NCBI GenBank assembly: GCA_902614975.1
Contig: CACMND010000003.1
Location: forward strand, 62,001 to 126,000
Direction: 5' to 3'
Length of the DNA stretch: 64,000 nucleotides
From: an uncultured Pelagibacteraceae bacterium
GTDB taxonomy: Bacteria > Pseudomonadota > Alphaproteobacteria > Pelagibacterales > Pelagibacteraceae
Shown here: positions 1 to 64,000 of the stretch, one piece after another
Layout of the letters: every line of letters begins with the position of its first letter
Numbering within the stretch: position 1 is the first letter of the stretch
Program-made: the position numbers and the translations under genes
The notes under the pieces: model-generated
What the model was told of the DNA's origin: nothing
Database searches by the model: none
The model's input: the letters and a program-made list of their open reading frames with translations, nothing else

Positions 1-783
1 TGGTATAAAGCGCACACTGATAATCTTAATGTAAAAATATCTGACCCTGACGTTTGGGTAAGTCAAATTCAAGGACCAAAATCTATGGATCTTTTAAAAG
101 TTTTAAGTAAAGAAACTTTTCCTGAGAATTGGAAATATTTTGATTGGAAAGAAATAACTATACTAAATGAAAAGGTAATCATAAGTAGATCAGGTTTTAG
201 TAATGAACTTGGTTGGGAAATTTATTTTAGAAAAAATAATAATACTGAAAAAGTTGGGGATTACATACTTGAGGAAGGAAAAAAAATGGGAATGATACTT
301 ACAGGGACCCCTGGTTTCAGATGTAAAAGAATAGAATCTGGATTATTATCAGCTGGCCAAGACTTTAACCATGAAACAAATCCATATGATGTCGGGTTAG
401 GTAAGTATGTCGATTTAAAAAAAAATTATTTTATTGGAAAATCAGCATTGATGACTGCCGATAAAGAAAAAAGATGTTGGGGAATACGAGTAGAAAATGG
501 AACAGGTTTAAAAGGAACTTACATAAAATTTAATAATGAAGTAATTGGAAAAATTACATCAAGTACCTGGTCTCCTTTTCAAAAATGTGGTGTTGGAATA
601 GTTTTAATGAATTCTACAAAACATAAACCAGGATTAATAGTGGATGTTAGTTGCAATGATAATAAAATTAATAAAGGTGAGATATGCGCCTTACCAATGT
701 ATGACTTTAAAAATGAAATTGTAAGAGGTTTAAAAATCGATATTCCAACAGGTCCTTCTCCGTGGTCAGGAATAAAAAAATAA
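1..783 (+). CDS. GcvT/DmdA-family aminomethyltransferase-like protein, 5'-truncated
   Basis: The frame is open from base 1, so the N-terminus lies upstream of the window; the track's Met at base 85 is internal. The visible part begins just before an IQGPKS motif and runs through SGFSNELGWEIYF, the PGFRCKRIESGLLSAGQDF segment and the FIGKSAL segment, which are the hallmarks of the folate-binding GcvT fold. The final barrel domain (VIGKITSSTWSP) is intact. This family moves one-carbon groups from amino or sulfonio methyl donors to tetrahydrofolate. The arrangement parallels the DmdA-like gene at 4692, but sequence identity between the two looks modest, so substrates probably differ. It overlaps the next gene by 22 nt, implying one operon. 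The substrate cannot be named from the sequence. Confidence 0.8.
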   Translation, partial: WYKAHTDNLNVKISDPDVWVSQIQGPKSMDLLKVLSKETFPENWKYFDWKEITILNEKVIISRSGFSNELGWEIYFRKNNNTEKVGDYILEEGKKMGMILTGTPGFRCKRIESGLLSAGQDFNHETNPYDVGLGKYVDLKKNYFIGKSALMTADKEKRCWGIRVENGTGLKGTYIKFNNEVIGKITSSTWSPFQKCGVGIVLMNSTKHKPGLIVDVSCNDNKINKGEICALPMYDFKNEIVRGLKIDIPTGPSPWSGIKK

Positions 784-1457
784 TAATAGCAATTGGTGGT
801 GGTGGATTTACACATTCTTCTGACGAAGACTTGGATGAATATGTAATAAATCAAGTTAATAAATCAAAAATCAATATCGGTTTTTTACCTACAGCTAGCA
901 ATGATAATCAAGAAAAAACCGATCTTTTTTATAAAAGATTTAAATCAAAAAAATTTAAATTATCTCATTTTAATCTCTGTTCAAGTGTGGAAGGTTTTAA
1001 TGAATGGTTGTTAAACAAAGATATAATTTATGTGGGAGGTGGTAATACCTCTGACATGATTAATATTTGGAAAAGACATAATCTTATCAAAGTCTTTAAA
1101 GATGCATATGAAAAAGGAATAATTCTGAGTGGAATAAGTGCAGGAGCTGTTTGTTGGTTTGATTGGATATTATCAGATTCAGTTAATAAAGAGTTGAGTC
1201 CATTAAAAGGAATAAATCTTTTAGATGGAAGTTGCACACCACACTCATCAGATAATAATCGACTTCGACAATTTATTTCAGAAATTAAAGATGGAAATTT
1301 GCCAGATGGAATAGCTATTGATGATGGTGTAGCTGTGCTTTTTATTGACGGAGTTCCTTCAGAGGTTTATTCTTCAAGAATAAATCACGACGCTTATTAT
1401 GTGACTAGACATGATAAGATAAGTTTAAAAACATATATAAAAAATTTAAATGGATAA
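762..1457 (+). CDS. Peptidase E-like serine peptidase (family S51)
   Basis: A 231-residue cytoplasmic protein. The GISAGAVCW segment is the S51 nucleophile elbow with the catalytic Ser, and the later TPHSSDN stretch carries a plausible catalytic His. IYVGGGNT is the glycine-rich loop typical of the family. S51 enzymes cleave Asp-X dipeptides (PepE) or cyanophycin dipeptides. The start is GTG at 762, inside the end of the upstream GcvT-like gene, and the stop overlaps the next ATG by 8 nt, so it is translated as part of a compact operon of metabolic enzymes. In this setting it may hydrolyse an aspartyl or other small amide rather than general peptides; that is inference. Confidence 0.8.
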   Translation: MVRNKKIIIAIGGGGFTHSSDEDLDEYVINQVNKSKINIGFLPTASNDNQEKTDLFYKRFKSKKFKLSHFNLCSSVEGFNEWLLNKDIIYVGGGNTSDMINIWKRHNLIKVFKDAYEKGIILSGISAGAVCWFDWILSDSVNKELSPLKGINLLDGSCTPHSSDNNRLRQFISEIKDGNLPDGIAIDDGVAVLFIDGVPSEVYSSRINHDAYYVTRHDKISLKTYIKNLNG

Positions 1458-2610
1458 TATTAAAGCCAGTAACAAAATTTTTAGCATTGAAGATGCAAAA
1501 AAACTATCGAAGAAAAGATTACCAAAGCTAGTTTATGATTTTATTGATGGTGCATCAGGAGATGAAAAATTATCAGAAATTAATAGTTTTGCTTTAGATC
1601 AAATACGTCTTGAGCCAAGAGTTCTAAGAAATGTAGAGGAAAGAAAACTAAAAAAAAATATTCTTGGATTTAACTATGATTATCCTTTTGGTTTTGCCCC
1701 AATGGGCATGACAAATCTTTCATGGCCAGGTGCAGACTCTATGCTGGCAAAAGAGAGTGCAAGAAATAATATACCAACTTGTGTATCGATGGCTTCAACA
1801 ACTACCTTAGAAAAAATGTATGAGCTTTCAGAAGGTCATTCATGGCTTCAACTTTATATTTTTCAGGATGAAGCTTTTGTCATGGAATTGCTCGATAGAG
1901 CAGAAAAAACTGGTTATGAAGTTGCTATACTTACTGTTGATGTTCCGGTTTTATCTAGGAGAACTAGAGATGATAAAAATGGATTTTCATATCCATTTAA
2001 AATTGGACCTAAACAATTTTTTGATTTTGCAACTCATCCAGTTTGGTCAATATCTACATTACTTAATGGAATACCAAAGCCAATGAACTACGAAACTTCA
2101 AAAAGTGGAAAAGGTATTTTTAAAAGAAAAGAAAGTAGAGGAAGAACAGATTGGGAAACTCTAAAAAGAGTAAGAAATAAATGGAAAGGCAAATTAATTG
2201 TAAAAGGTGTCATGTCATCTGATGATGCAGTTAAAATTAAAGAAATGGGTGCTGATGCTATTCAAGTTTCAAATCATGGAGGTAGACAATTAGATAGTGC
2301 CTCAGCAGCAATAAATATTTTACCTTTTATTAGAGAGGCAGTAGGAAATAATTTTCCAATTATTTTTGATAGTGGAATAAGAAGTGGAAGCGATATTGTA
2401 AGATCATTAGCTTTAGGTGCAGATTTTTCAATGATTGGAAGACCTGTAATGTATGCTATGGGAGCTGATGGAGCTAGCGGGCTAAGAAGAATTGTGGATA
2501 TAATTAAAGAAGAAACTAGCACAACACTAGGTTTGGTTGGATTAAATGATATTAATGAAGTTTCTTCTGATATAATTGAACAGAAACTTTTTATGAATAC
2601 AACTTACTAA
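1450..2610 (+). CDS. FMN-dependent alpha-hydroxy-acid oxidase/dehydrogenase
   Basis: At 386 aa it has the usual length of the LldD/glycolate oxidase/mandelate dehydrogenase family. The active-site signature SNHGGRQLD (His base and Arg) lies near residue 275, followed by the FMN phosphate-binding segments IIFDSGIRSGSDIVRSLALGAD and IGRPVMYAMG. These enzymes oxidise (S)-2-hydroxy acids to 2-oxo acids on FMN. The ATG lies inside the previous gene's end, and the ThDP enzyme starts 1 nt after the stop. Coupling to a ThDP enzyme suggests the 2-oxo acid formed here may be the next enzyme's substrate, or that the ThDP enzyme's hydroxyacyl product is oxidised here. The substrate is not identifiable. 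Confidence 0.85.
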   Translation: MDNIKASNKIFSIEDAKKLSKKRLPKLVYDFIDGASGDEKLSEINSFALDQIRLEPRVLRNVEERKLKKNILGFNYDYPFGFAPMGMTNLSWPGADSMLAKESARNNIPTCVSMASTTTLEKMYELSEGHSWLQLYIFQDEAFVMELLDRAEKTGYEVAILTVDVPVLSRRTRDDKNGFSYPFKIGPKQFFDFATHPVWSISTLLNGIPKPMNYETSKSGKGIFKRKESRGRTDWETLKRVRNKWKGKLIVKGVMSSDDAVKIKEMGADAIQVSNHGGRQLDSASAAINILPFIREAVGNNFPIIFDSGIRSGSDIVRSLALGADFSMIGRPVMYAMGADGASGLRRIVDIIKEETSTTLGLVGLNDINEVSSDIIEQKLFMNTTY

Positions 2611-2611
2611 T

Positions 2612-4351
2612 ATGGAAAAAAAAATAAGAGGTGGAGCATTAATTGCAAGAGCATTAAAAGATAAAGGTATTAATAAAGTTTTTACGCTATCAGGTGGATT
2701 TTGTAATCCTGCAATTGAAGGATTCATGGAATGTCAAATTGATGTAGTTAATTGTCCTCATGAACAAATAGCTGGACACTTAGCAGATGGACACACAAGA
2801 ATTACAAGAAAACCATCAGTATGTTTAGTTGGACCTGAAGGTTTTGCAAATGCAGTACCATCAATGATGGAAGCATGGGGAGAAAGAACACCGATAATTT
2901 ATATAACTGGATCAAGTAGTTTAAAAAGACAAGGCTCAGGTGGCTTTAAAGAAATTGATGATGTTTCAATAGCTGCTCCTCTTACAAAATATAGCGCAAG
3001 CATTACAGATGGAACAAGAATTAGAGAATTTGTTGATAAAGCTTACAGAATTGCAACGAATGGATATCCTGGGGCTGTTCATCTAAGTTTACCAGTGGAT
3101 ATAATGTTTTCTTCATTTGAGGAAAATGTTGGACTTGAAGAAAGACCATTTTCACATAAAGCAAAGCCAGTTGCTAAAGCATGGCCAGATCCAAATGCTC
3201 TATCAAAAATACTTGGGCTAGCGTGTAATGCAAAAAAACCAGTCATAATTGGAGGTCATGGTGTTTGGTGGTCAAACTCAGAAAAAAATTTAGAAAATGC
3301 AGGTGAAAGTTTAAATATTCCAGTTTTTAATGTGCCTTACCATCAAAAACTTTTAGGAGAAGAAGCAAATGCATATATGGGTTTAGCAGATATTCACCAA
3401 TATCCACCTTCAGAATTTGCATTACATAACTCTGACTTAGTTTTAATGATTGGCGCAAGGTTAGATAACCAAATGAATTTTGGTAACCCACCTTTCATTC
3501 CAAAAACAACAACTTTAGTTTGTATTAACGGTTCCCACGAAGAAATTGAGTTTAATAGAGCAGCTGATCATAACCTTTTATGTGATCCAGGAGTATTTTT
3601 AGACACTCTATGTAATCTGAAGAAAAATAATAAATGGAATTTAGGAAATAGTTGGTTTCAAGATAATAAAAATAGAAAAAAAGATTGGGTGGATAAATCT
3701 TTAAATGAATTAAAAATTGAAGCAGATAAAGCCAAAAAAAATGGTGGAAAAATTCATCCGCTACAATTAGCGTTAGATGTTCAAGACGCAATGGATGAGA
3801 AAGATTGGCTTGTAATTGATGGAGGAAATACTCATTTCTGGTCGGAGATTGCAATAAATTTAGCTGGAGCTCGAGGAAAAAAATTGGGTGGAATTTTACA
3901 TCCAGGCACATTTAGTATGCTGGGTGTTGGTGTATCATTTGCATTATCTGCAAAAAATAATAACCCTAAATCGAATGTAATTTTAATTAGTGGAGATGGT
4001 GCCTTTTTATCTGGAGGCATGTCTATAGAAACTGCATTTTTTGAAAAGAAACCAATCGTTGTTGTTATTGACAATAATGGTGGCTTAGCATCAATTGGGC
4101 AACAACAAGAAAGATTATTTGAAAGCGGAAAAAGAGTTGCAACAGACTTTAGAGATATACCTTTCCACAGTATATTTGAAGGCTTTGGGGGTCATGGAGA
4201 ATTAGTTACGAAAAGGGAAGAATTGGGTCCAGCACTAAAAAGAGCTATTGCGAGCGGTAAAACTGCTTGTGTAAATGTAAAAGCTAAACCAGTATTAAGT
4301 CCAATTGTTGCTGCTGTGGCCAGCAAGAGAGAGAAATCGTCAATAGAGTAA
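2612..4351 (+). CDS. Thiamine-diphosphate-dependent enzyme, acetolactate synthase-like superfamily
   Basis: At 579 aa it has the three-domain (PYR, central, PP) layout of the ALS/POX/decarboxylase family. The N-terminal domain has the ThDP-activating Glu in CPHEQIAGHLADG. The C-terminal domain has the ThDP/Mg motif starting GDGAFLSGG and ending IDNN. The intact Glu argues against glyoxylate carboligase, which lacks it. Members include acetolactate synthase, 2-hydroxyacyl-CoA lyase, sulfopyruvate or benzoylformate decarboxylase and sulfoacetaldehyde acetyltransferase. There is no small regulatory subunit nearby, so biosynthetic acetolactate synthase is unlikely. It sits 1 nt after the FMN oxidase and 1 nt before the transthyretin-like gene. 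The exact reaction is unknown. Confidence 0.8.
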   Translation: MEKKIRGGALIARALKDKGINKVFTLSGGFCNPAIEGFMECQIDVVNCPHEQIAGHLADGHTRITRKPSVCLVGPEGFANAVPSMMEAWGERTPIIYITGSSSLKRQGSGGFKEIDDVSIAAPLTKYSASITDGTRIREFVDKAYRIATNGYPGAVHLSLPVDIMFSSFEENVGLEERPFSHKAKPVAKAWPDPNALSKILGLACNAKKPVIIGGHGVWWSNSEKNLENAGESLNIPVFNVPYHQKLLGEEANAYMGLADIHQYPPSEFALHNSDLVLMIGARLDNQMNFGNPPFIPKTTTLVCINGSHEEIEFNRAADHNLLCDPGVFLDTLCNLKKNNKWNLGNSWFQDNKNRKKDWVDKSLNELKIEADKAKKNGGKIHPLQLALDVQDAMDEKDWLVIDGGNTHFWSEIAINLAGARGKKLGGILHPGTFSMLGVGVSFALSAKNNNPKSNVILISGDGAFLSGGMSIETAFFEKKPIVVVIDNNGGLASIGQQQERLFESGKRVATDFRDIPFHSIFEGFGGHGELVTKREELGPALKRAIASGKTACVNVKAKPVLSPIVAAVASKREKSSIE

Positions 4352-4352
4352 A

Positions 4353-4688
4353 ATGGCAAAATTTAGCTCACATTTATTGAATGGTTCTGATGGAAATCAT
4401 GCAAGCAACGTCAAAGTAAAGATTTATCAAATACAATCCTCAAAATTAAAAAAACTTTTTTTGAATACAAAGACTGATGTAAATGGTAGGATTACTCAGC
4501 ATTTCAATCTTAACAAAAAAGATTGTAAATGCGATTATGAAATGATTTGTGATATTAAAAGATACTTTAAAAAGAAAAAAATTGTGGGTGAAATAGTCAT
4601 AAAATTTAAAATGACCGATAATAAAAAAAATTATCACTTACCAATAATAATTTCTCCTAACAGCTATACAGTGTGGTGGTCAAAATAA
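4353..4688 (+). CDS. Transthyretin-like protein, divergent 5-hydroxyisourate hydrolase family
   Basis: A 111-aa protein matching the HIU-hydrolase/transthyretin fold in order: an N-terminal SSHLLNGSDG stretch (equivalent to the catalytic-His segment S-x-H-x-L-D), a GRI segment (catalytic Arg region) and the C-terminal YHLPIIISPNSYT strand (second catalytic His). The family's terminal Y-R-G-S tetrapeptide is replaced by WWSK. True HIU hydrolases act in urate breakdown, but no urate oxidase, OHCU decarboxylase or allantoinase is visible here. It sits between a ThDP enzyme and a DmdA-family protein with 1-3 nt gaps, so it may hydrolyse a different cyclic or lactone substrate. The fold call is fairly secure; the function is not. 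Confidence 0.65.
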   Translation: MAKFSSHLLNGSDGNHASNVKVKIYQIQSSKLKKLFLNTKTDVNGRITQHFNLNKKDCKCDYEMICDIKRYFKKKKIVGEIVIKFKMTDNKKNYHLPIIISPNSYTVWWSK

Positions 4689-4691
4689 TAT

Positions 4692-5855
4692 ATGGCTTCA
4701 TTGATACAAAGCAAAATTAGCACAAAACTAAATATGTCTAGGAGAATAAGAAGAACTCCTTACACCAAGAGAGTTGAAGAATGTGGTGTAACTGATTTTA
4801 CTGTTGTAAATCATATGCTCTTACCAAAAAGATTTCAGAAATCTGTTGAGGATGATTATTGGCATTTAAATGAACATGTTCAGCTATGGGATGTTTCTTG
4901 TCAAAGACAAGTTCAGATATCAGGTCCAGACGCTAGTTTATTAGTACAAAAAATGACACCAAGATCATTAAAAAATATGGAGACTGGAAAATGTTTTTAT
5001 ATTCCTATGATAGATGAAAATGCTGGAATGATAAATGATCCAGTGTTGTTAAAGTTAGATGATGATATGTTTTGGATTTCAATAGCAGACTCTGATGTAT
5101 TGCTTTGGGCAAAAGGTATTGCAGTTGGTTTAAATCTAAATGTGAGCATAATAGAACCAGATGTATATCCTCTTGCAGTGCAAGGTCCAAAGTCTGAAGA
5201 TTTGATGGCATCAATATTCGGAGAAGATATTAGAAAATTAAAATTTTTTAATTTTAGAATATTTGATTTTTTAGGAACTAAACAAGTTATTGCAAGATCA
5301 GGATATAGCAAACAAGATGGATTTGAGATTTATTTTAAATGCTTTGAAGATTACTTTGACAAAAATGAAATTGGAGAAAAAATTTGGGATATAGTATGGA
5401 AAGCGGGGAAAGAATTTAACATTGCTCCAGGATGCCCAAATTTAATTGACAGAATAGAAGCGGGATTAATGTCATATGGAAATGATTTTACAAAAGAAAA
5501 CAATCCAATTGAATGTAACTTAGAAAAATATTGTAATTACGAAAGCGATCACGATTTCATCGGAAAAAGTGCTTTAGAGAAGATTAAGAAACAAGGTGTA
5601 AAACAAAAATTAAAAGGAGTATTGTTTGATGGTCTAGATTGTCCTCCATGTTCAATTCCTTTTCCGCTATATTCAAAAGATAAGAAATTAATTGGTAAAA
5701 TTACCTCAGGGATTTATTCTCCAAAATTCAAAAGAAATATTGGTTTATCCATGATTTTAAATGAATTTTGTGAAATAGGGTCAGAAGTTTTAGTGCACAC
5801 TCCAGATAACAAATTAAGAAAAGGAATTGTGTCCTCTTTACCATTTTCAAAATAA
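4692..5855 (+). CDS. DmdA-family (DMSP demethylase-like) folate-dependent methyltransferase
   Basis: A 387-aa full-length GcvT-fold protein. The N-terminal RRIRRTPYTKRVEECGV, HVQLWDV, IADSDVLLWAKG, AVQGPKSEDLM, ARSGYSKQDGFEIY and PGCPNLIDRIEAGLMSYGND segments resemble dimethylsulfoniopropionate demethylase more than glycine-cleavage GcvT. DmdA transfers a methyl group from DMSP to tetrahydrofolate, giving methylmercaptopropionate. No dmdB, dmdC or dmdD is adjacent; the neighbours are a ThDP enzyme, a transthyretin-like protein and a thiolase, so it may be a paralog acting on another methylated compound. The start at ATG 4692 is 3 nt after the previous stop; MSRR fifteen residues in is an alternative start. 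Confidence 0.75.
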   Translation: MASLIQSKISTKLNMSRRIRRTPYTKRVEECGVTDFTVVNHMLLPKRFQKSVEDDYWHLNEHVQLWDVSCQRQVQISGPDASLLVQKMTPRSLKNMETGKCFYIPMIDENAGMINDPVLLKLDDDMFWISIADSDVLLWAKGIAVGLNLNVSIIEPDVYPLAVQGPKSEDLMASIFGEDIRKLKFFNFRIFDFLGTKQVIARSGYSKQDGFEIYFKCFEDYFDKNEIGEKIWDIVWKAGKEFNIAPGCPNLIDRIEAGLMSYGNDFTKENNPIECNLEKYCNYESDHDFIGKSALEKIKKQGVKQKLKGVLFDGLDCPPCSIPFPLYSKDKKLIGKITSGIYSPKFKRNIGLSMILNEFCEIGSEVLVHTPDNKLRKGIVSSLPFSK

Positions 5856-5878
5856 TAATTAGTGGATATAAGTCTTAT

Positions 5879-7003
5879 ATGAAAAGAGCAGTTATAGCAG
5901 GATATTCGAGATCACCTTTTACAATGGCAAGAAAAGGTGAATTAATTGACGTTAAGCCTGTAAATATGTTTGCCGAGGTTGTTAAAAATCTTGTATCTAA
6001 AACAAAAGTAAATCCTGCTGATATTGAAGATATTGTTGTTGGTTGCGCATTTCAAGTTGGAGAGCAAAGTTTTAATATTGGGAAACTTACAACATTTTTA
6101 TCTGGAATGGAAATACATACATCTGGAATGACCGTCGATAGATGGTGTGGTTCATCTATGGAAGCTATTCATGTTGCAGCTGGTAAAATAGCAATGGGCG
6201 CAGGTAAAGTTTTTGTGTGCGGAGGTGTTGAAAGTATGACTAGAGTTACGACTGGATTTGAACCAATACCCTATCCTTACACAGATAAAGAAAATCCAAA
6301 TGTTTATTTTTCAATGGGTATAACTGCTGAAAATGTTGCGAAGAGATATAAAATTTCAAGAACTGAACAACAAGAGTTTGCAATTCAAAGTCATCAAAAA
6401 GCTAATGAAGCTGAAGTTAATGGTAAATTTAAAAGCGAAATAGTTGAAATTGCTGGCTGCACAAAAGATGGAAATATACGTCCAAAAAGTAATCAAGAGA
6501 CTCTAGATGGACTAAAACTTGCATTTGATCAAGAAGGAACTGTTACTGCAGCAACATCATCCCCTCTTACCGATGGAGCAGCAGCAACATTGATATGTGA
6601 AGAAAGCTATGCAAAAGAAAATGGTTTAGAGATTTTAGCTAGAATTGTTTCAACTGGAGTTAAAGGATGTGAACCAGATGTAATGGGACTTGGACCTATA
6701 GGAGCAACTAAGAAAGCATTAGAGAGAGCAAATTTATCAATTAATGATATCGATATTGTAGAGATTAATGAAGCTTTTGCTTCTCAATCAATAGCATGCT
6801 TAAAAGATCTTGGTATCGATCAAAAGAAAGCTAATTTGGATGGTGGAGCGTTAGCTCTAGGACACCCTCTAGGAGCAACAGGAGCTAGAATTACTGGCAA
6901 AGCTGCTGATTTGCTTAGACGTGAAAATAAGAAATACGCTTTATCTACTCAATGCATCGGTTTAGGTATGGGTATTGCGACTGTAATCGAGTCGGTAAAT
7001 TAA
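5879..7003 (+). CDS. Thiolase (acetyl-CoA C-acyltransferase)
   Basis: The 374-aa protein has all three thiolase motifs: nucleophilic Cys in VDRWCGSSMEA, the His-containing NEAFASQSIACL and GGALALGHPLGATGAR, and the C-terminal CIGLGMGIA with the second Cys. It either degrades 3-ketoacyl-CoA or condenses two acetyl-CoA. It is the last gene of the first forward run, 23 nt after the DmdA-like gene, and abuts the convergent potC with no gap. It could recycle acetoacetyl-CoA arising from the acetoacetate predicted for the carnitine cluster at 30-33 kb, or close the unknown pathway encoded just upstream; neither link is shown by the sequence. Confidence 0.9.
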   Translation: MKRAVIAGYSRSPFTMARKGELIDVKPVNMFAEVVKNLVSKTKVNPADIEDIVVGCAFQVGEQSFNIGKLTTFLSGMEIHTSGMTVDRWCGSSMEAIHVAAGKIAMGAGKVFVCGGVESMTRVTTGFEPIPYPYTDKENPNVYFSMGITAENVAKRYKISRTEQQEFAIQSHQKANEAEVNGKFKSEIVEIAGCTKDGNIRPKSNQETLDGLKLAFDQEGTVTAATSSPLTDGAAATLICEESYAKENGLEILARIVSTGVKGCEPDVMGLGPIGATKKALERANLSINDIDIVEINEAFASQSIACLKDLGIDQKKANLDGGALALGHPLGATGARITGKAADLLRRENKKYALSTQCIGLGMGIATVIESVN

Positions 7004-7858
7004 TTATCTATTAATTCCTCTTAAACGTTCTGATCTTCTTCTTAATAATTCAGCACTTATCAATATTAAGGTCGATAAAACAATTAAACATGTAGCAACT
7101 GCTAGAATTGTAGGACTTAATTGTTCTCTTAAACCTGTCCACATTTGAATTGGAATAGTTGTATTTTCAAGACCAGCTAAAAATAAAACGACTACAACTT
7201 CATCAAAAGAAGTTACAAAAGCAAACAAACCTCCTGATATTACTCCAGGTAAAATCAACGGAAGTGTTACTTTCATAAATGTATTTACTGGGTTACTGCC
7301 TAAACTAGCTGCCGCTCTTGTTACACTATGATCGAAACCTGATAATGTTGCAGTAACAGTAATTACAACAAAAGGTGTTCCCAAAATTATATGAGCTAAA
7401 ACTATTCCTGTATGAGTTGCCGCTAAACCTGCTTTTGCCATAAAAAAGAATATTGCAACACCTGAAATAATAAGTGGAACTATCATTGGTGAAATCAAAG
7501 TTGCCATTATTATTCCTTTAAAGGGCATGTGTCTGCTGCTCAATCCTAATGCAGCAACCGTTCCTAAAATTACTGACCCTAAAGTTGCAAATATAGCAAT
7601 AATAAAACTATTCTTTGCAGCAAGACCCCATGGGTTCTTTGTACCGTAAACCATATCTTTGTACCATCTTAATGAAAAAGCATCTGGGTCTAAATTCTTC
7701 ATTCCTTCTGAAAAAACAAGAAACTCTTCTGCATTAAATGATAATGGAAATATTACAAACAAAGGTGCTATTAAAAAAATAAAAACAAAAGTACATATGG
7801 CAATGTAAAAGTAGTGCCAAATTCTATATCTAGTTTCTGTATACTTTGGTAATGCCAT
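7004..7858 (-). CDS. potC: Polyamine-type ABC transporter permease PotC
   Basis: The 284-aa inner-membrane protein has about six hydrophobic segments and the ABC permease EAA loop (RAAASLGSNPVNTFMKVTLPLILPG), which docks onto the ATPase. The N-terminal transmembrane segment is followed by a long periplasmic stretch containing FSLRWYKD, typical of PotC. It follows potB by 1 nt, in the order potA, potD, potB, potC on the minus strand. The family imports spermidine/putrescine, but related alphaproteobacterial systems import other cationic or zwitterionic solutes, so the substrate is tentative. Confidence 0.85.
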   Translation of the reverse strand: MALPKYTETRYRIWHYFYIAICTFVFIFLIAPLFVIFPLSFNAEEFLVFSEGMKNLDPDAFSLRWYKDMVYGTKNPWGLAAKNSFIIAIFATLGSVILGTVAALGLSSRHMPFKGIIMATLISPMIVPLIISGVAIFFFMAKAGLAATHTGIVLAHIILGTPFVVITVTATLSGFDHSVTRAAASLGSNPVNTFMKVTLPLILPGVISGGLFAFVTSFDEVVVVLFLAGLENTTIPIQMWTGLREQLSPTILAVATCLIVLSTLILISAELLRRRSERLRGINR

Positions 7859-7859
7859 A

Positions 7860-9122
7860 CTAACCTAACTTAATATTATCAACTCCAACTAATTTATTAT
7901 AAAGCCAATAGATAACCAAAACTCCTCCAAGCAACATAAGCCCCATCGCTGAAGCAAAACTCCAATCTAAAGTAGTTTTCATATGATATGCAATTTGGTT
8001 ACTAATTAAGGTTCCTGATGCTCCGCCAACTAAAGCGGGTGTGATGTAGTATCCAATTGCTAAAATAAAAACTAAAAGACACCCAGCCCCGATACCTGGT
8101 ATGGTTAATGGAAAATATACTTTCCAAAAAGCCACAAAAGGTGTTCCGCCAAGAGATTTACCTGCTCTCATTAAACTTGGCGAGATAGTTTTCATCACAC
8201 TGTAAAGTGGTAAAACCATAAATGGTAATAGAATTTGAGTCATAGCAACATAAGTTCCGACTTTGTTGTACATCATTTCTGGCCTATTATCGTCTGACAC
8301 AAGGCCAATCAATACAAAGAAATCATTAACTACTCCTTGCTGTTGAAGCAAAATCATCCAGCTAGCTGTTCTAACTAATAACGACGTCCAAAACGGAAGA
8401 AGAACACAAATCATTAATAAATTACTATACTTCATTGGAAGTGTTGCTAGTAAATGGGCTATTGGGTAACCCATTAAGAAACAGAATACAGTAACAAAGA
8501 AAGCAACCTCTACAGTTCTCAACCATAAAATTCTATGTATTCTTCTATCTTCACTAACTTGAGTAATTTTGTTATCTTCATTCAAATACATATCCATAGC
8601 TTTTAAATATTTAGCTGAAGTGTAAGGAGGTGCAGTCCTTTTAATAGCTTGCCAATATTCTACATTTCTCCATCTCTTATGAACTTTCATTATTTGTTCT
8701 TTAATACTTTGTGTCTCGTCAATTTTATTTCTTTTTACCTGTCTGAATAATTTTTTTGTGATGGTGTTGAACCCATTTTTTTCTTTATTAAGTCTTTGAG
8801 CTAGTTTTCCATGTTCTTTTTTTTCTACAAGAATTTTAAAATCAGATAAAAATGAAGCAAATACTTCTTCAGATGGAAGTTCTTTACCGTCCCATGTCTC
8901 CATAGACTTAAATGTTTTTGGAAGCATGTTTGTAATCATTTTATCATCAATGCTTCTTGTAAACATTTCCCCGATTGGAAAAATATAGGTGATAATCAAA
9001 AAAAGTAATAATGGAGCAACAAGTAGAAATGCTTTAATTTTGTTTTTCCTTTCAGCCTTTTTTAAGCTTATCTCTAAAGGAATTCCGTCAGTTGTAAGTA
9101 TTTGTTTTGTTTCACTGCTCAT
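7860..9122 (-). CDS. potB: Polyamine-type ABC transporter permease PotB with a large periplasmic insertion
   Basis: At 420 aa it is longer than E. coli-type PotB (about 285 aa). The extra length is a charged insertion of roughly 130 residues between the first membrane segment (AFLLVAPLLLFLIITYIFPIG) and the next one near residue 205. The core carries the EAA loop (RAGKSLGGTPFVAFWKVYFPLTIPG). Extended versions like this occur in alphaproteobacterial polyamine-type permeases, so I do not read it as a fusion artefact. A rho-independent hairpin separates it from potD, and potC follows after 1 nt. Confidence 0.85.
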   Translation of the reverse strand: MSSETKQILTTDGIPLEISLKKAERKNKIKAFLLVAPLLLFLIITYIFPIGEMFTRSIDDKMITNMLPKTFKSMETWDGKELPSEEVFASFLSDFKILVEKKEHGKLAQRLNKEKNGFNTITKKLFRQVKRNKIDETQSIKEQIMKVHKRWRNVEYWQAIKRTAPPYTSAKYLKAMDMYLNEDNKITQVSEDRRIHRILWLRTVEVAFFVTVFCFLMGYPIAHLLATLPMKYSNLLMICVLLPFWTSLLVRTASWMILLQQQGVVNDFFVLIGLVSDDNRPEMMYNKVGTYVAMTQILLPFMVLPLYSVMKTISPSLMRAGKSLGGTPFVAFWKVYFPLTIPGIGAGCLLVFILAIGYYITPALVGGASGTLISNQIAYHMKTTLDWSFASAMGLMLLGGVLVIYWLYNKLVGVDNIKLG

Positions 9123-9128
9123 AAATAA

Positions 9129-9155
9129 AAAGGGCGACTTAAAAAAGTCGCCCCA
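9129..9155 (-). terminator. Intrinsic terminator/attenuator between potD and potB
   Basis: GGGCGACTT (9132-9140) pairs perfectly with AAGTCGCCC (9145-9153) across a 4-nt loop. Read on the minus strand, the hairpin is followed by TTTTTATTTAT. It lies downstream of potD and upstream of potB in the same operon, so it probably terminates most transcripts after the binding-protein gene and lets a fraction read into the permeases. Confidence 0.8.
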
Positions 9156-9189
9156 TATATATTATATTATTCTAGTCTTTTATACTCTT

Positions 9190-10305
9190 TTATAGACCAG
9201 CTTTCATAGCTTCCCACTTCTCACCAAGTTCTGTACCGTTATCAGCCCAGAAAAATGGATCAACTAAAAAGTATTTTTTAGTATTTGCAGGAGCAGTTGG
9301 CATTTGTGGCATCATTTCAGTTTTACCATCTTTGTACCAAGGCTCATTTGCTTTGATAATTTCTAGAGATGATAATCTGTATGGAGCATATGCAATATAT
9401 TTAGCGCTTCCAGCTAACATTTCAGTGTTAGTCATCATCGCTAAAGCCTTTTTAGCATTTGCTTCATCTGGTCCACCTTTTACAAGTGCGAAATATTCAT
9501 AGTCAAGACCTTGTCCATCCCATACTTGTTTAATTGGAGCACCTTCACCAACTTCAGCATTAAAGAATCTTCCATTCCAACCAGTTGCCATAACAACTTC
9601 ACCAGATACTAATAATTCTGGTGGTTGAGCACCTGCAGACCAGAATACACATCCGCCATTTGGATCTGTGCAAAGCTCTTTAATTTTGTTCATAGCTCTA
9701 TTAACACCAGCTTCAGTTTCTAGTAATTTGTAGATCTCTGATCCACCTTTACCCATGTAAACTCCGTCACCAGCTAATGCTATTTCTAGGTTTGTTAGAG
9801 CAGATTTATAAATTGCTCTTTTTCCTGGAAATTTTTTAGTGTTAAAGAAATCTTTTATAGTCGATGGTGTGCCGTCAACATTGTTTACGTTGTAAGCATA
9901 GTTCCAAGAATATAAAATGTTTCCTACAGCACATTTACTTGGCATTGGAGCAAAGAAATCTTCACTTGCAGGTGTTCCGTCTGGAGCTGCAGGGAAGTCT
10001 TTGTCAAAATCGAATTCAACGAAAATTCCTTCGTCACATCCGTTGATAGTATCAAATGCGAATACATCGATAATATCCCAAGTAATAGCACCTGCTTCTT
10101 TTTGAGCTTTTATCTCAGATAATCCACCTGAATAGTCTACCCAGTTGATATCAACACCAAGAGCTTTTGCAGTTGGATCACCATACCCTAATTTTTGAGA
10201 CTCTGTATAAGCTCCACCCCAAGATGCTACTGTAACCGCAAATGCAGATGAAGTTATTGAAAGAGCAAAAGAAAGAGCAAGTAATAATTTACTTAATTTT
10301 TTCAT
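9190..10305 (-). CDS. potD: Periplasmic polyamine-type substrate-binding protein PotD
   Basis: The 371-aa protein starts with a clear signal peptide (MKKLSKLLLALSFALSITSSAFA) followed directly by the VTVASWGGAYTESQ strand typical of PotD-class extracellular solute-binding proteins. It captures the ligand in the periplasm for PotBC-PotA. A strong GGAGGA ribosome site sits 5-6 nt before the ATG, consistent with high expression. Aromatic and acidic residues expected for a cationic ligand are present (for example IDVFAFDT, EYFALVKGG), but ligand identity cannot be read off. Neighbouring EutD/EutA-like genes leave open a compatible-solute ligand. Confidence 0.85.
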   Translation of the reverse strand: MKKLSKLLLALSFALSITSSAFAVTVASWGGAYTESQKLGYGDPTAKALGVDINWVDYSGGLSEIKAQKEAGAITWDIIDVFAFDTINGCDEGIFVEFDFDKDFPAAPDGTPASEDFFAPMPSKCAVGNILYSWNYAYNVNNVDGTPSTIKDFFNTKKFPGKRAIYKSALTNLEIALAGDGVYMGKGGSEIYKLLETEAGVNRAMNKIKELCTDPNGGCVFWSAGAQPPELLVSGEVVMATGWNGRFFNAEVGEGAPIKQVWDGQGLDYEYFALVKGGPDEANAKKALAMMTNTEMLAGSAKYIAYAPYRLSSLEIIKANEPWYKDGKTEMMPQMPTAPANTKKYFLVDPFFWADNGTELGEKWEAMKAGL

Positions 10306-10327
10306 TTATCCTCCGTTTAAACGTTTA

Positions 10328-10345
10328 ATATAAATTAATTTATAT
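10328..10345. promoter_or_regulatory. 18-bp perfect palindrome upstream of potD
   Basis: ATATAAATTAATTTATAT is self-complementary and sits about 25 bp upstream of the potD start, beside a second short palindrome (GTTTAAAC). It could be an operator or overlap the promoter. All-A/T composition makes chance occurrence more likely than for a mixed sequence. Confidence 0.3.
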
Positions 10346-10420
10346 AAGCGAAGTACAACAAAATCGTTATTCAGAGTCAACAGGCCATTTTGTTATAGGA
10401 ATACTAGACTATTTGAGAAA

Positions 10421-11506
10421 TTATTTAGGATCTAGGGCTCTAGCGTCTTGACTGTTCCAGCCTACTTTAATTTTATTACCTAATTTTAAATCTAGCTCAT
10501 TTGAGCTGTTTGGAACTTTTAAAATAAATTCTTTATTACCTAAAAGATCTAATCTTACTCTAGTATGATCACCATGGTAGATAACCTCTTCAATCTTTCC
10601 GGTTTGATTATTATCCATTTTATCTTTTGGATTTATTAATGCCCTCTCAGGTCTTATTGAAACTGTTGTTTTGTCACCTTTGGAGTTAACTGATATTGGA
10701 TTAGCTAAAATTTCACCACTTTGTAGTTTAACTTTACAAACATCTTTTGAAATGTCTGTTACTTCTCCACCGAAAGTATTATTTTCACCTATAAACTCTG
10801 CAACGAAAGAATTAACTGGCTCCTCGTATAATTTATCAGGACTTGATAATTGTTGAACCTTTCCATCATTAAACACTGCAATCCTATTTGACATTGTTAA
10901 TGCTTCTCCTTGATCATGTGTAACGTAAACCACAGTAACACCAATATTTTCATGGATGTGTTTAATTTCATATTGCATACTTTCTCGTAAGTTTTTATCT
11001 AAAGCTCCAAGGGGCTCATCCATTAAAACTACTGCTGGATCGAATACAAGAGCTCTTGCAACAGCTACCCTTTGTTGTTGTCCCCCCGACAATTGTGCAG
11101 GCATCCTACTTTCAAATCCTGAAAGAGAAACCATCGACAAAGCTTTATCTACTTTTTTATCAATCTCATCTTTTTGAACTTTTCTTACTCTCAAGGGAAA
11201 TGCTAAATTTTCATAAACTGTCATATGAGGAAACAATGCATAATTTTGAAAAACCATTCCAATTCCTCTTTTATGTGGTGGAATATTTGAAATAGGATTA
11301 GAGTCTAAATAAATTTCACCATTTGTTGGTGTTTCAAATCCAGCTAACATCATTAGACAAGTTGTTTTTCCTGAACCAGATGGGCCAAGCATAGTGATGA
11401 ACTCGCCCTCGGAGATATTAAGATTTAAATCTTTTACTACTAAGACTTTACCATCGTAACTTTTGTCAACTTTATCAAACTTAACGAATTCTGTATTTTT
11501 AGACAT
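10421..11506 (-). CDS. potA: Polyamine-type ABC transporter ATPase PotA
   Basis: The 361-aa ATPase has Walker A GPSGSGKTT, signature LSGGQQQRVAVARAL, Walker B VLMDEPLGALD and a C-terminal TOBE-like domain (from about residue 240) typical of PotA/MalK-type subunits. I chose ATG 11506 over the TTG one codon upstream used by the ORF track. It is the first transporter gene on the minus strand, 38 nt downstream of the EutD-like gene, so the hydrolase, racemase-like protein and transporter may be one transcription unit. Confidence 0.88.
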   Translation of the reverse strand: MSKNTEFVKFDKVDKSYDGKVLVVKDLNLNISEGEFITMLGPSGSGKTTCLMMLAGFETPTNGEIYLDSNPISNIPPHKRGIGMVFQNYALFPHMTVYENLAFPLRVRKVQKDEIDKKVDKALSMVSLSGFESRMPAQLSGGQQQRVAVARALVFDPAVVLMDEPLGALDKNLRESMQYEIKHIHENIGVTVVYVTHDQGEALTMSNRIAVFNDGKVQQLSSPDKLYEEPVNSFVAEFIGENNTFGGEVTDISKDVCKVKLQSGEILANPISVNSKGDKTTVSIRPERALINPKDKMDNNQTGKIEEVIYHGDHTRVRLDLLGNKEFILKVPNSSNELDLKLGNKIKVGWNSQDARALDPK

Positions 11507-11544
11507 CAAGTGTTTAAAACATTTAAGAAGTTAATTATCAATAG

Positions 11545-12717
11545 CTAATAGTTCTTTATATGTAGCTCTTTTGGAAAATTACAGAACAATTCACAACCTT
11601 TGTCGGTAACTCGGATTGCTTCAGATGCTTCTACCCCCCAATCACCAAACTGCATTACTGCAATCATATGAAAACAAACATTTGGTTCAAGTACTGTCAT
11701 ATCACCTTTATAAATATTTAAAGTATGCTCTCCCCAATCTGGTGGATATCCGATACCTATTGAGTAACCCGTTCTTGATTTCTTCTCTATACCATATTTA
11801 TCTAAAATTTTCCAAAAGGCTTGGGCAACATCATTTGCTGTATTTCCCGGTTTTGTAGCATCAATTCCAGCTTGTAAAGCTTCTATAGTTTTATTCATTG
11901 TATCTATTTTTAATTGATCAGGCTTACCTAATAAAATTGTTCGAGCCATAGGTGCATGGTATCTTTTATAAACACCTGAAAGTTCAATTATAGTTGCTTC
12001 ACCTTCAACAAATTTATCTTGTGTTGCTGTTAAATGAGAAGCAGATGTGCCTTTTCCAGTTGGAAGAAGCGTTGCAATACTAGAATATTCACCTCCAAAT
12101 TCTTCTGTGCCATAAAACAAAGACTTTTGAATTTCTCCAACAGCATCGCATTGTCTTGTACCAGGTTTAATTACTTCCATTGCGGTTTGCATTCCTTTTT
12201 GAGAAATTAAAGCAGCAGACTTCATATAATTTATCTCTGCATTAGATTTAATTAATCTAGCCCAATTAACTAGTCGATCAGAGTCAATAATGTTTGCATT
12301 TGGTAATCCCTGTTTAATCTTTTCATAACAAAAAGCTGTAAAATAATGAGCATCCATTTCAACTCCAATAGACAGTTTATCCCATTTTTTTTCTTCAATT
12401 ACTTTGGTCAAGTAATCATAGGGATGTTTTGGCCAAGTATGAATATAACTCTCATCATAAACAATAATATTATCTTTATTTAAATAGGTTTTTATGTATG
12501 CCCCACCTGCATCCTGGTCTCTAACAAAGCAAATTGGTTCTTTTGAATCAACATGCACTAATACACATTGTGCATAATAAAAAGACCAAGCATCGTAGCC
12601 TGTAAGATAATTCATGTTATTTGTGTCGTGAGAAATGATTAAATCAATTTTTTTCTCTCTCATCAGAGATTGAACTTTTAATAGTCTTTGTTTGTATTCC
12701 TCTTTTGAAAAAGACAT
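11545..12717 (-). CDS. M24-family hydrolase resembling ectoine hydrolase (EutD/DoeA)
   Basis: The 390-aa protein has the creatinase/prolidase N-domain plus a pita-bread C-domain. The usual M24 metal ligands are not conserved: the D-x10-D region reads ELSGVYKRYHAPMART and the GHGIG His position reads GYSIGIG. Loss of the metal site, together with the KRYHxPxART motif, matches ectoine hydrolases, which are metal-independent members of this family; Glu245 falls near the Glu reported as covalent nucleophile there. An EutA-like gene lies 3 nt upstream, as in ectoine utilisation loci. No EutE/DoeB deacetylase or EutBC is visible, so creatinase-like or another ring-opening or C-N hydrolase activity remains possible. 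Confidence 0.6.
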   Translation of the reverse strand: MSFSKEEYKQRLLKVQSLMREKKIDLIISHDTNNMNYLTGYDAWSFYYAQCVLVHVDSKEPICFVRDQDAGGAYIKTYLNKDNIIVYDESYIHTWPKHPYDYLTKVIEEKKWDKLSIGVEMDAHYFTAFCYEKIKQGLPNANIIDSDRLVNWARLIKSNAEINYMKSAALISQKGMQTAMEVIKPGTRQCDAVGEIQKSLFYGTEEFGGEYSSIATLLPTGKGTSASHLTATQDKFVEGEATIIELSGVYKRYHAPMARTILLGKPDQLKIDTMNKTIEALQAGIDATKPGNTANDVAQAFWKILDKYGIEKKSRTGYSIGIGYPPDWGEHTLNIYKGDMTVLEPNVCFHMIAVMQFGDWGVEASEAIRVTDKGCELFCNFPKELHIKNY

Positions 12718-12720
12718 AGA

Positions 12721-13461
12721 TTAATCAAACAGTCTTCCAAACCCTTTTACAGATTTATTTTCACCTATGTTTTCCAAAGACTCCCATATTAATGCTTGGT
12801 TGCTTGAAAGAACTGGTATTCCAAGTTTATCTTCTAATTTTTGTATCAAAGGTAGAACTGGTAAAGCAGTACAAGATACAAATAAAGCATCTGCTTTACT
12901 TACATCTAAATTTATTAACACATCAAACAGATAATTTTGATCTACTTTTCCAATCTCCATGTCAGAATGAATATCAAAGTATGAATTTGAGGTGATTTCA
13001 AAACCAGACGTTTTAAAGTAATCAACAACATCATCGTTAACTTTTTTACTATAAGGTGTGAATATAGAAAGTTTTTTAATATTTAATTTTTTCAATGCTT
13101 TCAAAGCTGCTGTACTCGGTGTTGAAAGTTTTGCCTCAGGTTTTGCTGCTTGTATTTTATTTTTAATATTATCATATCCCGCTGCTATAGTTCCTGATGT
13201 ACAAGCATATACAACACAGTCTAATTTTTGCTCTGGCAAGATATCTTTTGTTACTTGAGTAATATTCTCTGACATTTTGATCAAATTCTCTTTGGTCAAG
13301 GGGTTGTAACATTCTATTCTATTTACAAAAAAATCAATTTTTTTATCTTTAATTACACTTATAAAATCTTTTTCAATCACTAGGTCGGTTGCTAAAACGA
13401 TAAGTCCAATACGTGGATTTTGGTTATTTTCAAACTTTGGTTCTATTTTTTGTGATTTCAT
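12721..13461 (-). CDS. Asp/Glu racemase-superfamily protein, EutA/maleate isomerase-like
   Basis: At 246 aa, it carries the two catalytic-type cysteines of the superfamily in YACTSGTIAAGYD (about residue 87) and VSCTALPVLP (about residue 195), on two alpha/beta half-domains. Family members include maleate cis-trans isomerase, arylmalonate decarboxylase and EutA of ectoine clusters. It precedes the EutD-like hydrolase by 3 nt, which favours the EutA reading. It starts the minus-strand operon; its upstream region is shared with the divergent aldehyde dehydrogenase. Confidence 0.65.
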   Translation of the reverse strand: MKSQKIEPKFENNQNPRIGLIVLATDLVIEKDFISVIKDKKIDFFVNRIECYNPLTKENLIKMSENITQVTKDILPEQKLDCVVYACTSGTIAAGYDNIKNKIQAAKPEAKLSTPSTAALKALKKLNIKKLSIFTPYSKKVNDDVVDYFKTSGFEITSNSYFDIHSDMEIGKVDQNYLFDVLINLDVSKADALFVSCTALPVLPLIQKLEDKLGIPVLSSNQALIWESLENIGENKSVKGFGRLFD

Positions 13462-13522
13462 AAATACAATATACCACCACTTATTGATTAATCATTAAAA
13501 TTTAAAAACTGCATCTAATTTC

Positions 13523-13552
13523 TTGAATGGTTATAGTAAATAAACGTATAAT
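13523..13552 (+). promoter_or_regulatory. Candidate sigma70-type promoter for the aldehyde dehydrogenase operon
   Basis: TTGAAT (13523-13528) and TATAAT (13547-13552) are separated by 18 bp, and the ATG follows 25 bp after the -10 box. It lies in the 116-bp divergent gap between the EutA-like and aldehyde dehydrogenase genes. AT-richness makes -10 matches common, but the paired boxes at good spacing are better than background. Confidence 0.45.
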
Positions 13553-13577
13553 AAGAAAAATTAATTTTGAAATATAA

Positions 13578-15011
13578 ATGCTTGATAAAAAAAAATTTTA
13601 CATCAATGGCAAATGGGTTGAGCCAGTAAACAAGAATGAATGTGATGTTATTAATCCATCAACAGAAGAAGTTTGTGCAATTATAAGTCTTGGAAGTTCT
13701 GATGATACGAATGCTGCTGTCAAAGCAGCAAAATCCGCATTTGAGACTTGGAAAGAAACTTCAAAAGAAGAAAGACTAAACTTATTAGAAAAATTATTAA
13801 AAATTTATAATTCTAGATGGGATGATATGACTGATGCTATTACTACAGAACTTGGTTGTCCTAAAGATTGGTGTTCAGCTAATCAAACATCTTCTGGCGC
13901 AGGCCATATAGAAGACTTTATAAAAAGATTAAAAGATTTCGAATTCGAGCCAGGTTTTGATAAAGGATCTACTAATCATATTGTATATGAACCAATTGGA
14001 GTTTGCGGATTAATTACACCTTGGAATTGGCCTATAAATCAAATTGCTTTAAAAGTAATTCCAGCTTTTGCTACTGGATGTACAATGGTACTTAAGCCAT
14101 CTGAAATTGCACCATTGTCAGGAATGTTATTTGCAGAGATGATAGATGAGGCTGGATTTCCAGCTGGAGTGTTTAATCTAGTGAATGGTGATGGACCTGG
14201 TGTTGGAACTGACCTGTCAGGACATCCTGATGTTGATATGGTTTCATTTACAGGATCTACTAGAGCTGGAAAATTAATTACAAAGAATGCTGCTGAAACT
14301 ATAAAAAGAGTTTGTCTTGAACTTGGTGGCAAGGGTGGAAATATTGTTTTTGCTGATGCATATCCTGATGCAGTTAGAGATGGCATTAGAAACGTAATGA
14401 GTAATTCAGGTCAATCATGTGATGCTCCAACTAGAATGCTTGTTGAAAAATCAATTTATAAAAGAGCTGTTGAAGAAGCTGCAGATGAAGCAAATAAAAT
14501 TAAAGTTGATCTTGCTTCAAAAGCTGGTGATCATATTGGGCCTGTAATTTCAAAAACTCAATTTGATAAAATTCAAAGTTTAATAAATAGTGGAATTGAA
14601 GAAGGTGCTACTTTAGTAGCAGGTGGTCCTGACAAACCTGAAGATCTAAAGAAAGGTTATTTTATTAAACCAACAGTATTCACTGATGTTAATAATAATA
14701 TGAGAATTGCTAAAGAGGAAATATTTGGACCAGTATTGTCGATTATTCCTTTTGAAAATGAAGAGGAAGCTATCCAAATTACAAATGATACAGAATATGG
14801 ATTAGGAAACTATTTACAAACAGAGGATAATGAAAAGGCAAAAAGAGTCTCAAAAAAATTAAGGTCCGGAATTGTATATGTAAATCATAAAGCAGCTGAC
14901 TCTGGGACTCCTTTTGGTGGGTATAGACAATCTGGAAATGGACGTGAAGGTGGAACCTGGGGATTGCATGAATATCTAGAGGTAAAAACTATTACTGAAT
15001 GGAAAAATTAA
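13578..15011 (+). CDS. NAD(P)-dependent aldehyde dehydrogenase
   Basis: The 477-aa protein has the ALDH motifs: TPWNWP, GSTRAGK (cofactor loop), catalytic Glu in LELGGKGGN, catalytic Cys in SGQSCDAP and the C-terminal GPVLSIIPF. It oxidises an aldehyde to the acid in the cytoplasm. It is divergent from the EutA/EutD-like genes and could serve as an aspartate-semialdehyde dehydrogenase (DoeC role) or oxidise a trimethylaminobutyraldehyde, which would feed the butyrobetaine cluster; both are inference. The next gene starts 1 nt after its stop. Confidence 0.88.
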   Translation: MLDKKKFYINGKWVEPVNKNECDVINPSTEEVCAIISLGSSDDTNAAVKAAKSAFETWKETSKEERLNLLEKLLKIYNSRWDDMTDAITTELGCPKDWCSANQTSSGAGHIEDFIKRLKDFEFEPGFDKGSTNHIVYEPIGVCGLITPWNWPINQIALKVIPAFATGCTMVLKPSEIAPLSGMLFAEMIDEAGFPAGVFNLVNGDGPGVGTDLSGHPDVDMVSFTGSTRAGKLITKNAAETIKRVCLELGGKGGNIVFADAYPDAVRDGIRNVMSNSGQSCDAPTRMLVEKSIYKRAVEEAADEANKIKVDLASKAGDHIGPVISKTQFDKIQSLINSGIEEGATLVAGGPDKPEDLKKGYFIKPTVFTDVNNNMRIAKEEIFGPVLSIIPFENEEEAIQITNDTEYGLGNYLQTEDNEKAKRVSKKLRSGIVYVNHKAADSGTPFGGYRQSGNGREGGTWGLHEYLEVKTITEWKN

Positions 15012-15012
15012 A

Positions 15013-15393
15013 ATGCTTGGTTATGTAATGGTAGGAACCAATAACTTAGAAAAAGCAATAATTTTTTATGATGAAGTCTTAAAAGTTTTAAATCTAGAAA
15101 GAAATTATAAAGATGAAGTTTGCGCTGGTTACACAGAAAAAAATGGTGATGGAACTATAGAGTTTTATGTGACCAAACCTGTCAATATGAAAGAGGCAAC
15201 AAATGGAAATGGAACGCAAGTTTCATTTATTACATCATCTAGAGATATAGTTGATAAGTTTCATGAGATTGGACTTAAGGCAGGTGGAAAAAGTGAAGGA
15301 GCTGGAGGTGAAAGACCAGAAGGTTCTGGAGTTTACTATTCTTATATTCGAGATCTTGATAATAATAAAATTTGTGCTTTCACAAACAATTAA
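15013..15393 (+). CDS. VOC (glyoxalase/bleomycin-resistance) family protein
   Basis: The 126-aa protein has the vicinal-oxygen-chelate pattern: an N-terminal VMVGTNNLEKAIIFYDEVL module and a second beta-alpha-beta-beta module ending YSYIRDLDNNKICAF. Such proteins are small metalloenzymes (glyoxalase I, dioxygenase, epimerase) or binding proteins. It lies between an aldehyde dehydrogenase and a homocysteine methyltransferase and overlaps the latter by 1 nt (TAATG), so it is co-translated. The metal ligand set is incomplete by eye and the substrate is unknown. Confidence 0.75.
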   Translation: MLGYVMVGTNNLEKAIIFYDEVLKVLNLERNYKDEVCAGYTEKNGDGTIEFYVTKPVNMKEATNGNGTQVSFITSSRDIVDKFHEIGLKAGGKSEGAGGERPEGSGVYYSYIRDLDNNKICAFTNN

Positions 15394-16304
15394 TGTCTTA
15401 CAATTTAATTCAAGAAAAAATCAATGAAGGAAAAATTATTTTACTTGATGGAGGTATAGGTGCTGAGCTTGAAAAAAAAGGAGCTAAAATGGATCAAAAC
15501 CTCTGGTGTGGAAAATGTTCGGTAGATAGCCCAGAATTTCTAAAAGAAGTTCATGAAAATTATATTGATGCAGGTGCTGATGTTATTACAACAAATACTT
15601 ATGCTACAACTCCAATTTCTCTTAGAAAACACGGATATGAAGACTCAATTGAATTATTTAATAAACAAGCAGTTCAAATTGCAAAACAAGCAATTAATAA
15701 TTCAAAAAAGAACATTTGTTTAGCAGGAAGTGTTTCGAGTTATGGAAGTTTTCTTAAACTTGGAACAAAGAACATGAAGCCATGTTTTAATGAACATATT
15801 AAAATTTTATCAAATGAGGGTGTTGATTTAATAATTTTAGAAGCAATGACATCTCAAGCAGAAATCGTGGAGACTATGCTTGAGTGTTCTTCAAATATAA
15901 AGTTACCTGTTTGGCTTTCTATTTCCTGTGTAATAGATCAGAATACAAAAAATATTACACTTGGTTATGATGATGTGAAGAATAAAACTGAAATTTACGA
16001 GGATTTAGAAGAAGCGTTGAAAAATTTTAGTAAATTACATAAGGGGCCAATTTTAATTGCTCACTCAGATATTAAAACAACGAATGCAGCTTTAGATACT
16101 GCATTAAAAAATTATAATGGAGTTATTGGTGCATACCCTAACAAAGGCTATTACGAAAAACCAAATTGGAAGTTTGTGGATGATTTTTCACCCAATGATT
16201 ATTTGGAAGTTGCAAAAGCATGGTTTAGCAAAGGTGTAAAAATTGTTGGTGGTTGTTGTGGTATAGGAGTTGAAGAGATAAAAGCTGTTTCAATTTTGAA
16301 GTAA
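15393..16304 (+). CDS. Homocysteine S-methyltransferase family protein (BHMT/MmuM-like)
   Basis: I place the start at ATG 15393, which overlaps the VOC stop as TAATG, rather than the track's TTG at 15372; this gives 303 aa. The zinc-binding cysteines are present: an upstream Cys in WLSISCVID and the Cys pair in VGGCCGIGVEE near the C-terminus. DGGIGAELEKKG and TTNTYATTP are barrel motifs of the family. It methylates homocysteine to methionine from betaine, S-methylmethionine or a related donor. A paralog lies at 17948 on the opposite strand. Glycine betaine predicted from the carnitine cluster would be a natural donor. Confidence 0.82.
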   Translation: MSYNLIQEKINEGKIILLDGGIGAELEKKGAKMDQNLWCGKCSVDSPEFLKEVHENYIDAGADVITTNTYATTPISLRKHGYEDSIELFNKQAVQIAKQAINNSKKNICLAGSVSSYGSFLKLGTKNMKPCFNEHIKILSNEGVDLIILEAMTSQAEIVETMLECSSNIKLPVWLSISCVIDQNTKNITLGYDDVKNKTEIYEDLEEALKNFSKLHKGPILIAHSDIKTTNAALDTALKNYNGVIGAYPNKGYYEKPNWKFVDDFSPNDYLEVAKAWFSKGVKIVGGCCGIGVEEIKAVSILK

Positions 16305-16321
16305 TAATATATTGTAAAATT

Positions 16322-16777
16322 ATGAAAACTTTTATTGGTGGTATTGGTTGTTTTTGGGACGAAACTAAATACGATGGTATAAAAGGAATATTATCTACCG
16401 AATGTGGTTATTGCGGAGGTGATGATCCTAATGTTACTTACAAAGCAGTTTGTGGTGGGGATACAGGTCACATAGAAGTAGTCAAAGTTCAATATGATGA
16501 AAATATTTTAAGCTATGAAGACATGGTCAGATTATTTTTTAAACTCCATGACTCAACTCAAAAGAATAGACAAGGAACTTATGTAGGAATTCAATATCGC
16601 TCTGAGATATTTTATAATAATGATAATGAAAAAAATACAGCAGAGAAAATTTTAAAAGAAATGAATGAGAAATTAGATGGAAAAGTTACTACAAAGATTT
16701 CCAAAGAAAAAAACTATTGTAAAGCAGAAGGCTATCATCAAAAGTACGAGAAAAATAAATCTCTTAAGTTTGGATAA
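16322..16777 (+). CDS. msrA: Peptide methionine (S)-sulfoxide reductase MsrA
   Basis: At 151 aa it is slightly short. The catalytic GCFW motif is at residues 9-12, and the family's GDTGHIEVVKVQYD, QYRSEIFY and AEGYHQKY segments follow. It reduces S-epimers of methionine sulfoxide in proteins or free methionine. It lies 17 nt after the homocysteine methyltransferase, so methionine synthesis and repair are adjacent. MsrB is encoded separately at 53.0 kb. Confidence 0.92.
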   Translation: MKTFIGGIGCFWDETKYDGIKGILSTECGYCGGDDPNVTYKAVCGGDTGHIEVVKVQYDENILSYEDMVRLFFKLHDSTQKNRQGTYVGIQYRSEIFYNNDNEKNTAEKILKEMNEKLDGKVTTKISKEKNYCKAEGYHQKYEKNKSLKFG

Positions 16778-16788
16778 AAAGTACTAAT

Positions 16789-17946
16789 TTGAAAAAAATT
16801 ATTTCAGAAAAAAATCCAGAATTAGTTACAAGAAAAGATAACAAAGCTCAATGGAATCTCCCAAATAAAAGGAGGTTGGGTTTTAGAAATTTATATAAAA
16901 TTAATAGATATGGAATATACCTTAGATCAGATTTTGTTTTAAAATTAAAAAAAAAAATTAATAAGAGAATTGGTAAATTATCTTCTGTAAAAAAGGTAAC
17001 TAAAAATAAAGCTTTTTGCTCTTTAATAGTTGGTAAAGATCAGGATATTTTATTCGAGCAGTACGCGAAGGACTTTTCTACAAATCAGCCTCAAACAATT
17101 ATGTCAATTACAAAAATGTTTATACATTTATTTGTGGGAGAACTGATAGACAGAAAACTAATTAACTTAAATAAGAAAATTTCATTTTACTTGCCAAAAA
17201 TTGGCAGTGGTTATGCAAATGCAAAAGTAAAAGACGTTTTAGATATGAACATTGTAAATCTATATAGCGAAGATTATACAAAAGCTTATTCGTCTTCATT
17301 TTTACATGAGCCTGTGGGAGGATGGAGACTACCGATTAAAGGCAAAAACATTCAAAGCCAGGAACAATATTTAAATTCAATTAAATCTTTAAAAAGCAGA
17401 GATTTAAAAAATTATACCGATCTGGCGCATTATAAATCAGCTAATACCGATGTTATTGGACTAATTGTAGAAAAAGTAAGTAAAAAAAGTTTAAGACAAT
17501 GGCTGTTGGAAACAGTTGAAGCAACAGGATTTGAAGAAGGATTGTATATAGGAACAGATAGATTTGGAACACCGTGGATGTCTGGAGGCGGAAGTTTAAT
17601 TACAAGAGATTTTTTAAGAATGGGTTTACTTTTTTCTAGGTTTGGAAAAGGTATAAATGGAAAAAATATTGGTTCTAAAACTTTTCTGAGTAAAACTATT
17701 AATAGTGAGGGACCCAAATACATTCAATTATCTAAAGATAAATTTGTCTGTTATGTTAATTCATTAATGAAATGCGGTAACTGGATTGGTCACTCTGGTT
17801 ATGGGGGCCAATTTTTAGGAATAAATTTGAAAACAAAAGTTGTTGCTGCGTTTTTTTCTGTCTTAGAGACTAAATCTGCAACAAATGAAAAATATAAAAA
17901 AGATATGGTAAATATGATAGACCAAATAATTAGTAAAGATTACTAA
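16789..17946 (+). CDS. Serine hydrolase, class C beta-lactamase-like family
   Basis: The 385-aa protein has the S-x-x-K nucleophile in SITKMFIHL (about residue 106), a Tyr motif region in HYKSANTDVIG, and the C-terminal triad equivalent in GHSGYGGQFLG. The start is a TTG 11 nt after msrA; no in-frame ATG occurs before the catalytic Ser. There is no signal peptide, so a cytoplasmic esterase or amidase is more likely than an antibiotic-inactivating enzyme. It converges with the second homocysteine methyltransferase, with 1 nt between stops. Confidence 0.78.
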   Translation: MKKIISEKNPELVTRKDNKAQWNLPNKRRLGFRNLYKINRYGIYLRSDFVLKLKKKINKRIGKLSSVKKVTKNKAFCSLIVGKDQDILFEQYAKDFSTNQPQTIMSITKMFIHLFVGELIDRKLINLNKKISFYLPKIGSGYANAKVKDVLDMNIVNLYSEDYTKAYSSSFLHEPVGGWRLPIKGKNIQSQEQYLNSIKSLKSRDLKNYTDLAHYKSANTDVIGLIVEKVSKKSLRQWLLETVEATGFEEGLYIGTDRFGTPWMSGGGSLITRDFLRMGLLFSRFGKGINGKNIGSKTFLSKTINSEGPKYIQLSKDKFVCYVNSLMKCGNWIGHSGYGGQFLGINLKTKVVAAFFSVLETKSATNEKYKKDMVNMIDQIISKDY

Positions 17947-17947
17947 T

Positions 17948-18931
17948 TTAAGAAAATTTTGTTATCAAGGATTTTAAATGTTTATCTGTGACGCCACAAC
18001 AACCCCCAATAATTTTTACCTGATCGTCTATTAACTCAGAACATTTATCAACAAATTCAATTTCATTTTCAGTTATTAATGCTTGCATAGTACTCGTGTC
18101 AAATTTATGAATTTCTGGATAGAACATAATTGGCCCATTCCAATTTGATTTTAAAACTTTCATTCCCTCTTTTGTATCAATAAACCAACTATGCATAATG
18201 CCATAAACATCTCCACCGATAGATTTGAGTGAATTAATTATTTCAGCGAAATTTATAATTTTATCTTCAGGAAGGAATCTTGGCTCATCAGGATATTTTA
18301 AAGGGTCATATATAATAGATCTCTCTTTTTCAGCTCTAAAATTTCTACCTACTACGGTTTCATCAAACTTACTTATGCAGCAACTTAATCCAACCCAGAC
18401 AGGTAAACCTGTTTCCAAAGCTGCATTAAGCAAAATTTTAGCATGGTCAATATCTAAAAGCATTTCAAGAATAAGCACTTCGACTCCCTCTTCTTTTAAT
18501 ACCTTCGCTTGTTCTTTATAATTTTTTTCTTCTTTTGCAAATGATGGTACAAATTTTGTGTCAGGTCTAAATTCATTTTCAGCCAAAGCTAAATATGTTG
18601 ACATGCTTCCAGCAATTTTAATTTTTTTTCCAGAATTTTTGACTGCTTGTCTTGCTAACTTAACTGTATCAATGTTAATTTTTATAGTTTGATCTCCTAA
18701 ATTTGAAGGCTCAAGACAATGTCTTGCAGTTCCAAAAGTATTGGTTGTTATCATATCACATCCGGCGTTTATATGACTTTCGTGTACTTTGATTACTATT
18801 TCTGGTGAAAAAACATTTGCTAAACCAGAAAAAGCTGGTCCCATTTTTCCACCAAGTCTTTGAATTTCTGAACCTGTTCCACCATCTAAGAAGACTTTTT
18901 TTTTTGATTTCAATAATTCATTAATATCCAT
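17948..18931 (-). CDS. Second homocysteine S-methyltransferase family protein
   Basis: The 327-aa protein has the same barrel (FLDGGTGSEIQRLG, TTNTFGTARH) and the zinc Cys set (GLSCCIS, then GGCCGV near the C-terminus) as the gene at 15393. The sequences are clearly different, so this is not a recent duplication. An insertion around VVGRNFRAEKERSIIYDP distinguishes it. Its ATG overlaps the stop of the upstream EamA transporter (TAATG), which suggests the transporter moves a compound related to its methyl donor or product. Confidence 0.8.
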   Translation of the reverse strand: MDINELLKSKKKVFLDGGTGSEIQRLGGKMGPAFSGLANVFSPEIVIKVHESHINAGCDMITTNTFGTARHCLEPSNLGDQTIKINIDTVKLARQAVKNSGKKIKIAGSMSTYLALAENEFRPDTKFVPSFAKEEKNYKEQAKVLKEEGVEVLILEMLLDIDHAKILLNAALETGLPVWVGLSCCISKFDETVVGRNFRAEKERSIIYDPLKYPDEPRFLPEDKIINFAEIINSLKSIGGDVYGIMHSWFIDTKEGMKVLKSNWNGPIMFYPEIHKFDTSTMQALITENEIEFVDKCSELIDDQVKIIGGCCGVTDKHLKSLITKFS

Positions 18932-19833
18932 TATGCTAATTTCTTCTCTGACTTTGGAACATATACAACTTCAATTACACCACCAAGAATTATTAGAATA
19001 CTACCTATTGTTTCTCTCCAACCAAAAGGTTCATTTGTTAAAATACTAGCACTAACAACACCAACAATTATTTCGGCTAAAAATAAAATAGATGATAAGC
19101 CTGCTCCTAATTTACTTGGAGCCCAAAAGATTATTACCCCTGTAGGAATAAAATAAAATATCGAGATAAGTAATAAAAAAGTGGACATTGACATGATAAC
19201 CTCCACTGATGGAACTGGTCCTAAATAATCTACTAAGAATAACCCAATAGGTATACTGGCTAAACCTCCATAAAAAAAGAATGTGAATATAATTGGAAAA
19301 ACGCCATCAGTTTTAATTATTTCCATTCTAATTAAACCAGCACCAAATAGTGCACCTCCAGCAAGAGCCAACCAATCCCCTGCATTTTGAGGTAACGGAA
19401 TTATATTCTCTTGACTGAATACAATCCATAAACCTCCTAATGCTAAACCTAATGTGATTACCCTCTTCCAACCAAATTTCTTTTTTAAAAATATAATTTC
19501 AAATATTGTTGTCCAAACAGGTATCATGTAAAACATGATTAATGCTTTAACTACATCAGTAAGAAGAAAGCTAAGAGCATAACAAACAAATCCACTTCCA
19601 ACAAAAAAACCAGTGAGAGGAAATTCCAATCCAATAGACTTTCCTTTTATAACTCTCCAAATTGCGACTGGTGATAATATTAATATTCCAACCGCCATTT
19701 GAGATATTGTTCCCCAGCCACCAGTCAAACCTCCATCTTCTAGTATTCTTTGAGGTAACCAATAAATTCCCCATGAACCAGCAGCAATAGCTAATGCAAA
19801 TGAAATTTTAAAATGATGAGGGTGTCTGGTCAT
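18931..19833 (-). CDS. EamA/DMT-family transporter
   Basis: The 300-aa protein has about ten hydrophobic segments in two EamA repeats. It is one of four DMT-superfamily transporters in the window (also 22488, 35558 and 57988). These are inner-membrane carriers of metabolites or amino acids, often exporters. It is co-translated with the homocysteine methyltransferase downstream and lies 2 nt after the amidase. Direction and substrate are unknown. Confidence 0.85.
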   Translation of the reverse strand: MTRHPHHFKISFALAIAAGSWGIYWLPQRILEDGGLTGGWGTISQMAVGILILSPVAIWRVIKGKSIGLEFPLTGFFVGSGFVCYALSFLLTDVVKALIMFYMIPVWTTIFEIIFLKKKFGWKRVITLGLALGGLWIVFSQENIIPLPQNAGDWLALAGGALFGAGLIRMEIIKTDGVFPIIFTFFFYGGLASIPIGLFLVDYLGPVPSVEVIMSMSTFLLLISIFYFIPTGVIIFWAPSKLGAGLSSILFLAEIIVGVVSASILTNEPFGWRETIGSILIILGGVIEVVYVPKSEKKLA

Positions 19834-19835
19834 TA

Positions 19836-21248
19836 TTATTCCGTTAATTCTGGTTTAAATTTTGAAAAGTTAAAAATTTCTTCATAAGATTTGGCAAAGT
19901 TAATTAGTTTATTATCTTCTTTAACATTTGCTATAATCTGCATTCCCATTGGTAGCCCTTTATTATTAAAACCAACTGGAATAGATATAGTTGGCAAACC
20001 AAGCAAACTTGATAATGTATAGACTTCCATATATCTATGATAAGTGTCAATTTTATTATCATTGATAAATTCTGGATTGTTTAGGTTCTTTTCAAAAGGA
20101 AATAGTTGAGCCGAAGGTAATGCTAAAAAATCATAATGTTTAAATAGGTTTTGTATTTTATCCATATATTTATTTCTTATTTCTATTGCTTTTAAAACAT
20201 CGTTTGTTTTGATGCTTTTCCCTTTTTCATATTCCCAATATGCTTGAGAAGGTAATTCATTTAAATTTTTTAAATTATATAACAAAAAGTTTTCATACAA
20301 AAATTTGGCTCTTAATATTGTCCAAGAATACCACAATTCTTCTAAATTAATTTCAGTTTTTAAATCTTCAATATTTAAATTATTTGACTGTAATTTTTTT
20401 AAAATATTTTCACATAAGTCGATGATTCCATCTTCATACTTATATTGTTCGTTTAGATCAATGCACCATCCAATTTTTAAATCTGAAAGTTTTTTAATAT
20501 TTATATCTTCAAGATCGAAAGATAATTTATCCTTTACATTCTTCCCTTTTATATAGTTAAATAAAAATTCCATGTCATTGGGAGTCCTAGCAAAACATCC
20601 AGTTGTAGATATTAAAGGAAAATCTTTTAAATTTTTAATTTCAAATCTATCTTCTGCAATCGCACCAGGTGTTGGTCTTAATCCATAAATATTTGCAAAT
20701 GCTGCTGGGTTTCTACAAGATCCCATCATATCTGTACCATCTGCAAATGGAATTAAATTTGCTGCAACAGCTGCTGCTGCACCACCAGAAGACCCTCCCG
20801 CTGACTTACTATAATCATAAACATTGGAGGTGGGTCCATAAACTCTGTTAGTAGTATGACAACCAACAGCAAATTCAGAGAGATTTGTTTTACCAATTAA
20901 AATTGCGTTTTTTTTATAATTATCTACTAATAAAGAGTTCTGTTTTGGGATATTTTTTAATAACTCTTTATATCCATAACAAGTTACCTCATTTTTAATA
21001 TCAAATAATTCTTTAACAGCAATTGGAAGACCATAAATATCATCTTTATCATTATCACTATTAAAATTTTCATCTTTTAATTTTGCTTCTTCAGTAATTT
21101 TTGTTTCATCTATATGTGAAATAATAGCATTTAATTTTGGATTGAATTTTTTTATTCTATCTAAATAGAAATTTAGTACCTCTATTATTTTAATTTCTCT
21201 TTTTTTTATTTTTGAAATTATTTGATGGACAGAAAAATTCTCAAGCAC
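19836..21248 (-). CDS. Amidase signature-family hydrolase
   Basis: The 470-aa protein has the Ser-cisSer-Lys triad of the amidase signature family: Lys in PIAVKELFDI, the GGSSGGAAAAVA loop and the Ser region of GTDMMGSCRNPAAF. The canonical GTDxGGSIRxPA is altered to GTDMMGSCRNPA. The start is GTG at 21248, with an in-frame stop immediately upstream. It heads a group with an EamA transporter and a homocysteine methyltransferase, 10 nt downstream of the Fe-alcohol dehydrogenase. GatA is unlikely because no GatB or GatC is adjacent. Confidence 0.85.
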   Translation of the reverse strand: MLENFSVHQIISKIKKREIKIIEVLNFYLDRIKKFNPKLNAIISHIDETKITEEAKLKDENFNSDNDKDDIYGLPIAVKELFDIKNEVTCYGYKELLKNIPKQNSLLVDNYKKNAILIGKTNLSEFAVGCHTTNRVYGPTSNVYDYSKSAGGSSGGAAAAVAANLIPFADGTDMMGSCRNPAAFANIYGLRPTPGAIAEDRFEIKNLKDFPLISTTGCFARTPNDMEFLFNYIKGKNVKDKLSFDLEDINIKKLSDLKIGWCIDLNEQYKYEDGIIDLCENILKKLQSNNLNIEDLKTEINLEELWYSWTILRAKFLYENFLLYNLKNLNELPSQAYWEYEKGKSIKTNDVLKAIEIRNKYMDKIQNLFKHYDFLALPSAQLFPFEKNLNNPEFINDNKIDTYHRYMEVYTLSSLLGLPTISIPVGFNNKGLPMGMQIIANVKEDNKLINFAKSYEEIFNFSKFKPELTE

Positions 21249-21258
21249 TTAATTAAAC

Positions 21259-22449
21259 CTATCTTGCTTGTCTAATACTCTCTAAAACTAAAGTCTTGAC
21301 CTCATCTAATGATGCCTTTTTAGGATTTTGTCCATAAGCTTGGTCTAACATTGATTTCTTTGCTATTCTCTCTTGGCAATCTTCTGGTACTCCTAATTCA
21401 TTTAATCCTTTAGGGATTTTTAATCTATCTAGAATTATATTTAAGTTGTCTTGAAAACTTTCAATTGAATGGTTTTCAAATTGCATAGCCTCTGACATTC
21501 TTTTTACTTTTTCTTCTAATCCAGGTAAATTATATTTCATGACTGCAGGAAGTATAATTGCATTAGTCAATCCATGATGTGTATTATATTCAGCACCAAC
21601 CATGTGCGAAATTGCATGAACTAAACCTAGGCCTTTTAAGAAAGCTATTCCACCCAAATAAGATCCAATAATCATTCCTCCTCTCGCTAAAAGATTATCA
21701 GGTTCTTCGACAGCTGCATAAAGTGATTTTGAAATTAAATTTAAACTTTCTAATGCAGAACCATCACAAAGTGGATGAAACATAGGAACACTATAACCTT
21801 CAATTGCATGTATCATTGCATCTATACCGGTCCAAGCAGTAAGATTTGCTGGTAATTTTAAAGTTAGCTCTGGATCTACTAAAGCTAAACATGGTCGGGC
21901 ATCTGGGTGCCATAAACAAAATTTCATTCCTTTTTCAAGATGAGTGACCATGGCAGTGACTTCTGTTTCAGCACCTGTTCCTGCTGTAGTTGGAATAGTA
22001 ATTATTTTTGGAAAAGGATTTTCCATAGTTAGTTTTGGCGGCTCTTTTTCAAATTCAAAATCCCATAAAGGCACACCGCTATCAACTGTAAGAGAAATTG
22101 CTTTTCCTCCATCCATTGCACTTCCACCGCCTATTGCAATTATTGCATCATGATTGCCTTCACGAAATTTTTTACATCCAGAATCTATTTCATCATCTCT
22201 AGGATTTGGCGATATATTTGAATAAATATCTGATTTGATTTTTGAGTCATTAAGTAAATTTTGTAAATCACTTATAAATGGTAAATTTACACTACCACTA
22301 TCAGTAACGATTAATGCATTATTTATTTTAAAATTTTTACAAAAATTTCCAATTTCTTTAAATCTTCCAGGTCCATAAGCTGTAAAAGTTGGGAATGTCC
22401 AATCCTGATTATTTAATAAAAATTCTTCATTAAGCTTAAAATTTTGCAT
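21259..22449 (-). CDS. Iron-containing alcohol dehydrogenase
   Basis: The 396-aa protein belongs to the Fe-ADH family. GGGSAMDGGK binds NAD(P), and the metal ligands are seen in TGIDAMIHAIEGY (Asp and His), GLVHAISH and NTHHGLTNA. It reversibly oxidises an alcohol to an aldehyde. It is the first gene of a minus-strand group with the amidase 10 nt downstream. Upstream is a 38-bp gap to a divergent EamA gene. Confidence 0.9.
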   Translation of the reverse strand: MQNFKLNEEFLLNNQDWTFPTFTAYGPGRFKEIGNFCKNFKINNALIVTDSGSVNLPFISDLQNLLNDSKIKSDIYSNISPNPRDDEIDSGCKKFREGNHDAIIAIGGGSAMDGGKAISLTVDSGVPLWDFEFEKEPPKLTMENPFPKIITIPTTAGTGAETEVTAMVTHLEKGMKFCLWHPDARPCLALVDPELTLKLPANLTAWTGIDAMIHAIEGYSVPMFHPLCDGSALESLNLISKSLYAAVEEPDNLLARGGMIIGSYLGGIAFLKGLGLVHAISHMVGAEYNTHHGLTNAIILPAVMKYNLPGLEEKVKRMSEAMQFENHSIESFQDNLNIILDRLKIPKGLNELGVPEDCQERIAKKSMLDQAYGQNPKKASLDEVKTLVLESIRQAR

Positions 22450-22487
22450 AATATTTTAAAAACTTATACTAATTTCAATATTATTAA

Positions 22488-23420
22488 ATGAAAATTTCAT
22501 CTGAAAAAACAGATCTAAAAAAAACATATTTAGCAATTGCTACAATGCTCTTAGCAATTTTATGTATAGATCTTTACATGGTTATTATTAAATTTTTAGG
22601 TGATGAATACTCAATAATTCAATTAACTTTATTTAGAAATGTAGCAGCAATTATACCTTTGTTATTATTGATCTTATTCACAAATGAATTTTCAACAATA
22701 TTCAAAAACTTAGGAAATAAGTTTTTGATATTGAGTTGCTTGAGAGGAATATGTTTTCTTTCTATGAATGTATTCATTTTTATCTCAGTAGTAAATCTGG
22801 AATTTGCAACAGCAATGACGCTAACCTTTTCGTCACCTTTCTTCATAGTAATACTATCAATAATTTTATTGAGTGAAAAAATTGGTATTTACAGATGGTC
22901 AGCAGTTATAATTGGTTTTATTGGTGTGGTTATGATAATGAAACCAACAAGTGAAATTTTTAGTTTGTACTCAATTTTTCCAATTCTAACCGCTATAGCA
23001 TGGGCTTTCACTGTCATAATTTTAAAATTCATTCAAGGCAATCATTCAACTGCAAAAATTCAGTTATACACATTAATATTTAATGTCATTGGTGGTTTAC
23101 TTTTATTTTTTGTAACTACAGGACATGTTGAAATTAAAAATTTTAAAGATTTTATTTTGATGACAATGACTGGAGTTTTGGGTGGTACAGCAGCAATATT
23201 GTTTATTTATTCTTACCGTTTAATTTCAGCAAGTAAAATAGCTTCATTTGAGTATCTTGGTATACCGTCATCTTTTATTCTTGGTTGGATTTTCTTTAAT
23301 GAAGCTCCATGGAGCCAACTATTTCCTGGAGTAATAGTAATTATTTTTGCTGGTATGATTATTATATGGAGAGATAATATTAAAAAGAAATCAATAGAAG
23401 GTAATAAGCAAATTTATTGA
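22488..23420 (+). CDS. EamA/DMT-family transporter
   Basis: The 310-aa polytopic membrane protein has two EamA repeats, with the RWSAVIIGFIGVVMIMKP motif at the end of the first. It is closely similar in layout to the 35558 gene (RWSAIVVGFIGVLIVLNP). It overlaps the convergent proV by 7 nt. The substrate is unknown. Confidence 0.85.
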   Translation: MKISSEKTDLKKTYLAIATMLLAILCIDLYMVIIKFLGDEYSIIQLTLFRNVAAIIPLLLLILFTNEFSTIFKNLGNKFLILSCLRGICFLSMNVFIFISVVNLEFATAMTLTFSSPFFIVILSIILLSEKIGIYRWSAVIIGFIGVVMIMKPTSEIFSLYSIFPILTAIAWAFTVIILKFIQGNHSTAKIQLYTLIFNVIGGLLLFFVTTGHVEIKNFKDFILMTMTGVLGGTAAILFIYSYRLISASKIASFEYLGIPSSFILGWIFFNEAPWSQLFPGVIVIIFAGMIIIWRDNIKKKSIEGNKQIY

Positions 23421-24460
23421 TTTGATCTCATAGATTTCATTACTATTACTCTATCTATCTCACCTAATAGCTTTCCACTTTCATTACAAACTACTGGATA
23501 AGTTTTATCATTATCAATTAGCCTATCTATTAAGTTTTCAATTTTAGAATTATCTAAAATATTATCTTTTCCATTCTCAAATAAATTTTTTGTTTCATTG
23601 CAGCACTCAGTTCTCATGACTTTGCCTGCACTTAATACTTTATATTTAGGAACATCTTCACAAAAATCTTTAACATATTGATCTTTCGGATTAGATACAA
23701 TTTCTTCAGGTGTACCTACTTGAGAAACTTCTCCATCTTTCATAATTGCTATGTGGTCTCCCATTTTAATTGCCTCTAAAAAGTCGTGAGTTATAAATAC
23801 CATAGTTTTTTGAAGCTTTTCTTGGATCTTTAAAAGCTCATCTTGCATCTCTCTTCTAATCAAAGGATCCAATGCTGAAAAAGGTTCATCAAAAATTAAT
23901 ATTTCAGGATCCACAGCTAGTGCTCTTGCAAGTCCTACCCTTTGCTGCATACCTCCAGATAATTCTCTTGGATAATTATTATGCCAACCATCTAAGCCAA
24001 CCATTTTTAAAACTTCCATTGACTTTTCTGTTCTTATATCTTTTTTTGTTCCCCTTACTTCTAATCCATAACCAATATTTTCTAGTACTGTTCTATGAGG
24101 AAATAAACCAAAATGTTGGAAAACCATGCTCATTTTATTTCTTCTTAATTCTAATAATTCACTTGCACTCATTTTTGTAACTTCAACATCATCCATTTTC
24201 ACTATGCCAGCTGTTGGTTCAATCAATCGCGAAATACATCTAACTAGTGTTGATTTTCCACTACCAGATAATCCCATTACTACAAATGTTTCACCTTTTT
24301 GAATTGAGAAACTGACATCTTTTACAGCAACAACGTGTCCTGTCTTTTCTTGAACTTCCTTAATACTTAAATTTTTATCAAGGTTTTTAATAATTCTTTT
24401 TTCGTCTGGTCCAAATAACTTCCATATATTTGTACAGGTGATTTTTTGTTCTACAGACAT
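23414..24460 (-). CDS. proV: Betaine/proline-type ABC transporter ATPase ProV
   Basis: The 348-aa ATPase has Walker A GLSGSGKST, signature LSGGMQQRVGLARAL, Walker B ILIFDEPFSALD and an N-terminal extension typical of ProV/OpuAA. The C-terminal region (from about residue 280) is shortened relative to ProV with two full CBS domains, leaving a partial one. It is divergent from proW-proX, unlike the usual proVWX order, so both sides must be driven from the 77-bp gap. It energises uptake of a quaternary amine such as glycine betaine, carnitine or butyrobetaine. Confidence 0.88.
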   Translation of the reverse strand: MSVEQKITCTNIWKLFGPDEKRIIKNLDKNLSIKEVQEKTGHVVAVKDVSFSIQKGETFVVMGLSGSGKSTLVRCISRLIEPTAGIVKMDDVEVTKMSASELLELRRNKMSMVFQHFGLFPHRTVLENIGYGLEVRGTKKDIRTEKSMEVLKMVGLDGWHNNYPRELSGGMQQRVGLARALAVDPEILIFDEPFSALDPLIRREMQDELLKIQEKLQKTMVFITHDFLEAIKMGDHIAIMKDGEVSQVGTPEEIVSNPKDQYVKDFCEDVPKYKVLSAGKVMRTECCNETKNLFENGKDNILDNSKIENLIDRLIDNDKTYPVVCNESGKLLGEIDRVIVMKSMRSNQ

Positions 24461-24495
24461 TTTTAATAAATAATATTACCCCAAAAATAGACAAT

Positions 24496-24516
24496 ATTTT
24501 ACTTTAAATGTAAAAT
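24496..24516. promoter_or_regulatory. Inverted repeat in the proV/proW divergent promoter region
   Basis: ATTTTAC (24496-24502) and GTAAAAT (24510-24516) are perfect inverted repeats separated by 7 bp, placed in the 77-bp gap between the divergent proV and proW. The symmetry fits an operator for a dimeric regulator serving both directions; AT-richness lowers specificity. Confidence 0.35.
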
Positions 24517-24537
24517 TATTTATTTTAATTTGCGAAC

Positions 24538-26658
24538 ATGGCTACTAGAACTGATTTAATAAATAAATCAAATCAATCGAAAAACATAATAACTTATGTA
24601 ATTATTGGAGTTGTTTTTTTGGTAGCACTCTGGCTATCTACTCAAAGTGAAGGGCCTTCAAAATTTCCTAAAGAAGTCACTGATAAATTTACATTTACAG
24701 CTTGGGTGAACGATGGAGAAGATTATTTAAAAAAAAATTACAGATGGGTCACTAAAATTATAGCAAGCTATATAAAAGAAACTTACTATTTTTTAGAAGA
24801 CTTTTTGCTAGAGTCTCCTTGGATTTTAATAGCAGCAATAATTGTAATACCTTGCATAATTGCGGGTGGTTTGCGATTGGGAATTTACTCTTCTTTTGTA
24901 GTTTATTTTTGGGGAGCTACAGGAATGTGGGAACCATCCTTACAAACAGTGGCATTGATGGGTCTGTCAGTTTTATTATGTGTATTTTTTGGATTTATAC
25001 TGGGTGTCTTGTGTTCACAGAGTAATAGATTTGAAAATTTCATGAAGCCAGTACTAGATACTATGCAAGTAATGCCAGCATTTGTATATTTGTTCCCAGC
25101 ATTATTTTTTTTTGGGATAGGAGGCGCGCCAGCAATATTGGCTACCATGATATATGCAATGCCTCCAATAATAAGATTGACAAACACTGGTATAAGACAA
25201 GTGCCAGCTCAAACTATTGAGTCTGCAACTTCCTTTGGTTCAAGTAAACTTCAATTGTTATTTAAAATTAAAATTCCATTATCTTTACCAAGTATAATGA
25301 TGGGTATTAACCAAGTAATAATGATGGCATTGGCATTAGTGGTTCTTGCATGCTTTATAGGTGCCGAAGGTATTGGTGGCCAAGTTTGGCAAGCAATAAG
25401 AAGATTGGATGTTGGTTGGGCAATGGAAGGTGGGCTATGTATTTTATTTATGGCGATAATGTTTGATAGATTTAGTTTAGCGTTTAGTAAAGATGTAGAA
25501 AGACTTCCTTCAGATGTTCAAAGATTTTATTTACTTCCACAAAGTTGGGAAAAATATCAAATCGCAAAAATTTTAGAAATGCCGTTAAGTTTTGGAAATA
25601 AGATTTTAAAAATCATATGTCAAACAGTTACATCTGCTATAGCAATAGTATTTAGAGTTTTAGTTTCAATTTTTAATAAATCTACAGCTGAAAACATCGG
25701 TGAATTTATTAGCAAAAGATATTATGTTATTCCCTATTTTTTAGTTTTATTTCTAATTGCATTTATAGATCATTACTTTTTAGAAATAGGAACATTTCCA
25801 AAAGAATGGAAATTATCAATAAGACAACCAATTACAAATGCAGTAGAAAGCCTGACTGTAAATCCAGGATTTATTTCTTTTGCAAAAGGTTTAAGAGCAT
25901 TTGTTTATTTAAATTTGTTAAGACCTTTAGATGTTTTTCTAACTCAAATACCTTGGTGGTATACATTGGCAGTATTTTCGGCTTTAGGTTATGTAACTGT
26001 TGGAATAAGATTTGCAATAATTACTGCAGTACTTCTTCTATTCATTGGTGCATGTGGAATATGGACACAATCAATGATAACTTTATCCTCAGTACTTGTG
26101 TCTGTAGTGCTGTGTTTTGTTATAGGAGTTCCTCTTGGAATAATTGCATCGTACAATGAAAGATTTAGAAATATTCAGAACGTAGTGTTGGATGCAATGC
26201 AAACACTTCCTTATTTCTGTTATTTAATTCCTGTTCTAATGTTTTTTGGTGGTGGAACAGTGTCAGCTGTTCTTGCAACTGTAATATATTCAATTCCGCC
26301 AATAATTCGATTAACATCTCTAGGTTTAACACAGGTTTCTGGCACTTACTCTGAAGTATCGAGATCATTTGGTGGAACACTTATTCAAACATTAAATAAA
26401 GTTAAGTTCCCGTTAGCTATTCCAAGTTTAGTTATCGGATTTAATCAGACTGTAATTATGGCTTTTGCAATGCAAATAGTTACACCACTTATTGGTGGTA
26501 AGGGTTTAGGTTTAGAAGTATTTAATGGTCTTGCAAGATCTGATACTGGAAGAGGATTAGCAGCTGGTATCGGAATAGTATTACTGGCTATTATTATTGA
26601 TAGAATTACACTTGCGTGGACTAAGAAACAAAGAGAAGCTTTAGGCTTAATAAGCTAA
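24538..26658 (+). CDS. proW: Betaine-type ABC permease ProW with two fused permease domains
   Basis: The 706-aa protein contains two complete BPD_transp domains in tandem, roughly residues 90-330 and 460-700. Each has its own EAA-type loop (ATSFGSSKLQLLFKIKIPLSLPS and VSRSFGGTLIQTLNKVKFPLAIPS) and a matching DxMQxxPxFxYLxPxLxFFG stretch. A normal ProW is about 300-350 aa and works as a homodimer; this one carries both halves in one chain. The domains differ enough that the fusion is old. ProX follows, with a hairpin between them. Confidence 0.88.
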   Translation: MATRTDLINKSNQSKNIITYVIIGVVFLVALWLSTQSEGPSKFPKEVTDKFTFTAWVNDGEDYLKKNYRWVTKIIASYIKETYYFLEDFLLESPWILIAAIIVIPCIIAGGLRLGIYSSFVVYFWGATGMWEPSLQTVALMGLSVLLCVFFGFILGVLCSQSNRFENFMKPVLDTMQVMPAFVYLFPALFFFGIGGAPAILATMIYAMPPIIRLTNTGIRQVPAQTIESATSFGSSKLQLLFKIKIPLSLPSIMMGINQVIMMALALVVLACFIGAEGIGGQVWQAIRRLDVGWAMEGGLCILFMAIMFDRFSLAFSKDVERLPSDVQRFYLLPQSWEKYQIAKILEMPLSFGNKILKIICQTVTSAIAIVFRVLVSIFNKSTAENIGEFISKRYYVIPYFLVLFLIAFIDHYFLEIGTFPKEWKLSIRQPITNAVESLTVNPGFISFAKGLRAFVYLNLLRPLDVFLTQIPWWYTLAVFSALGYVTVGIRFAIITAVLLLFIGACGIWTQSMITLSSVLVSVVLCFVIGVPLGIIASYNERFRNIQNVVLDAMQTLPYFCYLIPVLMFFGGGTVSAVLATVIYSIPPIIRLTSLGLTQVSGTYSEVSRSFGGTLIQTLNKVKFPLAIPSLVIGFNQTVIMAFAMQIVTPLIGGKGLGLEVFNGLARSDTGRGLAAGIGIVLLAIIIDRITLAWTKKQREALGLIS

Positions 26659-26660
26659 GA

Positions 26661-26676
26661 CAAATAGTACTATTTG
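26661..26676. promoter_or_regulatory. 16-bp perfect palindrome after proW
   Basis: CAAATAGTACTATTTG is fully self-complementary and begins 3 bp after the proW stop. With mixed base content it is less likely to be chance than the all-A/T palindromes. It could be an operator for an internal proX promoter or an RNA hairpin. Confidence 0.35.
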
Positions 26677-26694
26677 CGTGGTTTACATACCAAT

Positions 26695-26718
26695 ACATTT
26701 TGATCTAAAATGTGTTTT
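26695..26718 (+). terminator. Weak hairpin between proW and proX
   Basis: ACATTTT (26695-26701) pairs with AAAATGT (26707-26713) over a 5-nt loop and is followed by GTTTTT. The stem is A/T-rich and weak. It may attenuate transcription or protect the proX mRNA 5' end. A GAGAGGA ribosome site lies just beyond it, 6 nt before the proX ATG. Confidence 0.4.
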
Positions 26719-26744
26719 TAATTAATTAAAAAGAGAGGAAATAA

Positions 26745-27749
26745 ATGAAATTATCAAAAAAGATATCAGCACTAATTCTTTCTGTAGCTCTGTTAATTGG
26801 AAGCTTTGGTCAAGCCAATGCAGCCAAAAGACTTCACGCAGCTATAGCAGATTGGACTGGTGGGATAATTACGTGCGAAGTTGCCGTAGCAATTCTTGAA
26901 AGAGAAATGGGATACAAAATTAAACAAACTGTATTTCCTTCAGGAACAGGTTTATGGGAAGCAATCGCTGCAGGTGAGTTAGACTTCGCTTGCGAAAGTT
27001 GGCCAAGTTACGCTGAAGCTGACACTGTTATGTTAAAAGAGGACTTAATATACGAAGGTAAAGTCGTTGGTACATACAATGGCGATGGAAGTGTGGACTT
27101 ACTTGGAACAGCAGGAATAATCGGTATGTCAGACTACTGGATACCAAGATATGCTGCTGAGGAACTAGGTATTAAAACTTGGAAAGACTTAAATAAACAC
27201 AAAGCTAAATTTGCAACAATTGAAAGTGGTAAGAAAGGTAGACTTATTGGATGTCCAGTTGCAGGTTGGAACTGTCATGACCAAAAAAGACTTGATCTTT
27301 TAGGAATAGACTTCCAGGCTGATGAACTTGGAACAGAAGCTGCTGCTATCGCAGAAGCAAAAGCTGCTTACATGCGTAAAGAGCCATTCCTACTTTATCT
27401 ATGGTCACCACATTGGTTCTTTGGTGAGTATGATATGGTTGGTGTACAACTTCCAGAACACAAAACTTGTGACAGCTTCACTGAAGCAAATAACTGGAAA
27501 GATTGTGGAACTGCTGCATGGCCAGCAACTGGTTGGGCTAAAGATTACACGATGAACTATGGTAACCCAGCTACTTTTGCTAGTGCAGAACATGCTGATG
27601 CTAAGAAGTTCTTTGAAAAAATGTCTTTACAAAATATTGACCAAGCTAAAATGTTAGTTGAAGTTGATATTAAGAAAAGAGATGTAAAAGAAGTTGTTAA
27701 TGAGTGGTTAGACAATAATCCAGATAAATGGAAAAGTTGGCTTCCATAA
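26745..27749 (+). CDS. proX: Periplasmic quaternary-amine-binding protein ProX
   Basis: The 334-aa protein has a signal peptide (to about SFGQANA) and the OpuAC-type fold. Trp-rich segments such as ADWTG, CESWPSYAE and WSPHWFFGEYD could supply the aromatic cage that holds trimethylammonium groups. A strong Shine-Dalgarno precedes the ATG and an intrinsic terminator follows. The butyrobetaine/carnitine cluster begins immediately downstream on the other strand, which makes carnitine, butyrobetaine or glycine betaine likely ligands; the sequence alone does not choose. Confidence 0.88.
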   Translation: MKLSKKISALILSVALLIGSFGQANAAKRLHAAIADWTGGIITCEVAVAILEREMGYKIKQTVFPSGTGLWEAIAAGELDFACESWPSYAEADTVMLKEDLIYEGKVVGTYNGDGSVDLLGTAGIIGMSDYWIPRYAAEELGIKTWKDLNKHKAKFATIESGKKGRLIGCPVAGWNCHDQKRLDLLGIDFQADELGTEAAAIAEAKAAYMRKEPFLLYLWSPHWFFGEYDMVGVQLPEHKTCDSFTEANNWKDCGTAAWPATGWAKDYTMNYGNPATFASAEHADAKKFFEKMSLQNIDQAKMLVEVDIKKRDVKEVVNEWLDNNPDKWKSWLP

Positions 27750-27770
27750 TAACTTTAAAATAAATTAGAT

Positions 27771-27804
27771 AAAAAGGGCTTTGATTTTCAAAGCCCTTTT
27801 TTTT
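27771..27804. terminator. Bidirectional intrinsic terminator after proX
   Basis: GGGCTTTGA (27776-27784) pairs with TCAAAGCCC (27788-27796) across a 3-nt loop, flanked by AAAAA on the left and TTTTTTTT on the right. It can terminate proX on the plus strand and the convergent dioxygenase gene on the minus strand. Confidence 0.9.
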
Positions 27805-28927
27805 ATTTCTTAAGATAATTTAATCTACCCACAATTTCATCTCTATCCATGTAATAACCTTGTAGGTGTCTGTGTCCAGAATTTGGATCAAATTCAGTTC
27901 TTCCATGAAGCACTCTTCTATTATTGAATGTATATATATCTCCTGGTCTTAGCCTAAATTTTATTTGAAATTTGTCATCGTGTAAAAGTTTTCCAAATTT
28001 ATGATGAGATTTATAAACTTTATCCATTTGATCTGGATGACAATCTAAAGCGTCCATGGTTGCAGTGCTAAATCTAACATCATTATAATCACCATCTTTT
28101 GTTAAACTTATTGCAGTGCCATAAAAGCTTCTATGAGCTTCTTGTGTGTAATCTTTGTCTCTAAACTTTAAAGGTATTGTTGTTAGCGTATCAAAAGTAT
28201 CTTTATCGTTTTTCTTTAAATATTCTGCTACAGCGAAAGCATCTACTGCAGATGAGTCACCACCTTTTGCTGAATTAACTAAACAATGTAAAAATTGATA
28301 CCCAGGAGGATTTTCAAACCATGGTAAATCCATATGATTTTGAAGTGCATGAGCTGTATAAGCTGAGTTATTAGGTTTTGGTATATTTATAACTTCAAAA
28401 GGTGTTTTAAAAAATGTCTCTCTTGTATGACTAATTCTGTTTAAAACAGGGAACGCTGAATTTTTTTCTACTGGAGCATTATAAACTATTGCTATTCCTT
28501 TATAATGAAGAAGCTCTAACCATTTAACCAACCCCTCTTCGGAAGATATAATTTCATTGTGATCTATATATATACTATCAATATTTTTTTCTAAACTACT
28601 ATCCCATAATTGATAAGGTGATTTGTATTCTTCGTTATTTTTAATTGTGTAACAATTTTCTCTAAGCCAACTAATATCATAATGGCTTACATGATTTCCC
28701 TCACTCCACTCTATTTCTAATTTACCATCGCTATTAAGATTATATTTTTTTGGGTTTATATTTTCTGATACATCTAAAATATTAAACATTCGATGCCTAG
28801 AATCTTTATCGTGTGCTGTAGGACAATTATCTCTCAGCCACATATAATTAAATTTACTCTCTTTTCCGTCATCCCAAATTACTTGAAGATAAGTGCCGTT
28901 TTTTGAGATTTTTGAAATTGAGTGCAT
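27803..28927 (-). CDS. Gamma-butyrobetaine dioxygenase-like Fe(II)/2-oxoglutarate oxygenase
   Basis: The start is ATG 28927 (the track uses a TTG four codons earlier), giving 374 aa. The N-terminal ~100 residues match the GBBH-type domain (YMWLRDNCPTAHD with His/Cys zinc-type ligands), followed by a TauD/TfdA double-stranded helix. The Fe ligands are HMD in LQNHMDLPW and the distal His in VLHGRTEF; the late Arg pair that binds 2-oxoglutarate follows. It hydroxylates gamma-butyrobetaine to L-carnitine. Trimethyllysine dioxygenase shares this architecture but is mainly eukaryotic. Adjacency to ProX and to carnitine dehydrogenase and cleavage genes supports the butyrobetaine reading. Confidence 0.8.
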   Translation of the reverse strand: MHSISKISKNGTYLQVIWDDGKESKFNYMWLRDNCPTAHDKDSRHRMFNILDVSENINPKKYNLNSDGKLEIEWSEGNHVSHYDISWLRENCYTIKNNEEYKSPYQLWDSSLEKNIDSIYIDHNEIISSEEGLVKWLELLHYKGIAIVYNAPVEKNSAFPVLNRISHTRETFFKTPFEVINIPKPNNSAYTAHALQNHMDLPWFENPPGYQFLHCLVNSAKGGDSSAVDAFAVAEYLKKNDKDTFDTLTTIPLKFRDKDYTQEAHRSFYGTAISLTKDGDYNDVRFSTATMDALDCHPDQMDKVYKSHHKFGKLLHDDKFQIKFRLRPGDIYTFNNRRVLHGRTEFDPNSGHRHLQGYYMDRDEIVGRLNYLKK

Positions 28928-29029
28928 AATCAATATCAATATAAAATAATTTAATGCTCAATTCAATTATTAGTTGACATATTAATAGTTGGAAGATTTG
29001 TTAGTTTGAATTATCTTTTAAAATTAAAA

Positions 29030-29815
29030 ATGAGCATAACCTTAAAAAATAAAAAAATAATCATATCCGCAGGAGGTTCGGGTATTGGATGGAGTTCGGC
29101 AAAAATATTTTTAGATAAAGGTGCAACAGTATATCTTTGTGATATCAATTCAACTTTTCTGAATAAATGCAAGACGCATAAGCTCAATAATAAAAAATTA
29201 TTTGTATTTCAGTGTGATGCTTCGGATGAGAACCAAGTAAAAAATTTTTTTAGCAAAATAATAAAAAAAACAAAAAAAATTGATGCTCTAATAAATAACG
29301 TTGGAATTGCTGGGCCGACAGGGACACTTGAAAAATTAAAAAGCAAGGATTGGGAAAATACATTAAAGGTAAACGTAATTAGCCATTTTTATTTTTCAAA
29401 ATATTCAATTCCAATGCTAAAAAAAAATAAAGGTGGAGCTATAATAAATTTATCATCAACTGCAGGTATATTTGGATTTCCATTAAGATCCCCTTACTGT
29501 GCAAGTAAGTGGGCTGTTGTTGGTATAACCAAAACACTGGCAATGGAACTAGGAAAATTTAAAATTAGAGTAAACGCTATTTGTCCTGGAACAATAAAGG
29601 GAGATAGAATGGGTAGAGTAATAAGGGATAAATCGAAATTTTTAAATGTTTCAAAAAAATTAATAGAAAAAGAATTTGTTTCAATGACTTCGATGAATAC
29701 ATGGGTCTATGAAGAGGATATTGGAAGAATTTGTAGCTTTTTAATTTCGAATGATGCACCAAGGATATCAGGACAAGTAATTGCTGTAGACGGCAATACT
29801 TTAAGAATGCATTAG
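29030..29815 (+). CDS. Short-chain dehydrogenase/reductase
   Basis: I choose ATG 29030 (MSITLKNKK) over the track's TTG at 29006, giving 261 aa. The SDR catalytic set is present: Asn in NNVGIAG, Ser in INLSSTAG and Y-x3-K in PYCASK. The nucleotide-binding motif reads ISAGGSGIG, so the usual TG pair is SA, an uncommon change. The C-terminus (SGQVIAVDGN) is standard. It converges with the GFA gene and sits among carnitine-degradation genes, so it could oxidise a 3-hydroxy acid; the substrate is unknown. Confidence 0.82.
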   Translation: MSITLKNKKIIISAGGSGIGWSSAKIFLDKGATVYLCDINSTFLNKCKTHKLNNKKLFVFQCDASDENQVKNFFSKIIKKTKKIDALINNVGIAGPTGTLEKLKSKDWENTLKVNVISHFYFSKYSIPMLKKNKGGAIINLSSTAGIFGFPLRSPYCASKWAVVGITKTLAMELGKFKIRVNAICPGTIKGDRMGRVIRDKSKFLNVSKKLIEKEFVSMTSMNTWVYEEDIGRICSFLISNDAPRISGQVIAVDGNTLRMH

Positions 29816-29818
29816 TAT

Positions 29819-30232
29819 TTAAACTTTAATATTTTTTTCGCTTATTTCCATAAATGGAAAATGAGACTCTTTATAGTGTATGTTCTCTGCTTTATTTAAA
29901 AAACTAATATCGTCTAGTAAACCTGCATATAAATAGTATTTTTTATACTTTTCTACATAAGTTAAAATAGGAGCAGCACATTTCCCACAAAAATGTTTTT
30001 TAATTTTATTACCACTGCCACCTTCATGTTCATAAATTTTTAATTTAGACTTATCTATATCTATTGCTCCATCTCTAAGTAGTATAATTGTCATTATTCC
30101 TCCTATTTTTTTTCTGCAATCAATACAATGACAATTGAAAACTAAAGGGACTTCATCAAGCTTAACCTTAAAAGTTATATTTCCACAGATACATCCACCA
30201 GTTTTATTTATAAAAATTTTTTCTTTCATCAA
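29819..30232 (-). CDS. GFA/CENP-V family zinc protein
   Basis: The 137-aa protein has the glutathione-dependent formaldehyde-activating fold with Zn cysteines in GCICGNITF, CHCIDCRKK and HFCGKCAAP. Few members have proven Gfa activity, so formaldehyde handling is a hypothesis. It overlaps the carnitine dehydrogenase gene by 4 nt (ATGA) and is the last gene of that minus-strand operon. A paralog lies at 35023. Confidence 0.8.
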   Translation of the reverse strand: MMKEKIFINKTGGCICGNITFKVKLDEVPLVFNCHCIDCRKKIGGIMTIILLRDGAIDIDKSKLKIYEHEGGSGNKIKKHFCGKCAAPILTYVEKYKKYYLYAGLLDDISFLNKAENIHYKESHFPFMEISEKNIKV

Positions 30233-31170
30233 TTTCTAATTTTATTCTCATATTTTTTTCTAATTTTTAATACATCAACTAAATATTGGTCCCTAATATT
30301 TGAAAGCATATTAATTGATTTACCTTTAGCTTGTTTTTTTGTGCCTGATATAAGTTTATAAGATAATTTATTTGTTAACTTTGGAGCTTTTAATTTTGTC
30401 CAAGGCAATTTTAAGGCTGGACCAAATTGCTTTAACATATGTTTCATTCCTGCATTACCTCCAGCAAGATGAAAGGTTAAAAAGGTGCCCATTATTGAGT
30501 ATCTAAGACCTGGTCCATCTTCTATTGCACGATCTAATTCCTGTGTTGTTGCATAATTTTCATTAATAATATGTAGACCCTCTCTCCACAATGCCTCTTG
30601 AAGTCTATCCGATAAATAACCTGGTAATTCTTTTTTGAGCATGATTGGCCTCATTGAGATTGATTTGTAATATTTGTTTGCATCTGAAAGAAAATTTCTT
30701 GTAGTTTTTTTTCCAGGAACTATTTCAACTGCTGGCAATAAATACGCTGGATTAAATGGATGTCCAATTATGCCTCTTTGAGGATTTTTACACTTAGAAA
30801 AAATTTTAGAGGGCAAAAGTCCTGACGAACTTGAAGAAATAATTACATTTGATTTTACATATTTAGAGATTTTTTGGATTAAATCAGTTTTAACTTTATA
30901 ATTCTCTAATACACTTTCTTGAACAAAATCCACATTTGAAAGAGCCTTTTCCAAAGAATTAAAGAATTTTAAATTTTTAATTAAAATTTTTTTTCCAAAA
31001 AGTTTTTTTATACTTTTTGAAGTTCTTTTTATTTCTTTTAAAACATAGTTTTTGAGATTTTTGTTTTGATCATATGCATGAACAATTTTGTTGTGAGCTA
31101 AATTTCTTATTATCCAGCCAGTCCCTATGACACCAGTTCCAACTATTCCTACAGTTTTAATTTTTGACAT
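30229..31170 (-). CDS. lcdH: L-carnitine dehydrogenase (3-hydroxyacyl-CoA dehydrogenase fold)
   Basis: At 313 aa, it has an NAD-binding GIVGTGVIGTGW, then GHPFNPAYLLPAVEIVPG, LPGYLSDRLQEALWREGLHI and the distinctive GTFLTFHLAGGNAGM and QFGPALKLPWTKL segments that mark L-carnitine dehydrogenase rather than fatty-acid HAD. It oxidises carnitine to 3-dehydrocarnitine. In many bacteria this protein carries a C-terminal thioesterase domain; here that domain is a separate gene at 32982. Its ATG overlaps the BKACE stop (TAATG). Confidence 0.87.
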   Translation of the reverse strand: MSKIKTVGIVGTGVIGTGWIIRNLAHNKIVHAYDQNKNLKNYVLKEIKRTSKSIKKLFGKKILIKNLKFFNSLEKALSNVDFVQESVLENYKVKTDLIQKISKYVKSNVIISSSSSGLLPSKIFSKCKNPQRGIIGHPFNPAYLLPAVEIVPGKKTTRNFLSDANKYYKSISMRPIMLKKELPGYLSDRLQEALWREGLHIINENYATTQELDRAIEDGPGLRYSIMGTFLTFHLAGGNAGMKHMLKQFGPALKLPWTKLKAPKLTNKLSYKLISGTKKQAKGKSINMLSNIRDQYLVDVLKIRKKYENKIRN

Positions 31171-32057
31171 TACTTGTGTTTTACAAGCTTTAATTTTTCT
31201 CTTGTTTCTGAAGGTGACATAATCTCTACACCAAGATCTGTGACGATCCTTATAGCTTTCTCAACTAATTGAGGATTTGTTGCCAATTTTCCTTTGGATA
31301 AATATAAATTATCCTCTAAACCAACTCTTGGGTTACCTCCCATTACTACAGTTTGAGCAACATATGGCATTTCGTTTTTAGATATTGCAAAACCTGACCA
31401 TATACCTTCTTTAGGCATTATATCTTTCATCGCCTGCATAGCTAATGGTGTTGCCGGTGCACCCCATGGAATTCCTAAACACATTTGAAAAAGAGGTGGA
31501 TCACTTAATAATCCCTCTTTATATAATTGAGCACCAAACCACATGTTTCCTAAATCAAAAGCTTCTATTTCAGGTTTAACTTTTATTTCTTGAAGTTTTT
31601 TTGCAGCTTTTCTTAAATCGTTAGGTGTGTTGACTGTGATAACTGAACTATCTCCAAAATTTAAGGTTCCACAATCAAGTGTGCATATTTCTGGAAGAAA
31701 TTGTTCTGCATTAGCAATTCTTTCCATTACATTTGCCATGTCTGTCATTGGACCAAAGTCTAAAGGGTTCTTGCCTTGGCCGATATCTAAATCACCACCC
31801 ATGCCTGTCGTGAGATTAAGAATTACATCAGTTTCAGATGATCTCACTCTGTCAACCACTTCTTTATAAAGCTCGAGTCTTCTACTTGGAGTTCCATCTT
31901 CCTCTCTGACATGGATATGGGCAATTGCAGCACCAGCTTTAGCAGACTCTATTGCTGCTTTTGCAATTTGCTCTGGAGTTTTAGGTAAATCAGGATGTTT
32001 ACTTGCTGTATCACCAGATCCTGTAACTGCACATGAGATGAAGACCTTATTGTTCAT
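31170..32057 (-). CDS. BKACE-family (DUF849) beta-keto acid cleavage enzyme, probably dehydrocarnitine-cleaving
   Basis: The 295-aa TIM-barrel protein starts FISCAVTGSGDTASKHP and has the Zn motif AHIHVREEDG, plus VMGGNPRVGLEDNLYL near the end, diagnostic for the family. Members condense a beta-keto acid with acetyl-CoA to give acetoacetate and a new acyl-CoA. Next to carnitine dehydrogenase, the expected substrate is 3-dehydrocarnitine and the product betainyl-CoA. It is the first gene of the minus-strand pair and divergent from the CitE-like/thioesterase operon, with only 59 bp between. Confidence 0.87.
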   Translation of the reverse strand: MNNKVFISCAVTGSGDTASKHPDLPKTPEQIAKAAIESAKAGAAIAHIHVREEDGTPSRRLELYKEVVDRVRSSETDVILNLTTGMGGDLDIGQGKNPLDFGPMTDMANVMERIANAEQFLPEICTLDCGTLNFGDSSVITVNTPNDLRKAAKKLQEIKVKPEIEAFDLGNMWFGAQLYKEGLLSDPPLFQMCLGIPWGAPATPLAMQAMKDIMPKEGIWSGFAISKNEMPYVAQTVVMGGNPRVGLEDNLYLSKGKLATNPQLVEKAIRIVTDLGVEIMSPSETREKLKLVKHK

Positions 32058-32116
32058 TTTTATTTCTAGTAAAATATAATATCATATCATTAACAATTAT
32101 AAGAAATAAAAATTTA

Positions 32117-32977
32117 ATGGACTTAAATAAACTAAGGGTTAGACGTAGTTTTATATTTACACCAGGTCTTCAACCAGAGATGTTTCCAAAAGCCTTGGCT
32201 TCAGGAGCTGATATGGTTTGTATAGAATTAGAAGATGGAATTGCCATGAAAGATAAAGACGAGGCAAGGAAAAATACTATTGAAGCATTAAAGTCACTAG
32301 AAGTAAAAAATGATGTTGAATTAGTTGTTAGATTAAATTGTCAAAGAACTAAAAATGGTCTTTTAGACTTAGAAGCTATTGCTTCAAATAAACTAAAGGT
32401 TAAAGCCATCATGTTGCCGAAAGTTAAAACACCTGATGAAATTACATTTATTGATGATATGCTTACTGATTGTGGTTTAGATACTGATCTTCATGTTATA
32501 ATGGAAACTAATCAAGCTCTTGAAAGTATTTATGATATTGCACATTCTAGCGATAGAATAGTTGCTTTATATTTTGGTGGAGAGGATATGGCAGCAGAAT
32601 TGAGAGTGGAAAACAAATTAGAGAATTTAGTTTATGCAAGATCAAGGTTAGTTCATGCTGGTGCAAGTAAAGGAGTTGATGTTATTGATGTTCCTTATTT
32701 AAATTTAGAAGATATGGAAGGAATGAAAAAAGAAGCACAGTTTGTTAAAAACTTAGGTTTCACTGGGAAAGGATCTATTCATCCAAAGCAAATAAGTATT
32801 TTAAATGAAATTTTTACTCCAACAGAGGAAGAAATAAGTAAAGCTAAAAGAATTATGGATCAATTTAAAAAAGCAAACACAGGTTTAGTTGTAATAGATG
32901 GTAAATTGATAGAAAGACCTGTTTTACGAGAGATGCAAAGAAAATTGTTAGTAGCAAATAAAATAAACAAAAGCTGA
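32117..32977 (+). CDS. HpcH/HpaI (CitE-like) aldolase/lyase
   Basis: The 286-aa protein has the CitE-family pattern: RRSFIFTPGLQPEMFPKAL, the metal/CoA segment IELEDGIAMKDKDEAR, Arg in VVRLNC, IMLPKV, and Glu/Asp ligands in ALYFGGEDMAAE; GSIHPKQI is near the C-terminus. Such enzymes cleave malyl-CoA, citramalyl-CoA or related acyl-CoA. It is first in a plus-strand operon with the thioesterase (4-nt gap) and GMC dehydrogenase. Its role in carnitine breakdown is not obvious; it may act on an acyl-CoA side product. Confidence 0.83.
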   Translation: MDLNKLRVRRSFIFTPGLQPEMFPKALASGADMVCIELEDGIAMKDKDEARKNTIEALKSLEVKNDVELVVRLNCQRTKNGLLDLEAIASNKLKVKAIMLPKVKTPDEITFIDDMLTDCGLDTDLHVIMETNQALESIYDIAHSSDRIVALYFGGEDMAAELRVENKLENLVYARSRLVHAGASKGVDVIDVPYLNLEDMEGMKKEAQFVKNLGFTGKGSIHPKQISILNEIFTPTEEEISKAKRIMDQFKKANTGLVVIDGKLIERPVLREMQRKLLVANKINKS

Positions 32978-32981
32978 TAAA

Positions 32982-33449
32982 ATGTCATTTCATTTGGCTT
33001 CGAGAAAAATAATAAAAGATTGGACAGATTATAATGAGCATATGAACATGGCTTATTATGTTTTAATTTTTGATGAGGCATGGGAAACAATGCTTAATAA
33101 ATTTGATATGGGCGGAGCTAAAGCACAAATAAATAAAAGAAGTACAATGGTGGTTGAAACAAGAACAACTTACGACAATGAAGTTAAAGAAAATGAAGAA
33201 GTTGATGTTTATTGCACTTTCTTTGATCATGATAAGAAAAGATTACATTTAAAATGTGAGATGATCGAAAAAAAAACAGGAAAACTTGCTGCAACTACAG
33301 AAAGTATATCTCTTTATATCGATCTTGAAAAAAGAAAAGTTACAGAATTTGAAGAAGATAAAATAAAAATTATGGATGATTTTATTAACGAAAATAAAAA
33401 TAGTTTTAAATCAGATAAATTAGTACTTGCAGATAAACTTAAAAAGTAA
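32982..33449 (+). CDS. Hotdog-fold acyl-CoA thioesterase, betainyl-CoA thioesterase-like
   Basis: A 155-aa protein with the 4HBT motif DWTDYNEHMNMAYYV, resembling the C-terminal domain found fused to L-carnitine dehydrogenases. It would hydrolyse betainyl-CoA to glycine betaine and CoA, completing the path from carnitine. It lies 4 nt after the CitE-like gene, and its stop is directly followed by the GMC dehydrogenase ATG. The name rests on domain resemblance and context. Confidence 0.75.
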   Translation: MSFHLASRKIIKDWTDYNEHMNMAYYVLIFDEAWETMLNKFDMGGAKAQINKRSTMVVETRTTYDNEVKENEEVDVYCTFFDHDKKRLHLKCEMIEKKTGKLAATTESISLYIDLEKRKVTEFEEDKIKIMDDFINENKNSFKSDKLVLADKLKK

Positions 33450-35030
33450 ATGAATTTTGACTACATAATTGTTGGAGCTGGTACAGCAGGATGTGTTCTT
33501 GCAAATAGATTAAGTGAAAATGGGAAATTTAATGTTGCCTTGTTTGAGGCAGGTGGATCTAGTGATATTTGGAAGGTTAATATGCCTTTGGCAATTTTGT
33601 ATGCAATGCATGATCCAAAATATAATTATAAATATTATTCGGAACCAGAACCTAATTTAAATAATAGGAGATTATTTTGCCCAAGAGGAAAAATGATAGG
33701 TGGTTGTTCTGCGCATAATGGGATGGTTTATGTTCGAGGAAATAAAAACGACTATGAGAGATGGGCCTCATTTGGCTTGAAATCATGGTCTTATGAAAAT
33801 GTTTTACCATTTTTTAAAAAAATTGAGACGTGGTCCGAAGGAGAGAATGAATTCAGAGGTGGGAAAGGAATTTTACCAGTAAATCAATCCAAAAACAAAA
33901 ATCCGTTATTTAGTGCTTTTATTAATGCTTCAGTCGAAGCAGGGTATAAAAAAAATAAAGATATGAACGGAGAAGATCAAGAGGGATTTGGAATGTATGA
34001 TATTACAATTCATAAAGGTCAAAGGGCTAGCGCTTCTAAATATTATCTAGAGCCAGCAAAAAAAAGAAAAAATTTAAAAGTTTTTACTAATTCTTTTGCT
34101 GAAAGGATTATTTTTGAGGGAAAAAAAGCAGTTGGAATAGAAGTAAATATTAAAAATAAAGTCACAAAGGTTTACGCTAAGAAAGAAGTTGTTTTAAGCG
34201 GGGGTTCAATCAATTCACCACAACTATTGATGTTATCAGGTGTAGGACCTGAAAAAGATTTAAAAGATAAAGGAATTAATGTTGTACACTCGTTAGAGGG
34301 AGTAGGTCAAAATTTACAAGACCATTTAGAAACCTACATTCAGCAAGAATGTAAAACTAAAGATACGCTCTATTCTTATGTTAACAAAATAAATATGCTT
34401 AAAATTGGTATTCAATGGTTTCTTTCAAAAAGTGGTCCATGTTCTACTTCATTTTTAGAAGCAGGTGGTTTCTGCAAATCTTCAGAAGACAAAAGCTATC
34501 CGAATATTCAATTTCATTTTTTTCCAGCATTTGTAATCGATCATGGATTAGTTGATCCTGACAGACATGGTTATCAATTACATGCAAGTTTGAACCAACC
34601 TAAAAGTAGAGGACATATTAAATTAAATAGCTCAAATCCATACGATTACCCAAAAATTCAATTTAATTATTTAAAAGATGAATATGATTTAAAAGAAACA
34701 ATTAAGTGTGTTCGTGTAGCTAGAAAGATTTTAAGTCAAGATTCAATGAAACCTTACGCTGGAAAAGAAATAGGTCCAGGTGAAAGTGCAACTGAAGATG
34801 AACAAATAACCGAGTATATTAGGTCAAAAGCCGAAACAGCTTATCATCCATCCTGTACATTAAAAATGGGAGTGGACAAAATGGCAGTAGTTGACGAAAA
34901 ATTGAAAGTTCATGGTTTAGAAAATTTAAGAGTTGCAGATGCCTCGGTTATGCCAGAGATTACAAGTGGTAATTTAAATGCACCTACTTTAATGATAGGT
35001 GAAAGAGCAGCAGATTTTATCCTTAATTAG
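33450..35030 (+). CDS. GMC-family FAD oxidoreductase (choline dehydrogenase-like)
   Basis: The 526-aa protein has FAD-binding DYIIVGAGTAGCVLANRL, the GMC signature CPRGKMIGGCSAHNGMVYVRG, the second signature GGSINSPQLLMLSGVG, and the catalytic His regions AYHPSCTLKMG and SGNLNAPTLMIGERAA. It resembles BetA but the family also covers alcohol and polyol dehydrogenases. In a betaine-related operon choline is attractive, but no betB-type gene is adjacent. It converges with the second GFA gene, overlapping it by 8 nt. Confidence 0.85.
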   Translation: MNFDYIIVGAGTAGCVLANRLSENGKFNVALFEAGGSSDIWKVNMPLAILYAMHDPKYNYKYYSEPEPNLNNRRLFCPRGKMIGGCSAHNGMVYVRGNKNDYERWASFGLKSWSYENVLPFFKKIETWSEGENEFRGGKGILPVNQSKNKNPLFSAFINASVEAGYKKNKDMNGEDQEGFGMYDITIHKGQRASASKYYLEPAKKRKNLKVFTNSFAERIIFEGKKAVGIEVNIKNKVTKVYAKKEVVLSGGSINSPQLLMLSGVGPEKDLKDKGINVVHSLEGVGQNLQDHLETYIQQECKTKDTLYSYVNKINMLKIGIQWFLSKSGPCSTSFLEAGGFCKSSEDKSYPNIQFHFFPAFVIDHGLVDPDRHGYQLHASLNQPKSRGHIKLNSSNPYDYPKIQFNYLKDEYDLKETIKCVRVARKILSQDSMKPYAGKEIGPGESATEDEQITEYIRSKAETAYHPSCTLKMGVDKMAVVDEKLKVHGLENLRVADASVMPEITSGNLNAPTLMIGERAADFILN

Positions 35031-35499
35031 TCTCGAGATATTCTTTATATCTATCTAAACTTTCTTTAGGCCAAGCAATTTTTGGATCATACATTTCATC
35101 ATAGCAAATATTTTTGTCTGCAATATCTATCCATGGATCCTTATCTTTTACAAATATATGTGCTTGAGGTGGAAAGTCTTTCGGTTTCAAAAGAGTCTTT
35201 GTTCTAACTGTTAATCTTCTAATTGCAAATTCATAATCGGCATAAATATAAACCCCACATTTTTTACAAAAGTAATGAGTACATTTTTTCCCACTACCTG
35301 CAATCAATTCAGCTTTTAAAAGTTTACCACTAATTTTAAAAGAATCTTCAAAAATGCTAGTATTAATTACATAAGATGATCCAGTTAATTTTTTACAATC
35401 TAAACAATGGCAGACCTGAGTAAAAAGAGGTTTACTATTTATTGAATACTTTACACTCCCACAAATACATCCGCCATAAATTGGTTCAAAATCACTCAT
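35023..35499 (-). CDS. GFA/CENP-V family zinc protein (second copy)
   Basis: The 158-aa protein has the Zn cysteines GCICGSVKYSI, CHCLDCKKL and YFCKKCGVYIYAD. It is related to, but clearly diverged from, the gene at 29819. A monocistronic gene converging on the GMC dehydrogenase. Two GFA proteins within 6 kb of predicted demethylation and carnitine functions suggest a shared need, possibly formaldehyde or S-hydroxymethylglutathione handling; unproven. Confidence 0.8.
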   Translation of the reverse strand: MSDFEPIYGGCICGSVKYSINSKPLFTQVCHCLDCKKLTGSSYVINTSIFEDSFKISGKLLKAELIAGSGKKCTHYFCKKCGVYIYADYEFAIRRLTVRTKTLLKPKDFPPQAHIFVKDKDPWIDIADKNICYDEMYDPKIAWPKESLDRYKEYLETN

Positions 35500-35557
35500 T
35501 TCTTTAAGAGTATCTTATTAATTATGAAGGTTAAAGTTTTTTTGATATAGGTGCGAT

Positions 35558-36505
35558 ATGCAAACAAACAATAATACAAAGGGTATTTTTTTTATTATGA
35601 CTGGAATGGCCTTTTTTTCCATTCAAGACTCATTAATAAAGTTCATTTTTGAAGATATTGCATTATTTGAGTTATATTTGGGAAGAACTTTAATACAAGC
35701 GACTATTCTTATATCTTTTTTTTTAATAACAAAAAAAAAAATTACTCTTAAAACACATTATCCTTTTTTAACTTTAGTTAGAGTTGTTTGTTTCTTTTTT
35801 GGATTTGCTTTTTTTTATATTTCTTTAACCTTTATGTCTTTAGCGATGGTTAGTGCTTTGTTTTTCTCATGTCCTTTCTTTATGTCTATGTTTGCTAAAT
35901 TTTTCTTAAAAGAACAAATTGGAATTAGAAGATGGAGTGCAATTGTTGTAGGTTTTATAGGAGTATTAATTGTTCTTAATCCAACACTTGAGGAATTTAA
36001 TTTTTTCAAATTAGCACCTGTTGGATGTGCACTTTGTTATGCTTGCTCGATGACAATTACAAAATATACTTCCGATAAAGATAATATTTATACTCAAATG
36101 ACTTTGCTTTATATTTTTGCGGTTATTGTAAGTTTAATTATTTATCTAGTTAGTGGAGATGGAAAATTTAATAATTTTTCTGATCCTACTTTACAGTTTA
36201 TCGTGAGAGAATGGTTTACTAACCCTTCGGCTTCATGGCCTTATGTTTTTGTAATGGGAGTGGTTGCTTCTATATCTTTCTTTTGTGTCTTTTCAGCTTA
36301 TAGTATTGCTTCACCGTCAATTGTATCTTTGTTTGAATACTCTTATATAATTTTTGCGATGATTGCAGGATACATATTATTTAAAACAATACCTGAGCCA
36401 AGAACGTTTCTTGGAGCAGCTATTATTATTTCTGCTGGAGTATATATTTACTTTAGGGAAAAAGTGAGAGGTCAAATGATTGCGACAGACACTCCAAACA
36501 GATAA
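35558..36505 (+). CDS. EamA/DMT-family transporter
   Basis: The 315-aa protein has about ten membrane segments in two EamA halves, with the RRWSAIVVGFIGVLIVLNP and PRTFLGAAIIISAGVYIYFRE motifs. The gap to the next gene is 112 bp. The substrate is unknown; neighbours suggest export or exchange of an organic cation or amino acid. Confidence 0.85.
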   Translation: MQTNNNTKGIFFIMTGMAFFSIQDSLIKFIFEDIALFELYLGRTLIQATILISFFLITKKKITLKTHYPFLTLVRVVCFFFGFAFFYISLTFMSLAMVSALFFSCPFFMSMFAKFFLKEQIGIRRWSAIVVGFIGVLIVLNPTLEEFNFFKLAPVGCALCYACSMTITKYTSDKDNIYTQMTLLYIFAVIVSLIIYLVSGDGKFNNFSDPTLQFIVREWFTNPSASWPYVFVMGVVASISFFCVFSAYSIASPSIVSLFEYSYIIFAMIAGYILFKTIPEPRTFLGAAIIISAGVYIYFREKVRGQMIATDTPNR

Positions 36506-36592
36506 TTGTTAAAATTATAAGTATTTGTTCGAAAATTGAGATAATTTTCTCATTGAAATAATAATTTAATAGGATTTAATTTTGATTGTATA

Positions 36593-36606
36593 AATTGTTA
36601 ACAATT
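36593..36606. promoter_or_regulatory. 14-bp palindrome before the first LivK-type gene
   Basis: AATTGTTAACAATT is a perfect palindrome containing TTGTTAACAA, ending about 11 bp before the ATG and next to the AAGGGA ribosome site. Its position in the leader would suit an operator or an RNA element controlling translation. Chance cannot be excluded in this AT-rich DNA. Confidence 0.35.
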
Positions 36607-36617
36607 AAAGGGAAAAT

Positions 36618-37808
36618 ATGAAAAAATTACTAATAGGTATATTCGTGTTTATCTTAAGCTTTACTTCAAAAGCTTTTTCAGATGGGCATGGAATTAAAAT
36701 GGGTATTATTTTAGGATTTACTGGTCCAATTGAAACCCTAACACCTGCAATGGCTGCTTCTGCTGAACTTGCTTTTAAAGAAGCTTCAGATTCTGGCTCA
36801 TTACTTGGTGGAAAAAAAATATCTGTAGAAAGAGCTGACTCAACTTGTGTTGATTCTGCTGCTGCTACAACTGCTGCTGAAGGTTTAGTTTCAGGTGGTG
36901 TTGTTGCTATTATGGGTGCTGATTGTTCTGGTGTTACAGGTGCAATAGCAACTAATGTTGCCGTACCAAATGGTGTTGTTATGATTTCACCATCAGCTAC
37001 ATCTCCAGGATTAACTGATCTTAATGATAATGGTTATTTCTTTAGAACTGCTCCATCGGATGCTAGAGGAGGACAAGTCTTAGCGGATATTACAAAGGAC
37101 AGAAAAGTTAAATCATTAGCTGTAACTCATACTAACAATGACTACGGAAAAGGTTTAGCTGATGTTTATGTAGCTGCAGTTAAAGCTCATGGTATTAAAG
37201 TAACAGCTGTTACAGCACACGAAGAAGGTAAAGGTGACTATGGTGCAGAAGTAGCTACACTTGCAGCAGCGGGTGGAGATGCTCTTGCTGTTTTAGGTTA
37301 CTTAGATCAAGCTGGTGGTAGTATAATTCAAGGATCGTTAGACTCTGGATCATTTGATACCTTTGTTCTTTCAGATGGAATGATTGGTGACTCTCTTACT
37401 GACAGATTTGGAAAAGATTTAAATAAATCATTTGGGTCTTTACCTGGATCAATGGGTAAAGGTGCTGGTATATTTAAAGAAGTTGCTAGTGCTGGTGGTA
37501 TTGATTCATCAGGTCCTTACACAGGTGAAAGTTATGACGCGGCAGCCTTGATCACGCTTGCAATGCAAGCTGGTGGAAAAGCTGACAGAATGACTGTTCA
37601 AAAAAATGTAATGTCAGTAGCCAATGCTCCTGGAACAAAAATTTATCCAGGTGAATTAAAGAAAGCACTTGATTTATTAGCTAAAGGTAAAGCGGTAAAC
37701 TATGAAGGTGCTACAGCTGTTGAATTTACAGATGTTGGTGAAGCTTTTGGATCTTTTATTGAAAAAGAAATAAAAGGTGGAAAGTTTAAAGACAAAAAGC
37801 AAAGATAA
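36618..37808 (+). CDS. Branched-chain-amino-acid-type periplasmic binding protein (LivK family, system 1)
   Basis: The 396-aa protein has a signal peptide (to about SKAFSDG) and the Peripla_BP_6 fold: IKMGIILGFTGPIE, VVAIMGADCSGVTGAIA, DYGKGLADVYVAAVKAHG, and LAVLGYLDQAGGS. It is converging with the livMHFG-type genes of system 1, with a bidirectional terminator between, so the binding protein is transcribed separately from its presumed permeases. The ligand is not evident; amides, urea or dicarboxylates are possible as well as amino acids. Confidence 0.85.
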   Translation: MKKLLIGIFVFILSFTSKAFSDGHGIKMGIILGFTGPIETLTPAMAASAELAFKEASDSGSLLGGKKISVERADSTCVDSAAATTAAEGLVSGGVVAIMGADCSGVTGAIATNVAVPNGVVMISPSATSPGLTDLNDNGYFFRTAPSDARGGQVLADITKDRKVKSLAVTHTNNDYGKGLADVYVAAVKAHGIKVTAVTAHEEGKGDYGAEVATLAAAGGDALAVLGYLDQAGGSIIQGSLDSGSFDTFVLSDGMIGDSLTDRFGKDLNKSFGSLPGSMGKGAGIFKEVASAGGIDSSGPYTGESYDAAALITLAMQAGGKADRMTVQKNVMSVANAPGTKIYPGELKKALDLLAKGKAVNYEGATAVEFTDVGEAFGSFIEKEIKGGKFKDKKQR

Positions 37809-37817
37809 TTAGAAATT

Positions 37818-37845
37818 AAAACCCCAGTTTCTTAACTGGGGTTTT
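37818..37845. terminator. Bidirectional intrinsic terminator
   Basis: AAAACCCCAGTT (37818-37829) pairs perfectly with AACTGGGGTTTT (37834-37845) over a 4-nt loop. It ends the binding-protein gene on the plus strand and the long minus-strand transporter run on the other. Confidence 0.9.
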
Positions 37846-37912
37846 AAAATAAATATTTGTCAGATAAATAAAATATTAATCCTAAAACAATACCTAATAA
37901 AATATAATACAT
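37844..37912 (-). CDS. Putative 22-residue membrane microprotein downstream of LivM
   Basis: The minus-strand ATG overlaps the LivM stop as TAATG and opens a 22-codon frame (MYYILLGIVLGLIFYLSDKY, then two residues) that is essentially a single transmembrane helix. It stops exactly in the terminator stem. Coupled translation and hydrophobicity make it credible, but in such AT-rich DNA short hydrophobic frames arise easily. It is too short for the ORF track. Confidence 0.35.
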   Translation of the reverse strand: MYYILLGIVLGLIFYLSDKYLF

Positions 37913-39282
37913 TATTGTTTGATGATTTTTTCTGGAATAATTCCTTGTGGTCTATAACGCATTATTAAAAGTAAACCAATTCCAATAACCAAGAATCTAA
38001 AATATGGAGCACTTTCAATTAAGTGAACTCTAACTGCATTAGTTTCTGGTAGATGGGATGTAAACAAATTAATTAAAAATAATGCAATTGGAGCAGCTTC
38101 GACCCATAAAAACCAAACTACAAATCCCCCCAATATTGCTCCGAAATTATTTCCTGTTCCACCTACTATAACCATAACCCAAATTACAAAAGTATATCTC
38201 ATAGGTCTGTAGCTACCTGGTGTAAACAAACCGTCATTTGTAACCATCATAGCTCCAGCTAAGCCAACAATTGCAGATCCCAAAATAAAAATAAGAAGAT
38301 GCTCTTTAACAATATTTTTACCCATTGCACTTGCCGCCTCTTCATTATCTCTTATAGCTCTCATTTTTCTTCCCCAAGGTGAATAAAGGGCTTTCTGTGT
38401 CACAATTAACAAGATAATAACAACAGTAAGAAATAAACCTGTAAAACATAATTTTACATAGACCGATGAAGCATCAATAACCATTTGATTTAGAGCTTCT
38501 TGCTTATCAGAGATTGAATTAATCAAATTTAATTTTGATGAATTAAATTTTGTAACTAAATTTATAAACCATTCTGAAGTTTGTAGATCTATTTCGTATG
38601 GTGCTGGTCTTTTTAATCCTATTACATTTTTTACACCTCTTGCCAACCATTCCTCATGTTTAATAATTGAAACGATAATTTCTGCTATTAATAATGTTGC
38701 AATAGCTAAATAATCTGCACGAAGACCTAATGCGATCTTTCCTATGACAAATGCTAAACCGCCAGCCAAAAGCGCACCGAAAATCCAGGAAAATAAAACG
38801 GGTAATCCCATGCCACCGAGAAATCCTGTCTTTGCTGGATCAACTGACTCTATAGCTTCTATCCCCGGTGCAGCAGTTACTCTTAGTAAAATTATTCCAC
38901 CCAAGATTACAGAAGCTACTGAGTAATTTCTTAATTTAGACTTATCAAATCTATTAAGTATAAATTTAACTACAAAGATAATTGCAACAATTATCCATAT
39001 ACAAGCTAAAATATTTAAACCTCCAACTTGCCAAGCTTTTTTGACTGGTTCAACCGAAACTAAAACTACAGCTAATCCTCCTAATGCTGTATATCCCATT
39101 ATCCCAAAATTAATTAATCCAGCATAACCCCATTGTATATTTGCTCCAATTGTCATAACTGCAGAAATTAAACAATAATTTAAAATAGTTAATGCTATAG
39201 ACCAGGATTGAAATATCCCAACCAACATTATTAAAAATATCATGATTGAATATGCGGCAATGACATTTTTATAATTCCTCAT
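37912..39282 (-). CDS. livM: LivM-type ABC permease (system 1)
   Basis: The 456-aa inner-membrane protein is longer than a typical LivM (about 300-420 aa) because of a soluble insertion near residues 220-260 (YEIDLQTSEWFINL and following). It has YAGLINFGIMGYTALGG, ALGLRADYLAIATL and the EAA-type region MRAIRDNEEAASAMGKN. Its start overlaps LivH by 4 nt (ATGA). It pairs with LivH to form the import channel. Confidence 0.87.
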   Translation of the reverse strand: MRNYKNVIAAYSIMIFLIMLVGIFQSWSIALTILNYCLISAVMTIGANIQWGYAGLINFGIMGYTALGGLAVVLVSVEPVKKAWQVGGLNILACIWIIVAIIFVVKFILNRFDKSKLRNYSVASVILGGIILLRVTAAPGIEAIESVDPAKTGFLGGMGLPVLFSWIFGALLAGGLAFVIGKIALGLRADYLAIATLLIAEIIVSIIKHEEWLARGVKNVIGLKRPAPYEIDLQTSEWFINLVTKFNSSKLNLINSISDKQEALNQMVIDASSVYVKLCFTGLFLTVVIILLIVTQKALYSPWGRKMRAIRDNEEAASAMGKNIVKEHLLIFILGSAIVGLAGAMMVTNDGLFTPGSYRPMRYTFVIWVMVIVGGTGNNFGAILGGFVVWFLWVEAAPIALFLINLFTSHLPETNAVRVHLIESAPYFRFLVIGIGLLLIMRYRPQGIIPEKIIKQ

Positions 39283-40289
39283 ATTACTTTTCCTTTAAAG
39301 ATACCTGACGGCCTTATTAATAAAACAATTACTAAAATTGAGAATGAAACTGCAAACTTGTAATCTGTCGATAATAACTGGAGTAAAGAATCTGGCTCAA
39401 GATGTTCAGGTAATAGATATGAAATAAATCTTTTGTATGCGTAAGTTACAAATATTTCTGCAAAGGCTATAACGTATCCACCTAGGAAGGCTCCAAATGG
39501 ATTTCCGATTCCCCCAACAATTGCTGCGGCGAATATTGGAAGCATATTATTAAAATAAACAAAAGGTCTATAACTTTTATCTAAACCGTATAATACTCCA
39601 CCAATAGTGGCTAAAATTCCTGCGATGACCCATGTTATCAAAACAACTCTCTTAGGATCTATACCAGACAATAATGCTAAATCTTCATTGTCTGAATAAG
39701 CTCTCATACTTGTTCCAGTTTTAGTTTTATTTAAAAACCAAAACATTATTGAAACAACAATTAAGGTTACAATTATTGTTATTGCTTGTGTTGATTTTAA
39801 AGTTATACCTTCTGCAAGACCAGTCATTTCTTTAAATTCTGTTGCTTTAATTATAAATTTTTCACCATCTAAAAATCTTCTGTCGGATGGTCCAATGATT
39901 ATTCTAATTAAGGCTTGAGTGACAAACATTACCCCTACACTAACCATTGCAAACTGAACTGGAGGACTTTTTTTTATCCTGTAATAACTGAAAACAAATT
40001 TGTCTATGATTAACATATATAAAATCATCATTAGGATGGCGAAAGGAATTGTTAAAAGTGCTGTTGGTAAAACACCTAATCCAAAACCTAAGGACTGAAA
40101 ATAATATGTTAGAATAACTGCAAACATTGTTCCAAAAGACATCATGTCTCCGGTTGCAAAATTAGCAAATCTTAAAACTGCATAAATTAAAGTAACAAAA
40201 ATAGCACCTAAAGCTAATTGTGAACCATAAGCTAACGCTGGTATTACTGTAAAATTAAAAAGTACAATTATTGCATTTAAGAAATCCAT
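39279..40289 (-). CDS. livH: LivH-type ABC permease (system 1)
   Basis: The 336-aa protein has the LivH signatures YAVLRFANFATGDMMSFG, MRAYSDNEDLALLSGIDPKRV and AAIVGGIGNPFGAFLGGYVI. Its start overlaps the LivF stop by 1 nt and its end overlaps LivM by 4 nt, indicating a single coupled operon. Confidence 0.87.
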   Translation of the reverse strand: MDFLNAIIVLFNFTVIPALAYGSQLALGAIFVTLIYAVLRFANFATGDMMSFGTMFAVILTYYFQSLGFGLGVLPTALLTIPFAILMMILYMLIIDKFVFSYYRIKKSPPVQFAMVSVGVMFVTQALIRIIIGPSDRRFLDGEKFIIKATEFKEMTGLAEGITLKSTQAITIIVTLIVVSIMFWFLNKTKTGTSMRAYSDNEDLALLSGIDPKRVVLITWVIAGILATIGGVLYGLDKSYRPFVYFNNMLPIFAAAIVGGIGNPFGAFLGGYVIAFAEIFVTYAYKRFISYLLPEHLEPDSLLQLLSTDYKFAVSFSILVIVLLIRPSGIFKGKVI

Positions 40290-40996
40290 TATGCTCCCAA
40301 AAATGATCTACGAACTTCGGGATCTTCAAGTAAATCATTACCGGATCCCTCAAATTTATTTTGACCTGTTACCAATACATAGCCTCGATCTGAAATACTT
40401 AATGCTTGCTTTGCATTTTGCTCAACCATAATAACCGCAACATTTGTTTTTTTAACTTTTATAATATGTTCAAACAATTCATCCATTACAATTGGAGAAA
40501 CTCCAGCTGTGGGCTCATCTAACATAAGAACTGACGGATCACTCATTAAAGCTCTTCCAAGCGCGACTTGCTGACGTTGTCCGCCAGATAATTGTCCGAC
40601 GACTTGGGATTTTTTTTCACTCAAGATTGGAAATAAGCTATAAATACTCTCAATTTTATTTTCTAAACTACCTTCTGTCAAAAAGCCACCAATCTCTAAA
40701 TTTTCTCTTACAGTCAACTCAGCAAATACATTTCTTGTTTGTGGAACAAATGAAATACCCTTTTTTACTCGATCTTGAGGATTAATTTTTGAAATATCTT
40801 CACCATTCAAAGTTACAGAACCTGATTTTAATTTTAATAATCCGAGCATCGCTTTCATGGCTGTTGATTTGCCAGCACCATTGGGACCTAAAATAGCTAC
40901 TATCTCTCCCCTATTGGCAGTTATAGAACATGAACTAATAATATCAGGGCCCTCCCCATAACCTGCAGTCATTTTTGCTCCTTCAAAGTATGCCAT
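40289..40996 (-). CDS. livF: LivF-type ABC ATPase (system 1)
   Basis: The 235-aa ATPase has Walker A GPNGAGKST, signature LSGGQRQQVALGRAL and Walker B LMLDEPTAGVS, plus the C-terminal GYVLVTGQNKFEGSG tail typical of LivF. It overlaps the neighbours by 1 nt on each side. It energises uptake with LivG. Confidence 0.88.
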   Translation of the reverse strand: MAYFEGAKMTAGYGEGPDIISSCSITANRGEIVAILGPNGAGKSTAMKAMLGLLKLKSGSVTLNGEDISKINPQDRVKKGISFVPQTRNVFAELTVRENLEIGGFLTEGSLENKIESIYSLFPILSEKKSQVVGQLSGGQRQQVALGRALMSDPSVLMLDEPTAGVSPIVMDELFEHIIKVKKTNVAVIMVEQNAKQALSISDRGYVLVTGQNKFEGSGNDLLEDPEVRRSFLGA

Positions 40997-41784
40997 TAAT
41001 TTTCTTTTTTTGTTAAGTTTGACTTTCCAAGATAGCTCTCAATTACTTTTTCATTTTTTTTGACTTCTTCAGATGTTCCTTCAAATAAAACTGAACCATC
41101 TGCCATTACTATTACCGGATCACACATTCTGCTTATAAAATCCATATCATGTTCAATCATACAAAAAGTGTAATTTTTTTCTTTATTCAATTTTAATATT
41201 GCAGTTCCTAGATCTTTTAAAAGTGTTCGATTAACTCCCGCTCCCACTTCATCAAGTAAAACCAATTTTGCATCAACCATCATAGTTCTTCCTAATTCTA
41301 ATAATTTTTTTTGACCTCCTGAAAGATTTCCTGCCCTTTCATTTGCTAAATGTGTTAAATTAAGAAAATCTACAACTTCATAGGCTTTTTCTCTAATAAC
41401 TTTTTCCTCTTTTTTAACTAGTCCTGGTTTAATAAGTGCATTTAATAAATTTTCTCCGCTTTGATTTGAAGGCACCATCATTAAGTTTTCTAAAACTGTT
41501 AAGTTTGAAAATTCATGTGCAATCTGAAAGGTTCTTAATAATCCTCTGCCAAATAACTCATGTGATGGTACATCAGTAATATTTTCATCATTAAATATTA
41601 CCTCTCCATCATTAGATTTTAAATTTCCAGCTATTAAATTAAATAATGTTGTTTTCCCTGAACCGTTTGGGCCAATTATTCCAGTTATTGAACCCGATCT
41701 AATATTTAATGAGCAATTTGATACTGCTGCTAGTCCTCCAAATAATTTTGTAAGATTATTTACCTGTAAGATATTGTCAGACAT
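40996..41784 (-). CDS. livG: LivG-type ABC ATPase (system 1)
   Basis: The 262-aa ATPase has Walker A GPNGSGKTT and signature LSGGQKKLLELGRTM. Walker B reads LVLLDEVGAGV, with Val where Pro is usual after the catalytic Glu. The end has VIVMADGSVLFEGTSEEV, typical of LivG. It lies 1 nt after the P5C-reductase-like gene, linking that enzyme to this transporter. Confidence 0.88.
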   Translation of the reverse strand: MSDNILQVNNLTKLFGGLAAVSNCSLNIRSGSITGIIGPNGSGKTTLFNLIAGNLKSNDGEVIFNDENITDVPSHELFGRGLLRTFQIAHEFSNLTVLENLMMVPSNQSGENLLNALIKPGLVKKEEKVIREKAYEVVDFLNLTHLANERAGNLSGGQKKLLELGRTMMVDAKLVLLDEVGAGVNRTLLKDLGTAILKLNKEKNYTFCMIEHDMDFISRMCDPVIVMADGSVLFEGTSEEVKKNEKVIESYLGKSNLTKKEN

Positions 41785-41785
41785 T

Positions 41786-42559
41786 TTACTTACTTTTTTT
41801 TAATCTATTCAAGACGCTATTTGCTGTTCTATTCAGAGATTTATAAAATCCAAGTTTTCTTAATTCTTTAACAGCTTGTTCATTTAAACCTTTTGGGGTT
41901 TGTGAATTTTTAACAAGGACTTTTAAATCTTTATTTGAATTAATTTTTGCATCTTCAGATAAAGCAATAAATAACGAGGTAATATACTTTTGAGAGTCTC
42001 TTCTATTAATTCCCTTTTTTACTAACCATTCACTCAGAGTTTGTAGTAATTCATAAAATGGTGCCATCATTGATGAAGTTGACCAAAAATTTAGTGATAG
42101 GTTTTCATTTTTTATTTCAACAGATGTGCCAAGCTTATTAAAAAAATTTCTAACTTGTTTATCTGGTGGAAAAATTGGTACCGGTCCTTTTCTAAGAGAA
42201 ATTGGAGGTAAAGGAATTGCTCTAATAATCTTGGATTTAACTTTAATATATTTTTTTAATTCAGTCATTTTTATAGTTGATATAAAACTTATTATCGTTT
42301 GACCTTTTTTAAATTTTAATTTTGGAAGAATAATTTTTCCAATCGTTGGTGTTACTGCTAAAAAAACCCAATTTGATTGATTTATAATATCCTGATTATC
42401 AGCAGATATTTTTATCTTTTTACTTTTTCCTCTAAGTTCACTTGAAATTTTTGAATTTCTCTTTGAAACAATTATTTTATTAATTTTTAATTTTGACCCC
42501 AGTATTCCGTTGATTACTGATTTCGAGATATGTCCTGTACCAATAAATCCGATTTTCAT
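41786..42559 (-). CDS. Divergent pyrroline-5-carboxylate reductase-like protein
   Basis: The 257-aa protein begins with the dinucleotide-binding KIGFIGTGHISKSVI and has the FLAVTP and IRAIPLPP segments of the P5CR (ProC) family. The family signature SPGGTT in the C-terminal domain is instead SQTPKGLNEQAVKEL, so the substrate pocket is changed. It sits between GlaH (33 nt upstream) and LivG (1 nt downstream). It may reduce a related cyclic imine or be a coenzyme-binding relative rather than the housekeeping proline enzyme. Confidence 0.7.
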   Translation of the reverse strand: MKIGFIGTGHISKSVINGILGSKLKINKIIVSKRNSKISSELRGKSKKIKISADNQDIINQSNWVFLAVTPTIGKIILPKLKFKKGQTIISFISTIKMTELKKYIKVKSKIIRAIPLPPISLRKGPVPIFPPDKQVRNFFNKLGTSVEIKNENLSLNFWSTSSMMAPFYELLQTLSEWLVKKGINRRDSQKYITSLFIALSEDAKINSNKDLKVLVKNSQTPKGLNEQAVKELRKLGFYKSLNRTANSVLNRLKKSK

Positions 42560-42592
42560 GATAAACTAAGTGATTATTATCACTAAAATTAA

Positions 42593-43513
42593 TTAATTAG
42601 TAAAAAAAGAACCTCTAATTCTTAGTAATTCTCTTGATAATTTTTTATTTTCTACAAATGGTTTTCTACCATGAAGCCAGAAATAGTTATTTGCAACTAC
42701 TGAAAAGCCAACTGGTAAAGGCATTACAATCTTTTTTTGACTTCCTTCTAAAGAGTCTGATAATTTTTGTAGAAATAATCCTTGTTCCATATTTTTGGGC
42801 TCAGGAAATTGGTCTATGTAAGAAATTTGTGGTTTTCCATTTTCGTCTTCTGAAAAAACAGGATGTTCCACCTTGTAATCAACATTTTTACTTTTAGGAG
42901 AACCCCATATAAAGTTTTGTTTTCCAACTTTATCATTAGTTAAGCTATCTAAATGTTCCCAATCATCAAGGTGTAACATTGCAGTTTCACCTCCTTGAAC
43001 ATTTTCTTCCTCCATTTTTAACATTAATAACCAATCAGTTTTTTCTTTGACGTAAGTTCCATCAGTATGAAGATCCATATTAGTATATGCTTTTCTAAGA
43101 TATGAGTCGCTATTATCCTCATGTTTAACATGAAATCTCGCATAATATTTTCCAGCCATTGAATCAAAATTTGGATTACCTAGTAAGTGTGTTACAGCTG
43201 TTGATAGTTTAATAAGAAAATTGTTATCAATTTTTTTGGATTTATTTTTAGGTCCTATAACGAAACAACCTGTGTCTCTATCTCTTAATATAGAGTTTAT
43301 AAATTTTCCCAGCTTTCCACCCGTTGAATCATCTAAAGATTTTGCAAGTGTAAATCTAGTAAAAGGTTTATATTCAAGAGCTGTAATATCAAATTTTTTA
43401 AAAGGAAATATAAGTTTATCTATAATTTCATCTTCAATTTTAATATTGATTATTCTTTTGGAATAATCACTAAATGAAATATCAAACCCTTGAATAGTAT
43501 CTAAGCTATCCAT
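42593..43513 (-). CDS. glaH: Glutarate 2-hydroxylase GlaH (CsiD)
   Basis: The 306-aa Fe(II)/2-oxoglutarate oxygenase matches CsiD/GlaH closely across the length: TALEYKPFTRFTLAKSLDD, YYARFHVKHEDNSDSYLR, LHTDGTYV (Fe ligands H-x-D), QGGETAMLHLDDWEHLD, YIDQFPEPK and NYFWLHGRKPF with the distal His. Arg residues in RELLRIRGSFF bind 2-oxoglutarate. It hydroxylates glutarate to L-2-hydroxyglutarate, part of lysine/5-aminovalerate catabolism in E. coli. LhgO and GabDT partners are not visible here. It lies in a Liv transporter run, suggesting the transporter supplies a C5 compound. Confidence 0.9.
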   Translation of the reverse strand: MDSLDTIQGFDISFSDYSKRIINIKIEDEIIDKLIFPFKKFDITALEYKPFTRFTLAKSLDDSTGGKLGKFINSILRDRDTGCFVIGPKNKSKKIDNNFLIKLSTAVTHLLGNPNFDSMAGKYYARFHVKHEDNSDSYLRKAYTNMDLHTDGTYVKEKTDWLLMLKMEEENVQGGETAMLHLDDWEHLDSLTNDKVGKQNFIWGSPKSKNVDYKVEHPVFSEDENGKPQISYIDQFPEPKNMEQGLFLQKLSDSLEGSQKKIVMPLPVGFSVVANNYFWLHGRKPFVENKKLSRELLRIRGSFFTN

Positions 43514-43518
43514 TATAA

Positions 43519-44025
43519 TTATTTGTTACAAACTCCAATTGAATTTGGTCCACATGTTTCACCATTAGTCCATGTTGCTCCAATTAAATTTGCTCCATCA
43601 AAATTAGCATTGGTAATATTTGATGAAGTAAAATTAGCTTCCATTAAATTTGCATTTTGAAAATTTGCTTCAATCAATGTTGAGCCCATAAAATCAACTC
43701 TTGTCATATTGGCTCCTGTAAAGTTAGCTTTTTCGAAATTTCCACCAACTAGAGTTGACTCATATAAGTTAGCTCTAACAAATGTTGACTCTGGAAAAGT
43801 TCCAAATGACAAGTTAGAAGTCATCATAATGCTTTTATCAAAATTTACTTGTATAAAACTTGCGAATGATAAGTTTGAGTTAGGCAAATAACTACCTTGC
43901 AAATCTTGTCCATCTGAAAATCTACAGTTAGTATAATCAACTCCATCAGTTAAAGGATCATCACATGCTGCTTGTGAAATACCTGGTATTAAAATTAAGA
44001 ACAATAGTAAAATAATTTTTTTCAT
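43519..44025 (-). CDS. Secreted pentapeptide-repeat protein
   Basis: A 168-aa protein with a signal peptide (ending about SQAACDD) and consecutive A(N/D)L/F-type pentapeptides (ANFTGANMTRVDF, EANFQNANLMEANF) that should form a right-handed quadrilateral beta-helix. Cysteines near both ends (ACDDP, YTNCRF, GETCGPN, GVCNK) could make disulfides, consistent with a periplasmic location. It sits with 0-5 nt gaps between azlD and glaH. The function is unknown. Confidence 0.8.
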   Translation of the reverse strand: MKKIILLLFLILIPGISQAACDDPLTDGVDYTNCRFSDGQDLQGSYLPNSNLSFASFIQVNFDKSIMMTSNLSFGTFPESTFVRANLYESTLVGGNFEKANFTGANMTRVDFMGSTLIEANFQNANLMEANFTSSNITNANFDGANLIGATWTNGETCGPNSIGVCNK

Positions 44026-44352
44026 TTATATCGTAAAGCTACTTAATAAAAACATAATGATAGCAGAGAATAAAGTTGGGTAAACTAAATTATTTCTAGT
44101 TAATTTAAAAATTATTATTGCTAAAAGTACAACAATAAATCTGGAAAAGTAATTACTGTCAGAAAGTGCACCAGCTGGAAATATTATCATTCTAGAAATT
44201 AGAGCCGCCAATGTCGAATAGGCTAAATAATTAAACCACCTATATATTTTAGTATTTTCATCTATTATTTCAGAAGTAAAAGCTCCTAAAAACCTTGAGA
44301 TATAAGTTGCTAAGGATGTAATAACTATTATTAAAACAATATTAGCTGACAT
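44026..44352 (-). CDS. azlD: AzlD-family branched-chain amino acid export subunit
   Basis: The 108-aa protein has four hydrophobic segments and the family's TYISRFLGAF start and AGALSDSNYFSRF region. It is the small partner of AzlC, overlapping it by 11 nt. The pair exports branched-chain amino acids or related compounds. Confidence 0.85.
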   Translation of the reverse strand: MSANIVLIIVITSLATYISRFLGAFTSEIIDENTKIYRWFNYLAYSTLAALISRMIIFPAGALSDSNYFSRFIVVLLAIIIFKLTRNNLVYPTLFSAIIMFLLSSFTI

Positions 44353-45046
44353 TTTTCTCCCCTATTACAAAAGCAACAGTTCCAGCTACAAATCCACCAA
44401 TCAAAACACACCAATCAGGACTAATAAAATAAAATAAAGGTCCTAAGATAGCTCCTAAAATTATTGAAACATTTAATTGTATAGACTTCATCACTCCTAT
44501 CATTGTGCAAGTAAAATAAATTGGATTAATTATAGCTAATCCAATCATCATTTCTCTATTTAAGAAATCAGCAGAGTAATAACCTAAGATAGTTGAAAAA
44601 ATTGCTATCAACCAAGTTGCAGTTCCAATTCCTATCCAAAAATCAACTCTATATTTTTTTTCAATATCTTTATAATTATTTTTAAGAATTAACCACGAAG
44701 ATACCGCAACAAAATGACAGGATAAATAATACTTCCATCTTGGTTGACTTTGGTGCTTTAACAATGGCATTAAAGATACAGTCATCGGATACAATCTTGC
44801 ATTAACTAACCAAACTGCAAAAAATAAATTAAGTAACGAAACGCCAATCAAAATTGATTCTGCCATCACAAGTGAGCCAGGTAATGCATAAGTTAAAAAA
44901 GTAGAAAAAATACTTTCTTGAATTGTAAAACCTAAATTTTTTAGTAATGCACCTATTGCTAAAAAGCTTAAACCTAAAGCAATTGCAGGGCTATCGAATT
45001 CTTTTGCACAAAGAATTCCTTTGAAAAAATATTTTGAATTAATCAT
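44342..45046 (-). CDS. azlC: AzlC-family branched-chain amino acid export permease
   Basis: The 234-aa membrane protein has the AzlC pattern (AIALGLSFLAIGALLKNLGF, LPGSLVMAES, NARLYPMTVSLMP). It overlaps LivF of system 2 by 4 nt and azlD by 11 nt. An exporter for branched-chain-type amino acids inside an importer operon is unusual and may release surplus or exchange solutes. Confidence 0.88.
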   Translation of the reverse strand: MINSKYFFKGILCAKEFDSPAIALGLSFLAIGALLKNLGFTIQESIFSTFLTYALPGSLVMAESILIGVSLLNLFFAVWLVNARLYPMTVSLMPLLKHQSQPRWKYYLSCHFVAVSSWLILKNNYKDIEKKYRVDFWIGIGTATWLIAIFSTILGYYSADFLNREMMIGLAIINPIYFTCTMIGVMKSIQLNVSIILGAILGPLFYFISPDWCVLIGGFVAGTVAFVIGEKNVS

Positions 45047-45828
45047 CCGCCTAGAAATAGACGTCCAACATCATCATTTTTAAGTAAATCATCACCTCTT
45101 CCTGCTATAGCAGTTTGGCCGGATACTAATACATATCCAATATCAGAAAACTCTAAACCTTTTTTGGCGTTTTGCTCAACTAGAATAATTGTTTTTTTTT
45201 CATTTTTTTGTAAGTCTCCCAAAATTTCAAATACCATATCAATATATCTCGGCTCTAATCCAATAGAAGGTTCATCAACTAAAAGAACTGAAGGCTTCAT
45301 TACTAAAGCTCTAGATATTTCTAATAATCTTCTTTCACCACCTGACAAAACTTTTGCTGGTTGATTTCTTCTGTTCCTTAATCTTTCATATTTATCTAAA
45401 ATCTTTTCTGCCTCTTGATATGATTCTTCCGTTTTATCTTTGATAAAACCACCCATTAACAAATTTTCTTCAACAGTCATATCTGGAAAAACTGAATTAT
45501 CTTGCAGAATATAAGCTATACCAACTGACTTTAATTTTTCAGCTGGAGTTAAATTTGTTATTTCTTTTCCATCAATTTCAATTTTACCAGAAAAAATATT
45601 TGTAAATCCATATATAGAATGAAGTATTGTTGATTTACCTGCTCCATTAGGACCAATTAAACATAATGATTGTGCTTTGCTTACAAATAAATCAAAATTA
45701 TGTAAAATCTCCATTTTACCATATCCAGCATTCAAATTTTTTACTGTTAAATGAATATCTTCTGAAGATAAATTTTTTAAATCTTCTGCACCAGGTGCTT
45801 TTCCTAAAACTTCATATTGATTAGACAT
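45043..45828 (-). CDS. livF: LivF-type ABC ATPase (system 2)
   Basis: The 261-aa ATPase has Walker A GPNGAGKST, signature LSGGERRLLEISRAL and Walker B LLVDEPSIGLE. A roughly 25-residue N-terminal extension (MSNQYEVLGKAPGAEDLKNL) precedes the ATPase core, absent in the system 1 copy. It overlaps LivG by 1 nt and AzlC by 4 nt. Confidence 0.88.
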   Translation of the reverse strand: MSNQYEVLGKAPGAEDLKNLSSEDIHLTVKNLNAGYGKMEILHNFDLFVSKAQSLCLIGPNGAGKSTILHSIYGFTNIFSGKIEIDGKEITNLTPAEKLKSVGIAYILQDNSVFPDMTVEENLLMGGFIKDKTEESYQEAEKILDKYERLRNRRNQPAKVLSGGERRLLEISRALVMKPSVLLVDEPSIGLEPRYIDMVFEILGDLQKNEKKTIILVEQNAKKGLEFSDIGYVLVSGQTAIAGRGDDLLKNDDVGRLFLGG

Positions 45829-46568
45829 TATTGAGCCCCCAAATATGCATCTACTACTCTTTTGTCATTTTTAATCTCTTCTGGAGTGCCATTTGCAAGC
45901 ATTTTGCCATGAGCAAGACAAAATATGTCTTCGGCTAATTGCATAATTACTCTCATATTATGCTCAATAACAAGTAATGTTATTCCAAAATCTTGATTAA
46001 CTTTGATTAGTCTATCAATAATTCCATTAATTAAAGTAGGATTAATACCTGCTGTTGGCTCATCTAATAGTAGCATTTCTGGTTCATTCATTAATGCCAT
46101 TGCAAGTTCTAATAACTTTTGCTGACCAAAAGATAAGTCTCCTGCTCTAAGTTTTCTTTTTTGATACAAGCCAACAAAATTAAGTAAATTTTCTGCCTTT
46201 TCCGTAAGTTCTTTAGGAATTTTTGAGAAAATTTTAAACAAACTCTCATCACTACCTTTGTGACTGATAAGCATATTATCTACACAATTTAATTTTCCAT
46301 AAATTCTAGTTTGCTGAAATGTTCTTAGTAATCCTAATTTTGCAATTACTGGTACTGGTAATTCTGATACTTCTTTTCCATTAAACTTAATTGAACCATT
46401 GTCTATTGGATATGTGCCAACTATAGAATTAAACAATGTAGTTTTACCAGATCCATTAGGTCCTATAAGACCAACTATCTTTCCTTTTTCAACCGACATT
46501 GAAATATCTACATTAGCTTTTACACCTCCGAATGATTTACTAACGTTGCTTACCTCTAAAATACTCAT
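45828..46568 (-). CDS. livG: LivG-type ABC ATPase (system 2)
   Basis: The 246-aa ATPase has Walker A GPNGSGKTT, a signature variant LSFGQQKLLELAMAL and Walker B LLLDEPTAGIN. The end (IKNDKRVVDAYLGA) is typical of LivG. It overlaps LivM by 4 nt and LivF by 1 nt. Confidence 0.88.
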   Translation of the reverse strand: MSILEVSNVSKSFGGVKANVDISMSVEKGKIVGLIGPNGSGKTTLFNSIVGTYPIDNGSIKFNGKEVSELPVPVIAKLGLLRTFQQTRIYGKLNCVDNMLISHKGSDESLFKIFSKIPKELTEKAENLLNFVGLYQKRKLRAGDLSFGQQKLLELAMALMNEPEMLLLDEPTAGINPTLINGIIDRLIKVNQDFGITLLVIEHNMRVIMQLAEDIFCLAHGKMLANGTPEEIKNDKRVVDAYLGAQ

Positions 46569-47617
46569 TTTAATTCTACCTGTGCTTTTCGATCAGCTTC
46601 ATCGACAACTTCACCAAATCTTTCTGGATATTTTTCTCTTAACCATCCCATTAATCCCTCTGGGAAATAAATTACTATCACTACGATTAAAACTCCTAAT
46701 GCAACATACTGCCAACCAAGGAAGAATGTCCAAAAACCCTCTTTAAAAAAGTGAAATAAAGTTGCGCCAATTATTGGCCCCCACAAAGTTCCTTTGCCTC
46801 CAAGAATTGCCATCAAAACCATGAATACACCCATTTCTCTTCCATCAAATGCAACATCGGTTGAATCGATATAACCAACTAGACCTCCCATTATTCCACC
46901 AGCAAGACCACAAAAGAAAGCTGAAATCATCCATCCAGTTATTTTGTATTTCATAGTCTCAATCCCCATCGCTTCAGCTTTGTCTTCATTATCTCTGATA
47001 GCATTCAGAATTAATCTAAACCTTGTTGTATAAATTGCTCTTACAGCAATGAATGTAAGTACCAATGCACCAAAACTTAAAAAATAAAAAAACTCACCTC
47101 TTGCCTCAAGACCTCCTATGTTTGGAAAAGGAGGAGTGGTAAAACCTTGTCCAGCTCCAATAATTTCAATACCACCAGAAATTTCTCCTGCCGCAACTCC
47201 TAAACCTAATGTACAAATTGCAAAGTAATGACCTCTTAATCCTAAAATTGCATAACCAATTAATCCTGCAACTATTGTAGGAACAACAGCGGCAACTACA
47301 AGACCAGCTGCCATGCCTTGAAAGAATTGCGAAGGTGTATGAACGAAAGTTTTTTCACCGCCACTTTCAGTCCACTCTGCTAATGGAAAAAACATACCAA
47401 CTTGAACGGATGCGCAAAGGTACATTCCCAAACCATAAAAAAGAATATTTCCAAATGTGTTGTAGCCCATTTCACCACCTTGGATATTCCAAGTGGTTGC
47501 AAGGACAATTAATACACATAGAATTGATAATTGAACTTTAAAAGCTGGAAAAATAAATGGTGCAAATAAACCAAATATTAAAATTCCAATGTATAAAATC
47601 CAACTATTTTTGTTCAT
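46565..47617 (-). CDS. livM: LivM-type ABC permease (system 2)
   Basis: The 350-aa membrane protein has GEMGYNTFGNILFYGLGMY, LRGHYFAICTLGLGVAAGE and the EAA-like NAIRDNEDKAEAMGIETMK. It overlaps the small 60-aa gene upstream by 14 nt and LivG downstream by 4 nt. Confidence 0.87.
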   Translation of the reverse strand: MNKNSWILYIGILIFGLFAPFIFPAFKVQLSILCVLIVLATTWNIQGGEMGYNTFGNILFYGLGMYLCASVQVGMFFPLAEWTESGGEKTFVHTPSQFFQGMAAGLVVAAVVPTIVAGLIGYAILGLRGHYFAICTLGLGVAAGEISGGIEIIGAGQGFTTPPFPNIGGLEARGEFFYFLSFGALVLTFIAVRAIYTTRFRLILNAIRDNEDKAEAMGIETMKYKITGWMISAFFCGLAGGIMGGLVGYIDSTDVAFDGREMGVFMVLMAILGGKGTLWGPIIGATLFHFFKEGFWTFFLGWQYVALGVLIVVIVIYFPEGLMGWLREKYPERFGEVVDEADRKAQVELK

Positions 47618-47786
47618 ACAAACTCTCTATTTTATCTCTAAAATCTTTATCAACTGTAAAATAATGTCCATTTTCTTCATGAAGACTAGATCCTGTTGAA
47701 TGATATTCATCTAAATGTTTTTTAAATTTTTCAATATCCACTTCTATCAATTTACCATTATCGTCTTTAATTTTAGCTTTTCTCAC
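47604..47786 (-). CDS. Small protein of unknown function between livH and livM
   Basis: A 60-aa hydrophilic protein rich in Lys, Glu and Asp, with no signal peptide or membrane segment. It starts inside the LivH end (ATGA overlap) and stops inside LivM, so it is translationally embedded in the operon. The overlaps and a normal amino-acid composition argue it is real. I do not recognise it; a soluble accessory or regulatory role for this transporter is a guess. Confidence 0.65.
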   Translation of the reverse strand: MRKAKIKDDNGKLIEVDIEKFKKHLDEYHSTGSSLHEENGHYFTVDKDFRDKIESLYEQK

Positions 47787-48676
47787 TTTAAATACTCTCT
47801 CTTTCTTGAAAGTTTAAATCTTCTGTAAACTAAAATTAAAACTAATAGTAAAAATACTGAACCAATTCTAAATTCAGTACCAAGAATGTAATCTGCAAAT
47901 TCTTCAAATATTCCTAATCCCATACCTGACATAGCAACTCCAGGTAAATTTCCTAATCCCGCAACAATTACAATCATAAATGATCTTATAGTGTATGGTA
48001 ATCCCATATAAGGATGAATTGTAAAAGTTATTGAAATTAAAGCCCCAGCTACACCGCATAATGCAGCATTTATTCCAAATGTTGCTGCATAAACTTTTTC
48101 TGTATCAACACCTAAAATCTTTGCTGCTCTTGCATTTTGAGCTGTTGCTCTAATAGCACGACCTAATTTTGATCTTTTCATATAAACTACTAAACAAATT
48201 GCAAAGACAATACTTATAAAAGCAGAAAATATTTTAGAGTTTGGTAAAACAACATTATTATCAAACAACATTGTGGTTCCATATCCTGAGTTAGCCAATA
48301 CAACATCTGCACCAAATGCAAAATTCATTAATTGCATGAAAAGAATACTAATTCCAAAAGTTGCTAATATTGAAATGAAAAGATCTCTATCAACAACTTT
48401 ATTTATAACTAGTTTGTAAATTGCAATTCCAACAAAATACATAATTATAGGAGAGACAATTACTCCCCAAGCTGGATGAATTCCATAGAGATACATAAAA
48501 TATGCAATGTAACCACCCAATATAACAAGGTCTCCCTGTGCAATGTTAATTATATTCATAACGCCCCATTGCAGTGCCATTCCATAAGCGATTAACGCAA
48601 ATAATATTCCAAGTAAAAGTCCATCAAGACATGCTTGAATGGTTATCATTGGATATTGGAAGACTAAAAAATCCAT
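47783..48676 (-). CDS. livH: LivH-type ABC permease (system 2)
   Basis: The 297-aa membrane protein has WGVMNIINIAQGDLVILGGY, IRATAQNARAAKILGVDTEKV and VAGLGNLPGVAMSGMGLGI. It follows the LivK terminator hairpin and overlaps the 60-aa gene by 4 nt. Confidence 0.87.
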   Translation of the reverse strand: MDFLVFQYPMITIQACLDGLLLGILFALIAYGMALQWGVMNIINIAQGDLVILGGYIAYFMYLYGIHPAWGVIVSPIIMYFVGIAIYKLVINKVVDRDLFISILATFGISILFMQLMNFAFGADVVLANSGYGTTMLFDNNVVLPNSKIFSAFISIVFAICLVVYMKRSKLGRAIRATAQNARAAKILGVDTEKVYAATFGINAALCGVAGALISITFTIHPYMGLPYTIRSFMIVIVAGLGNLPGVAMSGMGLGIFEEFADYILGTEFRIGSVFLLLVLILVYRRFKLSRKREYLK

Positions 48677-48702
48677 AGTTTAATTTTGATTTCTATAAAA
48701 AA

Positions 48703-48726
48703 AAGCCCCCTATTTCTAGGGGGCTT
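48703..48726 (-). terminator. Intrinsic terminator/attenuator between livK and livH
   Basis: AAGCCCCCTA (48703-48712) pairs with TAGGGGGCTT (48717-48726) over a TTTC loop. On the minus strand it is followed by a run of seven T. It sits right after the binding-protein gene and before the permease genes, the same arrangement as potD-potB. Confidence 0.88.
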
Positions 48727-48738
48727 AATTATTTTTTT

Positions 48739-49977
48739 TTATCTTTCAGACCACTTTGGTACTGGGTGTATTAACTCAGCTGAAGCCCATTTTAATGGAG
48801 CAACAACTTTATTTTCACACTTGCCAGCATCATCACACATTACTTGGAAAAGTACCATTGGTTTGTCAACATTTTGACCACCAGGTGCAAATTTAATATT
48901 TCCATAGAATGTTTGCATGTTAGTTGCAGCAAGAGCATCTCTTACTTTTTTCTGATCAAAAGTATTTGCTCTTTCAAAAGCATCTTTAAATACTAATAGT
49001 GCAGCTGAAGACTCTGCAGATTGATATGGTGGATCATAGCCAAATTCTTTTTCAAAATCTGCCGCATATGTCATACCATCTTTAAAGAAATCATCTTTGT
49101 AAGTTAATGTTTTATGCCATTGAGAAGCACATAATGCATATTGAGAATTTTTACCATGTTGCTTTGATAATTTTGCAGCATCACAGTGTGTCATTGCTAA
49201 CATTGGAACATCAACTTTCATTTCTGAAATTTGTCTTATTGCTGTTAAAGCTCCTTTTGTATGACCTGAAACAACCAATACATCTGGCTTCATTTGTTTT
49301 ACTTTAACTAAAGTAGCAGCCATATCATTAAGCTCTTTTGGAAGTTTGTCGTCGATTATAATTTCAGATCCAGTTTCTTTAGCAGCATCTAAAATACCTA
49401 ATCTTACGTCTTGTGAGAATGCATCTTGCTCAAAAGCTTGTGCAATTCTTACACCTTTTCCACCATTCAATTCAACAGCTGTTCTTATTGCTACATCAAG
49501 ATATAAGTTTGCTGGTGCTAATACCGCAAATAGATATTTGTAACCTTTTGTAAACAAAGATCTAGAAGCACCGTTAGCCTCAACCATTGGAACACCGTAT
49601 TTTTCTGTTACTGGTGCGATCGCTTTTGTCAAACCTGAACTGTAAGGCCCAAGCATGAACTCCACTTTATCTTGTGAAATTAATCTTTCTGCAAGCTGAG
49701 CTGCTCTTTTTGGGTTTGATTCATCATCGTAATATATAATGTCAAACTTATAAGTTTTTCCTCCAACTTTTACTCCACCCATGCTGTTAATTCTATCAAC
49801 AGCCATGTTATAGCCGTTTTGAGTATGAACACCATTAGATGAATATTTTCCAGTTAAAGAAATTGCAGCACCTAAAATAATCTTATCTCCAACTACTTTT
49901 GCAAACGATACAACTGAAGTTGAAAATAATAATGCTATTGCAGAAACAAATGTAATTAAAATGTTTTTTATTTTCAT
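48739..49977 (-). CDS. livK: Branched-chain-amino-acid-type periplasmic binding protein (LivK family, system 2)
   Basis: The 412-aa protein has a signal peptide (ending about SVVSFA) and the Peripla_BP_6 fold: ILGAAISLTGKYSSNG, IYYDDESNPKRAAQLAERLI, FMLGPYSSGLTKAIAPV and YQSAESSAALLVFKDAF. A GGGGA ribosome site precedes the ATG, indicating strong translation. It is first in its operon and followed by the terminator. The ligand is probably an amino acid or small amide. Confidence 0.88.
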   Translation of the reverse strand: MKIKNILITFVSAIALLFSTSVVSFAKVVGDKIILGAAISLTGKYSSNGVHTQNGYNMAVDRINSMGGVKVGGKTYKFDIIYYDDESNPKRAAQLAERLISQDKVEFMLGPYSSGLTKAIAPVTEKYGVPMVEANGASRSLFTKGYKYLFAVLAPANLYLDVAIRTAVELNGGKGVRIAQAFEQDAFSQDVRLGILDAAKETGSEIIIDDKLPKELNDMAATLVKVKQMKPDVLVVSGHTKGALTAIRQISEMKVDVPMLAMTHCDAAKLSKQHGKNSQYALCASQWHKTLTYKDDFFKDGMTYAADFEKEFGYDPPYQSAESSAALLVFKDAFERANTFDQKKVRDALAATNMQTFYGNIKFAPGGQNVDKPMVLFQVMCDDAGKCENKVVAPLKWASAELIHPVPKWSER

Positions 49978-50065
49978 TTATTCCCCTTTATTTAATTAAT
50001 TAATAAAGGTTAAATTAATAACAAAAATTATTTAATTGCAAGTGGGAGTAGTAACGCAATAAGCA

Positions 50066-50680
50066 TTAGTATTGATGGGTAAATGCAATAATTATAGCTA
50101 TCAAAATAATTACACAAGCAGAAATTGTATTTATAATTTTAGGATTAGCTTTAATCCAAACTATTAATTTGTTTGCTAAAACTGCATAACCAACCAAAGA
50201 TAGAAAATCTAATACAACATAAGTTGTTATTAAAATAATAAACTGAATAATATAATTAGAATTAAAATCAATAAATTGTGGAAATATAAATGGAAAGAAC
50301 ATCCATGCTTTAGGACTTGTTCCTGCAACTAAAAAACCATCTTTATAGAATGAAAAAAAACTTTTATCTGAAATATCTTTTGTATTTATATCTTTAGGTC
50401 TCGATTTATAAATATCATATGCAAGAAATGTTAAATAGGCGATACCTAACCATTTTAAAGTATTCAATATTGTTGGATTGTCAGACAAAAAAGATCCAAT
50501 AACGAATATTACGAGGGTTGCCTGAATTATATTTGCAGTTACATCTCCTAATGCAGTCCAAACACATTTTTGAACACCATAATTCATTGAGTAAGAAATA
50601 ATTACAATTCTAGGTGTGCCTGGGGTTATAAACATAAAAACAATAATCTGTAAAAAAAGGATAAAATCTAAGGGAAGCAT
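50066..50680 (-). CDS. LysE/RhtB-family amino acid exporter
   Basis: The 204-aa membrane protein has the LysE start (FMFITPGTPRIVIISYSMNYG, with TPG near residue 20) and about six hydrophobic segments. It is monocistronic, 88 bp before livK's start. Its 5' leader contains a long hairpin overlapping the likely ribosome site, so expression may be controlled at translation. Confidence 0.85.
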   Translation of the reverse strand: MLPLDFILFLQIIVFMFITPGTPRIVIISYSMNYGVQKCVWTALGDVTANIIQATLVIFVIGSFLSDNPTILNTLKWLGIAYLTFLAYDIYKSRPKDINTKDISDKSFFSFYKDGFLVAGTSPKAWMFFPFIFPQFIDFNSNYIIQFIILITTYVVLDFLSLVGYAVLANKLIVWIKANPKIINTISACVIILIAIIIAFTHQY

Positions 50681-50686
50681 TTTATG

Positions 50687-50733
50687 GATAGTCCTAAAAA
50701 ACCGGGAGCTAAAGATGGCTAGATAGGACTATC
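50687..50733 (-). promoter_or_regulatory. Hairpin in the 5' leader of the LysE-family gene
   Basis: GATAGTCCTA (50687-50696) and TAGGACTATC (50724-50733) are a perfect 10-bp inverted repeat with a 27-nt spacer. Read on the minus strand, the second arm contains AGGA about 11 nt before the LysE ATG, so pairing would hide the ribosome site. No T-tract follows, so it is not a terminator. I cannot match it to a known riboswitch class by eye. Confidence 0.45.
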
Positions 50734-50800
50734 TAAAAATGATAATATCATAGCCTTATGTATTTGCATTAAAATAATTTTAGTAATTTGTTGAATTTTG

Positions 50801-51097
50801 ATGAAAAAAAGTCACAGACCTACAACCAAAGTTAAGAATCCAGAGCCTCCCTTGGAGAGTCCAGATTGGGTCATATGGGCGGCTTGGGCAGATCGGATTA
50901 CTTTTGAAGAAATTGAAAAAAAAACTGGAAAGACTGAATCTGAAGTTATTAAAATAATGAGAAGGTCATTGAAACCTTCTTCTTTTAGACTTTGGAGAAA
51001 AAGGGCAAGCTCGCAAAGCATAAAACATAGAAAAAAATTTGAATATTCTCGAAAATTAATTAAATCAAAAATTAATAAAAATGATTATCTGCTCTAG
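50801..51097 (+). CDS. DUF2805/TIGR03643-family small protein
   Basis: I use ATG 50801 rather than the TTG one codon upstream, giving 98 aa. The conserved ESPDWVIWAAWADRITFEEIEKKTG segment and SLKPSSFRLWRKRAS identify this widespread uncharacterised family. The middle looks like a helix-turn-helix-type three-helix unit, and the C-terminus is very basic, which would suit nucleic-acid binding. The function is unknown. Confidence 0.75.
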   Translation: MKKSHRPTTKVKNPEPPLESPDWVIWAAWADRITFEEIEKKTGKTESEVIKIMRRSLKPSSFRLWRKRASSQSIKHRKKFEYSRKLIKSKINKNDYLL

Positions 51098-51128
51098 TAA
51101 TTTCTCAATCATTATCTATATATAATCT

Positions 51129-51383
51129 ATGAAAAGCATTACTGTTTATTCAGGACCCATGTGTAATTTTTGCGACGCTGCAAAAAGATTGTTATCTAGA
51201 AATAATTTAGATTTTACAGAAATTGATGTTTCAACAGGTCCTGGGGTAAGAGATGAAATGGTAAAAAAAGCAAATGGCAAAAGAACAATTCCTCAAATCT
51301 TTTTTAATGAGGAACATATTGGCGGTTATCAAGAACTTAGAGCTTTAGAAGTATCAGGAAACCTTTTTTCTTCTTTAAAATAA
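51129..51383 (+). CDS. grxC: Glutaredoxin 3-type protein
   Basis: The 84-aa protein has the thioredoxin fold with the active site CNFC (GPMCNFCDAAKR) in place of CPYC, cis-Pro in RTIPQIFF and the glutathione-binding IGGYQEL. It reduces disulfides and protein-glutathione mixed disulfides. It starts 31 nt after the DUF2805 gene, possibly co-transcribed. The Pro-Tyr to Asn-Phe change would alter redox potential. Confidence 0.88.
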   Translation: MKSITVYSGPMCNFCDAAKRLLSRNNLDFTEIDVSTGPGVRDEMVKKANGKRTIPQIFFNEEHIGGYQELRALEVSGNLFSSLK

Positions 51384-51399
51384 TAAGAAATAAAATTAA

Positions 51400-52173
51400 T
51401 TATTCAATTGTTGCAGTAAAAATTGGTTCCTCGGCCCAAATATTACATACTGTTCCAGTTACATCACTTGCAGATAGTGCTTCGGCAGTTCCAAATTTCA
51501 TAGTTACTTTTGGAGATTTTGTAGTAACTGTATATGGTTTTGTTAGTGAATAAATTAAAACGTGTTCAGTATCATCTGAGTCCAAGTCTGATTTCATTGC
51601 ATCACAATATGTACAAGTACTTCCTGAAGTTGTAGTTCCAGTTGAAGAACAATCAGTTGCTGCACAAGTTGTTACATTATTTGTACCATGATTCATTAAA
51701 TAAACTCTTGTCTCAGCGGATGCTGAACCTGTTCCTTCATCAACAGCTCTTTTGTGCGTGTATTTATCAGTTGCTTCATCATTTTCATATTGCGAGTCTG
51801 CATTTGCAACTGTTCTGCAAACATCTCCGTTATTAGTCTTTAACATTTCACCTGCAGTATCAGATGTTTTGATTGTAAATTTTCTATCTATTGTGACTTG
51901 CATATGAGTGTATGTCGTTCCTAATGGAAGCAATGCAGGATTTCCATATGAACCAGCAACTGCACCAGCATTTACGGAAGCAATGTCGACTTCTTTATCA
52001 CCAGTTCCAATAATAACTTTTCCTATACAAGTAGTGCCTGAACCTTTTCCAGTACATAATGCAACCTCTTTCATTGTAACTTTATATACTGCAGCTTTTC
52101 CTAATGCTGCATAAACACTTGTAGTTACAGAGAAAAATAATATTAGTGAAAGTATAAATTTTAAAATTTTCAT
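51400..52173 (-). CDS. Secreted cysteine-containing protein of unknown function
   Basis: The 257-aa protein has a signal peptide (MKILKFILSLILFFSVTTSVYA) and a Thr/Ser/Gly-rich, beta-type body. Cysteines cluster in VALCTGKGSGTTCIG, TTCAATDCSS and STCTYCDAM, suggesting disulfides outside the cytoplasm. It starts 1 nt after the stop of the intimin-type barrel gene, so the two are co-translated and probably work together. I do not recognise a family. It could be the separately encoded surface partner of the barrel. Confidence 0.7.
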   Translation of the reverse strand: MKILKFILSLILFFSVTTSVYAALGKAAVYKVTMKEVALCTGKGSGTTCIGKVIIGTGDKEVDIASVNAGAVAGSYGNPALLPLGTTYTHMQVTIDRKFTIKTSDTAGEMLKTNNGDVCRTVANADSQYENDEATDKYTHKRAVDEGTGSASAETRVYLMNHGTNNVTTCAATDCSSTGTTTSGSTCTYCDAMKSDLDSDDTEHVLIYSLTKPYTVTTKSPKVTMKFGTAEALSASDVTGTVCNIWAEEPIFTATIE

Positions 52174-52174
52174 G

Positions 52175-53002
52175 CTAATCTGACCTTACAATATTTGCTG
52201 AACCATTAAATTCTACAAAAATTTTATTATTCCGATTGACTTTAGTTAACATTTCATCTGACATATTTTTTTGTGCTTTCCACATTTCAGAATTAATTCC
52301 ATCTGAGGCTGAAACACTGTTTCTTGGTGGATGAACAAATATAATTTTTGCATAATATTCGTCCTCAAGTCCTGCTCTATCTTTATCGTCAAATGCTATT
52401 TCTAAGTTTATACTTGGAGTTAATAACATTTCAGAGCCATACATTAATCCATCAACATCTGATCTCTGTTCTCCATCCCAAGAATAAGAATTTATAAAAA
52501 AGTCTGCCCAATGGATATAGGGTATTTGAGATGCTAATCTCATATCATATCCATCTAAAACTTTTTCACCATCCGCATCGTCCAATCCAAAATAATTATT
52601 AAATGCAAAATTCAATACAGCATTTCTCATCTCAAGACCAACACTGGCTCTCAAATTTCCCTCGTCATCATAATCTAAAAAGGTATTAAATCCAGTCATA
52701 GAAAATTTGTCCTCACTTAAAAATCTTTTTCCTAATCCTAAATTTGCAACAATTCTATCTTTTGAATCTTTCTCAGTATTAAATAGTGATAACTGTGTGA
52801 ACATATTATCATCTGACGATGACGCCAATTCTCGGACAAGTAAAATACTAAAATCTGCTGAATGATTTTCTCTCAAATCAATACTTAACTCAGTGTCTCC
52901 TTCACCTGGTATTAAATTAGAAATATATTCTGTAACAGCGTCTGCTAGCGAAGAGAATGTTAAAAACAAATAAATAAATAAAGTTATAATTATATTTTTC
53001 AC
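52175..53002 (-). CDS. Inverse autotransporter (intimin/invasin-type) beta-barrel domain without passenger
   Basis: The 275-aa protein has a signal peptide (ending about SSLADA) and a barrel region with NLGLGKRFLSEDKFSMTGFNTFLDYDDEG, VLDGYDMRLASQIPYIHW and LTPSINLEIAFDD, as in the intimin/invasin N-terminal barrel. The terminal TKVNRNNKIFVEF matches the V-x-R-N-N-x-I-x-L-E-Y linker that precedes the secreted passenger in these proteins. The gene stops about 12 residues later, so the passenger is missing. The downstream secreted protein is separated by 1 nt. Confidence 0.75.
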   Translation of the reverse strand: MKNIIITLFIYLFLTFSSLADAVTEYISNLIPGEGDTELSIDLRENHSADFSILLVRELASSSDDNMFTQLSLFNTEKDSKDRIVANLGLGKRFLSEDKFSMTGFNTFLDYDDEGNLRASVGLEMRNAVLNFAFNNYFGLDDADGEKVLDGYDMRLASQIPYIHWADFFINSYSWDGEQRSDVDGLMYGSEMLLTPSINLEIAFDDKDRAGLEDEYYAKIIFVHPPRNSVSASDGINSEMWKAQKNMSDEMLTKVNRNNKIFVEFNGSANIVRSD

Positions 53003-53050
53003 AAAGACTTTTTATATAGAATTATTTTAATTTATAAAGATAATTTAATT

Positions 53051-53422
53051 TCACTCTACTTTTGGTTTAAATATTAAGCAAATTCCATTATTACAATATC
53101 TTTTTCCAGTTGGTTGAGGACCATCATCAAATATATGCCCATGATGTCCTCCACATTTCTTACAATGATACTCGGTCCTAGCATAACCAATATGATGATC
53201 GGTTTTAGTTTCAAAGACTTCTGGAAGGGATTTGTAAAAAGATGGCCACCCTGATCCACTTTCGTATTTTGTAGATGATTTAAATAATTCAGTATCACAG
53301 TTAGCACAATGGTATGTGCCTTCTCTTTTTTCATTGTTTAGATTGCTTGAACCAGGAGGTTCAGTTGCTTCATTAAATAAAATATTTTGTTGCTCAATAG
53401 TTAAATTTGAATTTTTTTTCAT
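53051..53422 (-). CDS. msrB: Peptide methionine (R)-sulfoxide reductase MsrB
   Basis: The 123-aa protein has both zinc CxxC pairs (CANCDTE and CKKCGGH), the GSGWPSFYK motif, GHIFDDGPQPTGKRYC and the catalytic Cys in RYCNNGICL. It reduces R-epimers of protein methionine sulfoxide. Its ATG overlaps the deacetylase stop (TAATG). Confidence 0.93.
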   Translation of the reverse strand: MKKNSNLTIEQQNILFNEATEPPGSSNLNNEKREGTYHCANCDTELFKSSTKYESGSGWPSFYKSLPEVFETKTDHHIGYARTEYHCKKCGGHHGHIFDDGPQPTGKRYCNNGICLIFKPKVE

Positions 53423-54315
53423 TATAAAAATTTAGCGCATGTTTTATGTAAACTAGAATGTAATTCTACTAGTTTTTTAAAATCTTCGTTATAACCACCT
53501 CCTAATACTCCACAAATAGGAATTCTATTTGAGAAGAAATTATCAATTACTAATTCATCTCTCTCAAATATACCATTATCAGAAATTTTTAGTTTACCCA
53601 ACCTATCATTATAGTGAATATCAACCCCAGCAATATAAAACACAAAATCAAATTCTTCTTGGTTTAAATATTTTAGGTTTTTTTTTAAAATATCAATATA
53701 TTCTCTATCCTCTAAATTTTCCTCTAATTCAATATCAAGATCACTTATAGATTTCTTTGCTGGATAATTGACCTTCGCGTGCATACTAAACGTAAAAACT
53801 TGAGTATCATTTTTAAATATTTCAGAGTTACCATTTCCTTGATGAACATCTAAATCAATAATTAAAATTCTGTTTGCTAAACCTCTGGTAATTAAATATT
53901 TAGCTGCTACTGCAACGTCATTGAAAACACAAAATCCAGCTCCCTCATTAGATGTTGCATGATGACTGCCTCCTGCTGTATTGCATGCTATTCCATAATT
54001 TAGTGCTAACTTTGTTGCAAGCACAGTTCCTCCAGTTGCTATAAAAGACCTTCTAACTACGCTGTCTACTAATGGAAAACCAATTTTTCTTATCTCGTTT
54101 TTATCTAAAGTTTTGTTTTTTATTTTATTTATATAATCCTCTGTGTGTGCCTCTTTTAAAGTTTCGAATGAGCACGGCTCAGGAATATAGAAATTTTTAA
54201 CAATTTTATTTTGAATTAATGTTCTAGCTAACTCTCCAAATTTTTTTATGGGAAATTTATTGTCATCATTCAATTTAGCTTCATAGTCTTTATGATTGAC
54301 GACTGGTAGTTCCAT
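53422..54315 (-). CDS. Histone deacetylase-like family hydrolase (AcuC/AphA-type)
   Basis: The 297-aa protein has the arginase/deacetylase fold with Zn and catalytic motifs GGSHHATSNEGAGFCVFND (tandem His), DLDVHQGNG (Asp and His ligands), AGVDIHYNDRLG and GGGYNEDF. Bacterial members deacetylate acetylpolyamines, acetoin-pathway AcsA or small amides. Polyamine uptake genes at 7-11 kb make acetylpolyamine a possible substrate. It follows aceE by 15 nt. Confidence 0.87.
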   Translation of the reverse strand: MELPVVNHKDYEAKLNDDNKFPIKKFGELARTLIQNKIVKNFYIPEPCSFETLKEAHTEDYINKIKNKTLDKNEIRKIGFPLVDSVVRRSFIATGGTVLATKLALNYGIACNTAGGSHHATSNEGAGFCVFNDVAVAAKYLITRGLANRILIIDLDVHQGNGNSEIFKNDTQVFTFSMHAKVNYPAKKSISDLDIELEENLEDREYIDILKKNLKYLNQEEFDFVFYIAGVDIHYNDRLGKLKISDNGIFERDELVIDNFFSNRIPICGVLGGGYNEDFKKLVELHSSLHKTCAKFL

Positions 54316-54330
54316 AAATGCTATTAAGTA

Positions 54331-56985
54331 CTATATTTCCCAGGGATTATTCTTATTATTGTTGAAATTATATTTACTAATTGCTTTTTCTAAAGTTTGT
54401 ATTGGAACTTTATTATCTTCATAAAGTGTATACAAAGTACTAACGACTATATGTTTACTATCTACCTCAAAAAAGTCTCTCAAATTTTTTCGCGTATCAC
54501 TTCTTCCAAAACCATCTGTCCCCATTGCTAAAAACTTATTATTTATGTGACTAGAGATTAATTGTGAATATGCTCTTACATAATCTGAAGTGGCAATTAC
54601 AGGATCCTCATTGGAAATTAGCTGCTGTAAATAATTTTGTTTTTTATTTGCAGGAGACAATGTGTTTTGTCTTAGAACGGATTTAGCTTCTTTTTCCAAC
54701 TCTGAATAGCTTGTTATACTGTACAATCTTGAACCAATTCCATATTCATCTTCAAGAATTTTAGAAGCCTCAATACATTCTCTAAAAATTGGTCCAGATC
54801 CTAATAAATTTATATTAATTTTATCATTAGAATTATCTTCAAAAAGATAACCGCCTTTAATTATTCCACCTTTATTTTTTATATCAATTTTTGGATGAGA
54901 GTACTTTTCATTATTCACAGTAATATAATAAAATTCATCTTTGCATTCTGTCATCATTCTTTTCATTCCTTCATCAAATATAATTGCAAGCTCGCTTGCA
55001 AAACAAGGATCATAGGATTTTAAATTTGGAAATGTTGAAGCAATTATATGACTTTGTCCATCTTGGTGCTGCAATCCTTCTCCAGCTAAAGTAGTTCGAC
55101 CAGCTGTTGCACCAATTAAAAATCCTCTAGGCATTTGATCAGCTGCCGCCCAAATCAAATCTCCAATTCTTTGAAAACCAAACATTGAATAAAAAATATA
55201 AAACGGCATCATTGGAAAATTATGATTGCTATAAGATGTAGCTGCTGCTAGCCAAGAAGATATGGCTCCGGCTTCATTAATTCCTTCCTCTAATAATTGT
55301 CCTGTTTTTGATTCTTGATATTTCAAAATTGAAGTCGCATCTTCAGGTTCATATAACTGACCCTCTGGTGAATATATTCCAATTTGCGAAAATAAATTAG
55401 CCATTCCAAAAGTCCTAGCTTCATCAGCAACTATTGGAACGACTCTTTTTCCAAACTCTTTATCTCTCATTATGTTTCCTAAAGATCTTACCAGTCCAGT
55501 CGTTGTTGAATATTCTCTGTCACTTTCTTCGAATAAAAAGTTTGAATGTTTTTCAATTTTTGGAGTAACTAATTCAACTTCTTTAAAGCTTCTTTTAGGT
55601 AGAGATCCTCCTAAAGCTTCCCTTCTTTTTTTTAAATATTTTATTTCCTCAGAATTTTCATCTGGTTTATAAAACTCCATATTTTCTAGTTTATTATCTG
55701 GAATATCTAATTGAAAACGGTCTCTAAACTCTTTTAATGCATCAAGATTTAATTCTTTTTGCTGGTGGTTAGTCATTTTTGACTCGCCAGCTTTACCCAT
55801 TCCATAACCTTTTTTTGTTTTAGCTAAAATAACTGTAGGTTTACCCTTAGTTTTAACAGCAGCATTAAAGGCAGCATAAAGTTTTTTAAAATCATGGCCT
55901 CCCCTTTTAAGTTTATCAATTTCATCTTTACTGAGTGAAGAAACCATTTTTAAAACTTCTGGATCCTCTGCAAAAAAGTTTTTAAGGTTATACTCTCCAT
56001 CTCTTGCACCTAACGTTTGATATTTTCCATCAACGGTTTTAGCAAAACGCTTTAACAACAAATGATCTTTATCTTGTTGAAAAATTTTATCCCATTCAGA
56101 TCCCCATAGAACTTTAATTACATTCCATCCATTAGCTTTAAAGATTGTTTCCAGTTCCTGAATTATTTGTCCATTACCTCTTACGGGTCCATCTAATCTT
56201 TGAAGATTACAATTAATAATAAAAGTTAAATTATCTAACTTTTCTCTTGATGCGATAGATAATCCAGCCAAACTTTCAGGTTCATCCATTTCACCATCTC
56301 CAAATAAACCCCATACTCTTTTATTTGTTTTTAATAAGTTTCTATTTTCTAAATATTTCATGAAACGAGCTTGGTAAATTGCATTAACTAAACCTATTCC
56401 CATAGATGATGTGGTAAATGTCCAATAATCTCTCATTAAATATGGATGGCAATATGATGACAGTCCTTGCTCGTTTAATTCTTGTCTATAATGTTCCAAA
56501 TGATTTTTAGTTAATCTTCCCTCTAAAAAAGATCTTGCATATATCCCAGTTGTACACTGCGATTGATAAAAAATTAAATCTGCTTCATCACCACCTTTAA
56601 AAAAATGATTAAATCCCGTTTCAAATACCTCAGCAAAAGATGCATAACTTGCTATATGTCCTCCAAGCCCACCATAATTTTTATTAGCTTTCATAACCAT
56701 AGTTAAAGCATTCCATCTTAAAATTGCTGTAATTTTTTCTTCGATTTCTAAATCTCCAGGATAAATTCCTTGGTCATATTGAGATATCGTATTTCTGTAT
56801 GGTGAATATGGAACTGGAGAATATAATACTCTTAAATCTTTTGCTCTTTTCTCAAGTTTTTCTAAAATTAGTTTGGCACCCTCTCTACCATGATTTTCAA
56901 CAACTGCATCAAGAGAGTCTAACCAATCGTTTAATTCTTGATTATCTAGTTTTTGATTTTGAGTAGCTTTAAATTCTTTGCTCAT
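54331..56985 (-). CDS. aceE: Pyruvate dehydrogenase E1 component, homodimeric type
   Basis: I use ATG 56985 (MSKEFKATQ); the track extends six codons to a TTG. At 884 aa it matches homodimeric AceE. The ThDP motif is GDGEMDEPES with INCNLQRLDGPVRGNG, followed by GGHDFKKLYAAF and GEGLQHQDGQSH. It decarboxylates pyruvate and reductively acetylates the lipoyl domain of E2. No aceF or lpd lies alongside, so its partners are elsewhere or it serves a 2-oxo-acid complex shared with another E1. The deacetylase and msrB follow on the same strand. Confidence 0.92.
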   Translation of the reverse strand: MSKEFKATQNQKLDNQELNDWLDSLDAVVENHGREGAKLILEKLEKRAKDLRVLYSPVPYSPYRNTISQYDQGIYPGDLEIEEKITAILRWNALTMVMKANKNYGGLGGHIASYASFAEVFETGFNHFFKGGDEADLIFYQSQCTTGIYARSFLEGRLTKNHLEHYRQELNEQGLSSYCHPYLMRDYWTFTTSSMGIGLVNAIYQARFMKYLENRNLLKTNKRVWGLFGDGEMDEPESLAGLSIASREKLDNLTFIINCNLQRLDGPVRGNGQIIQELETIFKANGWNVIKVLWGSEWDKIFQQDKDHLLLKRFAKTVDGKYQTLGARDGEYNLKNFFAEDPEVLKMVSSLSKDEIDKLKRGGHDFKKLYAAFNAAVKTKGKPTVILAKTKKGYGMGKAGESKMTNHQQKELNLDALKEFRDRFQLDIPDNKLENMEFYKPDENSEEIKYLKKRREALGGSLPKRSFKEVELVTPKIEKHSNFLFEESDREYSTTTGLVRSLGNIMRDKEFGKRVVPIVADEARTFGMANLFSQIGIYSPEGQLYEPEDATSILKYQESKTGQLLEEGINEAGAISSWLAAATSYSNHNFPMMPFYIFYSMFGFQRIGDLIWAAADQMPRGFLIGATAGRTTLAGEGLQHQDGQSHIIASTFPNLKSYDPCFASELAIIFDEGMKRMMTECKDEFYYITVNNEKYSHPKIDIKNKGGIIKGGYLFEDNSNDKININLLGSGPIFRECIEASKILEDEYGIGSRLYSITSYSELEKEAKSVLRQNTLSPANKKQNYLQQLISNEDPVIATSDYVRAYSQLISSHINNKFLAMGTDGFGRSDTRKNLRDFFEVDSKHIVVSTLYTLYEDNKVPIQTLEKAISKYNFNNNKNNPWEI

Positions 56986-57044
56986 CAAAATAATTATACA
57001 CAAAAAATTTAAATTTATATCTGTAAAAATTGTCTTAATTTAAT

Positions 57045-57995
57045 TTACTCAATGATCCTTTTTGGTTTACCTGATACAAAACAATCAAGATTTTCAATCA
57101 TTTGATTGTAGAAAGTTACATAATTTTCAGCAGTTACGTATCCAATGTGAGGAAGTAGAAGTGCATTTTGAACGAATCTAAGCTTATGACTTTCGGACAA
57201 TGGTTCTTTTTCGTAAACATCTATACCTGCGCCAGCTATAATATTTGTTGATAAGGCTATAATTAAATCATCTTCATTAACTATTTCACCTCTAGAAGTA
57301 TTTATTAAATATGAAGTTTTTTTCATCTTCTCAAATTCTTTAATTGTAATGCAGTCTCGATATCTATCTCCTCCTTGAACATGGATTGACAAAAAGTCTG
57401 AATTTTGAATTAAATCATCCTTACTACATGGTAAGACATCAAGTTCTTTGCATTTATCTAAGTTTAAATTTTCACTCCAAGCCATAATTTGCATACCAAA
57501 AGCTTTACCAATTTTTGCAACTTGAGAACCTACTCTCCCCAATCCAAGTAAACCTAATATCTTACCTTTAAGCTCAACTCCAATTGTCGACTGCCAGTAA
57601 CCTTGATACATATTGTCTATCTCTGTTTTAAAATTTCTAGCAAGTCCTAAAATTAATGCCCAGGTTAACTCTGGCGTTGGATTACTATTAATTTCAGTGC
57701 CACAAACCACAACTTTATTTTTTTTAGCCGTTACTAAATCTATTGATTTATTTCTCATACCACTAGTAACAATTAATTTTAAATTCTTTAAACTTTCTAT
57801 AAGTTTTTTTGTTATTTTTGTTCTCTCTCTCATAATAAATAAAACTTCAAATTCTCTTAATTTTTCAATTGCATCATCCTCATTTTCAAATGGATCATTA
57901 AATACCTGAAATTCATATTTTGAAGATAATTTTTTTAGATCAATAAAATCTTTTGCAATATTTTGATAATCGTCGAGTATGGCTACTTTAAGCAT
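57045..57995 (-). CDS. D-isomer-specific 2-hydroxyacid dehydrogenase (SerA-like)
   Basis: The start is ATG 57995 (MLKVAILDDYQ), which overlaps the EamA stop by 8 nt; the track's longer frame is an extension into that gene. The 316-aa protein has catalytic Arg in VTSGMRN, NAD-binding GLLGLGRVGSQVAK, Glu in GIDVYEKEPL and His in LLPHIGYVT. It reduces a 2-oxo acid or oxidises a D-2-hydroxy acid. There is no ACT regulatory domain, so a catabolic or generalist role is more likely than serine synthesis. Confidence 0.88.
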   Translation of the reverse strand: MLKVAILDDYQNIAKDFIDLKKLSSKYEFQVFNDPFENEDDAIEKLREFEVLFIMRERTKITKKLIESLKNLKLIVTSGMRNKSIDLVTAKKNKVVVCGTEINSNPTPELTWALILGLARNFKTEIDNMYQGYWQSTIGVELKGKILGLLGLGRVGSQVAKIGKAFGMQIMAWSENLNLDKCKELDVLPCSKDDLIQNSDFLSIHVQGGDRYRDCITIKEFEKMKKTSYLINTSRGEIVNEDDLIIALSTNIIAGAGIDVYEKEPLSESHKLRFVQNALLLPHIGYVTAENYVTFYNQMIENLDCFVSGKPKRIIE

Positions 57996-58893
57996 TTTTT
58001 TTGTTTGAAAGTAATATCCCTGAAATAATAAATATTCCACCGATATAATGATAAAATAGTAATACTTCATCAAATATTATCATTGCTAAAATTGCTGCAA
58101 GAATTGGCATTAAATGTAAATAAATTCCTGCCCTGTTAGCACCTATTAAAGCAACTCCTTTTATCCAAAAAAAAAATGAGATTATTCCGGGCAACAAAAC
58201 TACATATGACAAAACAAGAATAAAATTTGTATTAATTATAATTCGATTGCCAATGTAAATATAATCTATTGCATACATTGGAATAAGAAATATTACACCA
58301 AGACCAATAACAACTTGAAGTAAGGTTATAGGAGACAATCCATAATTTTTTTTCTTTAAAAGAGCTGAATATAGTGACCAGGATATCATTGCGAACAATG
58401 CAAATAAATCTCCTTTTTCAAAAGCTAAATTTTTAAAAACTTCAAAATCTGCTTTTGAAATTATAAATAATACACCCAACAAAGAAAATATAACTCCCAA
58501 AACTTGAAAGGTATTTGTTTTTTCTATTTTTAAAATTATAGAAAATAAAATGATCATAACTGGAACAGTTGAGATCATAAGTACACCTGTAATTACTTGT
58601 GTAGTTTTCAAAGAATAAAAAAGTGCTGAATTAAAAATACTGACCGCTGTTATTCCTAAAAAACAAAGTAGATAAATATTTTTAAAAATTAATTCTTTTT
58701 TTTCAATCATCTCTTTATAAGTAAATGGTAATAGAATTAGAAACGCCAGTGACCACCTTAATATATTTAATGAAATTGGCGGTATATCATTTAAACCTGC
58801 AATCTTTCCAACAATAAAATTTCCAGACCAAAACAAAGTTGCTAAAAAAAGCAAAATAGATGCAACTATGATATTACTTTTATTTTCAAGCAT
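57988..58893 (-). CDS. EamA/DMT-family transporter
   Basis: The 301-aa protein has ten predicted membrane segments, with WSGNFIVGKIAG near the start (EamA motif) and NRAGIYLHLMPILAAILAMI in the second half. It overlaps the 2-hydroxyacid dehydrogenase start by 8 nt (ATGCTTAA), so the two are coupled; the transporter may export or import a hydroxy acid. Confidence 0.87.
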   Translation of the reverse strand: MLENKSNIIVASILLFLATLFWSGNFIVGKIAGLNDIPPISLNILRWSLAFLILLPFTYKEMIEKKELIFKNIYLLCFLGITAVSIFNSALFYSLKTTQVITGVLMISTVPVMIILFSIILKIEKTNTFQVLGVIFSLLGVLFIISKADFEVFKNLAFEKGDLFALFAMISWSLYSALLKKKNYGLSPITLLQVVIGLGVIFLIPMYAIDYIYIGNRIIINTNFILVLSYVVLLPGIISFFFWIKGVALIGANRAGIYLHLMPILAAILAMIIFDEVLLFYHYIGGIFIISGILLSNKKNA

Positions 58894-58923
58894 TAATAAA
58901 TAGAGTACTATAAAAGATTACTT

Positions 58924-60165
58924 TTAACTAAACCTTATTGAGCTGTATGGTTGCAAATCTAAGTTAGTATTCTCGCCCGAGATCATTTTAGATATGATTT
59001 TTCCTGAAATTGCACCAAGTGTCCAACCTAGGTGATGATGACCAAAAGAATAAAAAACATTTTTATAATTTTTTGAAGGCCCTAAGACTGGTAAAAAATC
59101 TGGTAGTGTGGGTCTAAAACCAAGCCACTCATCTTTATGTTCTGGCAAACCATCCAACATATCTTTTGCATTTAATATTAAATTTTTTATCCTCGATTTA
59201 GATGGAGAATTTTCCAAACCACCAAATTCTACTGTTCCAACAACACGCAAACCCTGTTCCATTGGTGTCATTCCAAAACCTCTATTTGCATAAACAATGG
59301 GTCTTGAAATTAAATGGTCATAATCTTTGAAATGAACGTGATAACCTCTTTCGGTATCTAAAGGAATATTTTCATGTAACTTATCAGTTAATCTTTTTGA
59401 AAATGCTCCACATGCAATAACAAGTCTATCAAAAATAAATCTTTGCGAGTCTGTTCTTAAAACAGGTTTTTCTTCATCGAAATCTATATCTTGAATATTT
59501 AATTTTAAAAACTTTCCACCTTTATTTACAAAATTTTCAAATAATTTAATTAGAATTTTTCTTGGATTTCTTGCATGCCTAGCATAATCATAAAATACCC
59601 CACCATGATAAAATGGTTTTAAGTTTGGTTCTAAATCATGAATTTCTTTTTTATTAACTAATTGTTGTTTTACTCCAAGCTGATCTCTAATTCTAATTTC
59701 TAACTCTCTGCTCTTCATATTTTGATCGGTCCAAACATAAAGAATTCCGTTATTTTCAACTAAACCATCTAAATCAATTTCGTCAAATAACTCGTCAAAA
59801 GCTGGCAATGATTGATCTAAAATTTGATGCATATTTTTAGCTGTGTGCATCATTTTTTCTTCTCTACAATTTAAAATAAATCTTGCAAACCAAGGGATCA
59901 TCTTTGGAACGTAATTCCATTTTAAAGCTAAAGGTCCCCTAGAGCTAATCAACATTGAAGGAACATCTGCTATGACATCTGGTCTGTTTAAAGGGACGGA
60001 AGCATAAGGAGAAAAGTGACCAGCATTTCCATATGATGCTGCACTTCCTGGCTCCTCTCTATCAAAAAGTATTACCTGAAAACCTTTTTTTTGTAGAAAC
60101 AAAGCATTACAAACACCTTGTATGCCAGCACCTATTATTCCAATTTTTAGATTTTTATTATTCAC
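58924..60165 (-). CDS. DadA-like FAD-dependent D-amino acid dehydrogenase
   Basis: The 413-aa protein has the Rossmann FAD motif IGIIGAGIQGVCNALFLQKKG, then PGSAASYGNAGHFSP and a C-terminal GFRPTLPDFLPVLGPS and FGHHHLGWTLGA, as in DadA. It deaminates a D-amino acid, passing electrons to the respiratory chain. It does not have the look of LhgO. It lies 30 nt upstream of the EamA gene and could be in one transcript with it and the hydroxyacid dehydrogenase. Confidence 0.85.
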   Translation of the reverse strand: MNNKNLKIGIIGAGIQGVCNALFLQKKGFQVILFDREEPGSAASYGNAGHFSPYASVPLNRPDVIADVPSMLISSRGPLALKWNYVPKMIPWFARFILNCREEKMMHTAKNMHQILDQSLPAFDELFDEIDLDGLVENNGILYVWTDQNMKSRELEIRIRDQLGVKQQLVNKKEIHDLEPNLKPFYHGGVFYDYARHARNPRKILIKLFENFVNKGGKFLKLNIQDIDFDEEKPVLRTDSQRFIFDRLVIACGAFSKRLTDKLHENIPLDTERGYHVHFKDYDHLISRPIVYANRGFGMTPMEQGLRVVGTVEFGGLENSPSKSRIKNLILNAKDMLDGLPEHKDEWLGFRPTLPDFLPVLGPSKNYKNVFYSFGHHHLGWTLGAISGKIISKMISGENTNLDLQPYSSIRFS

Positions 60166-60237
60166 ATCTAAAATATATTTTCTAAAAAACTCTTAATATA
60201 TATGATATTTGATCGCGGGTTTATTTAACTTAAATTG

Positions 60238-62388
60238 TTATTTGCCTATAGATATTAAGGTTAAGTCATCACTTAACTTATTATCCCCAGTAGAATTAAT
60301 TACCGTATTTGATATATCTGATAGTTGTTTGCTAGAATCTGTATTAAAATTTTGCTCTATAATTTTTAATGAACCATCTATCCCTATTTCTTCTCCTGAA
60401 CTATTTAAGCTTTCAGATAAACCATCAGTGAAAGCATAAAATCTGTTATTTTCTAGCTTAACTTTGTGAGTTTTATAAACTGATTTATCTTTTTGAAGTA
60501 TTACGCCCATAGGTGGAGAATTACTTTCAAATTGTTCATAATTTCCAGATGATGATCTAATTATAGCTGGCTGATGACCACCATTTACCCATCTTAATTC
60601 ATCCGTCCTCATATTATATTCTCCCAATATACTTGTAACGAACATACCGCCGGTTTTAGTTAAAAACAGATCATTATTCATATGAAACATCATTTCGTCT
60701 GGATCTACTTGGTCTCTAGACATTATTTCGAAAAGAGTTGATGCTTTTGCCATTACCATTCCAGCATGAATTCCTTTGCCCGCAACATCTGCAATGATAA
60801 AATAAACACTATCATTATGAGGATAAAAGCTGAAGAAATCTCCAGAAACTTCTCTAGCAGCAATGTTAATTCCATGCACAGGGTAATTTTCTAAATTCCT
60901 CTTTGGCAAAAAGTTTTCTTGGACTTTTACTGCAAGTTTAACTTCGTTTGAAATTCTATCTCTCCATACTTTCTTTTCAGCTTCGCTAGTTTCTAGTTTA
61001 CTCATCAATCTGTTGTAATAAAGCCCAATCACACCTCCAGCTGTAAATGGATCTTGCGGACCTCTAATTGTTAAATCACCAGATTCAGATTGTTTTTCTA
61101 AAATTGTAATTAAATCATGCTCTACGGAAGTTGCATTATGCTCAGCAATATTCAAACCTAATTCTTCATGTAGTGGACTTACTCTTAATGGATAAAAGTA
61201 ATTTAAAATTTTCAATAAAATATACGATCCAAAAAATGAGAATGTACCGATTGAAACAATTCCAATAAACTGTACTTTAATTTGCTCCAATCTAGTTAAC
61301 CCAGTTCCAAGTATTTCAAGATCACTAAAGAATCCAACTGCAATAGTTCCCCAAACTCCTGCTGCCAAATGAACTGGAACAGCGCCAACAACATCGTCTA
61401 TTTCAAATTTATTTAAAAATTCATTTACAAAAATTGCTACCACCGCACCAATAATACCTACAAAAATTGATGTAACAGAAGTCATCGAATTACATCCTGC
61501 TGTAATTGCAACCAATCCTGCAAGCGGTCCAAGAATTACATAATAAGGATCTGGTTTTTTAAATAATGCAAATGAAATCCCAAGACCAGTTAGTAATCCA
61601 AAAGAAGCAGCTAGAAATGTGTTTATTAAAATTAGCGGAACTGCTTCATCCATAGCTCCATTACTTCCACCGTTAAAACCAAACCATCCAAACCATAAAA
61701 TTAAAGTTCCCAAAACTGCCAAAGGAAAACTTGAGCCTGTGAATTTTCCTTTATTAGCATCTGAATATTTTCCAATTCTTGGACCTAAAATTAAAACTGC
61801 TGATAATGCAATCCAACCTCCAACTGAATGAACTATTGTGCTTCCTGCAAAATCAACAAATCCAATATCTGTTAACCATCCAGTTGTTTTAACTTGTCCA
61901 GTTACCGCAAGTAATTGTCTTGTAGCATCTATATTATTCAAATAACTTGATGACCATGCCCAATGACCAACAATTGGATATATAATCCCTGTTGCTATTA
62001 TTGTAATGATTAAATAACCATTAAACTTCATTCTTTCAGCAACTGCTCCTGAAACAATTGTAGCTGCAGTTGCAACAAACATTGCCTGGAATACAAAATA
62101 TGTCATGTATTCAGCTTGATCAGTTTTAAAAAAGAACAAATCAGTTCCAAAATAGCCGTTAAAACTCTTTCCAAACATTAACCCGAAACCAAATAACCAA
62201 AAGATTACAACCGCTAAGCCAAAATCGGCTGCGTTTTTAAGAGCTACATTAATACTATTTTTATGTCTTGATAGACCGGTTTCCATACACATAAAGCCTG
62301 CCTGCATTATGAAAACAAGTATTGCACAATCTATAACCCAAAGGGTATCTACAAATGACTTTACTGATTCCAGATCTATGTTCTCCAT
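60238..62388 (-). CDS. Ammonium transporter (Amt) fused to SpoIIE-type PP2C phosphatase
   Basis: The 716-aa protein joins two modules. Residues 1-420 are a full Amt channel: FMCMETGLSRHKN, Asp179 in VDFAGSTIVH, and the twin His at 187 (IVHSVGG) and 340 (VPVHLAAGVWG), ending in the family's EELGLNIAEH tail. Residues about 425-475 form a linker. The rest is a PP2C/SpoIIE (RsbU-like) phosphatase with acidic ligands in REVSGDFFSFY, IIADVAGKGIHAG, AFTDGLSES and KLSDDLTLI, all intact. Its plausible role is an ammonium-sensing transceptor that dephosphorylates a STAS antagonist; the STAS gene at 63753 is a candidate target. Confidence 0.92.
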   Translation of the reverse strand: MENIDLESVKSFVDTLWVIDCAILVFIMQAGFMCMETGLSRHKNSINVALKNAADFGLAVVIFWLFGFGLMFGKSFNGYFGTDLFFFKTDQAEYMTYFVFQAMFVATAATIVSGAVAERMKFNGYLIITIIATGIIYPIVGHWAWSSSYLNNIDATRQLLAVTGQVKTTGWLTDIGFVDFAGSTIVHSVGGWIALSAVLILGPRIGKYSDANKGKFTGSSFPLAVLGTLILWFGWFGFNGGSNGAMDEAVPLILINTFLAASFGLLTGLGISFALFKKPDPYYVILGPLAGLVAITAGCNSMTSVTSIFVGIIGAVVAIFVNEFLNKFEIDDVVGAVPVHLAAGVWGTIAVGFFSDLEILGTGLTRLEQIKVQFIGIVSIGTFSFFGSYILLKILNYFYPLRVSPLHEELGLNIAEHNATSVEHDLITILEKQSESGDLTIRGPQDPFTAGGVIGLYYNRLMSKLETSEAEKKVWRDRISNEVKLAVKVQENFLPKRNLENYPVHGINIAAREVSGDFFSFYPHNDSVYFIIADVAGKGIHAGMVMAKASTLFEIMSRDQVDPDEMMFHMNNDLFLTKTGGMFVTSILGEYNMRTDELRWVNGGHQPAIIRSSSGNYEQFESNSPPMGVILQKDKSVYKTHKVKLENNRFYAFTDGLSESLNSSGEEIGIDGSLKIIEQNFNTDSSKQLSDISNTVINSTGDNKLSDDLTLISIGK

Positions 62389-62423
62389 TTCATCCTATTG
62401 AGGTTACATTTATTTTAAAGTTC

Positions 62424-62429
62424 ATTATA
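62424..62429 (-). promoter_or_regulatory. Possible -10 box upstream of the Amt-phosphatase gene
   Basis: A TATAAT hexamer on the minus strand lies about 36 bp before the ATG, in the 67-bp gap after the 81-aa gene. No clear -35 element is seen at the right spacing, so support is weak. An AGGA ribosome site sits just before the ATG. Confidence 0.25.
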
Positions 62430-62455
62430 GAAAGTAGATGATCAAAATAGGTTCG

Positions 62456-62701
62456 TTAATCCTTTTTTTTCCAGATAAAATAAAACAGATAAGGAGAAAG
62501 GGCTGGAACAATCCCAAACCAAAACCACTCATCCCATCTAAAGCTTTTATCTAACATCGGACTTTTCAATCCATTCCACCAAGTTAAATATCCTATAAAT
62601 ATTATCCATGCTAAACTTGCGGTTGCATAGATTTTAAAGTTTTTTGAAAGATCTCCTGAAAAGACCAATTTAACTTGTTCAACATATTTATTGAAGTCCA
62701 T
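62456..62701 (-). CDS. Small membrane protein of unknown function
   Basis: An 81-aa protein with two hydrophobic stretches (ASLAWIIFIGYLTWW and WFWFGIVPALSPYLFYFIW) and a charged C-terminal tail. The start is a good ATG 9 nt after the pilin gene stop, so it may be co-transcribed with the pilins. I do not recognise a family. Confidence 0.6.
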   Translation of the reverse strand: MDFNKYVEQVKLVFSGDLSKNFKIYATASLAWIIFIGYLTWWNGLKSPMLDKSFRWDEWFWFGIVPALSPYLFYFIWKKKD

Positions 62702-62710
62702 TTTAATAAT

Positions 62711-63130
62711 TTAACAGTTAGTATTTTTATCAAGAACAGATTTATGAGTATAAGTCATAATACAAGGTTTTGATGTTTCTTGTTCCTCAGTTTTAATCTT
62801 GTATCCATCTGAAAAAGCTTCAACACAAAACTCATAGCCAACTTTCTCAACTATAACATCTGCTTCGCCCAATAACTCTTTTTCAATTTCATTTGATGGG
62901 TCTGATCTTCCTGTAATATTGCAAGTTTTGGTAAAGAAATAATTATCGTTATCTGAGTAATATTCTGATTGCGCTAATGATATTTGCATCATTATATTTT
63001 CTGCTGATTTTTTCTTAGATGCTCCAACGTAACCGTTGTAACTAACAATTCCTATTGCTGAGATAATTCCGAGAATTGCTACAACAACCAAAAGCTCAAT
63101 TAGGGTAAAACCTGAGCTCCTGGTTGTCAT
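62711..63130 (-). CDS. Type IV pilin-like protein with prepilin N-terminus
   Basis: A 139-aa protein with short leader MTTRSSG, cut before FTLIELLVVVAILGII by prepilin peptidase, with Glu5 present. The globular part has Cys in KTCNITG, YEFCVEAF, KPCIMTY and the final NC, giving possible disulfides. It is 12 nt after a second pilin-like gene. No assembly genes (pilBCQ, pilD) lie in the window, so it may be a minor pilin or a type II secretion-like pseudopilin. Confidence 0.87.
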   Translation of the reverse strand: MTTRSSGFTLIELLVVVAILGIISAIGIVSYNGYVGASKKKSAENIMMQISLAQSEYYSDNDNYFFTKTCNITGRSDPSNEIEKELLGEADVIVEKVGYEFCVEAFSDGYKIKTEEQETSKPCIMTYTHKSVLDKNTNC

Positions 63131-63142
63131 AAAATTTTAAAT

Positions 63143-63610
63143 TTATTCTACGGTAACGGTACCAGATAAAAGTGTGGCTCCATCGACTTCACAAGATGAA
63201 ACTGTTATCGTAGTTGGTGGGTTTTGTACTACTGCAGTTCGTCCTTCACCATTACCACTACATGTTATCGTAGTAGTTACAATAGCCGACTCAGATGTTC
63301 TGTATGGATTTTTAAACTCTGAACCCAATGCGTTATTAACCGCTGTTGCAACATTTGTCCCAGATTTTCTAGTAGAACAAACTAATTGATTACCATCTTT
63401 AACCATAACATTAGTTTCACCAATCTCACATTTTTTTAATTCTGCAGCTATATATTTAATAATAGCAGCTTGATTTGATTTAACTGCTGATTTCTTTGCT
63501 CCTTTTGTGTAACCAGAATAAGCAACAACTCCAACTGCAGCTAAAATACCAATGATGGCTACAACAACTAATAATTCTATAAGTGTAAAACCTTTATTAT
63601 TTTTTTTCAT
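63143..63610 (-). CDS. Type IV pilin-like protein with prepilin N-terminus (second)
   Basis: The 155-aa protein has leader MKKNNKG before FTLIELLVVVAIIGILAAVGVVAYSGYTKGAKK, with Glu5 present. The C-terminal domain is small with Cys in ELKKCEIG, LVCSTRK, TITCSGN and SSCEVDG. It leads the pilin pair; the two N-termini are nearly identical while the globular domains differ, as in major/minor pilin pairs. Confidence 0.88.
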   Translation of the reverse strand: MKKNNKGFTLIELLVVVAIIGILAAVGVVAYSGYTKGAKKSAVKSNQAAIIKYIAAELKKCEIGETNVMVKDGNQLVCSTRKSGTNVATAVNNALGSEFKNPYRTSESAIVTTTITCSGNGEGRTAVVQNPPTTITVSSCEVDGATLLSGTVTVE

Positions 63611-63752
63611 AATTTATGATCCTATTTTAAATAAAAAATATGTATATACATAATAATTATATCTTTTGAAAGTCAATATCTACATACATAATATATTCAA
63701 AATGGGTCATTTTTGTTGATTTCACAGGGAAATTTAATAAATATTAATATTT

Positions 63753-64000
63753 ATGTCATACAAAGTTACTGAGGAAGGCGGAATATCAATTGTTCACCTG
63801 GATGGTGAAATTGATATGGATGTAACAGAAAAAGCAAAAGAAATCATAATGCCTCTTATAGAGGCAAAAAAAGAAGTTCATCTAAATTTAAAAGAAGTTC
63901 AATATATGGACTCTTCTGGGATTTCTGTATTAATTGAAAGTCATCAAAAAGCAACTGAACTTGGAACAAAAGTCATTTTGAAAGATATAAGTAAGTCAGT
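63753..64000 (+). CDS. STAS-domain anti-anti-sigma factor-like protein, 3'-truncated by the window end
   Basis: The ATG at 63753 opens a frame continuous to base 64000 (82 codons seen), absent from the ORF track because it has no stop in the window. It encodes MSYKVTEEGGISIVHLDGEI and then LKEVQYMDSSGISVLIESHQ. The DSSG segment is the conserved phosphorylation site of SpoIIAA/RsbV-type STAS antagonists, and Ser in SSG is the likely phosphoacceptor. It is divergent from the pilins. A serine kinase (RsbW-like) may lie beyond the window. Confidence 0.88.
   Translation, partial: MSYKVTEEGGISIVHLDGEIDMDVTEKAKEIIMPLIEAKKEVHLNLKEVQYMDSSGISVLIESHQKATELGTKVILKDISKS

Follow-up and report, generated by a model that had tools for sequence, protein, structure and literature searches.

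A Conserved Operon of SAR11 and Other Marine Bacteria That Probably Degrades a Methylated Hydroxy Acid Related to DMSP

Genes at the Locus

The window, the whole 64,000-nt stretch of DNA analyzed here, comes from a SAR11 host and begins with seven ORFs, all on the forward strand. A previous reading of this DNA from sequence alone had named a family for each of them and emphasized their close or overlapping ends. All seven ORFs were present with these families, and the junctions between them were, in order, -22, -8, +1, +1, +3, and +23 nt.

1..783, + strand: GcvT1, GcvT-like folate-dependent methyltransferase (3' 260 of 407 aa; PF01571 and PF08669)
762..1457, + strand: S51-family hydrolase, a PepE/cyanophycinase relative; satellite gene (PF03575, 122 bits)
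1450..2610, + strand: FMNox, FMN-dependent 2-hydroxyacid dehydrogenase/oxidase; core gene (PF01070, 394 bits)
2612..4351, + strand: ThDP enzyme of the acetolactate synthase/2-hydroxyacyl-CoA lyase superfamily; core gene (PF02776/PF00205/PF02775)
4353..4688, + strand: TTL, transthyretin/HIU-hydrolase-fold protein with altered C-terminus; core gene (PF00576, 71 bits)
4692..5855, + strand: DmdAL, DMSP demethylase paralogue; core gene (NF009133, 532 bits)
5879..7003, + strand: acetyl-CoA C-acyltransferase-type thiolase; last gene, SAR11 version only (PF00108/PF02803)

GcvT1 is cut by the window edge, its full gene (407 aa) starting 440 nt upstream (L019:9561-10784), and beyond this start are a FadB-like gene and, in divergent orientation, an ABC transporter of the SBP_bac_5/Dpp type. 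The sequence-only reading had deduced a shared pathway from the close gene ends. However, the gap was 3 nt or shorter at 21 of the window's 46 same-strand junctions and at 5 of its 13 opposite-strand ones, and because such packing is common there, spacing alone is weak evidence for one pathway in a streamlined genome.

Conservation of the Gene Neighborhood

Conserved neighborhood is strong evidence of shared function. Among 80 SAR11 loci, many of them cut by contig ends, we found the adjacent pairs FMNox-ThDP (79), ThDP-TTL (79), TTL-DmdAL (78), S51-FMNox (75), and GcvT1-S51 (70). Five alphaproteobacterial families, SAR11 among them, kept the order FMNox-ThDP-TTL-DmdAL; several of these have larger and GC-richer genomes, and the ThDP enzyme was 62–83% identical across them. 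The gene run is thus a catabolic operon conserved in SAR11 as well as in several further groups of marine bacteria. The neighborhood comparison that had been proposed earlier therefore upheld a single operon with a shared pathway, while reducing the minimal set to these four genes instead of all seven.

Around this core, GcvT1, S51, the Dpp-type ABC transporter, and MttB, Ldh_2, TRAP, and LysR genes were variable. GcvT1, whose nearest structures were DmdA (3TFH) and TMAO demethylase, belongs to the SAR11 and f142 versions and is replaceable: in SAR116-type and f24 genomes, MttB holds that neighborhood. MttB-family proteins (PF06253) occurred in f110 and f24 clusters, and S51, with its GxSAG and His motifs conserved in aligned relatives, in SAR11, f110, and f24 clusters; both were missing from several core clusters. 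The MttB-family gene of the SAR116-type and f24 versions recalls the glycine betaine methyltransferase system MtgBCD, which SAR11 lacks (PMC12478193); unlike that system, the SAR11 cluster has GcvT1 and no MttB. The thiolase was absent from non-SAR11 clusters, and no close orthologue was found in five of six operon-free SAR11 genomes. It was rejected as a core gene outside SAR11 and kept as part of the SAR11 version. Ldh_2 and PanE-like genes, further 2-hydroxy/2-oxo acid enzymes, stood beside the core in relatives. In three f82 genomes ThDP-TTL was present with FMNox and DmdAL not adjoining, and in two f82 genomes an asparaginase-family gene directly preceded ThDP-TTL.

DmdAL Forms a Sister Clade of DmdA

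DmdAL scored above the cut-off of 410 bits of the NCBIfam DMSP demethylase model NF009133, as did its relatives (484.5–634 bits), and NCBIfam gives DmdA and DmdAL the same name, "DMSP demethylase." In the tree, all 25 DmdAL rows formed a separate sister clade of canonical DmdA (support 99/95), and none fell inside the canonical clade. The folate-binding residues (3TFH numbering) were retained, E204 in 25 of 25 and Y206 in 24 of 25, and V32, Q63, and F297 were invariant and specific to DmdAL. Position 197, where Trp is reported to be key for DMSP in DmdA, was Tyr in all 25 DmdAL rows, yet the same Tyr stands in the canonical DmdA of Roseobacter, and W197Y was rejected as a diagnostic change. 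The plasmid search with DmdAL found Roseobacter DmdA and more distant paralogues.

A separate canonical DmdA co-occurred with DmdAL in SAR11, f142, and f24 genomes, adjoining a DmdB-like ligase in SAR11. Because SAR11 and several relatives hold this second enzyme, the substrate of DmdAL likely differs from that of canonical DmdA. The DMSP demethylation pathway (DmdA with DmdB, DmdC, and DmdD), whose canonical version is present elsewhere in the same SAR11 genome, shares the folate-linked demethylase superfamily with the operon. In contrast, DmdAL has its own invariant residues and is tied to the 2-hydroxyacid dehydrogenase, the ThDP enzyme, and TTL, and no operon cluster had DmdB or DmdC neighbors.

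FMNox, the ThDP Enzyme, and TTL

The nearest solved structures of FMNox were L-lactate oxidase and (S)-mandelate dehydrogenase, and its catalytic motifs NHGGRQLD (at 275), QLYI, and VDVP were kept. The ThDP enzyme was below the cut-off of every one of its best 25 NCBIfam models; the best were acetolactate synthase and 2-hydroxyacyl-CoA lyase types, and these models did not recognize it as a benzoylformate decarboxylase. Its solved-structure matches at E <= 1e-50 were oxalyl-CoA decarboxylase/2-hydroxyacyl-CoA lyase, its activating Glu51 was invariant in 23 relatives, and the plasmid search gave only matches of <=30% identity. The two genes resemble the mandelate pair MdlB (FMN (S)-mandelate dehydrogenase) and MdlC (ThDP benzoylformate decarboxylase), in which an FMN 2-hydroxyacid dehydrogenase is followed by a ThDP enzyme acting on the 2-oxo acid, and (S)-mandelate dehydrogenase is itself among the structures nearest to FMNox. 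They differ in that the operon ThDP protein is closer to models of acetolactate synthase and of 2-hydroxyacyl-CoA lyase, and in that the SAR11 operon has methyltransferases and no aromatic-acid genes.

Structure prediction, which the sequence-only reading had suggested for both the ThDP and the transthyretin-like protein, was informative for one of them: the AF2 model of the ThDP enzyme was unusable (pLDDT 47.6), whereas the model of TTL (pLDDT 91.8) best matched the HIU hydrolase 4q14 (TM 0.88, E 1.4e-9). TTL scored 71.7 bits against TIGR02962 (5-hydroxyisourate hydrolase), below the cut-off of 87.45. Its His7/Arg46/His95, invariant in 21 sequences, correspond to the catalytic His9, Arg47, and His98 of HIU hydrolase. 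The C-terminal YRGS was absent from every sequence of this set with a complete C-terminus, and TTL of the window ends in VWWSK instead. OHCU decarboxylase was absent in four SAR11 carriers (G000, G004, G039, and G054) and in G1052; the remaining 11 genomes tested had it, and in 6 of 8 loci examined its neighbor was a separate canonical HIUase with the YRGS end. Compared with 5-hydroxyisourate hydrolase (HiuH/PucM/YedX), TTL has the same fold and catalytic residues, but its YRGS is replaced and its SAR11 carriers lack the urate pathway. From its sequence and modeled structure, TTL appears to be a neofunctionalized 5-hydroxyisourate hydrolase, because the fold and His/Arg/His are kept, the YRGS end is lost, and SAR11 carriers are without the next urate enzyme.

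A Possible Pathway and Its Alternatives

The operon probably degrades a methylated hydroxy acid related to DMSP. The gene families, conserved order, clade structure, and retained catalytic motifs were observed directly, and from them we infer the substrate class, the order of steps, and the candidate named below. The sequence-only reading had conceived of folate-linked demethylation combined with cleavage of a 2-hydroxy or 2-oxo acid, and the DmdAL clade, the FMNox motifs, and the ThDP glutamate are consistent with it. It had also assumed a cyclic or amide N-methyl donor; the kinship of DmdAL with DmdA instead favors an onium, sulfonium-type donor. Catabolism of a DMSP-like, methylated-onium 2-hydroxy acid is accordingly a tentative proposal, for which we judge the chances nearly even. 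The core order across five families, the retained folate residues of DmdAL, the 2-hydroxyacid motifs of FMNox, the activating Glu of the ThDP enzyme, and the Ldh_2/PanE-like neighbors speak for it.

The divergent ABC transporter of the Dpp type would import the substrate, a task that a TRAP transporter would take over in relatives. DmdAL would pass a single methyl of the onium group to tetrahydrofolate, from where it would enter C1 oxidation. FMNox would then oxidize the 2-hydroxy acid, and the resulting 2-oxo acid would either lose CO2 on the ThDP enzyme or be split by it at the neighboring C-C bond, an aldehyde being formed. TTL may be a hydrolase with a modified pocket that works next to the ThDP enzyme, and GcvT1 (SAR11 and f142) or MttB (SAR116-type and f24) may take a further methyl off the same or a related substrate.

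The best named candidate is DMSHB (4-dimethylsulfonio-2-hydroxybutyrate), although as a specific choice it is unlikely. DmdAL would yield MTHB, FMNox 4-methylthio-2-oxobutyrate, and the ThDP enzyme methional and CO2. Chemically, demethylation is the better first step, since DMS is easily lost from a 4-dimethylsulfonio-2-oxo acid. Direct conversion of DMSHB to DMSP by the FMN enzyme, in the manner of lactate monooxygenase, was also considered. Several observations count against the onium proposal. In the DMSHB scheme, TTL, S51, and the peptide-like Dpp-type transporter have no role, nor does the scheme contain the CoA-linked step to which the thiolase and the FadB-like gene of SAR11 point. The three f82 genomes have ThDP-TTL without FMNox or DmdAL alongside. 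To our knowledge, moreover, MttB-family enzymes act on quaternary amines and not on sulfonium compounds.

The last point agrees with an amide- or ring-containing N-methyl substrate, in which S51 or asparaginase and TTL would open amide or lactam bonds, FMNox and the ThDP enzyme would degrade the freed 2-hydroxy acid, and MttB or GcvT1 with DmdAL would demethylate nitrogen. This idea retains some force because the families of S51, of TTL, and of the asparaginase found next to ThDP-TTL in one bacterial family hydrolyze amide-type bonds, HIU hydrolase itself opening a lactam beside a hydroxyl carbon. Peptides and compounds like them are the usual cargo of SBP_bac_5 transporters, and the nearest NCBIfam models of the operon's binding protein, below cut-off, were glutathione and nickel binding proteins. 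Nevertheless, we consider such a substrate improbable, given that the sister group of DmdAL is a sulfonium demethylase and not the N-demethylases, and that several core clusters lack S51 and MttB.

Rather improbable, too, is a plain DMSP demethylation operon, with DmdAL as another DmdA on DMSP and its neighbors serving other substrates. The score above the NCBIfam cut-off fits it, as do genomes G313 and G481, where DmdAL is the only close DmdA relative; the coexisting canonical DmdA, the DmdAL-specific residues, and the fixed linkage to a hydroxyacid-ThDP module in place of DmdB/DmdC do not. Degradation of urate or methyl-urate (ureides) by TTL as HIU hydrolase would explain its fold and His/Arg/His, but is very improbable, and was rejected for SAR11, because of the missing OHCU decarboxylase, the separate canonical HIUase beside that enzyme in most of the loci examined, the lost YRGS end, and operon clusters without any uricase-type gene. 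Coincidental neighbors, conceivable where close packing is common, are just as improbable and are contradicted for the core four by their shared order in five families, several with larger and GC-richer genomes, although the FadB-like gene and, partly, the thiolase may be such.

Our literature searches found no pathway uniting the operon's enzyme families, in agreement with the earlier statement that no known pathway uses this combination; work on DMSHB and DMSP analogues was found, and the cluster was not seen named there. DMSHB has been argued to be prominent at sea, most DMSHB-decarboxylating enzymes being unknown (PMC11306096), and a further route by which DMSP analogues are demethylated has been inferred (PMC7221440). 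DsyD, the DMSHB decarboxylase domain of DMSP synthesis, concerns the same candidate substrate but is a PF04115 protein of a biosynthetic pathway (PMC11306096), and a profile search found no PF04115 match among the seven operon proteins. Returning to the onium hydroxy acid, its fullest form is possible but doubtful: an undescribed pathway common to SAR11, SAR116-type bacteria, and further marine families of Alphaproteobacteria, in which an abundant, overlooked compound such as DMSHB would be demethylated by a second DmdA-type enzyme and a neofunctionalized HIU hydrolase would partner the ThDP enzyme. If so, bacteria that rank among the most abundant in the ocean would have another route for methylated osmolytes of phytoplankton, and the question raised in the literature of which enzymes demethylate DMSP analogues (DMSHB, gonyol, and dimethylsulfonioacetate) becomes testable. 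Surveys of dmdA with NCBIfam-type models would then mix two enzyme clades, both scoring as "DMSP demethylase"; the DmdAL paralogue was the sole close match of this name in two complete genomes of the SAR116 type.

A Conserved Operon with a Four-Gene Core

The operon is real, conserved, catabolic and uncharacterized. Its seven open reading frames (window 1-7003, plus strand) were confirmed in the positions and families assigned by the sequence-only reading: GcvT1, the S51-family hydrolase (S51), the FMN-dependent 2-hydroxyacid dehydrogenase/oxidase (FMNox), the ThDP enzyme (ThDP), the transthyretin/HIU-hydrolase-fold protein (TTL), the DMSP demethylase paralogue (DmdAL) and thiolase. The window sits within a 129-kb contig; the SAR11 genome to which it belongs measures 1.2 Mb, and its closest named loci are from Pelagibacteraceae. 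The window edge clips GcvT1; the whole GcvT-like protein has 407 amino acids and starts 440 nt upstream. Outward beyond it lie a divergent SBP_bac_5/Dpp-type ABC transporter and then a FadB-like gene. Successive operon genes are spaced by -22, -8, +1, +1, +3 and +23 nt. Such tight packing is ordinary in the window, where 21 of 46 same-strand junctions measure 3 nt or less, and the case for an operon was therefore built on neighborhoods rather than spacing.

Among 80 SAR11 loci, many of which end at contig edges, FMNox-ThDP and ThDP-TTL were each adjacent in 79, TTL-DmdAL in 78, S51-FMNox in 75, GcvT1-S51 in 70, DppA-GcvT1 in 67 and DmdAL-thiolase in 65. The order and strand of FMNox-ThDP-TTL-DmdAL were kept in SAR11, in the alphaproteobacterial families f142, f110 and f24, and in one genome of the family f82. 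This comparison, which had been proposed as the way to find the minimal conserved set, upholds the operon across SAR11 and other families, but trims the seven genes to these four, the remaining genes varying between families.

The operon is patchy among the relatives searched (15 of 101 genomes; 4 of 23 in the good-quality subset). Outside SAR11, the ThDP protein occurs at 62-83% identity in the four other families of the class: f142 (63 of 100 sampled genomes), f110, presumably SAR116 (22 of 61), f24 (7 of 150) and f82 (5 of 14). A draw of 399 genomes from the phylum added one further match, from the same class. One f110 carrier has a second copy, 38% identical, and a 23rd f110 genome has only a 36% paralogue. 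Near the distant paralogue (36-38%), two f110 genomes carry GMC oxidoreductase genes, one of them together with a DmdA-like gene.

Variant and related loci (locus and coordinates)
L125:6663-14516; f142 core with homocysteine S-methyltransferase, OsmC and enoyl-CoA hydratase
L129:9434-12560; asparaginase-family gene, then ThDP-TTL, no FMNox or DmdAL nearby
L208:1344-8051; distant ThDP with GMC oxidoreductase genes and a DmdA-like gene
L209:9237-16375; distant ThDP with GMC oxidoreductase genes and a glycine-betaine-type ABC transporter (assigned by eye)
L126:12318-13433 and L128:7817-8935; DmdAL as sole close DmdA relative in the complete SAR116-type genomes G313 and G481

Three f82 genomes keep ThDP-TTL with neither FMNox nor DmdAL adjoining, and the closest DmdA-like protein they encode shares just 35% identity; ThDP-TTL is therefore the tightest pair of the operon. 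An asparaginase-family gene immediately precedes ThDP in two of the three, and the L129 arrangement points to use of the pair without a demethylase.

The satellite genes varying between loci were Dpp-type ABC, TRAP (DctP confirmed), S51, LysR, MttB (PF06253, 356-386 bits), Ldh_2, and PanE-like and FAH-family genes, which adjoin MttB. Homocysteine S-methyltransferase accompanies GcvT1 in f142, where OsmC and enoyl-CoA hydratase also occur, and PhyH was found in one f24 genome. Among the loci compared, GcvT1 was confined to SAR11 and f142 and MttB to f110 and f24, and none held both. Because SAR11 is without the cobalamin-dependent MtgBCDE system (PMC12478193), GcvT1 may be a B12-free stand-in there. 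The thiolase is SAR11-specific. Of six SAR11 genomes lacking a ThDP match, five had no close orthologue of it; in the sixth it adjoins the 3' end of a DmdAL at a contig edge, and the operon was therefore probably just lost from that assembly.

Adjoining the operon, and syntenic with it in SAR11, window 7004-15011 carries a PotABCD-type ABC transporter, DoeA-like, EutA-like and aldehyde dehydrogenase genes. It reads as an ectoine-like catabolic cluster scoring under curated cut-offs (DoeA-like, 448.7 bits on the ectoine hydrolase model vs 613; EutA-like, 221 vs 318).

Core Enzymes and Candidate Substrates

The AF2 model of TTL (confidence 91.8) matches HIU hydrolases (4q14, TM 0.88), and His7, Arg46 and His95 are invariant among relatives. 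HIU hydrolases end in YRGS, whereas TTL has other residues there, VWWSK in the window protein. PDB titles record HIUases in which the Tyr of YRGS is mutated (Y116T), among them a double mutant complexed with T4; thus alterations there can re-specify the pocket. A role as a urate enzyme was rejected: YRGS is lost, OHCU decarboxylase was found in none of four SAR11 carriers nor in genome G1052, and elsewhere a separate YRGS HIUase adjoins OHCU decarboxylase in six of eight loci examined. We therefore read TTL as a neofunctionalized paralogue.

FMNox retains the 2-hydroxyacid motifs, and its nearest structures are lactate oxidase and mandelate dehydrogenase. Like dehydrogenase-type members, it has Gly (APMGM) where glycolate oxidase has Ala. 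The ThDP enzyme keeps the activating Glu (E51), and of the 25 best NCBIfam models listed none is matched above its cut-off; its nearest models and structures are of acetolactate synthase and 2-hydroxyacyl-CoA lyase types.

In the proposed pathway, the substrate would be imported, an onium compound demethylated with transfer of the methyl to folate, the 2-hydroxy acid converted to a 2-oxo acid, and a C-C bond cleaved by the ThDP enzyme. DMSHB (4-dimethylsulfonio-2-hydroxybutyrate) would fit DmdAL, FMNox and ThDP. It has been argued to be prominent at sea, most of its decarboxylases still being unknown (PMC11306096), and an extra demethylation route was inferred for a DMSP analogue (PMC7221440). 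The DMSHB scheme gives TTL and S51 no role, and the MttB family is known from amines. Catabolism of DMSP-like onium hydroxy acids as a class is therefore given slightly less than an even chance, and DMSHB itself a low one. The emphasis thus shifts towards these onium hydroxy acids, the substrate earlier guessed, a cyclic or amide N-methyl compound, being a less likely candidate.

DmdAL and Canonical DmdA

DmdAL scored 532 bits, and its relatives 484.5-634, against the NCBIfam model for DMSP demethylase, whose cut-off is 410. In a tree of 51 proteins, all 25 DmdAL rows formed one clade (support 99/95) beside canonical DmdA, which includes the P. ubique enzyme 3TFH. DmdAL retains the folate residues E204 and Y206. 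Specific to it are V32, Q63 and F297, the canonical residues at these positions being Y, E and mostly I. A Trp has been described as key for DMSP (PMC7487153); its change to Tyr in DmdAL was rejected as diagnostic, since Roseobacter DmdA also has Tyr.

Besides DmdAL, the SAR11 genome of the window encodes a canonical DmdA, which adjoins a DmdB-like ligase and, though truncated, still scores 432 bits. NCBIfam-type annotation therefore counts two clades as one enzyme. A second close DmdA was also present in G261, G772, G902, G933 and G987; none was found in G313 or G481, and a dmdA annotated in SAR116-type genomes like these two may therefore be the DmdAL paralogue. Published accounts of dmdA distribution in SAR116 conflict (PMC12262181, PMC8547437). 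A search found nine DmdA/GcvT-domain places in the SAR11 genome, and a further GcvT-superfamily protein there (L114, G000:C14:9420-10490) has 455 amino acids and 33% identity to DmdAL.

Follow-up and report, generated by a model that had tools for sequence, protein, structure and literature searches.

The window analysed here, a stretch of 64,000 nucleotides from an uncultured Pelagibacteraceae bacterium, encodes a 716-residue protein in which an ammonium transporter (Amt) domain is joined through a helical linker to a SpoIIE-type phosphatase. The fusion is real, conserved and lineage-restricted within the sampled genomes. Receptor Amts are a known class, and a SpoIIE phosphatase is an output new to it. 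From sequence comparisons we consider it probable that the fusion acts as an ammonium receptor-phosphatase driving a PII-free STAS/RsbW partner switch; its most likely client is either the type IV pilus system or one of the sigma factors for housekeeping or heat shock. The wider proposal, that SAR11 bacteria without PII sense external ammonium through a receptor-phosphatase that drives the one partner switch they possess, and that the client of this switch is the type IV pilus or a core sigma factor, is held more tentatively and with less than even confidence. If this is true, one of the most abundant bacterial groups in the ocean would have a previously undescribed way of sensing ammonium. 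The features of the locus are listed in Table 1.

Table 1. Features of the fusion gene and its neighbourhood, in window positions unless a contig handle is given.
Feature	Position	Strand	Evidence or remark
Amt-SpoIIE fusion gene, 716 aa	60238..62388	(-)	ORF (ATG at 62388, stop at 60238), Pfam, homologues
Amt domain, predicted receptor, residues 17-420	61129..62340	(-)	Pfam, residue mapping, AF2, Foldseek
Putative transmission linker, residues 405-493	60910..61176	(-)	helix 422-436, connector, long helix 450-493 (HAMP-like)
SpoIIE/PPM phosphatase domain, residues 526-714 (Pfam span)	60247..60813	(-)	Asp517 metal ligand just before the span
81-aa membrane protein	62456..62701	(-)	upstream of the fusion and in one gene run with it; also in L041, L042 and L051
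Type IV pilin-like protein, 139 aa	62711..63130	(-)	N_methyl motif, synteny
Type IV pilin-like protein, 155 aa	63143..63610	(-)	N_methyl motif, synteny
STAS anti-sigma-antagonist-type protein (RsbV-like), 99 aa	63753..64000	(+)	extends 52 bases beyond the window end
RsbW-type kinase	L007:7057-7485		after the STAS gene; followed by GspF/PilC and GspE/PilB genes

The reading frame of the fusion contained 716 codons with 0 internal stops, and both Pfam domains, Ammonium_transp (E 9e-111) and SpoIIE (E 9e-35), scored far over their curated cut-offs. This agreed with the sequence-only reading, which had described the fusion and had named a frameshift or an assembly join as the way in which it could have arisen artificially. 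Of 300 genomes sampled from the genus (labelled SAR11/Pelagibacteraceae), 78 had the same fusion; these comprise the genomes that matched at E = 0 and, in addition, G987 and G988, in which the copy is cut by the contig. It was also carried by the one-contig, 99%-complete genomes G1068-G1070. The fusion is no artefact because it is recurrent across the genus and present in finished one-contig genomes. Pairwise dN/dS values against the window gene were about 0.12 or less for the Amt, the linker and the phosphatase wherever they were computable, far below 1 in both halves. Together these results ruled out an assembly or frameshift artefact, and the chance that the gene is an artefact or a decaying fusion is vanishingly small.

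The taxonomic spread of the architecture, which the same reading had suggested searching, was confined to a narrow group in our samples. At the level of the order, the fusion was found in 83 of 397 genomes; G1076, from another genus of the same family, was a carrier, and the other family sampled had 0 fusions. Among the matches listed, the relatives were single-cell genomes labelled 'uncultured Pelagibacteraceae', with protein identities of up to 99%. When a profile of the fusion protein was run against about 740 genomes from elsewhere in Pseudomonadota, about 45 of them had Amt fusions in which the Amt and the linker matched to model position 461-497. Those checked had kinase or GGDEF-EAL outputs, and no Amt fusion match in the ~740 genomes ran on into SpoIIE. 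A search of plasmids gave no Amt-SpoIIE match over 80% coverage; across phyla, the coverage consisted of these plasmids and of the matches listed by a pattern scan of genome contigs. A literature search, with most subscription journals outside its coverage, returned no paper on Amt-SpoIIE and only Amt-kinase proteins as related work.

The N-terminal half showed the Amt fold with the twin histidines (H187 and H340), the conserved aspartate (D179), a Phe gate (F104 and F238) and the selectivity-filter residues W145 and S242, and it thus belongs to the Amt/Mep/Rh family. In a maximum-likelihood tree, the window Amt fell within a clade of 34 rows that were all output-fused and included Ks-Amt5 and Sd-Amt1 (SH-aLRT 96); one row, L002, labelled 'otherfus', duplicates the window protein. 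The host's own stand-alone Amt grouped with other alphaproteobacterial stand-alone Amts in the same tree. The nearest relatives outside SAR11 were an Amt-GGDEF (L052), an Amt-HisKA-HATPase-REC (L053), an Amt-MCP protein (L054), and Amt-HK (L121-L129) and Amt-PAS-GGDEF-EAL proteins (L134-L138). A Foldseek search with the AF2 model, a monomer with a mean pLDDT of 86.8 and a pTM of 0.62, placed the ON and OFF states of 'Receptor Sd-Amt1' and a 'Sensor Amt Protein' in the top ranks. The Amt half is thus assigned by homology to the receptor type, unlike the host's own uptake type. The sequence-only reading had correctly reported the twin His and the Asp, and had proposed a working channel or receptor from them. 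The receptor was supported by the clade in the tree. A working channel is doubtful, as the Amt half groups with receptors and its relative Ks-Amt5 has lost efficient ammonium transport (PMC5764959).

The best structural and sequence match was Sd-Amt1 from Shewanella denitrificans (PDB 8qj3, 8qj4 and 8qpf), with 46% identity over the Amt fold and a TM of 0.95. It has the same ammonium-site residues, and the alignment continued unbroken across the linker as far as residue 481 of the window protein, but the solved chain has no match to the SpoIIE half. The output of Sd-Amt1 is presumably a diguanylate cyclase, and its nearest annotated analogue in this comparison was the Amt-GGDEF protein. Ks-Amt5 from Kuenenia stuttgartiensis (PDB 6eu6), like the window protein, combines a receptor Amt with a C-terminal output, and it binds two ammonium ions via Q24, E31, N47, D50, T51, T109 and T112 (PMC5764959). 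Q24, E31, N47, D50 and T109 are all kept in the window protein as Q29, E36, N52, D55 and T110, and T51 and T112 are replaced by F56 and S113, as in Sd-Amt1. Both the window protein and Ks-Amt5 have an elongated loop 5 of about 19 residues, which aligned nearly without gaps and was modelled by AF2 as a coil at residues 202-220 between helices 183-201 and 221-241. The two proteins differ in the bulky residues F27, Y30 and F34 that close the pore of Ks-Amt5, of which the first is kept as F32 and the other two are M35 and L39; Sd-Amt1 differs there too. They also differ in their output, a histidine kinase in Ks-Amt5 versus the SpoIIE phosphatase, and in that Ks-Amt5 was described as having no HAMP-type transducer while the window protein has a HAMP-like linker.

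The Q/E/N/D/T site was invariant in 25 of 25 SpoIIE fusions and in 17 of 17 kinase, GGDEF and MCP fusions. Among 90 stand-alone Amts in the sample, 36 also carried the five-residue signature, which was for this reason rejected as sole proof of sensing, with which it is nevertheless consistent. Its presence in some stand-alone Amts could suggest that the Amt-derived domain reads an input other than ammonium, such as methylated amines, pH or the state of the membrane. We consider this very unlikely given that all ammonium-site and selectivity-filter residues are kept and that the proteins most closely related to it are established receptors for ammonium.

A linker spanning residues 405-475 is common to the kinase, GGDEF, GGDEF-EAL, MCP and SpoIIE fusions, with the shared pattern LRVS..E..GLN..EH.A followed by GD......PFT..G.I...YN. 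In the AF2 model, the long second helix of the linker is predicted to enter the phosphatase, which matches the helical linker of SpoIIE/RsbU-type phosphatases. Weak HAMP matches were obtained for 5 of 10 linkers, the best at 23.2 bits against a Pfam cut-off of 25, and the linker of the window protein itself gave no HAMP match. A formal HAMP assignment was rejected as all scores were below the cut-off, and the linker is only called HAMP-like here. Activation of RsbU involves the folding of a flexible helical linker into a coiled coil, through which the PPM domains dimerise, and it has been proposed that helical linkers allow sensors to be exchanged among kinases, cyclases and PPM phosphatases (PMC12143880). 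The shared Amt linker fits this sensor-swap proposal, which the fusion supports, and the fusion also adds Ser phosphatases to the known receptor-Amt outputs. Symmetry is a point against the receptor-phosphatase model, in that Amts are trimers (PMC5764959) and RsbU-type phosphatases are activated as dimers (PMC12143880).

The phosphatase half contains the PPM acidic motifs GD517, D534VAGKG, TD655G and D707D708LT, which were invariant in 26 homologues. The metal ligands D517, D534, D655 and D707/D708 were thus all in place, as the sequence-only reading had claimed, and the loss of ligands that it had said could overturn the claim was not seen when the motifs were aligned with solved SpoIIE- and RsbX-type phosphatases, with which they line up intact. 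Foldseek ranked the phosphatase domain of RssB first for this half. The genome has two more SpoIIE phosphatases, a GAF-linked and a CHASE2-linked one (L008:5494-6783 and 9706-11763), which are about 3 kb apart on another contig. There are thus three phosphatases and a single STAS candidate in the genome.

The STAS/RsbW pair is encoded 1.4 kb from the fusion, between the pilin and the pilus-motor genes. Searches of the whole genome assembly, with a completeness of about 91%, gave a single STAS match and a single HATPase_c_2 kinase over the family cut-off, and both adjoin the fusion. With one STAS protein carrying a phosphorylatable Ser and one HATPase kinase, the pair has the composition of an Rsb-type partner switch. 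The STAS motif MDSSG, which holds the phosphorylatable serine, and the kinase N-box ELVLAIAEAAQN were invariant across the compared loci, and some relatives had a second STAS copy in which MDSSG was kept. Of the 11 loci that were informative (L007 counted, the short L049 left out), 9 retained the neighbourhood of pilin, pilin, fusion, STAS, RsbW and GspF-GspE. Universal synteny was rejected, as in the other two, L043 and L048, the fusion lies elsewhere, apart from STAS/RsbW. RsbW was found in 16 of 19 genomes with the fusion and in 9 of 42 without it (Fisher p 8e-6, in a test that takes no account of phylogeny), and the three fusion-bearing genomes in which it was not detected are partial. Just outside the window, the PilB/GspE-type ATPase encoded beside the STAS/RsbW pair (L007:8727-10352) bears an MshEN domain, which elsewhere is a c-di-GMP-binding module.

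A receptor that reads ammonium could also be coupled to a phosphatase that acts broadly on other phosphoproteins and bypasses the local STAS/RsbW pair. This would suit the 1014 Ser/Thr/Tyr phosphosites of HTCC1062, a strain without an annotated protein phosphatase (PMC13198564), and the separate location of the fusion in L043 and L048. However, characterised SpoIIE-type PPM domains with intact motifs target STAS proteins (PMC8256260), exactly one STAS protein was found, and the synteny held in most loci, so we regard a broad phosphatase as unlikely. In HTCC1062, the sole Ser/Thr kinase in the annotation is RsbW, and protein phosphatases went unrecognised (PMC13198564); a receptor-phosphatase would close both gaps in those SAR11 strains that carry one.

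Of the proposed coupling of external ammonium to a sigma factor or another STAS-controlled switch, as first put forward for this gene, the STAS partner was supported, since the adjacent STAS and RsbW were the only ones detected, and a dedicated alternative sigma factor was not. Only two Sigma70_r2 frames, RpoD-like (633 aa) and RpoH-like (299 aa) in length, were present, and at a genome completeness of about 91% no dedicated alternative sigma factor was found. A sigma-B-type target was rejected as no such sigma factor was found. With only the RpoD-like and RpoH-like factors present, a dedicated alternative sigma factor is therefore unlikely. The switch may have a part of the pilus or one of the core sigma factors as its client, and there is precedent for each. 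RsbU/RsbV/RsbW from Bacillus subtilis resembles the window system in having a PPM phosphatase with a helical linker, a STAS antagonist with a Ser and a HATPase kinase, but the input to RsbU is RsbT instead of an Amt, and no sigma-B-type factor was found in the window genome. HmpU/V/W from Nostoc punctiforme is an RsbU/V/W set linked to pilus-driven motility without a known sigma client (PMC6495340, PMC8256260), in which the STAS protein HmpV is thought to be the output; it belongs to another phylum and has no Amt receptor. In Chlamydia trachomatis, RsbU/V/W is a partner switch in a small genome with the housekeeping sigma-66 as its reported client (PMC8256260), but without an ammonium receptor.

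PII (GlnB/GlnK) was absent from 61 of 61 genomes of the genus that were searched, in a search that was positive for 13 of 14 control genomes. SAR11 bacteria have very few regulators, and a nitrogen response independent of PII has been reported for them (Smith et al. 2013, cited in PMC13198564). The Amt half could then be a real transporter, with a phosphatase tail that regulates uptake by itself or by other Amts and replaces the missing PII/GlnK; every pore residue is kept, and the genome has two further Amts besides the fusion. This is improbable in view of an Amt half that clusters with receptors and apart from uptake Amts, a substrate pair of STAS and RsbW that is encoded next door, and a Ks-Amt5 that has the same site and lacks efficient transport (PMC5764959).

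In the receptor-phosphatase model that we favour, ammonium in the Amt vestibule would occupy an in-membrane site of the Ks-Amt5 type, the residues of which are conserved. A conformational change would pass via loop 5 and the HAMP-like two-helix linker to the long helix leading into the SpoIIE/PPM domain, and this helix would set the phosphatase's switch helices in the manner of RsbU. The neighbouring STAS protein would be dephosphorylated by the phosphatase and would then capture the adjacent RsbW-type kinase so that the client is released. We lean modestly towards ammonium activating the phosphatase. The GAF-SpoIIE and CHASE2-SpoIIE proteins probably feed the same switch, and a single STAS/RsbW node would then receive ammonium and two other inputs. 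The client would most likely be the type IV pilus machinery that flanks the pair, as for HmpU-V-W in Nostoc, or, on the pattern of Chlamydia, a sigma factor for housekeeping or heat shock, because only RpoD and RpoH are present. With a putative ammonium receptor that is linked to an RsbW switch, ammonium sensing in SAR11 becomes directly testable.

One of the further Amts in the genome, a divergent third Amt (L010:4359-5759), lies between glutamate-synthase-like and glutamine-synthetase-like genes, which suggests a separate cluster for amine or ammonium uptake. Roughly 18 genomes of the 300-genome genus sample had an additional fused paralogue (about 750 aa), often in tandem, and two sequenced copies of it were 53% identical to the first copy. 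In L051, this second Amt-SpoIIE paralogue (L051:11891-14253, 750 aa, ~53% identical) follows the first copy immediately downstream. Past its stop codon there is a 44-codon remnant that resembles the C-terminus of the first copy and has an in-frame stop inside, and this remnant is a scar of duplication or insertion.
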